Of a stretch of DNA of 64,000 nt, positions 1 through 64,000 are shown in pieces. This DNA comes from Diphasiastrum complanatum (taxonomy: Eukaryota; Streptophyta; Lycopodiopsida; Lycopodiales; Lycopodiaceae). The stretch lies in the NCBI GenBank assembly GCA_029204225.1, contig CM055097.1:27641192-27705191 (forward strand), read 5' to 3'. Positions within the stretch are counted from its first letter, which is position 1; every line of letters starts with the position of its first letter. The translations under genes and the position numbers were made by a program. Under the pieces are notes generated by a model. That model did not search any database and was not told where the DNA came from. It saw only the letters and a list, made by a program, of their open reading frames with translations.

Positions 1-297
1 CGCTAAATAGGCAAGAGTTCAAGACCGCACACGAGCGCTCATCCCGCGCTCAAAGGTACCTTAGCCGCTTGCAAGCATAACCGTACCAGAAAGACCCGGA
101 GCATCATTTATGCATGAGGCTCGATCATATTATGCTCACGAAGCTTGTAGTTTGCTTATATGACACGATGACAAAGACGGAGAGAAGAAGAACTCTGGAG
201 ATTTGCTCGTGAAGCAGTTCGTGCAGCAGAAACCGAAGGTTGGGCTCCATCACACAAATTTTAAAATGGTTGATAAGGCAATTGCACTTGTTTCGTA

Positions 298-371
298 CGC
301 CTGTATCTCATTACTAATCGCGCAGCTCTAATGATCGCCTGTATCTCATTACTGATCGCGCAGCTCTAATG
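298..371. repeat. Two-copy tandem duplication, 38 bp period
   Basis: The unit beginning cgcctgtatctcattact starts at 298 and again at 336. The copies differ at one base (taatcg against tgatcg). This looks like a recent local duplication. Confidence 0.85.
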
Positions 372-1311
372 TTGTCCCGCTGACGCAAGTTTGTAAACTT
401 CAAAGCAATGTCCATTTGCTGAGTACACCAGCACTTATTCTTCGGAAACAGATCGGATGATAATGATCCCTTTAAACCTGTAATGGAGCCATCCAAAGTC
501 GACAGCTTCACAGTAAGTCACGAGTGTTCACCATAATTAGAAGCAGAAGCATTTCAATGTCGATGAATGCGTCTGCAGTGTAAACAGATCACGGACCAAT
601 TATGATCAAACCCGTACGTAAACAAGCAACTTTGTCATCAAGACTGATTACTCAGAGCACGAAAGTGGCAAATATTTATTCAGCAACACAAATGTCAAAT
701 CCTAAGCATCCGATTGAGACTCCCCTGATGCAATTGCGAATCATTCATGAAGCTGGCGTGAGAGCAAAAGATGGATCGTAGCACATGGTGAATCCTGCTG
801 CTCACATTAATCGTTATGCAGGAGCTTTAACTAGCTGAAAAGAAACACATTCAGACTCCAGAGCCCAGAAGCTTCTGCGTTTGGGCAAACGATCAGACTA
901 ATCCATCTTTTAGCAGCCCGCCATTTCAAAAAATTTCATACTTCTAAGTTTTACTGCTGCAGCATTTTTCGTGCAATGATAACATACGATCATCTATTGC
1001 TGCACGACGAAGATGGGTATCATAATTCAGCAACAAGGACCAACTAATTTTAAATTCGTGGAGGGAAAGGAAGCTGCCAATTTCCAAATGCTTGCTGCTA
1101 GTATTCTGATTTCTCCCAATGCACTCTGCCGTTTGCACATTGACAAAAGCCACCATATCAGAATGTTTACAGCCGATTCTGGCAGTCAGCTCTAGAAATA
1201 CCTGGTAGCCAAATTAGCCAATACAAGTTCAAATTAGAGGCTTGCATGTTTTAACGGCAGCCCAGCAGAACCCCCCTAGGGCCTATATTCCATCCAGCCT
1301 TGGAAGTTGGC

Positions 1312-1440
1312 AGCTTGCCAAGGGTGCACAGTGCAGACTCCAGAGTGGACTCCAAAGCGTGCAGAGTCCAGACTCCAGTCCAGAGAGAGTGCATGGAGAG
1401 TCGAGTCCAGAGTGCAGACTACGTGAGCCAAGAGGCCTGG
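1312..1440. repeat. Imperfect short-unit repeat rich in cagagtcca
   Basis: Units close to gcagactcc, cagagtcca and gtccagag recur many times in about 130 bp, forming a degenerate minisatellite. It creates spurious open frames and no coding role is supported. Confidence 0.6.
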
Positions 1441-2200
1441 GTCCAGGGCTCACCTTTCCCAAGGTTGATAGCAGGAAATTGCAAGTTGAAATGCACGTGA
1501 AATGCTTTTTGACCTTTCAAAAGCCAAAAGGTAAGAATCAAATAAAAGGTAATTTATAACCGCTTTTATAGTTTAAAAACCAATCTATTCTGAAGGGTAC
1601 TAGAGAAGTGTGCCCGTAAACAAAAAGGTGGGAGGGGGCATGGGGTACAATGTGCCCCCCCCCCCCCCTCCCTGTTCCCGCTGCCTCCGCATTCTCAGCA
1701 CGCACTCCCACCCCTTGGGCCGCTAGCGGCCCAGGGGCGCCATGGCACCCCCCCCCCTCCGCTCGCGATTTCCTAGCACACGGGCAGCTCACGCAACGCA
1801 GCGTGAGTGGCCCATGTAACACTAGAATTTTAATTAATATAGATAAGTTAGAGATTAGAACTTTGAGGTAAATTTGTTTGGAGGCGTCCTTCTATGCTGC
1901 AATTTCATTTTTGACCTTTTTTTTGATGTTTTTTTGGGTAAATTTTTTTTACACCCACCTTCCATGCACATAAATCCAATGCACAAAGCTTATTGTGATA
2001 TATCAAGTACCTTGTCTAGATTATATTATCTATTAACAACTTTGAAGTCACAATTTACACATACAAACAAGCTATCTTGGGTGAAAGTGCCAGGTCTGTC
2101 TCATTGTGAAAATTGTTGAGTAGATTTTATATGTCTTCTAATTTTTTATTGAGAGCTTCAGTCATGGTTTTTTACTTGAGCAGACAACTTCAAATTCAAT

Positions 2201-4130
2201 TGTTCTAACTACTTTTAATGATTTTTCGAATTGGGCCGGGCTTTCCAGTTTATGGCCACTTCTCTATGGTACTATTGATAATTGATTCTAATGAGTCTCA
2301 CACCCATATTCCGAAGATCCTTTGATTCAAAAATGACACGATTAAACTACCATAAGGAAAAAACCAATCTGCAATAAATATATGAGATTTGAAAGAGAAA
2401 AATAGAACAATTTGTGAATTGTTCTATTTACTGAAGTTGATTTACCCCAGCCTTTCCTCCATTTGAAAAATGAAAAAAGCTGAGGGTTTTAGAAAGACTT
2501 TTTAATTCCCTTTTAAAATAAAAAGGGAGTCACAAAGATTCTGCTAAGGGAGTCACCTCCTTTTTTTCATGAAAAGATTAAAAATGATAATAGAGCCTAA
2601 ATAACAAACAAGAACATTCATTATATTATAGACTAAATAATGGTTGTTTGGAGTCCCATTGTAAAATATATATAGTGACAAGACCATGGTCAACAAACAC
2701 CCATTATTATGGTACATAATGTGTCACTAAAATCTTTAAAAAAGTAAAGTAAACTTGTTTCCAAGGGTTTGTTAAGGAGGGCAATTACATATTTTTAAGA
2801 TTCCACCTATGTATTTTAAGATTCCATTTATGAGGGTTAAGTATATTATAAGATTTCATTTATGAGGGTTAAGTATATTTTAAGATTCCATTGATGAGGG
2901 TTAGGTATTTTTTAAGTTCTGAATCCATCCATAAGAAATTTCTAGTATTTTGAGGGCCAAGAATTAGAGGCAATCAAATTTGTAAAAAATAATGAGATCC
3001 TAAATTCTAATAGGAATTGGTGGTCCCCAAATTTAATTTGGACCGTTGATTCATGACTTTTAGGCCTTTTGGGGACCTATATTATTTTGCATAATATAGG
3101 GCCCTAGAACTTATGCTTGTTTCTTTAACAAATAAATTTACTATTGCCTATTTCTACTATGCCACAATCTTAATGATGTCCCAATTCTAGTATTATTTAG
3201 ATAGCCTCCAAACTTCAAAGCAACATTTATCATAATAAAAATCAAAACTAAAGAATTTCTCGCATGAAAAAATGAAAAAGAAATTAGCATAAAAAATTTT
3301 ATTTCCGCTTTTTGTAAAAAACATAAAAATCCTGCTCAATGTAATTACATGCAAAAAATGCTCCAAAGGTCGAGCCATCACCACATACAATCCAAAATCC
3401 CCGGGCAGCTTGTGGCCTCCACCACCCTTTTCCCAGATCCTGAATAAAGAAAGTGCTATTTTTACAGAAAAGCAATCAATAATCATGAAATTTGCATGGC
3501 ATTTGGTCAAAACATAGATCCAATTTTAGAAGAATTAAGAAATCAAATAAACTCATGTAATGTTTAACTTGCATGGAATCGACGCTTCAACTTTTAGTAA
3601 GCTGTCAAAATATCTTAGTTTAGCTAAAAAGCTAAAAACAAATACTGCACTTCAGAAAAGAAAAAAAAATACAAAAGAAAAACTTCATTTTGATGATAAA
3701 TTTATTATTTATAACTTCTGAGTGTGCCACATAAGCTTTTAGGAAATGGTCACATATTGGAATTAGTAGTGACAATATAAGCTTTCAACAAATGGGCAAG
3801 ACTCACTAATAACTATTATACTATACATGACCTAAAAAAAACATATAAATAGCGTAATTATAAAGAGGATTGTTATTTCAAGTTTCTAGCGAGGATTGTT
3901 ATTTCAAGTTTCCAGCCAGCTCCCAAATTGCAATGTGCAGGCTGTGTTTAAGAATCAAGATTATGCATACCCTAAAATCTTTCTTTTTTTTGCATGAAGA
4001 ATCAGGAGGTGCCTCACAAAACAGAATTTTTGCACCTTTTGTTTTCCAACATTTTTCACAAGCACGTTCCAAAATGCAGAAGGAAATGCAGAAGGTGCAT
4101 GTAAAAAAAAGTTTTACCGCAAAAAAAAGT
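2201..4130. other. AT-rich unassigned sequence
   Basis: AT-rich DNA with a three-copy degenerate tandem repeat at 2791-2917 and many homopolymer runs. The open frames at 3193-3510 and 3870-4214 show no family motif and overlap open frames on the opposite strand, so I do not call genes. Confidence 0.5.
2791..2917. repeat. Degenerate tandem repeat, about 33 bp period
   Basis: The unit ttaagattccatttatgagg, followed by gttaagtat, occurs about three times with substitutions (ttcatt, ttgatg, ttaggt), preceded by a partial copy from 2791. Confidence 0.75.
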
Positions 4131-4165
4131 AAAAAATGTTTTCGCGTCACAGAAGGTCATCTCCT

Positions 4166-4244
4166 AGGCCGTTCTACCGTGGGAAGGGCCTTCTGCCTCG
4201 GGCTACCGCACTAGGCCAAAGGCCATTCCCTGGCGGAACGGCCT
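4166..4244. repeat. GC-rich fold-back
   Basis: The left arm aggccgttctaccg (4166-4179) pairs imperfectly with tggcggaacggcct (4231-4244). Inside it, gtgggaagggcctt pairs with aaggccattccct. The whole can form a hairpin of about 80 nt in AT-rich surroundings. It resembles the larger fold-back at 4891-4993, and both contain a gggaaggc-type stem. Confidence 0.55.
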
Positions 4245-4870
4245 CAAAACTTCCCCATTTAAACCTACACCCCTCCCCCAAAATAAAAGAAGAACAAGAA
4301 AGAAGACGAGAGGTGGCCATTTGTGGGTGGTGACGAGTGACCTAACTCGCAGCGTGGGTTGTTGGGACCCGTCTCAAGCCTCCTCGGAATGTTGGCTCGG
4401 GGGCCCCGTGGCAGGCTTGCCAGTCCCGACTCCCATTTGCATTTACTTTTCAGCAAAGACGACTTCGAAAGGGCAAAAATTAGATAATAATAGATAGTGA
4501 TAATGGACAGCCAATTCTCAGAAACAGCCTTTACTGACGCCGCGTAGTTTGCCCGTTGAGTTGTGCACATTTAAAATCCAGAAATTATCAAAAGAGAAAC
4601 AAACATTAAATAACGGCATGAAGCCTTGAGCCAAGCTTGAAGCCTTGAAGACCTCGAACCTTCGAAGTTTGAAAGCTGTAGGCGGGCCCTGGTAAGCGTG
4701 TGATTCTGTGGGACCTGGGTCCTTTGTGGATCCTGCCAGGGAGCCGTGAGTCGTGATTAGAAGTTATGAGGCGAGTGCACCTTAGGGCTCAGTCCTTGTA
4801 GGCTCTCTTGTTGTAAATTGTTATTAGTAATAAAGTGATGATCAGCATTGGTGCATAACACATGCTTGAA

Positions 4871-5271
4871 CATACTATACTCTTAGTAAGGGGGAAGGCC
4901 CCAGGGCGGGGTCCTTCCGCCTTTTGAGGCTCCCGAGGGCGGCTCCAAAGGCGGAAGCACCCCCCCCCCCCGCCCCGCCCGTGGGCCTTCCCGTGCGTAA
5001 ATTAATTGCAGGTTTTTTTTAAAACTTTTTATTTTTTATTTTTAGAAAGTTGACTTTTGATTTGTTTGACTTTTTAAAAAATAGAAACCACACCTTACAT
5101 TTTTGTAAGGTGATTCTTTAATATTTCAAAAATAGTAAAGGTACTTTACAAATGTGTAAGGTACTTATTGCCAAAAGTACAAAATTATGTTATTTAAGGC
5201 AACTTTTAAATGAACTCCAAAAAAAACTGCAGGTATTTACGTATGGGGAGCCATACTAAGAGTATAGTATG
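4871..5271. mobile_element. Candidate MITE-like element with 18 bp terminal inverted repeats
   Basis: The 18 bp sequence catactatactcttagta at 4871-4888 recurs as its exact reverse complement at 5254-5271, 365 bp away. The interior has the fold-back at 4891-4993 and an AT-rich body with no coding potential. The phrase tatggggagccatact overlaps the right end at 5242-5257 and repeats at 5280-5295. No convincing target-site duplication is visible, so the assignment is provisional. Confidence 0.5.
4891..4993. repeat. GC-rich fold-back, about 100 nt
   Basis: The arm at 4895-4911 (aaggccccagggcgggg) pairs with 4973-4989 (ccccgcccgtgggcctt) with two mismatches. A nested pair joins cttccgccttttgag to ccaaaggcggaag. 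A run of about 12 C lies next to the right arm. Confidence 0.65.
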
Positions 5272-5400
5272 TGGGAAATTATGGGGAGCCATACTCTAAG
5301 TGCCAACGTTCCACGTAGTTTTAATAGGGTTGCGATTGGTGTAATGGTGAATGAAAATAATAAGGCTGTCATTGTAAATCGTAGAGTTATTTGTTTTACA

Positions 5401-5527
5401 TAATTTTGGTAATATGGCACTAGGGCACATCACATTATGCTTGATGAAGAAAAAATAACACGGTTGCCATTTTCAAGCATAAGCTTATCTCGTTAGATAA
5501 TTTTGGCATTATGGCACTAGGGCACAC
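5401..5527. repeat. Direct repeat pair, about 30 bp, 97 bp apart
   Basis: The phrase ttttggtaatatggcac, continuing tagggcaca, at 5404-5430 recurs with two changes at 5501-5527. Each copy is preceded by taa. The flanking DNA to 5840 shows no recognisable gene. Confidence 0.6.
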
Positions 5528-5842
5528 CAAGTGACCATTAGGCTCCCAAAAGAATTTAGGCTCAAGCCAAAGTGAGGAGAATGCGGTGTACTCAATGGCT
5601 TCCATTGTGTAATGGGTTGCATATGGCTTTCAATCACATGAAGATTATGAAATGTAAGAGCATCTATATTTTTGCACAATTCATGACTAAAAATTATGCC
5701 ATGTATAGTGGCAGTTGAAAATTTTGCCCACGTGCCTGCAAAGAAATAATATGTTATGCTCAATAAACGAACCAAAAATGGACGTAATAAACCACATGCA
5801 ATCCACTACATTCTATGCAACAAGCCTCACAACCATCTTCAG

Positions 5843-5846
<4 letters not shown>

Positions 5847-5920
<74 letters not shown>
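5847..5920. repeat. (GA)n microsatellite, about 74 bp
   Basis: Uninterrupted GA dinucleotides. Open frames here that read as Glu-Arg or Ser-Leu runs are artefacts of the repeat. Confidence 0.98.
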
Positions 5921-5923
<3 letters not shown>

Positions 5924-6009
5924 TTAAGTGGCAAATATTCATTGGATGTCTACATGAGAGTTTTTGTGGAATGTGTAGGCGATTTGGAAGTCATTAAACT
6001 CTATTTCTA

Positions 6010-6330
6010 TAGGTTGCAAAATTATTCGAGCACCAAAGTTGTTCACTCTGAAGACTCCTTTCGAAGCCTATTATGGGTACAAGCCGCGAGTCTAAAGCAT
6101 CTTCGAGTGTTCAGATGTCTATGCTAAGTGCAAATTCCCTCTAACTTGAGAAAGAAGCTTGACTTTGTTAGCTACAAGAATATCTTCATCGAGTATTTGA
6201 CTTACCACAAAGCCTACATAATCTATGACATAAATTCAGGACAAGTCTTAGTCCGTCGAGATGTAGTCTTCTTAGAAGACAAGTTCTATGATTTCAAGCA
6301 GAAGCAACCAGTGTAGGAGTTTGTTTCAAC
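6010..6330 (+). pseudogene. Ty1/copia integrase C-terminal remnant
   Basis: Three frames successively give copia integrase-like sequence: KTPFEAYYGYKPRV (about 6048-6093), then after a stop a KHLRVF segment, then RKKLDF, IFIEY, YIIYD and RRDVVFLED (6143-6285). These match the end of a copia integrase, where the protein passes from the catalytic core to the conserved RKKLDF...GY region. Stops and at least two frameshifts make it a pseudogene. No reverse transcriptase follows directly. Confidence 0.75.
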
Positions 6331-6632
6331 AACTCCATTGACCATCGACATGCCTCAACCTACGAATGAATCCAAATCCACTGGCTTGGACTTCTTAGAT
6401 TTAACATCAGCGGAACGACATGCCTCAAAAGTGGTAGAGGAAGCTCTCTCAAGATTATCAGAAATATTTAACAAAAGATTAAAAAAACAAAAGTGAACTG
6501 AAATTCCAAAATTCTACATTTCTTATTGTGAAGTTGGCAAGTATCTATTTATTTGAAATCATCATGCATCTTGGTGAACATTCTATCAAGTTTTGCTTTG
6601 CGCTTTTTTTTTTTTTTTTTTTTTTTTTGTCA

Positions 6633-8444
6633 AAATTCACTAAATCTTGATAATTAATCACATTTCTATTCTGAGAATAAGGGGGACTCAATAGAGATTT
6701 GAATCTAACATAATTTTCAGAAAAAGCTTCTACAATAGCACCCTCAATAATGGAAGGCAAAACAAATAAATAAGAAACAAAAACAGACTAAAATTAATCT
6801 ATATTGTCTCCAATTCCAAATTTGTAAAGAAAAATAAATGTTAAAATTTCATATTTCTAGCTTAACTAGTTTTCTTGTAGTTTTTATGATGCAATGTGAT
6901 GATGTGGCATTGGCCACGTGGATAACTGCTTAGAAATAGCTCACAATGTTCTCATTTGAGGTGTTGTAGCATCAATTCATGTGAGAAAAAAAGGCCATTT
7001 TAGCCTTGGAGGGAACATAAGGTTGGAAATAGCAATTTTTGCATTGTTGAGGGATCTCACTCTCATGAGGTCAACATTAGGGCCAAAGGGCCATTATTAT
7101 TCTAGGGTTAGTCAGACATGGTTTAATGGTGACCCTAAACCCTAAATCCAAAATGGACTTGTATATATATCTATGAGATTTTCTCATAGAAAATGATGAA
7201 AAATCAAGATCTTTCCCATTGTCTTTGGGTGGCGAGTTAAAGCTTTGGTGGAGTACAAGTCTCCCTCCTAGTAGAGATTTTCTTAAGGAATTGAATGCCA
7301 CCAATCTCTAGAAAAGTGAATCAGCCTTTTGAGATCTTGAATAGGTTGTCCAGAGTGTGTTCGAAACACAACTTCAAAGATTGCCCCAGGCAACCAAACA
7401 GGATCCTACCCGCACGACATATCTCTTCGGAACTTGTGAGGGTCCTCACTCGAGCTCAGTGCCAAACTCAACAACAGTAGCAAAACCTAGAAAAACTTGC
7501 GAACCATATGGGAAGCTCTTTGACAGCTTCCACATTACCACGAAACTATTCAAACCCACGAGTGGAACAACGACAATACAACAAATTCCGAGATAAGTTT
7601 TTGCAGGAAGAATAGAAAATGGAACGTCCGTTATATGCTCCGATCCTCACAAAAGAGCCACCCCTATAGGGACTCAAAGTTTTCTCTGAACTTCTGTAGG
7701 CTCAGATCACAATGTCATTCCATAGTGCCATGAAATCTTTCACTGGCCTCCAAGGCTATATCCATAGAAGTTTTCAGCTACCTAATGTCCAAGATGAACA
7801 ACAAAAACTTGATGAGATTCCTCAGATTCCCATGAATATGATGAATATCGGTGTTGTTAAGGGGACTAGCATCACCTTACTTATGCATTACAAAGATTAT
7901 CCAGTAGTATCCGCTATCCTCGATAGTGGATCAGGCGTAAATATCATGGCTTTGTCACTGGCAAAGTCATGGGGATTCAGTAACTTAGATATGCCACACT
8001 ATAAACTACGTATGGCCAATCAAAAGATCATAACCCTGTGGGTCACTTATCGAATATACCAGTCCATATTGCAAGAGTCAAGTTTACTATAGATTGTGTC
8101 ATCCTAGATCTACCAGAGAATGCACAAACATATAAACTCCTTCTTGGCACACCTTGGCTACAAATGGCAAGCGTCGTCCAAGATTGGAAGCACAGTAAAA
8201 TAACCTTCGACAACAATGAAAAATTAGTCATTGTTGACTCTACAAGACACGTTAAGCCCGCCAAGGTTTATGATGATTGGTCATCCACCACATATGACGA
8301 CTTCGAAAGTGTTCCAATCATGCCGAAAGGACACTATACAAGATCAACCGATATAATCAATTGGGGACAAGCACTGGCCACTGTGGACTGTGCTAACTTC
8401 AATAGATGTCGGATAGAAACCGACGTAGATGACACAGATATATT
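6633..8444 (-). mobile_element. Left arm of a 1.81 kb inverted duplication (gypsy leader, gag and protease)
   Basis: This block is a near-identical inverted copy of 9615-11428. I noticed only scattered single-base differences and one single-base indel near the phrase ctagggttag. Its outer end abuts 25 consecutive T (6604-6628). On the minus strand that reads as a 3' poly(A) tail following tgac. Its inner end stops abruptly at 8444, inside a coding stretch that continues in the other copy. A truncated 5' end plus a poly(A)-like 3' end suggests a retroposed copy; a DNA-level inverted duplication is the alternative. The encoded gypsy proteins lie on the plus strand here. Confidence 0.8.
7295..8444 (+). 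pseudogene. Ty3/gypsy gag C-terminus and aspartic protease fragment
   Basis: From about 7712 the frame reads into AILDSGSGVNIMA, the DSG-type active site of a retrotransposon aspartic protease. A shift to another frame near 8040-8090 leads to LLLGTPWL (about 8135-8158), the conserved protease C-terminal motif. Upstream, 7295-7600 has gag-like sequence broken by stops. The family protein is an aspartic protease that cleaves the element's polyprotein. This copy is truncated at 8444 and has no reverse transcriptase on this strand. Confidence 0.75.
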
Positions 8445-8795
8445 GTAGTTGGCGGATGCAATAAAAAAGAAGAGAGCAAGAAGATGAAGGAGGCCCGATG
8501 GAGAGAGAGACCCGCATCTCGCCTGCTCGTGATTGAGAGAAAGAGAGAGAGAACGGATTGAGAGAAAGAGAGCACGCACTCAGGGAGGGAAATTTTTGAA
8601 ATTGTGTGTGTGTGTGTGCCCAAAAAAAAAATGGCTTCTATGTGTTATTTTTTTCACACGCATAGGACCTTTCAATCATTTTTTAGCCTTTCAGTCATTT
8701 TTTAAGCTTTTCACGTTGTAAAAAGTGCGACATTTTGTTGCGGGCAGAGCGTGACATTTTTTACGGCATGGCGACATTCTCTCTTTAAAATAGTT
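8445..8795. other. Spacer DNA with short GA and GT runs
   Basis: Low-complexity sequence between the inverted copies: GA-rich patches (8502-8575), a short GT run (8603-8618) and an A run. No coding content is recognised. Confidence 0.6.
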
Positions 8796-9200
8796 TTAAT
8801 ATATATGATAGATAACGATTGGAGAGACCCACTCAATATTTTTGATTTCATAGATGAATTCTGCATTTAACAAGCATTGTAATTCTTCTTTGATTTTGGC
8901 CCTATAGATCAGATTGCATTGGTAGGGACGACTAGCAGTTGGTCTCGCACCCGGTTTAAGGGGAATGCGATGCACAGCTACTTGGGGTGAGACTCCTTTC
9001 ATGTCTTTCTAGGACCAAGCAAAGACATTTCGATATTTGCGTAGAAGTTTCTCAAGCTTTCTGCGTTGCTCACGATTGAGGTGAGCTCCGGTCATTAAGG
9101 GTAACGAGAAGTGGTCTTTTTTAGTAACTGCGTTAAGGTTTTTGAGATCAACGTAGATATGAAGCTTGCCATTTTTCTTGGGAACTACCACAATGGGTGA
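8796..9200 (-). pseudogene. Rearranged gypsy reverse-transcriptase N-terminal fragments
   Basis: On the minus strand, 9191-9090 encodes VVPKKNGKLHIYVDLKNLNA, a reverse-transcriptase palm start. It is followed by KLLRKYRNVFAWS (about 9050-9010) and GARPTASRPY...EFIYEIKNIEWVSPIV (about 8950-8815). In intact gypsy elements the FAWS and WVSPIV segments precede the KKNGKL segment, so the order is inverted relative to the family. Either a small rearrangement or fusion of two partial copies explains this. Homology is lost near 8810. Confidence 0.75.
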
Positions 9201-9377
9201 TACGCAATCCTTGTGCTGGAGTTCATAAGTTTTTTGGAGGTGGTGTGGTTGCCTCTCGAATCAACTCTTCGTTTATTGCATCATAGACTTTGTCTGAAAG
9301 CATGTCCCATTGGTAGACCTTAGGTTTGGGCTGATAGGCCACTGTTTTGGCTACCTTGGTTGTGAGTTGCACATAAA

Positions 9378-10360
9378 TCATAGGCCTTGTGGCGACCTAA
9401 TCTCTTTGGGAATCGATTTTTGTGCATAACATTTTTGATCGAGATACATGACGACTTGGTCATCAGCCATCATGTCATCATTCACCAAAAGAATACCGTC
9501 TTCCGAAACGTGGGCTACAGAAATACTAGGTTCTCTTGGACACCAAGCTATAGGAATTGGATCTATCATCATTAATGGAATGATGGGTGTCTCTATGTCC
9601 GTAGAAGACGAGAGAATATATATGTGTCATCTACGTCGGTTTCTATCCGACATCTATTGAAGTTAGCACAGTCCACGGTGGCCAGTGCTTGTCCCCAATT
9701 GATTATATCGGTTGATCTTGTATAGTGTCCTTTCGGCATGATTGGAACACTTTCGAAGTCGTCATATGTGGTGGATGACCAATCATCATAAACCTTGGCG
9801 GGCTTAACGTGTCTTGTAGAGTCAACAATGACTAATTTTTCATTGTTGTCGAAGGTTATTTTACTGTGCTTCCAATCTTGGACGACGCTTGCCATTTGTA
9901 GCCAAGGTGTGCCAAGAAGGAGTTTATATGTTTGTGCATTCTCTGTTAGATCTAGGATGACACAATCTATAGTAAACTTGACTCTTGCAATATGGACTGG
10001 TATATTCGATAAGTGACCCACAGGGTTATGATCTTTTGATTGGCCATACATAGTTTATAGTGTGGCATATCTAAGTTACTGAATCCCCATGACTTTGCCA
10101 GTGACAAAGCCATGATATTTACGCCTGATCCACTATCGAGGATAGCGGATACTACTGGATAATCTTTGTAATGCATAGGTAAGGTGATGCTAGTCCCCTT
10201 AACAACACCGATATTCATCATATTCATGGGAATCTGAGGAATCTCATCAAGTTTTTGTTGTTCATCTTGGACATTAGGTAGCTGAAAACTTCTATGGATA
10301 TAGCCTTGGAGGCCAGTGAAAGATTTCATGGCACTATGGAATGACATTGTGATCTGAGCC
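9378..10360 (-). pseudogene. Ty3/gypsy gag-protease fragment (fuller copy)
   Basis: This is the inverted counterpart of the left-arm protease. DSGSGVNIMA and LLLGTPWL recur in the same two frames. Unlike the left arm, it continues past the duplication edge. After a frameshift near 9615 an open frame runs to 9378 (SISVAHVSEDG, DQVVMYLDQKCYA), a plausible linker between protease and reverse transcriptase. The right arm is therefore probably the parent copy. Confidence 0.75.
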
Positions 10361-11428
10361 TACAGAAGTTCAGAGAAAACTTTGAGTCCCTATAGGGGTG
10401 GCTCTTTTGTGAGGATCGGAGCATATAACGGACGTTCCATTTTCTATTCTTCCTGCAAAAACTTATCTCGGAATTTGTTGTATTGTCGTTGTTCCACTCG
10501 TGGGTTTGAATAGTTTCGTGGTAATGTGGAAGCTGTCAAAGAGCTTCCCATATGGTTCGCAAGTTTTTCTAGGTTTTGCTACTGCTGTTGAGTTTGGCAC
10601 TGAGCTCGAGTGAGGACCCTCACAGGTTCCGAAGAGATATGTCGTGCGGGTAGGATCCTGTTTGGTTGCCTAGGGCAATCTTTGAAGTTGTGTTTCGAAC
10701 ACACTCTGGACAACCTATTCAAGATCTCAAAAGGCTGATTCACTTTTCTAGAGATTGGTGGCATTCAATTCCTTAAGAAAATCTCTACTAGGAGGGAGAC
10801 TTGTACTCCACCAAAGCTTTAACTCGCCACCCAAAGACAATGGGAAAGATCTTGATTTTTCATCATTTTCTATGAGAAAATCTCATAGATATATATACAA
10901 GTCCATTTTGGATTTAGGGTTTAGGGTCACCATTAAACCATGTCTGACCTAACCCTAGAATAATAATGGCCCTTTGGCCCTAATGTTGACCTCATGAGAG
11001 TGAGATCCCTCAACAATGCAAAAATTGCTATTTCCAACCTTATGTTCTCTCCAAGGCTAAAATGGCCTTTTTTTCTCACATGAATTGATGCTACAACACC
11101 TCAAATGAGAACATTGTGAGCTATTTCTAAGCAGTTATCCACGTGGCCAATGCCACATCATCACATTGCATCATAAAAACTACAAGAAAACTAGTTAAGC
11201 TAGAATTATGAAATTTTAACATTTTATTTTTCTTTACAAATTTGGAATTGGAGACAATATAGATTAATTTTAGTCTGTTTTTGTTTCTTATTTATTTGTT
11301 TTGCCTTCCATTATTGAGGGTGCTATTGTAGAAGCTTTTTCTGAAAATTATGTTAGATTCAAATCTCTATTGAGTCCCCCTTATTCTCAGAATAGAAATG
11401 TGATTAATTATCAAGATCTAGTGAATTT
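9615..11428 (+). mobile_element. Right arm of the 1.81 kb inverted duplication
   Basis: Reverse complement of 6633-8444, 1814 bp against 1812 bp. It contains the gypsy protease on the minus strand and a leader with a short telomere-like tttagggtttaggg at about 10914. Past 11428 there is no poly(A) or poly(T), in contrast to the left arm. Confidence 0.85.
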
Positions 11429-11656
11429 ATTAGAGTTAGAGGTTGAATTTTCAAAGTTATATTAGTCTAAAAGTATTTGAATAAACACCTTTTGAAAGTG
11501 TGGGAAATTTAGAAGTTGAGTTTTAGTAGATTTAAATTTGAATGTTGGGTTCATTGAATCTAGTCCCAAAAATAGTAGGGTTTTCATTATGGAGGGAAAC
11601 CAAGTGGCATTTTAGGTTTTAGACTTGTTATAAAATGATGTAACTCGTGGGAATAG

Positions 11657-11988
<332 letters not shown>

Positions 11989-11995
11989 TGAACCG

Positions 11996-12110
11996 TAACC
12001 TCACTTCAAGGACCACAGTTAGCCTGCATAGGGACCGCATTAATTAGGCTGCATAAGGACCATCGCATAAGGACCGCATTTAGGCTGCATAGGGACCACC
12101 GCCCCCTAGA
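11996..12110. repeat. Short imperfect repeats of gcataaggaccgcat
   Basis: Phrases such as gcatagggaccgcatt, gcataaggaccatcgc and gcataaggaccgcattta recur four times directly after the CT tract. The same words (accgtaacc, ggtccctatg) appear in the insert inside the tract. Confidence 0.65.
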
Positions 12111-12213
12111 TCGAAAAATCATCGTCCGTCAATGACATACTGAATTTCCAAATCATCGGCCACCATTGCCTGTCAACAACAGGCACTCTTTACTAGTATA
12201 TACTAAAACTATT

Positions 12214-12280
12214 TGGGTTTTCGGGCAGCTCATGATGCCCGTCACGCTCTGAAGGGCAGCATGAGCTGCTCGAAAACCCA
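12214..12280. repeat. Long hairpin: 27 bp arms, 13 nt loop
   Basis: The arm at 12214-12240 (tgggttttcgggcagctcat then gatgccc) is the reverse complement of 12254-12280 with two mismatches. The loop is 13 nt. It could fold as a miRNA-like precursor or mark a fold-back element; no transcription signal is visible. Confidence 0.8.
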
Positions 12281-12450
12281 TGGATTTTAAAGTAAAAAGA
12301 TGTTGGGGAAGGGTCAAGGCCAAGGGTAGGGGGAGGGCATGGGCAGGGGCGAGGATGGGGACGGGGACGGGGCGGGAAATGGGCACGAGCTGCCGCCCTC
12401 ACATTTGAATTTTCTTGGGGACGAACCGGGATGGGCAGGGCGTTACTAGT
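12281..12450. repeat. G-rich low-complexity tract
   Basis: Repeated runs such as gggtaggggg, ggggacggggacgggg and ggggcgggaaatggg give G-quadruplex potential on the plus strand. It sits beside the long hairpin and may be the subterminal part of one non-autonomous element. Confidence 0.6.
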
Positions 12451-12457
12451 CATTCAT

Positions 12458-12790
12458 AAGAAAAAAATGGAAAACTCCGCATCTGTGTCGACATTAAGAA
12501 ACTTAATGCCATCACAGAACGTGATCGTTCTCCATTACCTTTCGGAGAATCCATCTTAGAAAATCTAGCAGGAGACGAGCCTACTCATTCTCAGATGGCT
12601 TTAGCGGCTACAACATGATTCAAATTGCTGAAGAAGATCAACATAAAACTGCTTTTGCCACATAATGGGGAACCTTCTATTGGAAAGTCATGCCCTTCGG
12701 TCTCTGCAATGCTCCTAGCACATTCCAGCGGGTTATGCAAGATGCATTTTCTCAACAGATGGAAGATACCCTAAAACGTCCGCGTATTGC
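12458..12790 (+). pseudogene. Ty3/gypsy reverse-transcriptase fragment
   Basis: Reads KNGKLRICVDIKKLNA, then after a frameshift GFSGYNMIQIAEEDQHKTAF, then FYWKVMPFGLCNAPSTFQRVM. These are the palm motifs of a gypsy reverse transcriptase. A TAA stop follows KTAFAT and the YxDD active-site region is missing. The match ends shortly before an LTR begins at 12806. Confidence 0.85.
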
Positions 12791-12805
12791 TGCGGGTAGT
12801 TGATG

Positions 12806-13449
12806 TGTTGCAAACACAGCTTGGTTAAGGCTTACCCAACTAGCCACTAAATAAAATAAACCTTGCTAAGGCTTACCCAGCTAGCAAGATGCCTAAACTA
12901 AATTCTACTTAACACCCAAAGGAATATAAAATAAAAATTGCAGCTAATACTAAACAATAAGGAATAATGAGCATGCCACAATAAAAACCGATGAGAAGGA
13001 GGCAAGGCCCGAGCACCTTTTTTCAAGCTATGCACTTTCCAAAGGGAACACAATGAAATCACAAGATGATCACAATAGCAATTTGTGATAATCACAAAGT
13101 GTTATTTACAAGGGAAATGCCTCTCTTCTTATAGCAAGAAGGGCCTTCTATAGGCATCCACTAGCTTATGGGACTGTGTCTAAACTAGCCATTCTAAGGC
13201 TTCTAAACTTCTAACTTAGAACTTTAGAATCTCTAACTTTAGAACTTAAAAATAAATTAAGATAACTTAGAATCTTTTATTTTCTAGGCTCAAGTTTCTT
13301 AAGTTTAAGTTCTAAGTTTAAGCTTCTACTTGTGGACTTACAACAGACATGCCATAGTAGAAGTTTATTAACATTTACATGATACGTGGACTTACAATAC
13401 ACATGCCTCAAAGTTTTATTTCTTTTTATTTTTCACTCTGTTGCTAACA
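12806..13449 (-). mobile_element. LTR, 644 bp, minus orientation
   Basis: On the minus strand it begins tgttagcaac and ends gtttgcaaca, giving TG...CA ends. Just upstream on that strand is a purine run (aaatgagaag) that fits a polypurine tract. It would be the 3' LTR of a minus-strand element whose body lies to the right. Near each other inside are two copies of ttaaggcttaccca (near 12824 and 12866). The partner LTR was not found. Confidence 0.6.
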
Positions 13450-13879
13450 CTCTTCTCATTTGGACACGGAGCAGATACAATGCATAAAAAGCTCCCTACA
13501 AAAGGGGGAGTCTCTTAAATAAGCAAGAGAGCTCCTTAGGTGGCATCCTAGTGGCAATTCCAAATTACACAAATTACAAGTGGAATTATCCTCTCCACTA
13601 GAGGTCACCATCAAAAGGTGGCTCACTCTACTTTTCTAAGAGAGGTCTACTTGCATTTAATACAAACGCCTAGAAATACTAGTTCTTACATGGTCATTCC
13701 ATCTTTCGGGATTCACCATGAGGCTCACATAGTTTCTACTTGTCATTCTTAACTAGCATTCATCGGCTCTCATTCTTCATTTGTCCCTTCTTTGAAGACC
13801 TCTTCGGTCTAAGGTGAAATGTGCTCTTGGGTAGCTTTGGCCGAGTATCTTGGGGATCCGTAAGAATCAACTAACACAC

Positions 13880-15205
13880 ATGAATACCTATGAACGTGAC
13901 ATACATGCCTGCAGCTACCATCTTTGCCACAGATAACAGATCCTTCTAAATTGTAGGCATGTAAAGGACATCATCAAGTTTCCCATCTCTGCCATTGGTG
14001 TTCAGCCACAACACTCATGTTCTAGTTGATGTCTGGAACCATCTCCCAAACCTATATATCTGGAGGAATCGGTTTTTTGAAAGTCAGCATCATTTGCTTT
14101 GTTGATCTGACATAACTCCTGAATCAAGAACTACCTCTTGTATATCAGCTTGTGATGTGGCACACACATCAACACACAAATAAGCAGCTGGATTCTTGTT
14201 GACTCCTTCCTTAGCCATCTTAGAGGATTCTGGTTCTCTACGTAGGATGAGCTGTTGGAGTTCTCCCTTCTGCTTTGTACTTTCTTGTTTCTTGGGTTCT
14301 GATAGTAGTCTATAGATGCATGTCCCTTGTTGTAACAATGTATGCACTCTATCTTGGGATTTAGCCAGCATGTGTCAACTATTTGACCATCCATGGCTGC
14401 ATCTTATGCAAGTTTTTTTCTCACCACCTTGTTGTTTGTGCTTGCCCCTTCCTTCCCATCTGCCTTTCTGATCTCCCTCTTTTTGCTGACTCCATTCTTG
14501 TCTCTAAGTTGACTCCCTTTTAGGCTGAAACTTCTTCTTAAGTTATTCTTTGTTAATGTAGTGAGCTTGATCTGACTCATTCTTGTCATCATAGTGCTCA
14601 CGATCCTCTACTTCTTCTTTGATCTCATTTATAGACTTTTCAAGAGTCATTTGAGGATCTTTGGCTAGTAGAGTTCGGGTGGTCTGGAATGATCTTGGTA
14701 GAGCGCACATGAGGTATGTGAGCTGCCATCTCTTTTGAAACAGCATGTTCTGTTCTAGCATTGTGTAACGAGAGGAATAAATTCTTCATCTTTCTGATGA
14801 AGGTGGTGAGATCCTTGCCATCCCATCGTAGATAGGTAAGTTGGTCTTCCAAGTGCATTATGTGATTACGTGACTTGGTTTCAAATCTTTCTCGTAGTGC
14901 ATTCCACATATTCTTGCATTAGAGATAGATGAGAGGTCAAGAGTGATGCTATCTTCTATTGAAGATGATATGACAACTACTACTTTGTCATTCTTCTCCT
15001 TCCATTCCCGAAGTTCTTTGCCTATGCCGGCAGCCATTCCTTCAGTCTTGTCTACCCAGGGCCATAAAACTTCTCCTCTCAAAATGAGGAAAATTTTCAC
15101 TTTCCAAGCCAAGTAATTTGACTCATCTGCCTCAAGAACTATGCAAATCTTTGATTGGATGCTGTTTATCGAAGCCATAGTGTAGCTTAAAATGTCATCT
15201 TTCAA
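13880..15205 (-). pseudogene. Ty1/copia gag and protease remnant
   Basis: Minus-strand frames from 15205 give a copia gag: LAWKVKIFLILRGE, then LRERFETKS and LEDQLTYLRWDGKDL with phase changes. A damaged zinc knuckle CIHCYNKGHASIDY follows (about 14340), where the last Cys is Tyr. A protease start VVLDSG lies near 14115, and LDDVLYMPT...LLSVAKMVAAG near 14010-13930 matches the segment after a copia protease. Several frameshifts and the loss of all pol downstream make it defective. Confidence 0.8.
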
Positions 15206-15231
15206 ACGAGGCTCTCTAGTTGTAAATAGCC

Positions 15232-15247
15232 AAGTTCTGATACCACT
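15232..15247 (-). other. Candidate copia primer-binding site
   Basis: The minus strand reads tggtatcagaacttgg just upstream of the gag frame. It matches the start of the usual plant copia primer-binding site for initiator Met-tRNA (tggtatcagagc) except for one base. A 5' LTR should lie immediately to the right, but its outer end could not be fixed. Confidence 0.65.
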
Positions 15248-15689
15248 GATGGAATCTTAGCGCCTTTGCTACGCCTGATTCCTGATGTACAGACTTAGAT
15301 AGAGTCGATCTATGATTTGCAGCTACTGCTAATCTTTTTGTTGAAATGCCTAGCACTGTGGTCTAGTTCTATACTATTCTTCTAGTCCTGTATACTGATA
15401 AGTAGATTGTCTTACAACAATCTCATGTTTTCGTGCAATTTTAATATACTATGTATTCTTTGAATTGAATACTCCTTATTCTCCTTGAGTGCCTTATCGA
15501 CTAAGTAGAAGTGCAGAATCATGGTTGTCCTTGATGCCTTCATAAGAATCTCAAGGATTCACAAATATCTCAGTATCAATAACTGCAAAATATCTAAGCT
15601 TGTATGAGACCCAAGATGTTACCACTCGTCTATTCTTGTGAAAGAAATTCTTTTCTTGCAAGATGTCAGAATCGACTTCTATAAGTGAC

Positions 15690-18210
15690 CATGGTAATCA
15701 TTATATTATCAATTGATCTACTTGCTGTAGTCGGATCACCCATTGTCGACATTGATGTTGTCATGACTCTCTTAAGAAGTCTTTCTACCTCCTATGATAA
15801 CCTAGTCATGCTGATCTCTACACAGCCCGTCAACTATGCAAAAGGTCACTCCAATTCTTCTCCAAAAAAAACTTTGAAAGAAGTCAAATGATTAACAATG
15901 ACATTGAGCAATAGTTCATTACTTCTTATTTGCCTCAGTCGAATGGACTTGCTGAGAGAAAGAATTGAACCTTAGTCGAATTGGCAAAGTGTATGTTTGC
16001 TCATGCAAAACTTCTAAAATTCTTCTGGGCTGAAGCTATTTCCACTGCAACTTATATCTAGAATAGATGTTTGACTAAAGATTTCTCAGAAGAAACTCCT
16101 TATGAAGTTTGGACAAGCTCCAAACCATCATTATCAAACCTACGCAGTTTTGGATGTATCACTTATGCACAAATACCGCAAGATATCAGGAAAAAACTTG
16201 ACTTCCATAGTATCAGATCCATTTTCATTAGCTACACTAATTCAGATAAAACTTATAAGCTGTATGATCATGTCAAGTCAAAGATATTCACCAGTCAGAA
16301 TATTGTCTTCATCGAAGATATTCACCAGTCGGGATATCGTCTTCATCAAAGGTCAGTTCATCGACCTTAAAGACAAGGGCAAAGCTCATACAATCGAACT
16401 ATCCGACATTCCCAAAATATCAAACATTTCTATTTCCAAGTCGACTGATCATATTGAAAGTCCTAGCTTGTCTACTTCAGACAAAGAGCTTGTCAACAAC
16501 GAATCCGAAGAAGATGTTGCAGCTCAGCAACTACAACACAATGAAAATAATCAAATTCGCCCATCTCCTAGAAGATCTACAAGAGATTGCAGACCACCTA
16601 TAAGGTACATCGACAAAACTGTAGCCTATCTTGTTCAAGAGCCGACTACTATCGAAGAGGCACTTAGTCAGTTCTATTTCGATCTTTGGAAAGAAGCTAT
16701 GGATAGAGAGTATTATTCCTCATCAAGAACTAGACCTAGACTATTGTCGAATTGGCTACCAGCAGAAATGTAGTTGATTGCAAATGGATATTCAAATCAA
16801 ATACAAGGCTGATGGAAGCATCGATCGATGAAAAGCTCAACTTGTCATGAGAGGATTTTCAATAATACATAATGTCGACTACACTAAGACTTTCAGTCCA
16901 GTAGTTAAGCATTCTTCAATTAGACTTCTATTGGCATTTATTGGTGCAACCGATCTAGAGATAGATCAAATAGATGTACAAACAACATATCTCAATGGAA
17001 TCATCGAAGAGATATCTACATGGATGATATACCCCGAAGGTTATACTATCCAAAGAAAAAAGAATCATGTATGTAAACTCCATAAAATACTTTGTGGCTT
17101 GAAGAAATCCGCTAGAGCATGGCTTCAAAGGATCAACACTTATCTTATTGGTCACAGCTATAAACCAAGCACTTCATATTCCAATGTCTACTTCAAGATA
17201 GTATCTTTTATTATTATCACTTTGTATGTGGACAACACACTACTTTTTAGCAACAATATCGATCTAATAAAAGATGCTAAATGAATGTTGTCATCAGAAT
17301 AACATAATAGATCTGGACGAGGCTTATTACTATCTAGGTATTCAAATCCAAATAGACATAAATTGGAAATTGATCTACACTCAACAGAGATACATTCACA
17401 ATATGTTGATCAGATATAATTTGAAGAATTGCAAGTTAGTTCACTCACCAATGGACCCAAGACTCAAATTGTCAAATGACCAATGTCCTCAGACAGTCGA
17501 AGAGAAGGAGTAGATGTGTAAGTGAGTATCCTTATCATTCGATAATAGGATCTCTTATGTACGCAATGATCTGTACCAAACCAGACATAGCTTTTGCAGT
17601 CAGTTTCTTAAGTCAGTTTATGGCTGACATGACACATTGGAAAGTTCTTATCAGAGTTATGAGATATATTTGAGCTAATATGGACTTATGCATTTGTTAT
17701 GGAGTAGTCGATAATGATAAACTCAATATTCTCAATGGTTATTCAGATGCAAGTTGGCCAGGAGATGCAGACACTTGTAAATCCACATCTGGATTTACAT
17801 CCTTCCTCAACAATGGTCCTATTTCATGGAACAGTCACAACCAAACTTTGATAGCTCTATCTTCTACTGAATTAGTGTATATCGTAGCCTCTCAAGCTAC
17901 AAAGGAGGCAGTATGGTTGAGAAACTTACTTTCAGAAGTTTATCTGGAATAATATGCTTCGACAACTTTATTTTGTGATAAACAAAGTGCTATTGCTTTA
18001 TCAACCACCTTAGATTTCATTTAGGAGTAAGCACATTGAGATTAAGTATCACTATGTCAAAAGCAAAGTTCTCGAAAGGAGGTAAACTTGTAGTACTATC
18101 GAATGTAAAACATGACAATTGATATCTTTATTAAGGCACATAGCTTGGATGCACACAAGAGATTTTGTGCAGAACTAAGTTTGAAGGGCAAGGCATTTAC
18201 TCATTCAGAT
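15690..18210 (+). pseudogene. Ty1/copia gag-pol remnant (family A)
   Basis: In order: a gag piece SYDNLVML (about 15793), integrase core LPQSNGLAERKN (about 15930-15970), FFWAEAISTATYI, RKKLDF (about 16191), reverse transcriptase FSPVVKHSSIRLLLAF (about 16890), LKKSARAW, the active site as YVDN instead of YVDD (about 17225), YLGIQI, SIIGSLMYAM and RNase H YSDASWPGDADT...ISWNS...ALSSTE (17740-17870). In-frame stops and shifts occur throughout, and the gag-to-integrase interval is deleted. It ends at a purine run (taaaggagag) before the LTR at 18221. Confidence 0.9.
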
Positions 18211-18220
18211 TAAAGGAGAG

Positions 18221-19151
18221 TGTTGGATTATTCTACTATCAGTAGTGATTCATTCAAATAATCGATCTTTAATCTACATCCATTCATTTATTCAGTTCTA
18301 CAGTTTTATATGTCTTTCTACACAGTCTACAGAAATCTCCGCGAAGCGCTCAACAAGAAACACTGACATATTCGACGACTACAACAACTTGTCGGAGAAG
18401 TCGAAGATGTCGAAGGAAGACAGTTACTATTTTCGCCTGTTATGAAGCTTACTCTTGCCCAACTGCTTTGCAAGTAAATTTTTGGGAAGGCCTTATTGAA
18501 TGGATGACAACGCATTATGGCTAGCTATCAATTGCGACCTGCGACCTATTTAAGCTGACCTAATTGGATAAGCTTAAATTGATTTAGTATAAATAGTTGA
18601 TAAGAATAGTAATAGAGAGGAAATACAGAAGATAAGGGCTTATAGAGTTCTATTAGTGTTCTATTTTGATTATTGTTATCAATGCTTACTGCTTTATCAG
18701 CGGAAGTTCATCAGATAGAGTTATTAGTTACTCAGAGCTAGTTTAGAGTATGTGGTTGCATTCGCTATTGTTTTGTGCTCATCATCATATGACTTTGTAC
18801 ATGCTACTTATTGAATCAATCCATCTTCTTATTGCGTTCAATATCATGTCAGAATGTATGCTTATATGTAGTTATCAGTAACTTATAAAACTCTTACTAT
18901 TTTGTCTGATCTATACTACAATAATCTATACGTCACTACACTCTATAACTGTTTGGCTATGAAATCATTTCAGTACTAATGATTTCGAAGTTAGTTGCTA
19001 AAAGATCAAATGTGACATGGTCATGATAACTTTGTTTGATTTCTGATAGGTGTAGTCATGCATAAGGAGGAAAGATCATTCTGTTGCGCTCGATTGGGCA
19101 TCCATAGACTTCAACTTATCGACTCTTCCTCTTCCCTTCCTTCTTCCAACA
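18221..19151 (+). mobile_element. 3' LTR of copia family A, 931 bp
   Basis: Starts tgttggatta directly after the purine run and ends ttcttccaaca, so the termini form the short inverted repeat tgttgga/tccaaca. A TATA-like tataaata lies at 18588-18595. A diverged relative starts at 46435 and shares several internal phrases, including gtggttgcattcgctattg. Confidence 0.8.
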
Positions 19152-19563
19152 TTGAGAATAGAGTTTTTGAGCTTGTGTGAGTTTAATGAGTGTCTTTGGA
19201 TCTAAGTTTTGTGTGCTTTGAAACAATTTGGGGTTGTCAAGTTGTTGGACCTTGATTAGATCCATTTTCTACTTTGACTAGATTTTGGTATTGGATGATT
19301 CCAGGATTTGTGATCTAGATCTTAGTGGATCTTGCTAGCATTTCGAATCTTGATCGAATCTAGTTGTTTGGAGGTCACATACTCATTTATAGAGTCATTT
19401 CACACACATGTGAGCTTTGTGCTCATTTCTTGCACATCATGGCATCAATAGGGGCATGCTTGTCAGAAACAAGTGAAAAATTGACCCCCATCTAATAGTA
19501 AGTTGGGTTGAGGAAGAGCCTCAAAACCTACAAGAGGCCACTAGATTCAAGAAGAGATCAAGG

Positions 19564-19896
19564 ATGGCTTTGTATTGCGTCAAGATAAATGTGTCTAATG
19601 AGCTCCTAAGGGGTGAAAATCCTTGGTGGATAGATAGTGGTGCTAATTCTCACACTAGTCAAAGAGGATATTTCTCTAATCTTGCATCCTATGATGGCAC
19701 TAGAAAGTACATTTACACTGCAAATGATAATGAGTGTAAAATTGAAGGAATTGGTAGTGTGCCCATAGATCTAGGATCCACCAAGATCTTAACGCTAGAT
19801 GGTGTTCTCTTTGTGCTAAATATCACAAAGAATGTTTTAAGCTTGATGATGGACTTCAAGTTGATCTTGGTGTGGATGCTTGATCAAGAAGGATGA
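19564..19896 (+). pseudogene. Ty1/copia protease fragment
   Basis: A 110-residue open frame has WWIDSGANSHTS (near residues 22-33), the active-site context of a copia aspartic protease, followed by GVLFVLNITKNVLSL, matching the usual GVLYVP...NLLS segment. It ends before the gag-pre-integrase domain. It lies just downstream of the family A LTR and appears to be another element. Confidence 0.8.
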
Positions 19897-20390
19897 AAAA
19901 GAAAGATTTGTAGGCCCAAAAAGAGCTATTAGCCTTAAGAACAAGGCGGTTCTCTCTTTAGACCTTCCAAAGTATTTAATAAGGATAATAGGCCAATAAG
20001 GGCCTAATGTACATTTAATAAGGCTTAACAAGGGCTAATTATCCCTCAAGATAGTTATGCTAAGTTAAGTGAGAGCATTGTCTATAAGTAGGCAAGAGAC
20101 GTCAACTTTTGAATCTTTTGGCTCATTTGCACATGAGAGAGCTCTAGCTTCATCTTTGTGAATGTCAGCCTTTGGATTTCCATTTCTAGGTCTCATGTGC
20201 CTTATCTACATGAATCCATGCTCAATTCATTGCAATGTACTCTTTCTTCCATGATTAATGTGATTTCATGGAGATCTCTTTGTTTCTAGCTTCCTTTGAA
20301 GATGTTATCTTGAACACTTTGTACTTTTCATGCTACTGGCTTTACTTTCATTGTAATGGCTATTAGTTTGGATTTGGCACATGACATTTC

Positions 20391-20406
20391 TTGGTATCAA
20401 AGCTAT
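20391..20406 (+). other. Candidate copia primer-binding site
   Basis: The sequence ttggtatcaaagctat resembles the initiator Met-tRNA primer-binding site with one change. An LTR would end just upstream (about 20388), but its start is not clear. No matching gag follows. Confidence 0.4.
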
Positions 20407-20526
20407 AGATCCATGATTCATCATGTTCTTATGTGAATGTCATTAGATTTGAAGAGTTTATTGTTTTGGTAGACTTCTTTTTGCAATTTTTTGAATGTTT
20501 TGACTCAATATCTGACCTAATAATCT

Positions 20527-20549
20527 TGTGTGTGTGTGTGTGTGTGTGT
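20527..20549. repeat. (GT)n microsatellite
   Basis: About eleven GT units. Confidence 0.95.
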
Positions 20550-23150
20550 TTGAACCTAACAAAACTAGACGAATCAAAACATTTTGCTAAAGATCATTTT
20601 AAAAAAATATAATAAATTGTAGTTGATGTCTTCTGGACCTACCATAGTAGCTTCGGGTTGAAGAGAAATGCTCACCTGCATCCATCCACAACAACAACCA
20701 AGTAAAAAACCAGGGAATTATTGTGGGAGCTACAGGTGTCAACGCATAATCTCAGTTGTTATCCATGTCGCAACTAGAAGTATTAAAGTAAGTCACAGAA
20801 ATGTTTTTTCAGTTAATGAGGAAGTTCTACTTCATTTTTATACCAAGCCAAGTGCCAAAGAAATGTTCAAATAGACTCGAACCACACTTCACCAACTTTT
20901 ATTATTATTACTATTACGAAGAGAAGTAAGTCAGTTGTCGTTTTTCGCAATAGTTTTTTGTCAACACAAACTCATAGAGCTTTTTTAAAAAAACTCAAGT
21001 AAAACATTTCTAATTATAACAATATTAGTCAACATATCAAATAATAGGTAGTAAAAAATTTGAGTCAACTATTATTATTTCCCCAACGTATATCTTGGTC
21101 CAAAGAACAATTTTGGGGAGAGTAGAATTCACCTTTTTCCTATAAGTAATGTCATAGATTAAGTTCAGCAGTTTAAGGAAAGTAAGTGGCCTTAATGCTG
21201 ACTAATGCCCCCTCTAGCAATTTTTTACGAACTCTTTTTTTGTAGTGCTAGAGTTCTTTACTTTCAACAGTACCAATATTACTTAATGTTGAACAGTTGT
21301 CAACATTGTTCCATCAACTTATTTGGTCTAAACAATGCATCAAATTTTTGACATACCCAATCAAAGGCCAGTTCTACTTCTTAATTCAGTACCATAGCCA
21401 GGTATGAATCAGAATAATTGCAGATTTCTTCTACTATTTCATCCCCATCACAAATAAGTGTATCAAGACAAGTATAATCATTTTTATGTTTATTCTTATA
21501 GCGTAGTACCGAAGTCGCCTATTTTTTGTGATATGTAAGTAATTGTTTGTTAAAAATGGGAATCAGTTCAGTTTTTTACTTCAACAACATCATACATAGA
21601 ATTGGACCGTACTTAAGAACTTCTAATCTGTATACGCTTGTCATTTCAAAAGTTTTTATTCCAGATTAATTTCTTGATGGTTCTTTACTAGGATGATTTT
21701 GAACTCTTGTATACTTTCTCGTTGACCTGGCTACCTTGTCAAAAGACACAAGAAAACGGGATTGACTTCTTATTAAGTTGACAAAACAATATGTAGGCTA
21801 TTAAATGGTTGTCCCTTGCTTGTCTAGCATTAAATGACGCTTAAGTGTTGATGCTACTTGTATTATTTAGAGCAGATTCGCTCTTGCATAACAAAGTTGA
21901 TACTTAAAACCTGTTTCTTGACTAAAACGTCATCTTTGGGACTGGTTGTTTAACCAAGAGTAGTTATATACTGTACGCAAAAAGCTACGTCACTGGTGGT
22001 TTTTTCGAGTGCAAGGATATACTGTTTGTTCGTATTAACTCGCTATCTTGAAGCCTATCACTATACAATTTGGTGGTTGATGCTTCGTGACAAATGTTAC
22101 CTCCCTTTTGATGTGTTGGTATGAGTTGTATTACATATGATTGTACTAAGAATCTTACTTCTAATATTTTGTGGACCTTCGAGAGAAAAATTTACATTTT
22201 TGCCTCCCCAATTTTTGATGTTTTCTATTAGTGTCAAGTAGTCCTATCTATGATCCTTTGTCCATGCTTTTAAACCAGGAAATTGTTAACGTTTCCATTT
22301 AAAATTTACTACATATGAAACGTGTGTTGTTATCAAGATTTTCTACTTGTGGTAGCAGCATGCATTTCTGGAACAATTGAGTGTGCCAGTAAGATGATGA
22401 TTACTTCTAGACTACTTAGTATAATACGATTGCTTATTTTTAAGAAATAAGGACTTAGCCTTATTATTTGCTAAAAAGAGGGAGTTGATAAAAATAATTG
22501 TCGGAGTGAAACAATGATCCTGTTTTCAGGTCAAGTGACAATTACTTTCATTTCAGAAAAATATGCCATTTCGTTATTCCGCTATGAGAAGAAACGAAGA
22601 AGGGATGATACTTGCCCTGACATGCTTTTTAACGAAAAACCTACTATAAAAAATGTTGAATGGAATGCAATAGTAGCAGAAAAAATCTGCAACTTTTCTG
22701 ATTCACACTTGACTGCGGTACTGAATTATTTAATAGAACTAACCTTTGATTGAGTAGAAAAAACATGATGCATTTTTTGGCCAAAATAATATGATCTATA
22801 GAAGGCTGAAAAATTGTTAAATTATCGGTCTACGTTAAGTAAATTTGGTAATGTTTAAAATTATAAGAACTCTGTGACTTCCCTCTTTATAGAATCAGAG
22901 CACACTTAGGTGTACTAAGTGCAAATTGTTGCTCACCGTTAGATTGATTGTTCAAAATGTGCACAGATCTTGGCCCTTGGAAAGACTACCAACTTTTCCA
23001 CCACTTTTTTTTTTCATTTTTTAAAAAATGGGGTCTTCTGTCATAACAAGGCATTTTTCTTCTGCCCCGACTAGTAAAAAGAGTTATTACGTGACATTTG
23101 CATTCTACAGAGGTTTGCGAAGTAAATAGAGTAATATATTTATGTAACAG
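20550..23150. other. Unassigned sequence, 2.6 kb
   Basis: No transposon protein, RNA gene or host exon was recognised. The longest frame (22514-22753) has no family motif and the region is AT-rich with many stops in all frames. It is the longest stretch in the window with no visible transposon remnant. Confidence 0.5.
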
Positions 23151-23155
23151 AGCCC

Positions 23156-23321
<166 letters not shown>

Positions 23322-24610
23322 CCACCAACCATACTCACAGTCAGCAAAGTCTCTCAGGGGGCAGTTAGCACCCTTGAGATGGAGTGCTAACTGGCCACCA
23401 AAAGAAATTTAGCATTTTTTTGGTAAAGTAAACTTGAACCCAGGGAACAAGTCGCGTAAAAATAAGTTGTTTAAAATCTCATACAATCTTCCTCTAATGA
23501 AGCCATTATTTTGAAAAGCAAGAACAATGTTTTTGTCCTCATCCATAAAGGTATCCAATTCGCTACAACAATACATGACAGCAATAATCTGAGCAACAAT
23601 TACTTTATACAAGTTTATAATCAGCCTATTGGCAGTTAAGTGTATATACTGAAAGAACGAAAACAGAAGTTTCCATCTCTTGTCAAATTTTTTCATATGA
23701 AACTTTCCTGATAAAGAATCAAAGGTAGTTGTAATATTCAAAAAATTAACCGTGTTATCCGAACTGTCTTATTTCTCTATAGTGAGGTACTCCAAGGGAT
23801 AGATCCATAAGGCATTATCATCGATACGAGGTTACACCTTGTCTAGAATACAAGAGCATCTATGTTGTTTATGAAACAAATATCATCAATATAACAGAAA
23901 GTATGCGTGAAGGCACGTAGGTCTCAAATTTAGAAAATCGAAAACCCGACAAGCTATTTTTTTATAAAAGATATATTGGTGGATATCATCATAATAAACA
24001 AGTGCACAAACACCAAACAAGAGTTTAAAAATGTCATTAATGTCAATTTGAATGTGGGTGGGCCATTGGTAACACCAAAAGGCAAGTCACAAAAATCATA
24101 AAGGCAAAAGAAAGTGCAAAAAGTATTCTTGGATTCATCTCCAAGATGTATACATTTATGATGATACCTTGAGCAAAGATCAACTTCATAAACATAGAGA
24201 CTTCTAGAATTTATCACAAATGGAAAGACGATTTATGACACGTTCACCACTACACAAAATGTTTATTTTGCTTATTTTTGTTCTTTGCCTACAAATAGAC
24301 CATGGTACCAAAGGAACTTTGACTAGGAACAATGTGGTCACATTTTAATAGATCTTCGATTTGGCATTGAACTTTGGGAGGCATCCAATAAGGAGCTTAA
24401 GAATAAGAATTGTACTTGGAAGAAAAGCAATAAGATGGATGCTTCATAACACGCAGAGTTGGCAAGGATGACAATCCAAAATATGTACGACGATATGCAT
24501 GGAGCAATTTAGAGACAACATGAGAAACAACTTCAATCGCAAGAGGTGTGGAAGATGAACACAAATGAGGCTTGCACAATGAGCTTTAGCAAACTGCAAA
24601 AAAAGTATCT

Positions 24611-24718
<108 letters not shown>

Positions 24719-24734
24719 TTGCTAGGTAAAGTTG

Positions 24735-24990
24735 ATAATGACATTTTTGAGGGAAACAAACCAAAAAACATCAAGGATAAGGCCATATTTCTTGATAGAG
24801 ATAGCATATAGATAAGCTTGAGGAGATTCGAACTGGAATCAATCTCAATGAAGGTATAAGGTTGACCCAAAAGAGTTGTAGAAATAAATTGCCAAGTTAA
24901 TTTGACAGTGATATCTCCAAGAGAAGCAAACCAATCAACATCAAGAATAAGGTCATATTTCTTGATAGGGATAACATATAGACAAGCATA
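24735..24990. repeat. Diverged tandem duplication of a gypsy protease segment
   Basis: The phrase catatttcttgatagagata (about 24784) recurs as catatttcttgatagggata (about 24954), with further similarity on both sides (aacatcaaggataaggc and aacatcaagaataaggt). The period is about 170 bp. Confidence 0.7.
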
Positions 24991-25010
24991 GTAGTGAAAT
25001 TTCGTATTTG

Positions 25011-25661
25011 ATAGGTTAAACCATGGAAATCATGTTTACTTTGAAAAGAATGAGAGCTTGACACTTAATGAATTTGAGATTAGAATAGGTTAGAATGAAT
25101 ATGTGACGCAATCTTACTACTAACGAAGGCATGTATGCTATCAGAATAGATAAGGCAATAAACACCTTATTAGTGATTTTGGACATGTAGCCTATCTTAA
25201 AATTGTAATGATTACCTGAATCTTTTATGGTTCTTGTTTAAGTTGCTTAGTCGGTATAGCTAATACTAGCACATTGTAAATGGATTGGTTGTTCGAAGGC
25301 CAAGAGTTGGGACAATTGTCTTGTACAACAACCTGCACCATGCAAGGGTTGCCCAAAGAAAGTGTTTTTATAGTTTTCATGCTTTCATAAGATTACTCTC
25401 ACTTATGAGATTTCATTTGCATTAGAGGAGTTCCAAATTCAAAGAAGTCCTTTTGTAAAAATGCTATTTATTTAATTTTTCAAGATTTTTTACATGTGGA
25501 TCAATCAGAACACTCAAATTTGGAAATCTACATAATGTAGTTCCTCAAAACTGAAAAAAATTTCTTCAAGAAAATTGCATTTTGGTGTTAAGGGTAGCCC
25601 CCAAGCACAACATTTTGTCTAGATTACAATATACGGTTCTTAAAAAAAACAGTCTTATTTT
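25011..25661. other. Unassigned sequence
   Basis: No coding or structural feature recognised between the gypsy remnant and the next GA tract. Confidence 0.5.
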
Positions 25662-25708
<47 letters not shown>

Positions 25709-25730
25709 GGGGGGGGGGGGGGGGGGGGGT
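25662..25730. repeat. (GA)n followed by a G run
   Basis: About 45 bp of GA ends in a single C and then about 22 consecutive G. Confidence 0.95.
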
Positions 25731-25739
25731 TTGCATCAT

Positions 25740-27084
25740 GTGTAAAAAATTGATTCAGAGCTATATTTTAAGAAAATGTTAATGTGTTTTTGCAAACAAG
25801 GTAAATCTAGTGGATATAACTCAGAGCAACAGCCAGAGCGCAGCAACTGATTGTCCAATGGTACACTCATGAAACAACCCTACTCATTAGACACACATCT
25901 ATAACCAAAGATAAATGCTTGAGACAATTCTATGCGTCATTATTTATAACGTAAGAAATTATAAGCAACTCTTCCAGTTGTCTTTGCCTGTAACATTCCC
26001 TCTTCCACACAACAAACTTCTACAGAAATGCAAGCTCCCCGAAGAGCTATTCAAAGAACCCAAAGTGAATAAATAGTAAGCATTGAAACAATAATTTGAA
26101 GAACCAACAACAAAATAGAAAGATATCTCGTTGAATAGGACGATGCTGAAAGCGGTGACCTGCCAACGTCCACTTCGTACTCCATTCATGCTTTTGATGC
26201 TCTTTATAAGATCTACTAAAACCTGGCTACTCATGGCTGTGCCTTTGCTTGGCTGCCAGTAACAAAGCCTGCAGAATAAATGTGATGATTAAGATAATGG
26301 CTCGGATAATGTCATTATTTAATAATGAGAATATGCGGATATTTCAAAAGCTTAGGTTCATTTGCAAGTCATCACCCGTGAGCTCATTCCTCATCTGCAA
26401 ACACTAAACGCAACAAGGCCTGCACAATATATGAAGTGATGCTACGAAAGGCAGTAAAAGCAGTGGAAACTTCAGGATGTTGAGGTAATCCACACTGCTT
26501 ACAAAAAATATCAAAATGTTGATGCATGTATCATATGGACGACAACAAAAAACAAAAATTTGGCAAAAACATAATGACTACGCAAAAGATTATAGTAGTA
26601 GATTCTGAGATTGCAATTAAAAACCATATACTTCTCAACCTTGACAATACCTACATATTCCAAATCAAGTCCTTCAACTTTTTTTGCAAATTGCAAACTT
26701 AAAACCACCACCGAATTGTCTCTCAAAATAGTGACAGAATGTGCTGAGATACACAACTTGGAAAAAGACACGCGAATCTAATGTAGCGCCACCTAATAGA
26801 AACCATAAGTTGTGAGAATAATCCTGGGAATTATGGCACATCCTCTTATGGAAAGCTTTTAGCACACAACACTATACTTCCACAGAGATCACGAAACCCA
26901 ATTTGATACTCATTATTTGCACAACCTTAAAAGCTACTGATGAAAATAGAATCTCAAGCTAAGCACTATATTTTAGGCCTGCTTTTTCTTTCAAATCTAC
27001 TGTAGCAAACAACTACTTCCATATTTGCAACATTATGTAAAACTATTGAATGCATTACTTATCGATTACCAGGAAGCAGAATAG
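25740..27084 (-). other. Region downstream of the SMAP1-like gene
   Basis: No protein family was recognised. It lies 3' of the small acidic protein gene. On the minus strand, a possible splice donor (cctggtaatcg, about 27073) follows the stop codon and a possible acceptor (tattctgcaggc, about 26270) lies about 800 bp further on. A spliced 3' untranslated region is conceivable but not proven. Confidence 0.3.
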
Positions 27085-27267
27085 CTATGCAATGTATGAG
27101 TCGTCAAAGTCGTCCTCGAAGCTATTGAAGAAATTTGCATCGAAGGGTTTGGCATCGATATTACCCTCTCCTAGCAAGTCCAAGGAATCGCCATCGCCAT
27201 CCACATCCATGCTCTCCCCCACACCGGCTTCCTCCAATTCACCACCATACACCGAAAACGGCTTCAT
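27085..27267 (-). CDS. SMAP1-like: Small acidic protein, SMAP1-like
   Basis: A 60-residue single-exon frame starts at the ATG giving MKPFSVYGGELEE and stops at TAG (27087-27085). It has a central acidic MDVDGDGDSLDLLGEG segment (about residues 20-35) and ends in FFNSFEDDFDDSYIA. A phenylalanine- and aspartate-rich C-terminus of this kind is characteristic of plant SMALL ACIDIC PROTEIN 1, linked in Arabidopsis to the response to the synthetic auxin 2,4-D. Length and composition fit that family. An upstream in-frame TTG also exists, but the ATG gives the family-like Met-Lys-Pro start. A TATA-like tatttaag (about 27335) and then a CT tract lie upstream on this strand. The family assignment is by recalled motif, not by alignment. 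A host gene is likely, since no transposon family has this tail. Confidence 0.6.
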   Translation of the reverse strand: MKPFSVYGGELEEAGVGESMDVDGDGDSLDLLGEGNIDAKPFDANFFNSFEDDFDDSYIA

Positions 27268-27357
27268 CGACGTTGAGTTGAACAATCTCTAGATACATAG
27301 AGTGATCATAATGACCAAAAAGGTCTTAAATAGCTAGCTCCTTAGAGTTAGTGATTC

Positions 27358-27363
<6 letters not shown>

Positions 27364-27453
<90 letters not shown>
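27364..27453. repeat. (GA)n microsatellite between SMAP1-like gene and copia LTR
   Basis: About 90 bp of GA. The LTR-homologous sequence at 27454 follows it directly. The second copy of that LTR sequence (34349) is also preceded by GA, so the tract probably belongs to the LTR. Confidence 0.95.
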
Positions 27454-27455
<2 letters not shown>

Positions 27456-27913
27456 AGAACTGTAGCCATTGCTTCAAAATCTGTAAGTAGGAATACGCGC
27501 TTATCAGTGCTACTGTATTGTGTTCCGATTCTCTCAATTTTACAGTTTTGCTACTGTTCAATTATTACGTTCTTGATTGAATAAAATTGTCTCTCTCACT
27601 CTCTTGCACACAAACACGGTTATCAGAGATAGAGGATCACATGGCTGTCCAAGATGCCTAATGCTTTGCAATCCTACTGTTACGATAGTCTCAAACTCCT
27701 ACTCTGATAACCCAAAAGGATAACAAGCTTTTGATTCCGTTCCCTAGTCAATCCACGTTTCTGAAATCACAGTTATTACTGTGTTCATAGTCTTCATTAT
27801 TTTTCTTATTGTTGGTAGAGACATCATTTACACCGTAATCGCCTCGCTTCAGTCATGACTCCGCTACAGTTGCAATCAATCTTAGACCAAGCATTTCACA
27901 TCATACACCAACA
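27454..27913 (+). mobile_element. 5' LTR (3' part) of copia family B
   Basis: Near-identical to 34349-34812. It ends catacaccaaca, giving a proper CA terminus, and is followed by a primer-binding site. The start expected from the 3' side (tgttgaaattcc) is not present upstream, so the LTR appears truncated at the GA tract next to the SMAP1-like gene. Confidence 0.8.
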
Positions 27914-27916
27914 AAA

Positions 27917-27933
27917 GTAGTATCAGAGCTTTG
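27917..27933 (+). other. Primer-binding site of copia family B
   Basis: The sequence tagtatcagagctttgg lies three bases after the LTR end. It matches the plant copia consensus for initiator Met-tRNA apart from its second base. Confidence 0.75.
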
Positions 27934-28008
27934 GTTCAGTGGATTACTAGAGTCCAGGATCTTTTTCCAAAAGTTGTTCTAAATTGTTTGTGTATAATTT
28001 TGATCACT

Positions 28009-29154
28009 ATGGAAGGCACCTCAGAGATCCGCGTGCTCAGTAAATTCAACGGAGATGACTTCCACATGTGGAAGCTCAAAATGAAGATGATTATGATTGA
28101 AAAGGATTTATGGAAATACGTCAACGGTTCTATAGCCAGACCAACAGAACCCGAACAGCTCCCAGCTTGGGAAGCCAAGGATGGCAAGGCTCTTGCCATT
28201 GTATCTCTAAACCTTAAAGACACTCAAATTGCTCATGTATCCAACTACACTACTTCCAAAGAAGCATGGGATACACTCACTAGCATCTACGAGACCTCAT
28301 ATGTCTCGACTCGCCTCTTCTTGAGGAAGAAGGTACTAACACTCAGAATGAGTGAAAGCACCTCAGTCAGCGAGCATCTGAACGAGTTCAAACAATTGCT
28401 AAACCAACTAGCTACAATAGGTTCTCCTATATCAGAAGAAGACTCTACCATGTCTCTTCTTGCCAGTCTTCCATCCTCCTATGATAATTTAGTATTGCTT
28501 CTGAGCAATACCCTTGTAATGTCTCTCCAAAAATTGACAACAAGCTTGTTGCAGGAAGAAGTCAGGAGGAAAAGCTTGTCCACATCTACGAGTACCAAAT
28601 CCATGGCACTGTATTCAAACAAAAAGCAATCCAAGAAGAAGACAGGCTTCAAGGATAAGAAGACAAAGGTAGAGCAACCAGCAGCATCACAACTACAACA
28701 GCAACAGTTTAGTCACTCACCATTCAAGACCAAGCTATTTTGTAGATATTGCAAAAGAACCAACCACGACATCAAGGACTGTGGCATCCTCAAGCACAAT
28801 GAAGCAAAGAAGAAGATGCAGCAGCACCAAGAAGGCAACCCTGACATAGTCAAAGGATCTCAAGATGAAGAGAAGATGCTGATGATACAAGATCAATCCA
28901 ATAGAGATGCCCATCATTGGTATCTCGATTTAGGTGCTTCTCACCACATGACACCATGCAAGGACCTCTTCTCTACACTCACAGCTACAGAATCAAAGTA
29001 CATTTTCTTTGGTGGCTCCAATTCACACCAAGTTGAAGGCCAAGGGTCTATTCAACTGCAGTTCTCTGATGGCAACACTAGGCAGCTTAATGGAGTACTT
29101 TATCTACCCAGATTAACAAAGAACCTTTTATCTATTAGCAAGATCACAGATTAG
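28009..29154 (+). CDS. Copia family B gag-protease, open to a premature stop
   Basis: This is the longest intact retroelement frame in the window: 381 residues from ATGGAAGGC, about 75 bp after the primer-binding site. The gag region has FNGDDFHMWKLKM near the start and a UBN2-type core (EAWDTLTSIYE, FLRKKVLTLRM). A CX2CX4HX4C zinc knuckle, CRYCKRTNHDIKDC, lies at about residues 245-258. The protease active site reads WYLDLGASHHMT, with Leu where the family has Ser/Thr in DSG, so protease is probably inactive. GVLYLPRLTKNLLSI follows. A TAG at 29152-29154 cuts the frame off from pol. The gag itself could still be expressed. Confidence 0.85.
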   Translation: MEGTSEIRVLSKFNGDDFHMWKLKMKMIMIEKDLWKYVNGSIARPTEPEQLPAWEAKDGKALAIVSLNLKDTQIAHVSNYTTSKEAWDTLTSIYETSYVSTRLFLRKKVLTLRMSESTSVSEHLNEFKQLLNQLATIGSPISEEDSTMSLLASLPSSYDNLVLLLSNTLVMSLQKLTTSLLQEEVRRKSLSTSTSTKSMALYSNKKQSKKKTGFKDKKTKVEQPAASQLQQQQFSHSPFKTKLFCRYCKRTNHDIKDCGILKHNEAKKKMQQHQEGNPDIVKGSQDEEKMLMIQDQSNRDAHHWYLDLGASHHMTPCKDLFSTLTATESKYIFFGGSNSHQVEGQGSIQLQFSDGNTRQLNGVLYLPRLTKNLLSISKITD

Positions 29155-29745
29155 GCCTATAGAGCCTTGTTCACTACCAACCGATGTACTATTTTAGATG
29201 AGAACTCAAAGAAAATCCTCTCTGCTTACAGAGAAAAAAATTTGTACATAATGAGTCACAATGTTGCACTTTCTGTGAGCTGTTCAGATGCTAATTTGTG
29301 GCATCAAAGATTAGGTCATTTAAACATGTGTTCAATCTTGTATATGCATCACAATAAAATGGTCAAGGACATGAATATAATTGCTGTCACCATAGCTAAT
29401 CAGAATATCTGTGACAATGGCCTCTAAGAAAACAACCTAGGACGAGATTTCCCAGAGGACAAGCCAAAAGGGCAAAGTCCATCTTGTCACTGATACGTAG
29501 TGACTTGTGTGGTCTGATGAGCGTACCTTCATTAGATCAAGCTCTGTATTCTATCACATTTATTGATGATTACTCCCGATTTGCCAGTGTAATGTTCATT
29601 AAGAATAAGTCAGAAGCATTTTGTTGCTTCAAAGACTTCAAGCAATAAGCTGAGAATCAAACTGGTCAGAGGATCAAGGCCCTACAGTCTGATTAAGTGG
29701 GAGAGTTCTTGTCAAATGAGTTGAAGGACTATATCCAAATGGAAA
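29155..29745 (+). pseudogene. Copia family B pre-integrase and integrase, partly deleted
   Basis: After the stop the frame resumes with LWHQRLGHLN (about 29298), the gag-pre-integrase HxxxH-type motif. Integrase core pieces follow: SDLCGLMSVPS, FIDDYSRFASVMF and LQSDxVGEFLSNELKDYI, with stop codons. The sequence then jumps at about 29742 directly into reverse transcriptase, so the last catalytic acidic residue and the integrase C-terminus are deleted. Confidence 0.85.
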
Positions 29746-31143
29746 GCTAGATTGGTGGTTAAAGGCTTTGAACAAGTATATGGGATAGACTACACTGAGA
29801 TCTTCAGTCCAGTAGTAAAACATCAGTCTATTCGTACTCTATTGGCTATATCTGCTAGAAAAGATCTAGATATTCACCAAATGGATGTCCAGACGACATT
29901 CCGACACGGATACATACAAGAAGATGTCTACATCTATCAACCAGAAGGTTACATCTCTCAAGGCAAGGAGCATCCACTACGCAAATTGCATACAACATTA
30001 TACAGTCTGAAGCAAGATCCAAGGGCCTGGTATGATAGAATAAAGCATTTCTTGTTGCAATACGACTTTACCTCATGCACCGTGATTCAAATGTGTATCT
30101 AAAACCAAAGGGGCCACCTATGTTATAATAGCATTATACATTGATGATTCTTTAATCATCAGCAATTCAAATCAGTGCTACAAGAAACTAAGTCCTTACT
30201 CTCATCAGAGTTCGAGATCACTGATTTAGGTCCAGTCCATTACCTACTTGGAATGGAGATTCACAGAGATCGCATGAGAAGAAGGATCACCATAAGCCAA
30301 CAATCCTACCTAATTAATGTACTTCGAAGATACGACATGGAGGATTGCAAGCTTGTAGACAATCCTATGAATCCAGGACGCAAGCTATCCAAAGACATGT
30401 GCCCCAGAACAAATGCAGATCAGCAAGAAATGCGCAATTACCCTTATCAGTCTATCATAGGTTCTCTCATGTACTCTATGATTTGCACATGACCTGATCT
30501 AGCATATGTTGTAAGCACGCTGTCGCAATTCATGTCCAATTCAGGCCTACAACACTAGAAAGCTCTACAAAGAGTTTTGAAGTACATTCAAGCCTCAAAG
30601 CACTATGCCTTGAGTTACAACGGAAATACATAAGCTGCACTCTCTTTGATTACCTATTCTGATTCAGACTGGGCAGGAGACGTAGATACCATAAAATCCA
30701 CCTCCGTCTACATTTGCTTTCTTGTAGGAGGACCCATTTCATGGAATAGCAGGAAGCAGAAATGCATTTCATTATCCTCTACGGAATCAGAATATGTCGT
30801 AGCTACATTAGCAGTGAAGGAGATTTTATGGCTTAGAAGACTACTACATGACCTGAGACTACTACTCTTAGAAGACTACTACATGTCCAACTATACTCCA
30901 GTGCGATAATCAGAGTTGTATAGCTCTGTCATTGAACCGATGAACTCACACAAGGACCAAACATATAGAGGTTCAACTTCATTTTCTCAGAGAGAAGGTT
31001 CAGAACAAAGACGTTGCACTAAGTTATTGTCACACAGACAGTATGTTGGCTGACATTCTGACAAAACCATTGTCAAGGGACAAACATTTTACTCTAGTAG
31101 AACTGTTAAATCTCAATTTGAGTCCAGATTCGTAGCAGCAAGC
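29746..31143 (+). pseudogene. Copia family B reverse transcriptase and RNase H
   Basis: Starts KARLVVKGFEQVYGIDYTE, with FSPVVKHQSIRTLLA, MDVQTTF and LKQDPRAWYD. The active site is YIDD (about 30141), after a frameshift. LGPVHYLLGMEI, SIIGSLMYSMICT and RNase H YSDSDWAGDVDT...ISWNSRKQK...LSSTESEYV (30650-30800) follow. A small tandem duplication of agaagactactacatg lies at about 30836-30890. The end motif MLADILTKPLS (about 31041-31073) precedes the polypurine tract. At least three stops. Confidence 0.9.
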
Positions 31144-31154
31144 TTAAGGGGGAG
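31144..31154 (+). other. Polypurine tract of copia family B
   Basis: The sequence ttaagggggag is directly followed by the LTR start tgttgaaatt at 31155. It is the expected plus-strand primer. Confidence 0.85.
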
Positions 31155-34812
<3,658 letters not shown>

Positions 34813-36190
34813 GTTTTGAAGGAACGTAATGCCACATATTTTTCTAGAATTGTATAGATACAAAAAATTCACCGGGATGGCCTTAAGGAGTGGACGATGT
34901 CCACCTTAAAAAAGAAAAAGACAAAAAGAGCTGCGGATAAAATTGAGCAAGTTATTGATGAGCATAATGAATCCAAGAATAATAACTGAATATATATTCA
35001 GCAAGACTTGGGTATCTAGATTTGATTCTAGATTGTAATCTAAAGTTTTTGTGTTTGAAGATGATCGTCATTTTGGTATGCGTTCAGTCTTTAATTACTA
35101 GTGATTTATAGACCTTGAATCTTGCACTTCAGTTTAAAAATTCCGGTTGAAGAATATTCCTAAATCCAGTATTTTCTTAGTGGAAAGATTTTGAAATGAT
35201 TCTTACTTTTCCTGAGTTATGTGGGACATATACTGTAAATGGTTAAATATGGTTTTGGATTCTAGAAAATTATGATTGACGAATCATACGAATCTAAATA
35301 TTTATGGTTGACGGATCATAAATAGATACTTAATTGTTGTCAGAGGATTATAAGAAATTGTAATGATTCTTAAGTGTGACGATTAGGTCTTGGTATGTTA
35401 ATTGAGTAAGAATTCGGATAAGAGTTTTGAATCTCTTTACTCCAGAATTTTAATTGAGAACCTATGGATTTCACAAACATTCTCACAAGATAAGTATTTT
35501 ATTTATGGAGAATTGAATGTATTTTAGTGGATGCTATTCTACTACTGTATGGTCTGCAGATGCTTGAGTACAGTTCTTCATTTGATTGGATCTCCAGTTA
35601 CCATAGGAGACAGACAAGTCTATTAAGATGAATGAATGCTATTTTCTTGTATTTGGTGCTAGAAACAGGAGCATTTAACTCAAAAGAGTATTTGGGATAC
35701 TCAGAGTTGAGTTTTAATTATTCTATATCTTAATAATTCTCTTAAAAATTCTAGTAGAATGAATTATCATATCTTAGAATTGGATTCTAAGGATAATTGA
35801 CTTGGAAGCTTTTTATAAATCGTCTGCCAGAGTTTGTAAATAATTTCAGACTGTAATTATTATTTCTTTTCTTTAACTTTAATTTCCTAAGTTAGGGAAT
35901 ATTTCACTCAGTGATTCATGTAAGTGTTTTACATGAAGGTGATGTTACTAATTTGTGTTGAGTGTAACCTAGTTGAGAAATTTATTGCTTAGTGTACTTT
36001 TTTCAAACTTGAGTCATCCTCCAGAACAGAGATTAACTATTGAAAATAGGTTTATCTCTGAATACTTGTTTGATATGGAAGTCAGACTAAGAATAATGTT
36101 TTCCTCGGTTAATATTGTAAGTTAAAGGAACTATTCCTGTAATTTTTTCCTGTCTTGAGGAGTTTCTAAGAATAGAAGCAGTTTAAGGAG
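34813..36190 (+). other. Possible coding remnant and noncoding body before a gypsy-type LTR
   Basis: One frame at 34813-34989 has a single TAG, then a lysine-rich segment (KIHRDGLKEWTMSTLKKKK, then ADKIEQVIDEHNES) and a stop. It looks coding but I could not name its family. The rest, to the purine run at about 36184, is AT-rich with no recognised motif. Position suggests the 3' part of the element whose LTR begins at 36198. Confidence 0.4.
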
Positions 36191-36197
36191 GGAAGAA

Positions 36198-36660
36198 TGT
36201 TATGGCCATATTCGGTTAAGGATCTGGAATAGTCCTAATATGGTAGACTGGCCCTCCAGTACTCGAGATTATTGGTCATGCCATGATTTAATTCCATGTC
36301 AAGACCTGTTTGTGACTAATTACCTTGAGAGGACCCAGACACTCTAATTGAGACATATGGAGTATTGCATGTCTGTGTGACGGATATAGGCAGGAGAACT
36401 GCATGAAGAGATGTGATTTATTTACAGTTGACCTGCATGGAGATTGCATGGTTTCATGCACATGACTCTACTCTCTATATAATGAGATAGGGATTCTCCC
36501 ATCGACATATTGGGTTTAGGTTACCAAGGTTCTCTCTTCTTCTCTTGCTTCACATGGCATGGCTTGGGAGCTAGATCTAGTTTTGATCTAGGATTGGTTG
36601 GGCAGTTTGGCTCCATAGTCTCTTCTATTGTGTTCTCCTACCCTCATCTAAGGGCCATCC
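36198..36660 (+). mobile_element. LTR start, gypsy-like, with TATA box
   Basis: A purine run (ttaaggagggaagaa) precedes tgttatggcc at 36198. A TATA-like tatataat lies at 36476-36483. Phrases such as taccttgagaggacccag resemble taaccttgagagggtccaag near 47467, suggesting a related LTR in the GAUT intron. The 3' end is not defined; sequence passes into the minisatellite. Confidence 0.6.
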
Positions 36661-36679
36661 TTTTGGGTCTTTACACCTA

Positions 36680-37075
36680 CCATAGGCTTGCATGGTAGGC
36701 CACATAGGCATGACAAAGGTCTGATGTCTGACACAAGCACGTCGTAGACTACCACATAGGCTTACCACGGGCTTGTGTGGCAAGTCAATCCAGCTCTGCC
36801 ATCTAGGCTTGAGTGGACCTGGAGACTGAGAGAGCTGGGGCCTGCAAGTTGCCACATGGCAAGCCACGTAGGCATGTTATGAGACAAACCACGTAGGCTT
36901 GGGACTTGCCATGTGGCAAGCCACGTAGGCCTATCATAAGCTTGTGTGGCAGGTTATATAGGCATGACATACGCTTGATGTCTACCATGTAGGCATGTTC
37001 CAGTCTGCCACATAGGCTTGTGTGGCAAGCCAACTATGCTATGCCACGTAGGTTTTCCATGCAGACTTGAGTGGA
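36680..37075. repeat. Degenerate minisatellite around gccacgtaggcttg
   Basis: About ten variants of gccacgtaggc (ccacataggc, accatgtaggc, gccacgtaggt) recur at irregular spacing, often with tgtggcaag nearby. Several contain the ACGT core. Confidence 0.75.
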
Positions 37076-37078
37076 ACT

Positions 37079-37213
<135 letters not shown>

Positions 37214-37469
37214 GGGGCCCACCAAACCTGCATTTTGAAGCCTTCCCAGCCCTTCATAGCCAATTTTTCCTTCATAGAAATGCATTTTTATTTCAGCCTT
37301 TCCCAAGGAAAGTCTGATAGTTTGAATTTTTTTTAGAGCGCCCTTAAAATTTAGTGAAATCCTTGATAATGAGAGTCTCTCTTTTTTAACACCATTTACC
37401 ATGAAAGTATGTACCTGCCTTTCAAAATTGTTCAATTTATATCTTTTTCTCTCGTAAGTCCCATGTTAA

Positions 37470-37615
37470 TTTGTTTCCATTCACATTGTTGTATTTTTAC
37501 TGGCATTGTCTCACAGTCTGCAGAAATACATAGAAAGTCAATGGCAGTCTTCCTTTGACTTGCCTGCCGACGTTTATTTACCCGAAATCTTCGACGATTG
37601 TCGAAGGTTCAAAAT
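37470..37615 (+). mobile_element. LTR scrap related to copia family A
   Basis: The phrase cacagtctgcagaaatacat and nearby words on the tcgaagg theme resemble parts of the LTRs at 18221 and 46435. Neither end of the LTR is present. Confidence 0.5.
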
Positions 37616-37629
37616 GGAGCTCTTGTAAG

Positions 37630-37800
37630 AAGCAGGATTGACATCAAAGTCCATGTCATCGACTTCCACTTTATCGACATCCTAGACATAAAAGTCCTTG
37701 ACATCCTGACTTCAAACTCCATAGACATCAAAGTACATGTCATCGACATCAAAGTCCTCGACTTCCATGACATCAAAGTCATCGGCTTCGACATCCTCTC
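37630..37800. repeat. Minisatellite of gacatcaaagtc units
   Basis: Variants of gacatcaaagtccatgtcat repeat across about 170 bp with a basic step of about 12 bp. The minus strand reads as acidic Asp-Phe-Asp-Val repeats, but stops and the repeat structure argue against a gene. Confidence 0.75.
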
Positions 37801-38096
37801 CAAGCAAGCTAATCTTCAAAGTCATAGCCTCCTTCACGCTGTACTGTGCAAACTGATTTGACAATGACAACAGCCGCCCACGATCTCCTACAAACAGCAT
37901 AATGACTCCACGCTGCCCATAGTCGATCAACTACTCGATAGCGAGTCAAACGAATAAATTGCTGGTACTCAACAATGAGAAATTCAAGGAATGGATCATC
38001 AGCCAACATCAGCTCCTCCAAGAAAATCAAGCCAAGTATGCACACAAACTACAAGGTATACTCCTGAGTCTGCTTGTCTTTTAGTGTAGGAACCGA

Positions 38097-38350
38097 CATC
38101 TCTTCTTCCTCAACAATGGTCCGATATCTTGGAATAGTAAAAAATCGACCTCCATTACAATGTCTTCAATAGAGTCAGAATACATTTTAGCTTCTCAAGC
38201 TACTAAAGAGGCAATTTGGTTGAGAAACCTAACATTGGTCTCAGACAATCTGCTCCCACGTCAATCATTTAGCAGAATACTCAACAAGGAGGTCAGTCTG
38301 AAATTTTGTAGAACACAGTACATGGACGTTGATATGTTTACAAAGGGCTA
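38097..38350 (+). pseudogene. Copia RNase H terminal fragment
   Basis: Reads FLNNGPISWNSKKSTSITMSS and ESEYILASQATKEAIWLRNL, the end of copia RNase H, closely like family A. The preceding reverse transcriptase is absent. An LTR follows. Confidence 0.85.
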
Positions 38351-38423
38351 AGTTAGGAGGCACACAAAGGTTTCAGTTATATCTTAAATTTGAAAATCAA
38401 GGCATTTAAGGATCAAGAGGGGG

Positions 38424-38733
38424 TGTTCAATTCCTATCCTCTCCATCCCGAATCTTACAACTAATCTAGATCCATTCATTTGTTGTAAATATATTTACAG
38501 TCACATACTCTACATAAATACATGTGCTTTCAAATAGTATACATAAATACATGGAAGTCGCAAATAGTATTAGCTTGAAAAACTTCAAGTCGACAATCGT
38601 TAAGTCTGCTATAATTGAACCCGTCAAAGACAAAAGCTGTTATTGAGTCAACTATCAACTGTCAATCTTATTGTTGACTATTGAGTCGACTATCTATCTT
38701 CACGCTCCCGCGATTTTTGCAAAATCTCCAACA
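38424..38733 (+). mobile_element. LTR, about 310 bp
   Basis: Starts tgttcaattcc right after the purine run aagaggggg and ends atctccaaca. It would be the 3' LTR of the copia fragment at 38097. Confidence 0.55.
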
Positions 38734-41729
38734 AAATAGATTTTGTCCAGTGGCGACTGCCAACAACATGTAGTGCCTTAATCCAGATTATAAATATATA
38801 CATTAAGCAGTCTTGTAATTACACTGCTACCATGAATAGATATTCAAGAACAAATACGTAAAATAGAGATGATGATGATGAATTCAGACATTCAATTAGA
38901 GCGCAACTATTCGACCTTCCTCTCTGTTTCCAGAGTATTGTTTCAGGAAAGATCGCGCATCTGAGTGCGTTCAAATTGTACACACACTCTCGATTTAATC
39001 AAATTGTTTCCAATAAAAAGAGTCATGTTTGTGTCATGTCTATTGGCCTGATTTGTCACATGCAGATTACACAATTTGTAGATTGAACGATTCTTGTGAT
39101 TGATAGTTAATGTTGATTGTAATGCCCTAGCTACGACTTGCTTGTTATGTTTGGTCCATTTACGTTTCTACATCTTATCGAATTTGTGCATGTCTACGGA
39201 ATCGACTATATCGATGCTTGTGAATTCGAAGCTCGGATCAAGTGGATCCTATAAATTATCGACATTAGTTTGAATTCGATAAACATAGATTTATGCACCT
39301 AGGAATCCTTGCGTTCAGCACGATTATTCTTCTTGACAAAATTCTGGCAAGAACAAGAATGAACCCAGTGTGCAAGAAATCCCACAACTTTGTCGAATCT
39401 TTAAAAAATTGAAAAAATTCAATACCTTTGAAAAGCTAAAACTAAGATCGATAAATTAAAAACTAAAACATCTCCAAATTAGAAAGATTACTATCTCCCA
39501 AAAGCTAAGATGAAGAAATATTGATCTAGAACAAGAAACTATGCAATATAAAAAAGATTAATAGGTTTGAAATTTACCAAAACCAATTTGAAAATTAAAA
39601 AATATTAAGAAAACAAGCTAATTAGTGAATAAAAACTCTACCAAAACAATATTTAAAAAATTCAATAAATTTGATAGGGAAAGGATCTCTCTAACACCAA
39701 AATTGAAATGTGCCAACCATAGAATCCTGACTATATATCCATATATAAGCATTAAATTAGCTTTGTAAATGAGAGAAAAAAGAAACTAGTTAATTTCTTT
39801 TAAAATAAGATAAATTGAAGAAAGATTCACCAAATTAGGCAAAGTAAGATGGATTTTTCCATTAAATGATCATTCATTACATAAGGGCCTATTGCACATA
39901 TATTGAAGATGCAAGTATGGATATCCACATAAGAGTGATGATGAAAAACACTTTTTGAGTAGTGTGTTGTGCCTTGGATCTGCTGAAGGGGCATTGATTG
40001 GTAAAGACCTTAAGGCATATTTGATGGAATATATACATGGTGATACAATAGGGTCAGTTACTGACATTGGCATTGATGGAGAAACATCTGCCATCAAGGA
40101 TGCAAGTGAGCTATTCATTAGCTTTCATGCATTTGGCCGTATTTGCAAGAGAATACATCTTCACGTTTTCTCCGAACATGTATATGATACCTAAGTCAAT
40201 GCATCACCAATGCTGTAAGCCATGAGCAATTAAAGCAACCAAGAATTTCTTGCAATGTATTTTCCTTTAATCTAGATACTGGACTAGACTTACATGGCAT
40301 GCCTAAAACACATAAACTATCCCAAAAGAATGTCTTTTGAGTATGTTCTTGCATCCAAGTATTTCTTTATTATTAACACAAAATAGTATAATTTGATAGG
40401 CTATTAATAACTACGTGCCATTGGAAGTACAACTATGTATGACGCACCATTCAAAGAATAACTTTATTCTGCATTTGCTACTACTTTTGTATATTGGCAA
40501 TTTATTCAATTCTTCAATTAAACAAGTATCTCGAGTATAAGCTATTACGATAGAGTTTCTGATGACAATGCAAATCTCACTAGATTGAAAATACCTCAAT
40601 AAACCCCATAAGCAAGCTAAAGCACATCCATGAGCTCTATGCAAAATACAAAGTGCACGCATACACTATATTTTACTTGTATATAAACGAACGCCTTTTC
40701 CATGTCAACAAAACATTTTCAGCTACCACTGCACGTGGAAAGCTATACATAACACTCTCTGCAGTATTTTGAATTATATTGCCGGGGAGGTTCGAAGCCT
40801 GCAAAAGTTTGCAATCCACCTGCAAATCATGGGCCCTTGCAGAGACCCAAAGCATTCTGTTTGTGCACATGCTGATTCGGGAAGACTCTCCCTGCTCTAG
40901 AGGTTTTGCAGGTGGTTTTTAATGTATTGAGGATCTGTTATGAGGAATGCAGGTCACACCACCATTTTCCCAAAATATTATGAATTTTCAGATAAAGAGA
41001 TTTCAGAAGCTGATAATGGGCCATCAAAAGTTAGAAAACGTGGGCCATAAAAAATTTCAGCCTTACAAGTTCAATTCCAGGAGGTGCGTCTATGCTTGGG
41101 AAAGGATTTTCTAATGAACTTTCCACCACGTTCAACAGTCTTTCAATAATGGCTTTGCGATAAATTCACGGCCATTTTACCAGGTTGAAAGTTCACGCAA
41201 AAATGGATTTCACCATACAAGGTTGTTTGTTAAAAAAAAAGCTCTTTACAAATCTTATTCTCAAGTGCACAGGTTATCCAAAGAAACCAAATTGCATCCA
41301 TTAAAATACAGAAGTTCAGAGCTGACTTGAGCCAATATCTCCACCTTCAAAACTGGCGATTGTAATCATACCCATTGGCTAGAGCCGATAGTTTTATGCT
41401 TGAACAATCTAAAATGCTATGCAAAATTCATGAACGATCCATCTTTTGCTTCTATTTCCAATTTGCACAACTGACCTGACCATAAATGATAAGCATATAA
41501 GCTATTTCTAGAATCGTAAAATGTTGGCATGATATGTACAATAAGAGCATCCATCGACAATGTCCAGTGAAACCCCATATCTTTTTGACAGTGAGATAAT
41601 TCTGGAATGACAAAAGACTGGGGCCCTGTCAATGTTATTGAAGAACTAATTGACAACAATATTTATGTCACCTTTCTACAACCTTCAAGAGCGCACCTCA
41701 ATGAAAGAATGATGCAAATAAATTTTCTG
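38734..41729. other. Unassigned sequence downstream of the GAUT gene
   Basis: AT-rich DNA, especially 39350-39700. Overlapping frames on both strands at 39870-40194 have no recognisable motif. The part next to 41729 probably includes the GAUT 3' untranslated region, but no canonical aataaa was found on the minus strand near the stop codon. Confidence 0.45.
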
Positions 41730-42014
41730 CTAAGACTCAATGATATTACAACGCCTCATGAACTCACTTGAGTAGTTTACATACTTTGTCCAGAAAGGTC
41801 GAAGCTCTGGAATAGCTATATCTAACCAGGGTTTTGCATGGCCATTGTAATGAATCACCGCCGACTTTTGGACACTCTGAATATTCGTCTTGGCATAATA
41901 ACCCAAGCCTGTCATGTGCCAAGCAGGGTTTATTGAATGAATGTATCCTGAAAAGGCAATTAGTGATGGAGGAAGAGTACCAAACCGCCAAAGTGTGAGA
42001 TTATGTTTGAGGTT
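41730..42014 (-). CDS. GAUT13/14: GAUT13/14 coding exon 6
   Basis: 285 nt including the TAG stop, residues 438-531. Acceptor ctctgcag. It encodes WRFGTLPPSLIAF, WHMTGLGYYAKTNI, AVIHYNGHAKPWLDI and the family-type end RPFWTKYVNYSSEFMRRCNI. Confidence 0.95.
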   Translation of the reverse strand, partial: NLKHNLTLWRFGTLPPSLIAFSGYIHSINPAWHMTGLGYYAKTNIQSVQKSAVIHYNGHAKPWLDIAIPELRPFWTKYVNYSSEFMRRCNIIES

Positions 42015-45000
42015 CTGCAGAGAAAAGGCATGTCTCTGTCTTAGTTTAGCTGTTTTAATCGCAGTTATTACTTAATTTAACTGGAAATGTCAAGAAAGAG
42101 AGACTTGCTGTCATTTTGTTTTACTACATACATGATGGCAAGAAACAAAAACTCAATCGTCATTTTGTTTGAGTTACATATATGATGGCAAGAAAAAATG
42201 AATCAATGATCACTTTATTTTAATACATGAAATCATAAAAAAATTGGAGCTGTCTTTGCTATTCCAGAATTTTAGAAGGATGCATTTACCTCCTTCTGCC
42301 AGTAGTGATAGATATTGGTGATGTTTGTCTGCCTCCATGCCTGCAAATCAAAAATGTTCATACCATATGCCCATGCACATTGTTCTGGATCAAACGTTGC
42401 TTCAATAAGGGGGTGAAAAAAATTAAAGTAAGTTTTGAATCTTTTTGACATGTTCTTATCTTCTCCTCTACAAGTTTCAACTGCTCCATTGACATTTCCT
42501 TGAAGATCAATCTCCCAAAGCCCTGAGAGATCTTGCTGGACCACAACATCATCATCCAAGAAGACAATCTTGTGAAGGCTTGGGAACAACTGCATCCAAA
42601 ATCGGCAGTCAGAGAATAAGCACTGTGCATAGAAATAACATGAGGAAGCATTGTAACTGCACAGAGACTGAAGAAATCCTAAACAGAAGATGGGGCTGAT
42701 ACAAGCTAAAAAGCATGATGTTATTCTAGCTGTGTAGAAAACCCACTTGGTCAAACATCACTCAGCAAAAGTGTAGTTCAACAATTAAAGGATCTGGATG
42801 AGGCATATCCTCAATAAGTAAAACAGAAATGTGCTTCCTTACCTGCGGAAGATATATTCGAATATGGTTCAGTATGGATATGTATGTTGGACTTCGAGCT
42901 TGCAGTTTTGATGCTAACATTTTAGGGGATTCAATATGATCAGTTCCAACAGTATGATCACCATGATAAAACTTTCTAATGCCCTGGTGATCCTCCAGAG
43001 CCTCCAAGACAAAGATATTGTCCTTAGTCATCCAGTCAAACTGGTGCAAACCCTTTACTTCAACAATTGCAGGGGCTAATGAATTAAGAGCAAACCATGA
43101 GTGCATGGCTGCATATGTCTTTTTATCTGTGATAACATGAAACACAATTTTCTGTGGTTGTGCCGAATTCGCCACCGTCGAAGAAAGTACAACTGATGCT
43201 GCCAGAACATTGTCTGTAATAAGAACTAAATGGTGAAGAGAATTGTCAATCAAGCAACGTGCTAACTCTGGAGGGGGGAGTTCCTGCCTGGCACGGGCAT
43301 TAGAAGAATACTCAGCTGTCAATCTGAGTGAGAGACAGTGCATCCCCTTTGGGATACTGTTTGATGCATAGTGTCGATACAATGCTGCCTGAAGTTTTGC
43401 AGTCTGCAATTTTTGTTGCTGCAATTCTACCTACAACAGTTTCAAAGAGCAGAATTATTAAACACATCGTATCATATTGCATTAAACAAAGTAGGCTCAC
43501 CATCAAGCTTTTAAACAATTTCTTACTACTATATGGAACGAAACTCATGGTCAGAGCTACATCTTCAAGACATTATAATACATAGCCTACTTACAGTTGC
43601 CAAAGTCTTCAACTTAAAAGTTCGGCTTTTGAAAAGTTAGATGCACTGTATTTGCACATTTCAGCTTTCCCAGCTCAAAACACAGTTATGACAAACCAAT
43701 CTAAACTTGTAGATTGTGTTTTCAACTTGCATAGGAAGAGAGCAAAAGAAAGCAAAGGACGGAAATATCCGCATCAAAACTTCAAAAAAAGTGCTGCATA
43801 TGAAGCTAAGCCACAAGAGACAAGAAATGCAATAATCAGGATAAATTCACTTCGTAACACTCACTTTGCATTCCCAACATATATAACAGTCTATAAAGCT
43901 GAACCTTAGTTGCCCGTTCCGGAACGGGACTCCCAAAAAAAAAAAAAAAACGTTCTCTTTTACAAAGAAAAAAAAATCGTCACTGACAGGCCATAATAAT
44001 TCGACACTATTGCAATGATCCATCCTTGCAACTTCAAACCTGTATCAAGTCACAACTTAGATACTCCATGCAAAAAAGAAACAGCAATGCACTTCTTGAA
44101 CGATTCATATAATCATATTCCGTACCTTCATGTTGCTTCATACGTATGGATTATAGTGTGTTCCATATATACAGAATGTAATTTATCTATCTTTTAAAAT
44201 TGACAATTTTTTATTCAGGGCAACCCTGCTAATAGACCCTACTAACGAAGAGGTAAGGAATCTGCCAACAAGCAATCTCGTCAGCTGGATGCTATGTAGG
44301 TTTGGGGTTTAAGGCAGCTGGGCACGCTCTTTTAAGGTCTGAAACAAGTCGCTGTGATCCAAGCAAAGAAAGTTTGTTTACTTACAGCCAAAACAGCACA
44401 AAGGCTTCTGTGAGTAGTGGCAATTCCTCACTCCCACCACTAGGAGAACCCACAGATAGATCCACACTGTCCAAGATTCTCCTCTCAGTCATTTGTTCCA
44501 CCTCATTCACAATCTCCCTTGCCGGATTTAATGCATGCACCTGCTACTTGTATGCAATCTACAATGCAGTGATTACATATAATGATTGCACTACAACCAC
44601 TTGTATTTCATCTATTCCCTGTTCCAACCCACCCCTCTCTATTTTACGATTGCCCGAACTGAAAATTTATTGTGAGGATAGTTCTGAATCTCTTTTACCT
44701 TAACAAAAACACATTAGCTACAGTTGGATCCTAAGCCGGCCTAATACAGGTTTCAATTTCATATAACACCATATAGACAAGAGAAAGAGAGATATAGAAA
44801 AAAAAAAAAACAAAAACGTTCCGGCCCAGTACGTTCCGGAACGGATGGAACGGAACGTTCCGACCCATTTTGCTCGGAACGGGCTTCTAAGAACTGAACT
44901 GGCAATCCTGCATGGTTGGGCTAAGAATGGGATGCCCGTTGTACTGGTCACTTCACTACAAACCACAGCTTCTTGCAATTGAAGAAATATTTGAAACAGA

Positions 45001-48000
45001 ACAATGCTTCTTGCATTCAAAATGGCCACTGTTGACTTGATAGGAAAACCTAGCAAGTGCAAATTTGTCAAGTGGAGCAGAAATGACAAATAGTGAAGTA
45101 CCAATTTCATTATCTTTCCATATTTCATGTTATAACGCATATGCTCTCAAGAAGACGATTCACTGACCTAAGGAAGACTCTTCCCTGCCTTCATTGTTCT
45201 ATGTTATCAAGAAAGGCTACTCTGGAGTCTCCAACACAACAATGTACCATCTTATGTTCCTAAGAAACATCACTCATTTTCTTGTGCCTTCAAGGAACAC
45301 TATTCACTATCGTATGCTATCAAGGAAGACAGCATAATACCTTATGCTGTCACAAAGGTTATCTATGCTGATAATTTATCCTTTATCTGAACTTCACAGC
45401 TAACGCTCTACACAAGAAGGCAGCTTCTGTCAAGAATTAGGTTGAAAGCCTAATACTTATCGATGACCTGACTCTCTAAGTCTTTCTGGATGGACTTATC
45501 CAATCACTAATCAACATATTATTCTAAACTTCTTGAGAATAGCCACTCTTTGTTTGACCCCAATCCTCAAAGTTGTTGCTTTGGCTTTATCCTTTCAATT
45601 ACATGCAAATGCATGTGGAACAGTGACAGAGTCGATGCTAATGCAAAGTGGCCATGTTATTGCTTCTTCCCGAATCTTGCATAAAGGAATTATACTATTC
45701 TCAAATTGTCAAAGGACCACTGTCCTCAGACAAAAGAAGAGAAGGAACAAATGTGTGAGTACCCATATCATTCGATAATAAGTTCTCTTATGTACGCAAT
45801 GATAAGTACCAAACTAGACATAGCTTTTGCAGTTAGTATATGGCTAATCCTGGTATTATACATTGGAAAGCTTTTATAAGACTTATGATATACACTCAAG
45901 CTACTATGGACCAATGCATCTGTTATGGAGCAGTTGACAATGGCAAAATCAACATACTTAGTGGTTATTTGGATGCAAGTTGGGCAAGAGATGCAGACAC
46001 TTGTAGATCCACATCTGGATTTACATTCTTCCTCAACAATGGTCCAATCTCATGGAACAGTCGCAAGCAAACCTCAATAGCTCTATCGTCTACCGAATCA
46101 GAGTATATCATTGCCTCTCAAGCGACAAAGTAAGCAGTGTGGTTGAGAAACTTACTATCGGACATTTGTCTAAAATAGTATGCTTCGACAATTGCCTTTT
46201 GTGATAATCAAAGTGCAATTTCTTTATCTGCCAATCATAGATTTCATTTTAGGAGTAAGCACATTGATATTAAGTAGCATTACATCAGAATCAAAGTTCT
46301 CAATAAAGAGGTAAGCTTGGCGTACTGCCGAATGCAAGACAAGACACTAAGGCGCTGAGCGTGAATAAACAAATGATTTTGTGCAATGCTAAGTTTGATA
46401 ATCAAAGCTTTCATGGATGCAGATTAAGGAGGAGTGCTAGATTATTATCCTTATAATCCAATCTTTAATGTCATTCTTTATTTTTTGTCCATTCAGTTAT
46501 CTAGTTTCTACAGGTTTACTCGCGTTATCGCACAGTCTGCAAAAATACACAGGAATGGCTAACAACACACACTATCGAAGGTGTTCGAACTATCGAATGT
46601 TAACAGAACATGTTACCACTTGTTTTAAAGCTAACGACCTGCACTAATCATTGTTAGCGGCTAATTCCGTGTAACCTAATTGGATAAGTGACAGCGCAAT
46701 ATGGGTAAGTGTCAATTGCGATCTACAACTCATTATGGCTAACTGCCAATTGCGACCAGGCTAAATTCCTGCCCTAAGTGTCACTTTGGATAAGCCTATT
46801 CGGCATTCCTAACAAGTGTAAATACATGATCATATCTCATTTTAGAATTGCTCTCTCAGTTGATAAGATACAAAGTATTGCTAGAAGTGCTTACTGCTTA
46901 TTAGTGAAAGTGCATCAGACAGAGTCGATTAGATACTTAGAGTAAGATTCGAGTACGTGGTTGCATTCGCTATTGTTTTGTGCTTGCTATTCATCTGATT
47001 TGTACATGCTACTTATTGAATTGATTATACAGTTTTATTGCGTTCAGTATTATGTCAGAATGAATGAATACTTCTCTATTATATTGTAATCTGATTACGT
47101 TCTCTTACAGATTTGTTTGATGTATCGAATACTTTTGTATTTGAATATTCACTCTGTTATGTTTGTCTACGAAACACTGATTCTCATGATTTCACAGTTG
47201 GAATAAAGTAGAATCGAACGTGAAAATTGTCGCAATAATTTTGTTCAAATTTGATAGGCGTAGTCATGTATTAGAAGAAGTACCTTACTGTAGAGCTCGA
47301 TCAAAGCATGTATCGAATGCACTCTTTCTCTATCGAGTCTCCTTTCCTTAAATCCATGTCCAAATAATAAGGATTTGTAACGATCCCATACATGGGTATT
47401 AGGCCTCCACCAGTCAAGAATATTAGTTACGCCTCAGAATTCCATTCAAGGCTAATTTGGTACTTAATAACCTTGAGAGGGTCCAAGCATCCAAATAATG
47501 ACATGTGGAGCAATACATGGTGTGTGATGGTTTTATGCATGTTGATGACCATCCATAGTGACTAGGGTAATGCTTAGTATGTCAAGTTGTATAGAATGGG
47601 GAGGAGTCCATATTTGAGTGTACAATCTTGGTTGAGATCTTTGTGAATCTCTAGATGTCAATATCTTCAAATTGTTCAAGCTAGTCAAGATTGGTGGAAA
47701 ACTAGGACATAGATTGGTACCAAAACTTATCAAACCCAATCCAACTCTTAAGGTTAGAGTCATGGATCTGATTTTTTGGTATTTTGAATTAATTCTTGTG
47801 AGCCTTAAGAGTTGGAATCTAGGTAAGGTCCATTTTCCAAAGGAACTAGATTTTGGTGAAGATCGATTCTAAGATTTGTGATCCAAATCTTTTGTAGATA
47901 TTTCTAGTTTTTTTATTTGTTCAAATTATGCCTAATCTTTGTGATATTTGCAACATGATGGATCTTTGTCATCATTATGAGGCAATGTCGCCTCAGGTTT

Positions 48001-51000
48001 TTCTTAAGGAAGAGCAACTATTTTCAAGGAGGAGGATCTTTGGGATCAAGGATCTTCTCCAAGCATGGAAGGAACCAATAGCAAAAATGCTAGGATGGTG
48101 GAATGCTCTTCATGGCGTTTGGGGTCCATCAAGGAGATCTTATCATGGTTGTGGTGATCTTGCATCAAGTTCAGTTTTATTGGCTGATTTTCAAACTTTT
48201 GTACCTACAAATGATGTATTTTTTAAGCCAAAATCAGCCCTTGAAGTTATGTATAGTTTGTCATAGTTGAATCAAGATAATGTTTGAGGAGTGTGTGAAT
48301 CTTGAAATATGGCAAAATATAGCTTGAGTGCCCAAATTTATGTACATAATGTCATTTCACACATGTGAAGCCAGTTCCTACGTGTGAAACATAGGCATAG
48401 GTTAGCTTGTACATAATTCTAAGAGCCATTAAGGCAAATAGTCAAGTTTTTCAAGTTAGAATGAATTTCCTAGATTGTAGCTTTTTTTCAAGAGGGGCGA
48501 GAAATTAGCAATCAAAGGAGCTTGAATGTATGGAAGGCCACTAACTGATAGGACCTAGTTTCTACCACTAAACAAAAACCAGCCTCGACATCTATCAATT
48601 GATGTGTAGTTGGTAGCTTGTTTATGTGGTAGAAACTTGCTTGTCTATCTAAACTAATATCAATTGTGATTTATGATTAATCAAAGTAATCATTCTCTGT
48701 GGCTGTCAAGTAATTTTATGGATACCATCCAAGTCATAGTTGATTGTTCATGTGGTGGTACCAAGTGAGAGCTAGGTCCATCACGGGTCGTAACTTACGA
48801 GAGTACTAAGAGAATCGAAATGGATTCAATTCAAGGATTCAGAACAAGTGGAGGCAGATGCTTTTGAAGTACAATAGGTTTCTAACATGGGTGGTGATGC
48901 AGGAGATTTGGTGTTGACATTTGTAGATCCATTTCCTACTTATGTTTGTTATAATGGTGCTATGGTAACCAAAGAGTAATACAATTTCTTTATGGGTGTT
49001 GGCAGGATCCTTACATATTATGGTAGCTTGGAAGATATTCAAAGAGAACAAGGGAGTCAATCTTTAATTAGGGTTATGGCAAAGGTTAATTGTGTCCACA
49101 TAAGTTGATTCAGGGGGAGTCAAGTTGTTTGAGCCTAAGGAAGTCAAGGTATTGGATGGTGATATGTTGCACTCATGGTGGTCACACATATGCAGTAAAG
49201 GGACATGAAGGAAAAGCAAGACATTGGGAAGTCATATGAAATAGATTTTGAACAGGATCGACATACGAAGGAATCCTACATCATCACACAAAGTCCTACA
49301 TCAATTGATAAAGGCATTGAGATCATAGTTGATCATGGATTCTACATCAGAATTGAGGATCTTCATTACATGGGCATCATGGAGGATATAGATGCATACT
49401 TGTGCTATGCATAGTTTTGTTATTAACAATGCAAACATTAAGGGGGAGTGTTAGAGTTAATGTTCACATTGTTACCCCTAATATTGTTGTCTAGGATTGG
49501 GTCAAGCTTGTGTGCTAATTCTAGGGGCCTTTACCTATATTTAGTAAAGTCAACCTAGAATTTAGGCTCAAGTTCAAGATTCTAGTGCTTGATTTGGAGC
49601 CCATTAATTAGGCAATTGCTTTAAGGTTGTTTTTAGGCTGCTTTTGCTTTTGCTTTTTGGCATAGACTATTTCCATAAGCACGTAGTGCACCCTAGTCCA
49701 TTTGCAATGGGACATAGTTGGAGTACATCTCATCATTATGCTTCATCTTTGTTGTTTGTGTTCTCTTCCATGTATGTGTAGGGCTATTGTCTAACAACAA
49801 TAGGAATCTTGTCTTAAATAACTTGTATGATCAAGTCAATTTTCTGACAATGCAGGTACTGGGAACTGAGTAGATATGGATCTAGAATTCTTGCAAAGAT
49901 GATTCCTACTCACAACGATGGTTTTGTTAGGGATGGATTCACTGGGCAGCCAGGCCGTCTACTTCAATGGGCATAGAATTAGGGAGAAATCACTATGTAC
50001 ATTATGCACCATGCATAAATGGCATATAAGGAGCATTACATTTTCCAAATTCGAATATTGGAGGTATCCTATGTTCATTTCAAGATTTACCACTCTATTT
50101 GCCTACTTTGATCTGAAATCTAAACAACGATGTGGTCTTATGTTAGAGACATTCGACATTCTATAAAAATGTGATTGTAATGCACGCTCCAAATTGGACT
50201 AGTAGGAATACCCCATTTTGTAATGTTGGCCAATGTTTGAGGAACATATGTAGGAGATAACTACTTCCAATTCTAATTATGAGAATCATTACAAGTATTT
50301 CACTACCTGTTGCTTCAACTCCTGGTCCATGCCTACTTTTTATATTGATTCAATTGGACACTACAATTATTTGGTTAACAATTGACCTTATGACTTGGGC
50401 CTAAGAACCCAATATCTATTGCAACGTTCATATAATATTCTTTGGCATTTGACTAAGTGACTAGAACCTATATGCTAGTAGGTTGCCAAAGAACCCTAAT
50501 TAGGATCTAGTACCCTCTAAATATATTGATGTCACATCTAAGATAGTACCCAACAGAGCAAAGGACATATTCCACCATGTAGAGCCCACCCACAAAGTCT
50601 TAGACCATTAACCATGCATAGAGGGCACCAAATGGTTTGACATCCTTACTTCACCAAGTAACTGCAAACCAAATCTATAGACATATGTTCATAGTAGTTT
50701 CCAGAATCCATATCTTTGCACAAAGACCTGCATATTAGTCCTACCACTTCTCACAAGGTGAAGGGAGGTGAACGCTAGCACTAAATACCCTAGAAGCTTA
50801 TGAATATACCAAGGAACTTCATTTGTGACAGTTCACATTGAAGGCTTAGGCTACTTAGCATAGAGCAATGCAGGTATGATTTTGGCTGGCATATACTTTT
50901 TTTTCAAATGTCTATTCTTCCTACTATCACCTCGTCCACCCTATTTTATCTTATTTTTGCATGTTACTACTTATACCATTTTTGTTCATCTTGCTTTTCT

Positions 51001-54000
51001 TGAATGATAATGTCTTCATGTCCGTTTTTCCACTTTAATCTTTCTCTTTGATTTTACTTTCTTCTATATCGCCATGGACTCGGCTCACATCTTTTGAGAT
51101 TCAACCTCTGTAGGAAATAGAAGCCTAAGGATCCAGAATCTTAACTATTCAATCACACAAAGCATTCTCAAAAGAAAGAGAGAGATGGCTAGAAACCCTC
51201 TTGTAGAAACTCGTGGACAGCCAAGGAGAATAGTCAGTATTGCTTACAAAAGTGTCTCATACAAATGGGATGCACACATATATATAGTCCAAGATGACTA
51301 TCTAACTTCATGACTATTGGCTATCCAACTACTTGACTATTGACTATCCAACTTCCTATAAGTTACATAGAAAGAATAAGGTACCTCCAATATGTCAAGT
51401 TGGGGTACTTAATGTCACAATTAGGCCTAGTGGACCCACGAGTCCCTACCAAGTTAATTTAATACTAACTTAGCCAGCTCTAAGTTTAGTAGGCCTAATA
51501 TAATAAATGACCATGGTTACACAACTCTCGACCTTTTGGGTCAAAGTAACCTATGGTAATGTAAGCAGTTCCATTTACATTCCAACAATTTCCTAATATA
51601 CTTCTTTCTAAAAGTATCATGTTTTCTTCCAACCATTGACCTCTTTGTGATCTTAATCACCTTATTGATCTTATATAAAATTCTTCTTATGGTTCATCCC
51701 AATGTTTCACGAATCAGCGATTCGAACAAGGAATCGGGGTTCAAATCGGTCTGATTCGAATCAGAAACCTGTTCGAATCAGCCGATTCGAATCAGAAACC
51801 TGTTCGAATCGACCATCTAAAAAAAGTTTCAAATTGGCCCCAAAAGTGAAAAATGTTCGAATCGGCCGTATCAAACCGGTCAAATCTGCCGATTCGAACC
51901 GGCCCATAAACCATTGGTTCATCCATACATCTTATGTCTCATATTGAGTTGATTGAGGTTACCAATTTGGTTGCTAATATGGGTTTCTTGTCCCAAATAT
52001 CCATTCTCTTGCCTTCCACATACTTCTTGTTGCTGAAACGATAATGCTCTACATCTTCGAACTCATTGTAGGGTTGTGAATAGGAATCCTACAAAATATC
52101 TTTATCTCCTCCTCTTATTGATGACCTTTTTTACCAATTGGGTGGACACTGAATCTTTTTTTTCTTGCCATCAATTTTGCTTCATGAAGATGTCATCAAT
52201 TTTTCTTTGACAAATTTTCTGGTCTTCTATCCCAAACGAGCTTATTTCTTCGTCAACACTCTTGGTTTCCATTGTTCAATCCTATACTTTTAACACTCAT
52301 AATTGATTAAGTGTAACCAACTTTGCTATTACTATTTTGTCTTGTAAACCTAATCAATAAACCAACTTCTACAAAATAGTAGCATAGTGATTTCTTACAC
52401 TCTTTGAGATACCCTTTTTTAATGTTATTCTTGTTATGCTTCCCACCAAATCCATCATATCATATTAGCATTATTGCTTTGCCTCACTCATCTCTAAAGT
52501 ATAGGCGGTCATCATGAACAGCGTTTCCATTGTATATGCCCTTGATTTTGTTGGCCACATCTCAAATTACAGCTTCATTACTATTTTGATGCTTGCAACA
52601 TTTATTGCATCATAAAGACAATAATCTTGCTTCAAATGGTAAAGTGTAGCATTGCCATATCTTAGTAGACTGTTGCAAGGAATTTCCATGGGCTTTCGTT
52701 TAGGTTTACCTCATACACATCATCATGAGACTTCATGAAATGTGCTTGCATGGTTTGCTGAAGGCTAATTTAACATGAAGACAGAGCTATTTCGCAATAC
52801 ATGCCAATGTAAGGGCATCATATTTTTGAAGATCACTGAGGAACTTTGTTTCCTTTTGTAGTGATAATCGAGTCTTACTTTTGATTTTTGTTGAGTTTAG
52901 CTTTAATATTTGTCAATACTAATCCTACTCTCTACTGAGTTGTCTTACGAGTATCAGCCATAGTAGTACACCTTGGGAATATTCCCCATATTATTTGTCA
53001 AAAACTCTACACTTTGTGGAACAATCTCCCATGTAACATTGCACTTTACTTGCATATGGCTATGCAACTCATCATTTGGGTGAATGTATAAGTTATTGAA
53101 GATTTGTATCACTTAGTGTATTATGGCTTAACATGGAATACTGGATGGACTTTGGTACTGGTCGGGAGTTCTAGCACATAGGAAACTTCGCCTATTCTCC
53201 TAATAATGATAAACGGACCACAATACTGTTACGAGCCCGTAACCAGTGTTGAACCCTAGAGAACACAGGAGGTCAGATACCACAGTCAGGGACGTGTCCA
53301 AGATACACGTCCAACAGGGCAAGACAGTGTGAGTAGTGTGCCCCAACACGGTCCATAGCCATGGCGGGCCTAACACAGCCTAGGGACCCTGTCAGCAGGA
53401 TAGGGCCCCACGTTGGGTCCCGACGTGCAGTCGGCCACGTAAGAGCCACGTGGCCGACACCTGGCAGTATGCATGCTACCAGTCCTCACACTGGGCTAGG
53501 AGGGGCTTACTCCATATGAGGGAGTAGGCAAGGTTGGGTGGATCAGTTAGTATTGGCCCTATTGTGGTGTTTGGCTCTCAGATATGCTCAAATCTATGAT
53601 GATTCGGTGGGTAGGAAGAGGGCGAGACAACAGCCTCTTTCAAAGCAGCCTCCTCAGAAAGACTTTCAATTTTTAAAGAAAGAAAGAAGATAAAGTTAAG
53701 AGTGAAGCTCCTCAAAAACGCCCATCGCTCATACAACCCTTAAAACCAGAAGATTTTGAGAAAACCAAACAAGAACGTTTGTGCTTTGTGTGCATGGGCA
53801 AGGGACACACAGTCAGACAGTGTCCCAAGGGGCCTTTCACAAAAAAAGATAAGAAAGATAAATAACCAGTTCATCTTGTTTAGACTATAAGTTCCCAAGT
53901 GACTCGGCAGCTTCCGAGATCAAAGTGTTTCATGAAGACCATGAACACTGTTGCCAACTGACCTCTGCAATGCTAGCGAGACCCTTTAGCTTTGGGCCGC

Positions 54001-57000
54001 ATGACCTAGTACGTATGCATGGGAAAATTGGTAACCAGTCAGTCAAAGTCATGGCTGATGATGGGGCAACCCATAATTTCATCAACGACACCCTAGTTAA
54101 AAAACTCAGACTTCCAGAAGTACCTAGTCAGCATAGGTACATAGTTTCATTAGCTAAGGGTGAAGACAAGAAAATTTGGGAAACAATGGTAAGTAGTTTA
54201 AATCTTGGTATTCAGGGATATCAAGATGATATAAACTTTCAGATAATGCACCTGGATTGCACAGACATTGTTCTCGGTACAGCTTAGGACCTTCCCTCCA
54301 CAAAAATTATCAAGAGAACACCCTTAGCTTTCAGGATAAAGGCCGAGAGATCCGGTTGCATAGGGAGCATGATGTTCCCAACAGTCCTATGGTTTGCAGT
54401 TCAAAGCTCCGTCAGCAAATTGGGGATAGCAACCACTAGATACAATTAGCATGCACTTAGTATGATAAGACCAGTTTTTTACTGTGTTGTTAACACTATC
54501 AGACAGATTGATGATATGGGACATTGACCAGTAAGTGTTATCACAGAATTATTCAATCATTGTGTGTTCACTAGTACTGAAAAATAACTTGGTGGTATGG
54601 GACGCCGATTTACTTGAAGTACCAATGAGCACAAAAGATTGGATATTGTCTTATTCATGTTAATCTGATTAGATATCAGATATAGTTCAAACTCTCACGA
54701 ATAGAGCCGTTAGTCTAAAGATTTGTCAGGGATGACAAATGTTCTAAAGGGGGAGGGGAAGGAGGTTAGTCAGTGGAAACCCTTTTTCCATCAATTTGTA
54801 CCCTTAAGATAGGAAAGCATTTAGTGCTTAACTCAGTTTTCGATTTAAGATTAAGGCTAATTGTGACAGTCACAATTGTAGTCGAGCTTGGTGGTCGGAA
54901 AGCTCAATTGTCTATCAGATATAGACGAGGGAAATTCAGTACAGTAGCCCTTAGTAGAATGCCTATGATAAACGAGCTGAGTTTTACTCAGATTCGTAGT
55001 GAATTATTCGAGTCCTTGAGAGGGAAGTGCCAACATGATGCATTCTTCTCTACTATCTGGAACTCAGTCCAGAGCAGACAGTTACAGACTCCAAAACCAA
55101 TTCCCGGGGCTGGTGCTAGTTCATCCAAGAATACGGCAGCTTCCGTTGAGGATGATGAGTCCGAATATACATCAGATGATGTTGAGGACTCTGAGCTTGT
55201 ATTACCCAAGCAAACCCCAGTGGTTGAGGGTCAGTTGACTCAGGGTTTCAAATGGAAACAATATTCCATTCAGGATGAGTACTTGCTCTATAGAGATAGA
55301 GTATGTGTCCCCAATTCAGAGGATTATAGGCAGCTGGTCCTATATGAGTGTCATGGCAGTCCTAGTGAGGGGCACCCAGGCATTCAGAAGACCTATGAGC
55401 TTCTTCGTAGGCAGTTTTTCTGGCCTAGTATGAAAAAGGACGTCCAACAATATGTAAGCAGTTGCCAGAAATGTCAGGTAAATAAAGCAGAGCGTCTAAA
55501 GGCAGGAGGGTTGTTACAGCCCTTAGATATACCAGTTGGTAAGTGGGAGAGGATCTCCATGGATTTTATAGTAGGCCTGCCTAAAACCCAGAAGGGTAAT
55601 CATGCTATATGGGTCACAATTGACCGTCCGACCAAAATGGCTCACTTTATTCCGACCAAAACAACCGTTAGAGCTCCAGAGTTAGCGAGGTTGTTTGTAG
55701 ATAGGCTATTTAAATTGTACGGTCTACCTTCTGGCATAGTCAGCGACCGGGACAGCCTGTTGAGAATGCCACTTGGGAAAGAGGCAGTGTCCTTCACAAG
55801 ATTTTTCCAGACTGTCTTAGAGGACCAAGACGGTTCTTAAGGGGGAGGGAGTGTTACGAGCCCGTAACCAGTGCTGAACCCTAGAGAACACAGGAGGTCA
55901 GATACCACAATCAGGGACGTGTCCAGGGTACACGTCCAACAGGGCAAGACATTGTGAGTAGTGTGCCCCAACACGGTCCATAGCCATGGCGGGCCTAACA
56001 CAACCTAGGGACCATGTCAGCAGGATAGGGCCCCACGTTGGGTCCCGACGTGCAGTCGATCACGTCAGAGCCACATGGCCCACACCTGGCAGTATGCATG
56101 CTACCAGTCCTCACACTAGGCTAGTAGGGGCTTACTCCATATGAGGGAGTAGGCAAGGTTGGGTGGATCAGTTAGTATTGGCCCTACTGTGGTGTTAGGA
56201 TCTCTTACAAATACCTAGGAGACAACTTAGCACACACTCCTGTTTTGAGGGTTTTTGAATCAACTGGGACTCTAAGAAAGACTTTCTCACCGCCGAAGAA
56301 CTGAACATCCCGTCTATGCGGATTTGCATACTGCTTAGCTCGATCCTGGGCTTGCTTAATGCTACGCTTAGCATGTTCTACCATCTGGTTTAGGTCTTCT
56401 TAAACTTCACCTCTTTCTTGTTTGAACCCCACTACTGTGGGTGAGCATGGCTGAAAACCATACATCAGCATAATAGGACTGTATTCCGTAGCTGAATATT
56501 TGGTACTGTTGTAAGCAAACTCTAATATCGGAAAATATTCCTCCCAGTTAGTCTGCTTTTGTTGACATATGCACGAAGCATATTTCTAGCACCTGATTTG
56601 TGCTTTATGTTTGACCGTTGTCTTTGGATGGTCTGTAGTGCCCATATTTAGTTTGGTATGGAGATGATGGATACTGCCCTCCAAAAACCTCCATCAAACT
56701 TACTGTCCCGGTCGCTGACTATGCCGGAAGGGAGACCATATAATTTAAATAGCCCGTCTATAAACAACCTTGCTAACATTGGAGCTCTGGTTGTTTTGGT
56801 AGGAATATAGTGAGCCAGTTTGGTCAAACGGTCAATTGTAACCCATATAGCATCATGACCCTTCTGGTCTTAAACAGGCCTACTATAAAAATCCATGGAA
56901 ATACTTTCTCATTTACCAGCTGGTATCTCTAATGGCTGTAAAAACCCTCTTGCCTTTAGACGCTCTACTTTATTAATCTGCCACTTATGGCAACTAGTTA

Positions 57001-60000
57001 CATACTGTTGGACGTCCGACCAAAAGAATTGCCTACGAAGAAGCTCATAGGTCATATGAATTCCTAGGTGTCCCACACTAGGGCTGTCATGACATTCATA
57101 TAATATTTGGCAACTAAAATCCTCTAAGTCGAGAACACACATTCGGTTTCTGTAAAGTAGATACTCATCCTGAATGGAATATTGTTTCCATTTGAATCCT
57201 TGAGAACTGGATCCCTCAACTTCAGTGGTATGCTCAGGATCTACAGACTCAGAATCCTTAACACAAATCCTTAATGAAAGTTGTCATATACTTGGATGAA
57301 TCTTCCCCATGCCTAGGAACTGGTTCAGAAGTTTGTACATCTCTGTTCAAGACTGTCTTCCAGACTGTGGAGAAATACAGATCACTCTTGCATTTCCCCC
57401 TCAAGGATTCAAGTAACTCATTACAGAATTGGGTAAAACTCAACTCGTTTACCATTGGCATTCTGCTAAGAACATCTGCCACTTTCTTGAACTTTCCTCG
57501 TCTATATCTAATAGACAAGTCAAATTAGCTCTGCCCACCAAGCTTTTCGACCCCTTAGCTCAAGCTGATTACACAAATATCTAAGGCTTTCATGGTCAAT
57601 CAGGATCTCAAAGCTAGCACCATACAAATAATGCCGCCAAGTCTTAAGGCCATGAATAATACAAAAAAGTTCCTTTTCATAAGCACTATATCTGGTCTGA
57701 GCTGGTTCGAGCTTCTTACTTTTGAACGCTACCGGTCGTCTGTTTTGGTTCAACACTGCACCTAGCCGACACTTTTACTGGCACATATGCAACAACACGT
57801 TATTGAGTACATATAACGCTACGAGCCTTGGTAGGCGAGCAAGGCAGAGCATGTAAACCCTCAAGGTTCACCGCAATTCCTAGAGATTCCCCAAGGTTGT
57901 TGAGAGAGTATCTCAATGGATTTTATTACTAGGCTACCCAAGACCTCGAGTCAGCATGATTCGGTCATGGTAGTAGTGGATAGGTTGACCAAGATGGCTC
58001 ACTTTATTGCCACCTGGAAGACGGTGACAACCTCACAAGTTGCGAAATTGTTCATTGAAAATGTTGTGAAATTGTATGGAGATCCTAAGTCCATTGTCTC
58101 AAATAGGGATCCCCAATTCACAGGAACATTTTGGACTAATGTGTTGGCCAAGTTAGGACATAGTTGCGGATGAGTAGTAATGAGCGCACCCACAGACTGA
58201 TGGACAGACCAAGAAAGTCAACAAGTCCTTGAGGACATGCTTAGAGCATATTTCAGTGAGTCACAAACTGACTAGGTTAAATATTTATTGCTAGTTGAGT
58301 TTGCATAAAACGATAAGAAGCACGTGTCCACTAGTATGAGCCCATTTGAGCTCAATTATGGGTTTCCGCCAGCTAGTCCGGCTACCCTTGGCATTCCCCA
58401 TAAAGTACCTAGTGCTGCAGAGCTTTTGCCTCAGATGCAACAAAACTAGAGTTGGCACGATTAAGTCTTTCCAAGGCTCAAGACTGAGCAAAGGCTTATG
58501 TTCGTACAAACCCTACTTATAAGAAATGTGATGAAGTTGATATGGTCTTCTTGCTAGTGCCACCTAAGTCTAAGGTGCACATAGTCCTTGCACGATATTT
58601 CTTTTAGAGATGATGTTTCATTTTCATATCAGCTTTTAGACTCTAGTATTTCTGTTTTTTTTCTTTGCTATTTGGAGACATTATTACGCTCCCTTAGTTG
58701 TTACACACACTTGAGATGTATTAGTTTGTCTTATATCCCCTTTGGCATGAAAAAGACATTAAAAAAGCTCCTTCTTCTTCTATCTCTCTCCCCTTCCTAA
58801 AACCATCTTCCACCTCCCTCGATCTCTTTGAATACTTTTAAGGTAGTGATGTATTTTTTCCCGATAATTAGCTAGCAACAAGGGATAAATTTCTCCATGA
58901 AAGTTAGCAAAATAATGAACAAATTTTGTCTCACTAGGTTTTATAGTAGTTAAATCTACTTTTTTGCCACATATCTGTGGTTAATGGAAAAAAGCTTAAC
59001 CCTTTTTCTATGTTCCATATGTACACAACGAATGCTATGATTTAAATGCCATAGAAATTTCATTCCAACAGAAGTTCTAAGTTCTAACATGTATGTGAAC
59101 CTTGGCGAGCTTCACAAGCTTTCTAAAAAGAAGTGTTTAGAGGTTAAAAAACTTCAAACAGCCTCAGGAGACTTTATTCTTGAGCATAGCATTAAAACCT
59201 CGTTGTCTGAAATAATCTACCAAGTTTTCCAAGCACTCTATCCCAAATACCTCCAACATGGGAATCCCAAATGTGCCATGTGTTTTGCCACATAGGGGTA
59301 AGTTCAGTAATCAGGAGAACATGATGAAAGGTGAGTTTGGGGGAGAGTACATCGTTTGAATTGTGGCATCTGCTAACACAGATGTCCGGGTCCAACCTCA
59401 CATCCGGGATATTTGGAATTACAAGATCAAATCAATATGCTGCAAACATAATTGAACTCTCTTCTGACTTCTACTTCAACTCCTCAATCTTTAAGTTGAG
59501 AATGACACCACAACTACAGCAGAAAAATATTTAACAATTATTCAAAGTGATTCAACATCGAGATTAGAAGAAGGATCCAGAGCTTTTTAGAGATACCTAT
59601 CAAAAATTCAAAAATCAAAGGAGAGTTTCTTAAGACCATTACAAATCCGAATAAAGTATTACAAATTGAACTGTCTAGACTGAAGAACTATATATTTGAA
59701 GAAATGAGTCAAGTAATGGCATCCAAACAGATTTGATTGGATAGATTGGCATTTGTATCTGCATGAACCTGACGAATGGGATGCTGAGAGTAGCATCATT
59801 GATTCTGCCATCACACCCTCAATAATAGCAGCCCTCATAGTGTAGATGCATGTGTAATCATTTGTCAAGCTTGATTTGAAGGCGTTTTCTAGCAAGTTAT
59901 GCTTAAGTGCATTATTTGCAGCACAAATTAGGCCAACAGTCAAGTTGACCAGGTTTCAATCCAACTTTTAAAAACTCTAGGCATTTGAGAGACACAAATG

Positions 60001-60042
60001 TATGGCTGCAATTGTGTATCGAAAGGATTTGACATGTAGAAA

Positions 60043-60106
<64 letters not shown>

Positions 60107-61745
60107 GTCAAGAATACTTGGTTGTCACGCTAACCATTCGTTGGAAATTTGCAAAAGAAGGTGGTTTTCCAATGTCATCTTTTTGGATCTTTCCTGTGAG
60201 CAAGCTTAACACGGTGCTAGGTAACATAATCAGAGTGGAAACATCAAACATTTCTCAAAGAAGATGCACTATAGGTGAAGAGAACAAAATCTAGCCTAAT
60301 CAAAGCAGCCTAATTATATAAAAGTCCTTTCCTCACCTTGGGTATAGAGTTTGACTCCCTTAGGCACATACAAGATTCAAGGTGATGCTGAAGTGGCTAA
60401 CAACAAAATAGATTGCTCCAAAGAAATATGATAAACTGTATGTCAAGGTAAGGGACTAAGTTCTAACCATTGCTTTGAGTTTCAAAATAGATGTTGTCAC
60501 ATCATAACGATCCTTTTCCAACTCGGCAACAAAATCTCCAAAAGACTCTGGAATTTTTGTCCCTGTCGGAAGGCTCCCTTTCGATGCCTGGATGATAGCG
60601 GTGTAAATATCCTTCGTGTGAGCCTGATATTAAAATTCTGAGTCAGCAAATTATTTCTGGATGGGAAATGTAAATGCTAGTTTAAGCTATAAGAGTCATC
60701 AGAAGCTACATATAATCTCAAAAGAACAGCAATCTGCATAAATAGGTTAGAATGAAGGAAAGCTGCAACCAGAGCACATGATTTCCCACTCGAGTTTCGA
60801 AAATCCAAAAAATTTGAGGAAATCTTACAGAAGTGTCTTTTGTTCTCCAAGAAACTTTAGGTCCCAGTTTTCTGGCAAGACAATCTGCAAAAAGGATAAA
60901 TAAAGCAAAATTAACTGCTCATTTACCCCAACTGATATTCTTCTTAAGCCTACCTTATTACTATATAGTATAGGTAAATTCTAGTTTGAATTTAGTTAAA
61001 TTATCTCATCAGAAAAACGTCCTGACACTTCTCACATGATTTGTGCTGAAGAACTTTGCTGAAAATAACTTCCTACCTAAGATAACCAAAGACTTTAACC
61101 CAGAGAATATACCCAGGCCACTACATCTATCATTCTGTATACAAGTAAAATATATGGCATGCGTCATAGCAAAAGCACAAGACTGGCAAATATGTAAGTA
61201 ACTTCTGGCATGATTGACAATACTAATCATGAGAGAAGATTCAAGCATGAAAGCTGAATCTGAGGCCCATTCTAAAATGTTGTGCTGCCTTTTGCAGGTG
61301 ACTAGCAGTGATTAATACAGGTTGGATAGAAAGATGCGGGATCTAACTTCACTTTCCTTTCTTACAAAGAACTTTTGGAGGTTCCAAATTTGTGTCATTT
61401 AGTTTGATACTCTTCCACTTTGAAACGATAAGTTTCTGTCTAACCAAACTAATGCTTCGAATAACTCTCCAATTTGCTCAATCAACAAGATGATGCAAAA
61501 AATTAATGAGCTCCTATTGAGGCAGAGTACCTACATAGGGACGAGCAGGTGTTGACTTCTTCTAAAGTGATCAAAGCCGCTGCGATGAAGATAAATGGCA
61601 GCAAAAATGCTAGCAACAAGATTGTCCAAAATAGAGATCTGTGCGATTGATAACGGGCGATGACCTTGGAATTATAAGAATCTGAGATCCCATTCGTTGT
61701 AGAGATCGTGATGCGCTTCATGCTCGGTGAGAAATGTAATTGCAT
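41730..61745 (-). CDS. GAUT13/14: Galacturonosyltransferase, GAUT13/14-like (six coding exons)
   Basis: Spliced gene for a 531-residue GT8 enzyme. Coding exons on the minus strand: 61745-61535, 60884-60829, 60623-60468, 43430-42843, 42589-42290 and 42014-41730. The total is 1596 nt with stop; all introns are GT-AG and reading phase is kept. Family members are Golgi type II membrane proteins that add galacturonic acid to pectic homogalacturonan. The N-terminus MQLHFSPSMK and a membrane anchor (about residues 39-61, WTILLLAFLLPFIF) match the GAUT13/14 branch. The GT8 domain has IPKGMHCLSLRLTAEYSS (from about 164), the DxD metal site FLDDDVVVQQDL (D349-D351) and HYNGHAKPW (492-500). Length equals the Arabidopsis GAUT13/14 size. 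Intron 3 is 17.0 kb. Nothing in the assembled frame is broken, so I infer a functional gene. GAUT13 and GAUT14 cannot be told apart here. Confidence 0.93.
42290..42589 (-). CDS. GAUT13/14: GAUT13/14 coding exon 5
   Basis: 300 nt, residues 338-437. Acceptor tggatgcag, donor gtaaat. It contains the catalytic DDD (349-351), GNVNGAVETCRGED and CAWAYGMNIFDLQAWR. The usual NFSHPL of the family reads NFFHPL here, removing a potential N-glycosylation site. Confidence 0.95.
42843..43430 (-). CDS. GAUT13/14: GAUT13/14 coding exon 4
   Basis: 588 nt, residues 142-337. Acceptor gttgtag, donor gtaagg. It opens with VELQQQKLQTAKLQ, which joins exon 3 with the spacing expected for the family, then SIPKGMHCLSLRL and the first half of the GT8 domain (VVLSSTV, VFHVITDKKTYAAMHSWFAL, FDWMTKDN, SKLQARSPTYISILNHIRIY). 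Confidence 0.95.
43904..44892. mobile_element. Candidate non-autonomous element with GTTCCGGAAC-rich ends
   Basis: The left end ccttagttgcccgttccg (43904-43921) and right end cggaacgggcttctaaga (44875-44892) are inverted repeats with three mismatches. The pentamer ctgaa lies just outside each end and may be a target duplication. Inside each end is an A tract followed by acgtt, and the right end has a cluster of cgttccggaacg words. No protein was recognised in the interior. Confidence 0.45.
45710..46330 (+). pseudogene. Copia family A RNase H fragment in GAUT intron 3
   Basis: Very similar to 17460-18100: SIISSLMYAMISTKLDIAFA, then YLDASWARDADTCRSTSGFT, ISWNSRKQTSIALSSTESEY. The segment for SFLSQFM is deleted and a stop follows SQATK. 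It is the 3' end of a second family A copy. Confidence 0.88.
46435..47367 (+). mobile_element. 3' LTR of copia family A, diverged copy
   Basis: Begins tgctagatta after the purine run attaaggaggag. It shares phrases with the LTR at 18221-19151 (acagtctgcaaaaataca, ggttgcattcgctattg, ggcgtagtcatg). The 3' end is degraded and set approximately. Confidence 0.65.
47368..49439. other. LTR-like and unassigned sequence in GAUT intron 3
   Basis: The part 47370-47530 resembles the LTR at 36198. The 112-residue frame at 47928-48266 has no family motif I recognise. A purine run at 49439-49448 marks the 3' end of an element whose internal proteins are not recognisable. Confidence 0.45.
49449..49796 (+). 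mobile_element. LTR, 348 bp
   Basis: Follows the polypurine tract taagggggag. It begins tgttagagtt and ends attgtctaaca, so the termini form the inverted repeat tgttaga/tctaaca. No partner LTR in the window. Confidence 0.75.
49797..51108. other. Unassigned intronic sequence
   Basis: No domain or repeat structure recognised. The 82-residue frame at 49918-50166 has no known motif. Confidence 0.45.
51109..51587 (-). mobile_element. Candidate solo LTR, about 479 bp, minus orientation
   Basis: On the minus strand it starts tgttggaatg and ends atttcctaca, with TATA-like ctatatatatg inside. About three tandem copies of ttggatagtcaatagtca lie upstream of the TATA. Neither a primer-binding site nor a polypurine tract flanks it, and no target duplication was seen. 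Confidence 0.5.
51700..51905. repeat. Cluster of GATTCGAATC words
   Basis: The self-complementary word gattcgaatc and variants recur about eight times (gaatcagcgattcgaacaag, gttcgaatcagccgattcga). The cluster creates a spurious Arg/Ser-rich frame. It is comparable to the GTTCCGGAAC cluster near 44820. Confidence 0.65.
51906..53228. other. Unassigned intronic sequence
   Basis: AT-rich DNA without recognised coding or terminal repeats; it ends at a gypsy LTR. Confidence 0.45.
53229..53571 (+). mobile_element. 5' LTR copy of gypsy family C, 343 bp
   Basis: Starts tgttacgagcccgtaacc and matches 55852-56195 nearly throughout. No primer-binding site follows. It joins directly to gag coding sequence, implying a deletion of the leader and gag start. 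Confidence 0.85.
53590..54287 (+). pseudogene. Gypsy family C gag end and protease
   Basis: A zinc knuckle CFVCMGKGHTVRQC (CX2CX4HX4C) lies at about 53783-53824, followed by a stop. A protease frame then reads VMADDGATHNFIND, where the usual DSG is DDG. IVLGTA near 54270 corresponds to the protease end, then a stop. Confidence 0.85.
54288..54772. other. Degenerate interior of gypsy family C
   Basis: The reverse transcriptase expected here is absent. Only about 500 bp of unrecognised sequence separate protease from the RNase H tail, so more than 1 kb has been deleted. Confidence 0.6.
54850..55840 (+). pseudogene. Gypsy family C RNase H end and integrase
   Basis: Within a long open frame to 55840: RNase H end LSIRYRRGKFSTVALSRMP, an acidic linker, then the integrase HHCC zinc site (ECHGSPSEGHPGIQ...CQKCQ, about 55350-55480), SMDFIVGLPKT with the first catalytic Asp, and GIVSDRD with the second. 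Sequence then jumps to a short tail and the polypurine tract, so the catalytic Glu region is missing. Confidence 0.88.
55838..55851 (+). other. Polypurine tract of gypsy family C
   Basis: The sequence taagggggagggag immediately precedes the LTR start at 55852. Confidence 0.85.
55852..56195 (+). mobile_element. 3' LTR of gypsy family C, 344 bp
   Basis: Same sequence as 53229-53571 with few differences. Both copies stop matching at the same place (gtggtgtt), after which flanks differ. It abuts a minus-strand gypsy integrase of the same family. Confidence 0.85.
56196..57756 (-). pseudogene. Gypsy family C RNase H and integrase, opposite orientation
   Basis: Minus-strand frames give RNase H RRPVAFKSKKLEPAQTRYSA, KELFCIIHGLKTWRHYLYG and RYRRGKFKKVADVLSRMP, then integrase HDSPSVGHLGIH, SMDFYSRP, IWVTIDRLTKLAHYIPTKTT and GIVSDRDSKF. 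It is closely related to 54850-55840 but keeps sequence past the second Asp. Stops and shifts disrupt it. Confidence 0.88.
57900..58545 (+). pseudogene. Gypsy integrase core fragment, another family
   Basis: Reads SMDFITRLPKT-like MDFITRLPKTSSQHDSVMVV, DRLTKMAHFIAT, SNRDPQFTGTFW and later LEDMLRAYF and SPFELNYGFPPASPATLG, with stops in between. The catalytic Glu segment is degenerate. It lies back to back with the minus-strand gypsy remnant. Confidence 0.85.
58560..60048. other. Unassigned intronic sequence near GAUT exon 3
   Basis: No recognised domain. The minus-strand frame at 59659-59943 has no known motif. Confidence 0.45.
60049..60104. repeat. (CT)n microsatellite in GAUT intron 3
   Basis: About 56 bp of CT on the plus strand, so GA in the transcript, 364 bp downstream of exon 3 in the gene's direction. 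Confidence 0.97.
60468..60623 (-). CDS. GAUT13/14: GAUT13/14 coding exon 3
   Basis: 156 nt, residues 90-141. Acceptor taatatcag, donor gttaga. It encodes the stem: LPTGTKIPESFGDFVAELEK and YDVTTSILKLKAM, which align with the family motif IPDGLKLPNSF and the following helix. It ends in phase 0 before the giant intron. Confidence 0.9.
60829..60884 (-). CDS. GAUT13/14: GAUT13/14 coding exon 2
   Basis: 56 nt, residues 71-89, too short to stand out as an open frame. Acceptor tttttgcag, donor gtaaga. It reads CLARKLGPKV with the split Tyr codon completed from exon 1, matching the family CLGRRIGP segment in the stem region. Confidence 0.88.
61535..61745 (-). CDS. GAUT13/14: GAUT13/14 coding exon 1
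   Basis: 211 nt, residues 1-70 plus one base. It encodes the cytosolic tail and the membrane anchor. The donor is gtaggt after CCCTAT. An alternative donor four bases later (gtactc) gives a phase that fails with exon 2. The start is the ATG of MQLHFSPSMK, as in GAUT13/14. Confidence 0.93.
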
Positions 61746-62880
61746 TGTATAAATGAAGGGAGTGGCTTGCTTCTAAACAAGCTCTATTCCTGATAAATTT
61801 CTGTATGTGCTCTTCAAGGTATGTTACCAGCGTCTTGTAGAAAGCTCGGAGGCTTTTCTCAAACATAGTTCTAAGAAACAAAGTTAGCTGCAACTTCTAA
61901 AGGCTGCAACGCTTTCAGAGCATTTGAGAGGTTCAGACCATGTCCTGAAGCAGCAAGATGTTTGGACATATTCAAGGATGAAACAAGAAAATAATATCAA
62001 TATCTAGCAGATGAATGTTGAACAACTCCCGCTGCAAATTCTTTGTAACTAGACTCGTTAGTCACAACATATGGCAAGAATCTTCAGAACTGACAAATCG
62101 AATAGAACAAAAGAATGAGAAATTTCGGGTTAATCAACGGAGAAGATAGATAACGTTTCACGTAGTCTAAGAAGTAAACAAGTTGGCCTGCAAACTGCAA
62201 ATTCTGTAGCCAATCTTCCTAAGTTTTTAAGATCAATGTAATTGCCGACTGAGTCAAGATCCAATGGTAACTATCACAACGACCATTATTTTGCAACGAA
62301 AGAGGTTTCTAGAAAAGAGATACGAAGGCATCCGCTGACCCTAAGGTAGTAGTTCCCTGTTACAGAAAGGACGTCAGAGCTCTACCACAGCCTTCTTCAT
62401 ACTACATAGCCTTGAGCTCTTTCAAATATCTAGATTGTCGTTGAAATAATGCCCATGATCTGGCTCCTGTAATAGGGATAAATTAATGCACTCAACGAGG
62501 ATGATCTCCCTGCCCACATTAAAGAGCCAAAAAACAAATTCCTCCGCATTGCGTAGCCATTCCTTGAAAAAGATAGCTCAAAGTCGATGCCGTCCCGTGG
62601 GTAGACAATCACAATTTCGGTAGCTCCGAAGATCTGCACGTCATTACAACAGCCGAAACAAAAACATGGACAAGTATAATGTCAGAAACAAAATCTCAAA
62701 AAGCACCACTCGAAACAAAATTCCGTCGCTTATAATAACATTGAAAGCAAGCATTACCGCATAGTTTACTAATTATCGAAACCTGGATCCTTAAAAACTG
62801 AAATTACCGAGTCGAAGATCTTCGAGGAATGGCACGATGTGCAACGACAAGAGCCAAGAGCGAAGCAATGCCATCGCTGT
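61746..62880 (-). promoter_or_regulatory. Candidate 5' leader of the GAUT gene
   Basis: Immediately upstream of the start codon. A possible untranslated exon around 62880-62808 ends at cgactcg/gtaatt (donor at 62807) and a possible acceptor gacgtgcag precedes 62633. The first of these holds an upstream ATG (62874) opening a short frame of about 40 codons if spliced this way. This is inference from splice-like signals only; no TATA box was fixed. Confidence 0.35.
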
Positions 62881-63272
62881 GCATAGCTCTTGTAAAATAA
62901 ATTTTGTGCCAGGCATCATCTACCAAGGGTAGACGACCAACTCCCACCTCTTACCATGTTTGTTGTTGTATCGCGTTCATGTTTGGTAGACTTTGTTAGT
63001 ATAATTGCCTGGTTGCCTCGCGTTTACTCGACCATTTTCTTAAGGCAAGGTTGCAGCCTCCACCATATGATTTTCCAACTCCCAAAACGCCATATCTCTT
63101 CAAGAACTAGAAATGCACGACTAGCTATGACTATAAATATTGAACAAAGCTCTAATAGAGGGACTGAAGCTTTCATTCCTCCCTAGGTGAACCTTCATGA
63201 GAAACATGCCTAATGTAAAAATATGGTGCAAGTTAAAAACCAAACAAGCGCGTGCATAGGATACAAGATAAT

Positions 63273-63378
63273 GAATATTGTTTTGCTTCTTTTTTAACTC
63301 GAGAAAGGATCTGACTGGCTATCTCGAATATTGTTTTGCTTCTTTGAAATCAAGAAAGGATTTCAATGGCAAGCATCT
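63273..63378. repeat. Two-copy tandem duplication, 53 bp period
   Basis: gaatattgttttgcttcttt starts at 63273 and again at 63326, each followed by a gagaaagga or aagaaagga phrase. Confidence 0.8.
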
Positions 63379-63704
63379 GGCAAAATAAGAAAAAGTACGT
63401 GAAATGATGACGATGACCAAGATGAATTCTTATGTTTTACTCTCAAAGACAAGATAATAACATTTTTGTCTAGTGGTAAAATACTCGATAATCTTTCATA
63501 ACCTTATCTTGGTTTATGCATGTGTTGTGAAATCTCAAGTGATTTCATTCAATAAATTGATCCCATATGTAGAGTCCTTCCCCTTTAAAGAACGACGGAA
63601 AACTACATATAACTAATAAAATATGCACCAGTTTAAGTGAGTATCGTAGGACATTGTGATGTACAAACAACAACAACATACAAATCACAAAGATGCAAGA
63701 CTAG

Positions 63705-63836
63705 GAGAATGTATCATACCCTAAAGATATAGATGTATTTTATTGCTAACTATAGTATCAATGGACTTGAGAATGTATCATATCCTAAGAAAGATATAGA
63801 TGTGTTTTATTGCTAACTATAGTATCAATGGACGTC
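63705..63836. repeat. Two-copy tandem duplication, about 64-68 bp
   Basis: gagaatgtatcata starts at 63705 and 63769. Both copies run through tattgctaactatagtatca and atggac; the second has a 4 bp insertion (aaga) and a few substitutions. Confidence 0.9.
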
Positions 63837-64000
63837 TCAAGTGCATGTGAAGCGTGGTGACTTTAGAAAAATTTGGGATTTCAACTAAGTATAGGAATCG
63901 ATAGTACATAAATGATCTTGTGGCTCTACTTGACTACAATGTGTTGGCATGACTGTATCTTTGCAATTGATTACTATTATATTCATGATAGTCAATGTAA

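Follow-up and report, generated by a model that had tools for sequence, protein, structure and literature searches.

The window, i.e., the whole 64-kb stretch of Diphasiastrum complanatum DNA considered here, carries six minus-strand exons that join in phase into a product of 531 residues, every junction being GT-AG. From the 5' to the 3' end of the gene, its parts are the following:

61535..61745, minus strand: exon 1 (coding part), 211 bp; it includes the start codon as well as the protein's most hydrophobic segment (windows of 19 residues that begin at residues 35-47); identical in the haplotig C4015, with counterparts in the paralogues C8 and C14
60829..60884, minus strand: exon 2, 56 bp
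60468..60623, minus strand: exon 3, 156 bp, encoding the stretch between the putative anchor and the catalytic domain
43431..60467, minus strand: intron 3, 17,037 bp, phase 0, GT-AG
42843..43430, minus strand: exon 4, 588 bp
42290..42589, minus strand: exon 5, 300 bp, bearing DDD at residue 349; both paralogues have one codon more here
41730..42014, minus strand: exon 6, 285 bp, containing the stop codon as well as HYNGHAKPW at residue 492

A previous sequence-only reading had proposed this arrangement, namely six in-phase exons for a 531-residue enzyme, exons 1-3 standing about 17 kb away from exons 4-6, and exons and splice sites without damage. All of it holds: the frame is open throughout, the length of intron 3 is as given above, and the same model is obtained on the haplotig C4015. 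Retention of intron 3 would be short-lived in translation, as the frame stops after 3 extra codons. No tRNA was found within the window.

The protein contains a full-length GT8 domain (PF01501; profile positions 1-253 of 253, 239 bits versus a curated cut-off of 24.3), spanning residues 173-504, and the DDD, GLG and HYNGHAKPW motifs are all present. We take DDD to be the metal-binding DXD motif of GT8 enzymes, and HYNGHAKPW to be of the HxxGxxKPW type, also a GT8 motif. Members of the galacturonosyltransferase (GAUT) subfamily have a type-II membrane topology, with an N-terminal anchor and a stem preceding the GT8 domain. The hydrophobic layout of the window protein fits such an anchor and stem, its orientation and cell location being predicted: hydrophobicity exceeds 1.6 in the windows starting at residues 35-47 (best value 2.85), and more weakly at 209-210 (1.76), within the GT8 domain. 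A PDB search gave four distinct GT8-type sequences (presumably bacterial), none of them named GAUT, and no plant reference GAUT was found. The N-terminus seems to resemble that of GAUT14, and “GAUT13/14” is a tentative sub-name taken from this sequence resemblance. The likeness to Arabidopsis GAUT13 and GAUT14 lies in the GT8 family assigned by Pfam and in the predicted layout of N-terminal anchor, stem and catalytic domain; excerpts of one report describe these two proteins as acting in the synthesis of homogalacturonan, both in pollen and in its tubes (PMC7533613).

Five repeat blocks and one microsatellite account for 8,002 of the 17,037 bp (47%) of intron 3, and further repeats may exist. 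The whole intron was compared with itself, with the rest of the window and with the fetched loci, and genome-wide searches covered 43431-45700, 48300-50300 and 53227-53579, the best 40 candidates being scored. The pieces are:

43431..43901, no strand: acceptor-side piece of intron 3, 471 bp; of the 40 candidates scored, the haplotig was the sole match; roughly 61% can be aligned with the acceptor side of intron 3 in C8
43902..44892, no strand: dispersed repeat, with pieces at dozens of genome places (genome-wide search, best 40 candidates scored)
45700..47349, no strand: repeat related to window positions 17463-19094 and to stretches in the loci L016 (C8) and L022 (C14)
48613..49851, no strand: dispersed repeat, with copies on many contigs, mostly 74-83% identical (best 40 candidates scored)
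53227..56209, plus strand: delimited LTR retroelement of 2,983 bp, lying antisense with respect to the gene; it has an aspartyl-protease and an integrase zinc-binding domain, its LTRs share 95% identity over 353 bp, and AATAC stands on either side (read by eye)
56703..57774, minus strand: second retroelement fragment, in the gene's orientation, with RNase H and integrase zinc-binding domains; probably Ty3-type
60048..60104, no strand: (CT)n microsatellite within intron 3, 363 bp from its donor end

The sequence-only reading had counted about a dozen retroelement pieces, a number that was not confirmed, retroelement protein domains occurring in two of the five blocks; its statement that transposons lie in both orientations proved right, the two domain-bearing blocks being oppositely oriented. 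The Pfam scan also matched rve and zinc knuckles. Weak matches to Spore_III_AE (0.0049), DUF3915 (0.00028) and Atrophin-1 (0.00083) in translated frames were judged to be due to chance.

The haplotig C4015 carries the six exons (6/6) in order, and it encodes a protein identical to that of the window copy; over the 1596 coding bases there are only 2 differences, each silent and at a third position. Its intron 3 measures 16,845 bp, with 67 mismatches in 16,808 bases aligned to the window intron. Because all six exons are found there in order, a join artefact is unlikely, and misassembly was set aside as the source of the exon arrangement. Furthermore, the paralogue C8, its haplotig C1515 and the paralogue C14 each possess 6/6 exons, with phases as in the window gene. 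Intron 3 is the sole long intron in each of the three genes (17.0 kb in the window, 13,421 bp in C8 and 5,920 bp in C14), the other twelve introns ranging from 142 to 650 bp. With respect to C8, the nearer paralogue, 67 of 531 aligned residues differ; dS amounts to 0.345 in exons 1-3 and to 0.375 in exons 4-6, a similarity which argues for one gene. The corresponding dN/dS values are 0.337 and 0.110 (0.164 overall), that of exons 1-3 thus being three times that of exons 4-6; as judged from these substitutions, both halves of the gene are under constraint.

Another GAUT locus able to own exons 1-3, a possibility raised by the sequence-only reading, was not seen among the best candidates of a genome search (81 of the 85 first-look candidates scored). 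Among these, exon 1 matches fell in C6/C4015, C8/C1515 and C14, all of them accompanied by exons 4-6 of their own, so that three genes of this genome have these N-terminal exons; the one remaining match to the N-terminal part, in C21, was at chance level (E 2.4). Together with this search, the haplotig, both paralogues and the comparable dS values support the earlier proposal of a single complete gene split by a long, transposable element (TE)-loaded intron.

We consider it very probable that the locus is one complete nuclear GT8 gene of the GAUT family, in all likelihood a functional one, with an intron 3 presumably lengthened by TEs. The ordinary spliceosome would join the six exons into one mRNA, whose product, from what is known of the family, would be a type-II membrane protein of the Golgi, presumably transferring galacturonic acid onto pectin, exons 1-3 supplying its N-terminal anchor and stem and exons 4-6 its GT8 catalytic domain. 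On the same grounds, intron 3 would have grown by piecemeal TE insertion at a tolerated site, leaving the splice sites undamaged. Points that speak against this reading are the threefold higher dN/dS of exons 1-3, the repeat share of intron 3, which stands at 47%, and two changes in exon 5 that are described below.

A gene correctly spelled could nonetheless be largely silenced, or its transcripts ended early, by heterochromatin over intron 3 (IBM2-type), in which case the window copy would be a C8 duplicate that is weakening. Such silencing is known for TE-loaded introns of rice and Arabidopsis, including plant genes needing IBM2, although many rice genes with heterochromatic introns are transcribed, both according to excerpts of one report (PMC7145194). 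Exon 5 of the window copy shows the loss of one codon and a Ser-to-Phe change, both derived, at places where C8 and C14 agree, and the two changes might weaken the enzyme. Within the intron, AATAAA occurs 13 times on the strand of the gene versus 7 on the other (A 5192, T 5152), 13 of 20 being within chance. Against this stand the overall dN/dS, the identical proteins of both haplotypes and the intact splice sites; moreover, the first ATG is retained in the window copy, and it is C8 that lacks it. Among the 68 window-C8 differences, 19 are derived in the window copy and 20 in C8 (29 without assignable direction), and therefore the window copy is not decaying faster. Silencing of this kind thus appears unlikely. 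That exons 1-3 and 4-6 are separate remnants of two partial genes, brought together by duplication, insertion or misassembly, has in its favor the 17 kb of repeat-rich DNA lying between them, and is extremely improbable given the same exon order on both haplotypes, the two further paralogues with the same exon set around a long intron 3, dS values that are alike in the two halves, and the absence of another possible donor of exons 1-3 among the best candidates of the genome search.

Rarity of a 17 kb intron, as implied by the sequence-only reading, is not supported, since long introns are common both in five other genes of this genome taken as controls, where 9 of the 35 usable gaps between neighboring exon matches exceed 5 kb and 3 of the 35 exceed 10 kb, and in published ferns and Ginkgo. 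According to excerpts of the respective reports, the fern Ceratopteris has 17,745 introns >10 kb (PMC9477723) and Ginkgo very many >20 kb (PMC5118899), their length being attributed in both to TEs and exon lengths being conserved (PMC9477723, PMC5118899). Within those excerpts no difference in kind from the window gene was found; the host assembly, at 1.74 Gb, is smaller than theirs. An intron of 17 kb filled with TE debris is, in this sense, ordinary for large plant genomes of such kind. Among the titles and abstract openings retrieved in a literature search, none described a GAUT gene with a long intron. The locus serves as a worked example of a short gene hidden in a repeat-rich plant genome, which a gene caller restricted to short introns would render as two partial genes. 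Likewise, the three paralogues with a long intron 3 offer a small natural comparison for intron growth, itself a well-documented phenomenon.

The intron 3 sequences of the three genes have almost nothing in common, and that of C14 showed no similarity at E 0.01 to those of the window or C8. It is doubtful, albeit conceivable, that the site of intron 3, long in all three genes, is one where length is kept or favored; if so, its length would act in, e.g., a timing or heterochromatin-based control common to the clade. A 74-bp match between window positions 43905-43976 and the C8 intron was dropped as a relic of an ancestral intron because the stretch belongs to a dispersed repeat. The C8 intron 3 also contains internal copies (the long ones at 60-64%), to one of which the window acceptor piece is nearest over 82 bases. 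Growth of the C8 intron through tandem copying of the acceptor side was considered and set aside, since sequence adjoining these copies corresponds to an old dispersed repeat, whose identity at other sites is mostly 65-74%.

The six exons of the GT8/GAUT-type gene described by the sequence-only reading are real: they lie on the minus strand, all five introns have GT-AG ends, and the coding sequence of 1596 bases encodes 531 residues and a stop.

61745-61535, minus strand, exon 1 (211 bp)
60884-60829, minus strand, exon 2 (56 bp)
60623-60468, minus strand, exon 3 (156 bp)
43430-42843, minus strand, exon 4 (588 bp)
42589-42290, minus strand, exon 5 (300 bp)
42014-41730, minus strand, exon 6 (285 bp)

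Introns 1 to 5 measure 650, 205, 17,037, 253 and 275 bp. The enzyme requires splicing across intron 3, because its retention brings a stop three codons past exon 3. The protein contains a complete GT8 domain (Pfam PF01501, E 8e-71, residues 173-504); its top hydrophobic segment is N-terminal (19-residue windows beginning at residues 35-47, with means up to 2.85), and a second, weaker one (1.76, start 209) falls within the domain. DDD at residue 349 and HYNGHAKPW at 492 correspond to GT8-type motifs. A PDB sequence search (E <= 0.001) returned four distinct related chains, all named GT8-type transferases and presumably bacterial. The GAUT13/14 sub-name is putative and would fit a resemblance to Arabidopsis GAUT14. 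According to PMC7533613, GAUT13 and GAUT14 have proven roles in pollen tube growth and in the synthesis of pollen homogalacturonan.

The window corresponds to C6:27641192-27705191 in an assembly of 1.74 Gb and 5,176 contigs, and the other haplotype of the locus appears to be present as a 38-kb contig of its own, C4015. As C4015 carries the complete set of six exons in unchanged order, a contig-join error behind the 17-kb distance is unlikely. The coding sequences differ at 2 of 1596 bases, both third positions, leaving the protein identical; intron 3 of C4015 is 16,845 bp long, with 67 mismatches over 16,808 aligned bases, and lacks about 195 bp found in the window (52616-52809). The assembly seems to retain further unpurged haplotigs besides C4015 (C1515, C505 and C411), which would inflate gene counts based on it.

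The genome was searched with the window protein, and 81 of the 85 first-look candidates were scored. Exon 1 matched at C6/C4015 and at two paralogues, on C8 (haplotig C1515) and C14, each locus having its own exons 4-6; elsewhere, the N-terminal 110 residues gave only one weak match (C21, E 2.4). Among the candidates scored, no other locus emerged as an owner of exons 1-3. C505, where C14's exons 4-6 recur, gave no exon-1 match in the same search. Both paralogues share the exons and phases of the window gene, with an intron 3 of 13,421 bp in C8 (13,422 in C1515) and 5,920 bp in C14, and with 464 of 531 and 384 of 530 aligned residues identical to the window protein, respectively. Exons 1-3 and 4-6 were probably duplicated as one unit, since dS between window and C8 is similar in both (0.345 and 0.375; Nei-Gojobori, without error bars); dN/dS below 1 in each (0.337 and 0.110, likewise without error bars) speaks for constraint on both halves, weaker on exons 1-3. 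In exon 1, the first ATG of the window copy and C14 is ACG in C8 and C1515, where Met9 or an in-frame ATG further upstream might serve as the start of translation. Window exon 5, in both haplotypes, lacks one Val codon and encodes Phe in place of Ser within the YFNFSHP segment, the paralogues agreeing on both the codon and Ser.

In each of the three genes of this type found, intron 3 alone is long. Were a single long intron placed at random among the five positions of each gene, all three would agree with a chance of 1 in 25, a weak non-random signal; common descent from an already long intron would also explain the shared site. The window and C8 introns have in common about 450 bp at 61% on the acceptor side and 30-40 bp on the donor side, other matches being short or repeat-like; the C14 intron showed no similarity to either at E 0.01. 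Intron 3 may have lengthened separately in each copy once the gene had been duplicated, or a long intron that was already there may have turned over; these comparisons would fit both. A 74-bp match thought to be ancestral was rejected as a dispersed repeat, and old internal copies in intron 3 of C8 coincide in part with a different dispersed repeat.

The repeats recognized in the window intron, together with a (CT)n tract, total 8,002 bp (47%).

43902-44892, repeat
45700-47349, repeat, seen by comparison with fetched loci only
48613-49851, repeat
53227-56209, plus strand (antisense to the gene), delimited LTR element
56703-57774, opposite orientation to the LTR element, second retroelement fragment
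60048-60104, (CT)n tract

The LTR element is flanked at both ends by AATAC (read by eye), has LTRs 95% identical over 353 bp, and contains protease and integrase zinc-binding domains; its LTR occurs at 36 more places besides locus and haplotig, among the best 40 of 2,547 first-look candidates. Among the 81 intronic open frames that are 55 codons or longer, 14 Pfam families match at E 0.01, mainly retroelement domains, with one or two frames apiece. Retroelements of both orientations are present, as had been proposed; the proposed dozen or so pieces were not confirmed, genome-wide searches having covered three stretches (43431-45700, 48300-50300 and 53227-53579).

Long introns were also gauged in two control families, PGI and V-ATPase subunit a, as gaps between adjacent exon matches in five genes. 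Duplicates (contigs C411 and C2014, and another C13 copy near 7.12 Mb) were omitted, together with one short C18 match (615-642) and stray matches elsewhere; 35 of 39 gaps were kept (at most 35 unseen residues between matches). Nine of the 35 exceed 5 kb and three exceed 10 kb (10,313, 12,319 and 13,522 bp), none reaching 17 kb in the five genes; all are upper bounds on single introns, because a small unseen exon may hide within a gap. Published figures include 17,745 introns over 10 kb in Ceratopteris, with a mean of 5,555 bp (PMC9477723; a figure legend there puts the number above 10 kb at 25,269); a mean of 4,939 bp in Brainea, its gene structures being said to be broadly similar to other ferns (PMC12868710); a mean 11.46 times that of Arabidopsis in Alsophila (PMC9122828); and 16,939 introns over 20 kb in Ginkgo (PMC5118899). 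The 17-kb intron is an ordinary case. Full-length transcripts across transposon-loaded plant introns can depend on a dedicated factor, IBM2, as reported in PMC7145194; nothing in the data on the window gene calls for a new mechanism.

Across the 64-kb window, nine GA/CT dinucleotide arrays occur, the longest of 348 bp.

5847-5920, GA/CT array
11660-11985, GA/CT array
23158-23319, GA/CT array
24613-24714, GA/CT array
25663-25706, GA/CT array
27364-27453, GA/CT array
34001-34348, GA/CT array
37081-37214, GA/CT array
60048-60104, GA/CT array (the intronic tract)

Copia-type retroelement frames (RVT_2, gag, Pol_BBD) lie downstream of the gene at 16832-17281, 19477-19893, 27886-29151 and 29725-30099. 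Two near-identical, inverted open-frame pairs about 1.1 kb apart (7700-8448 and 9593-10359) look, by eye, like retroelement protease regions.
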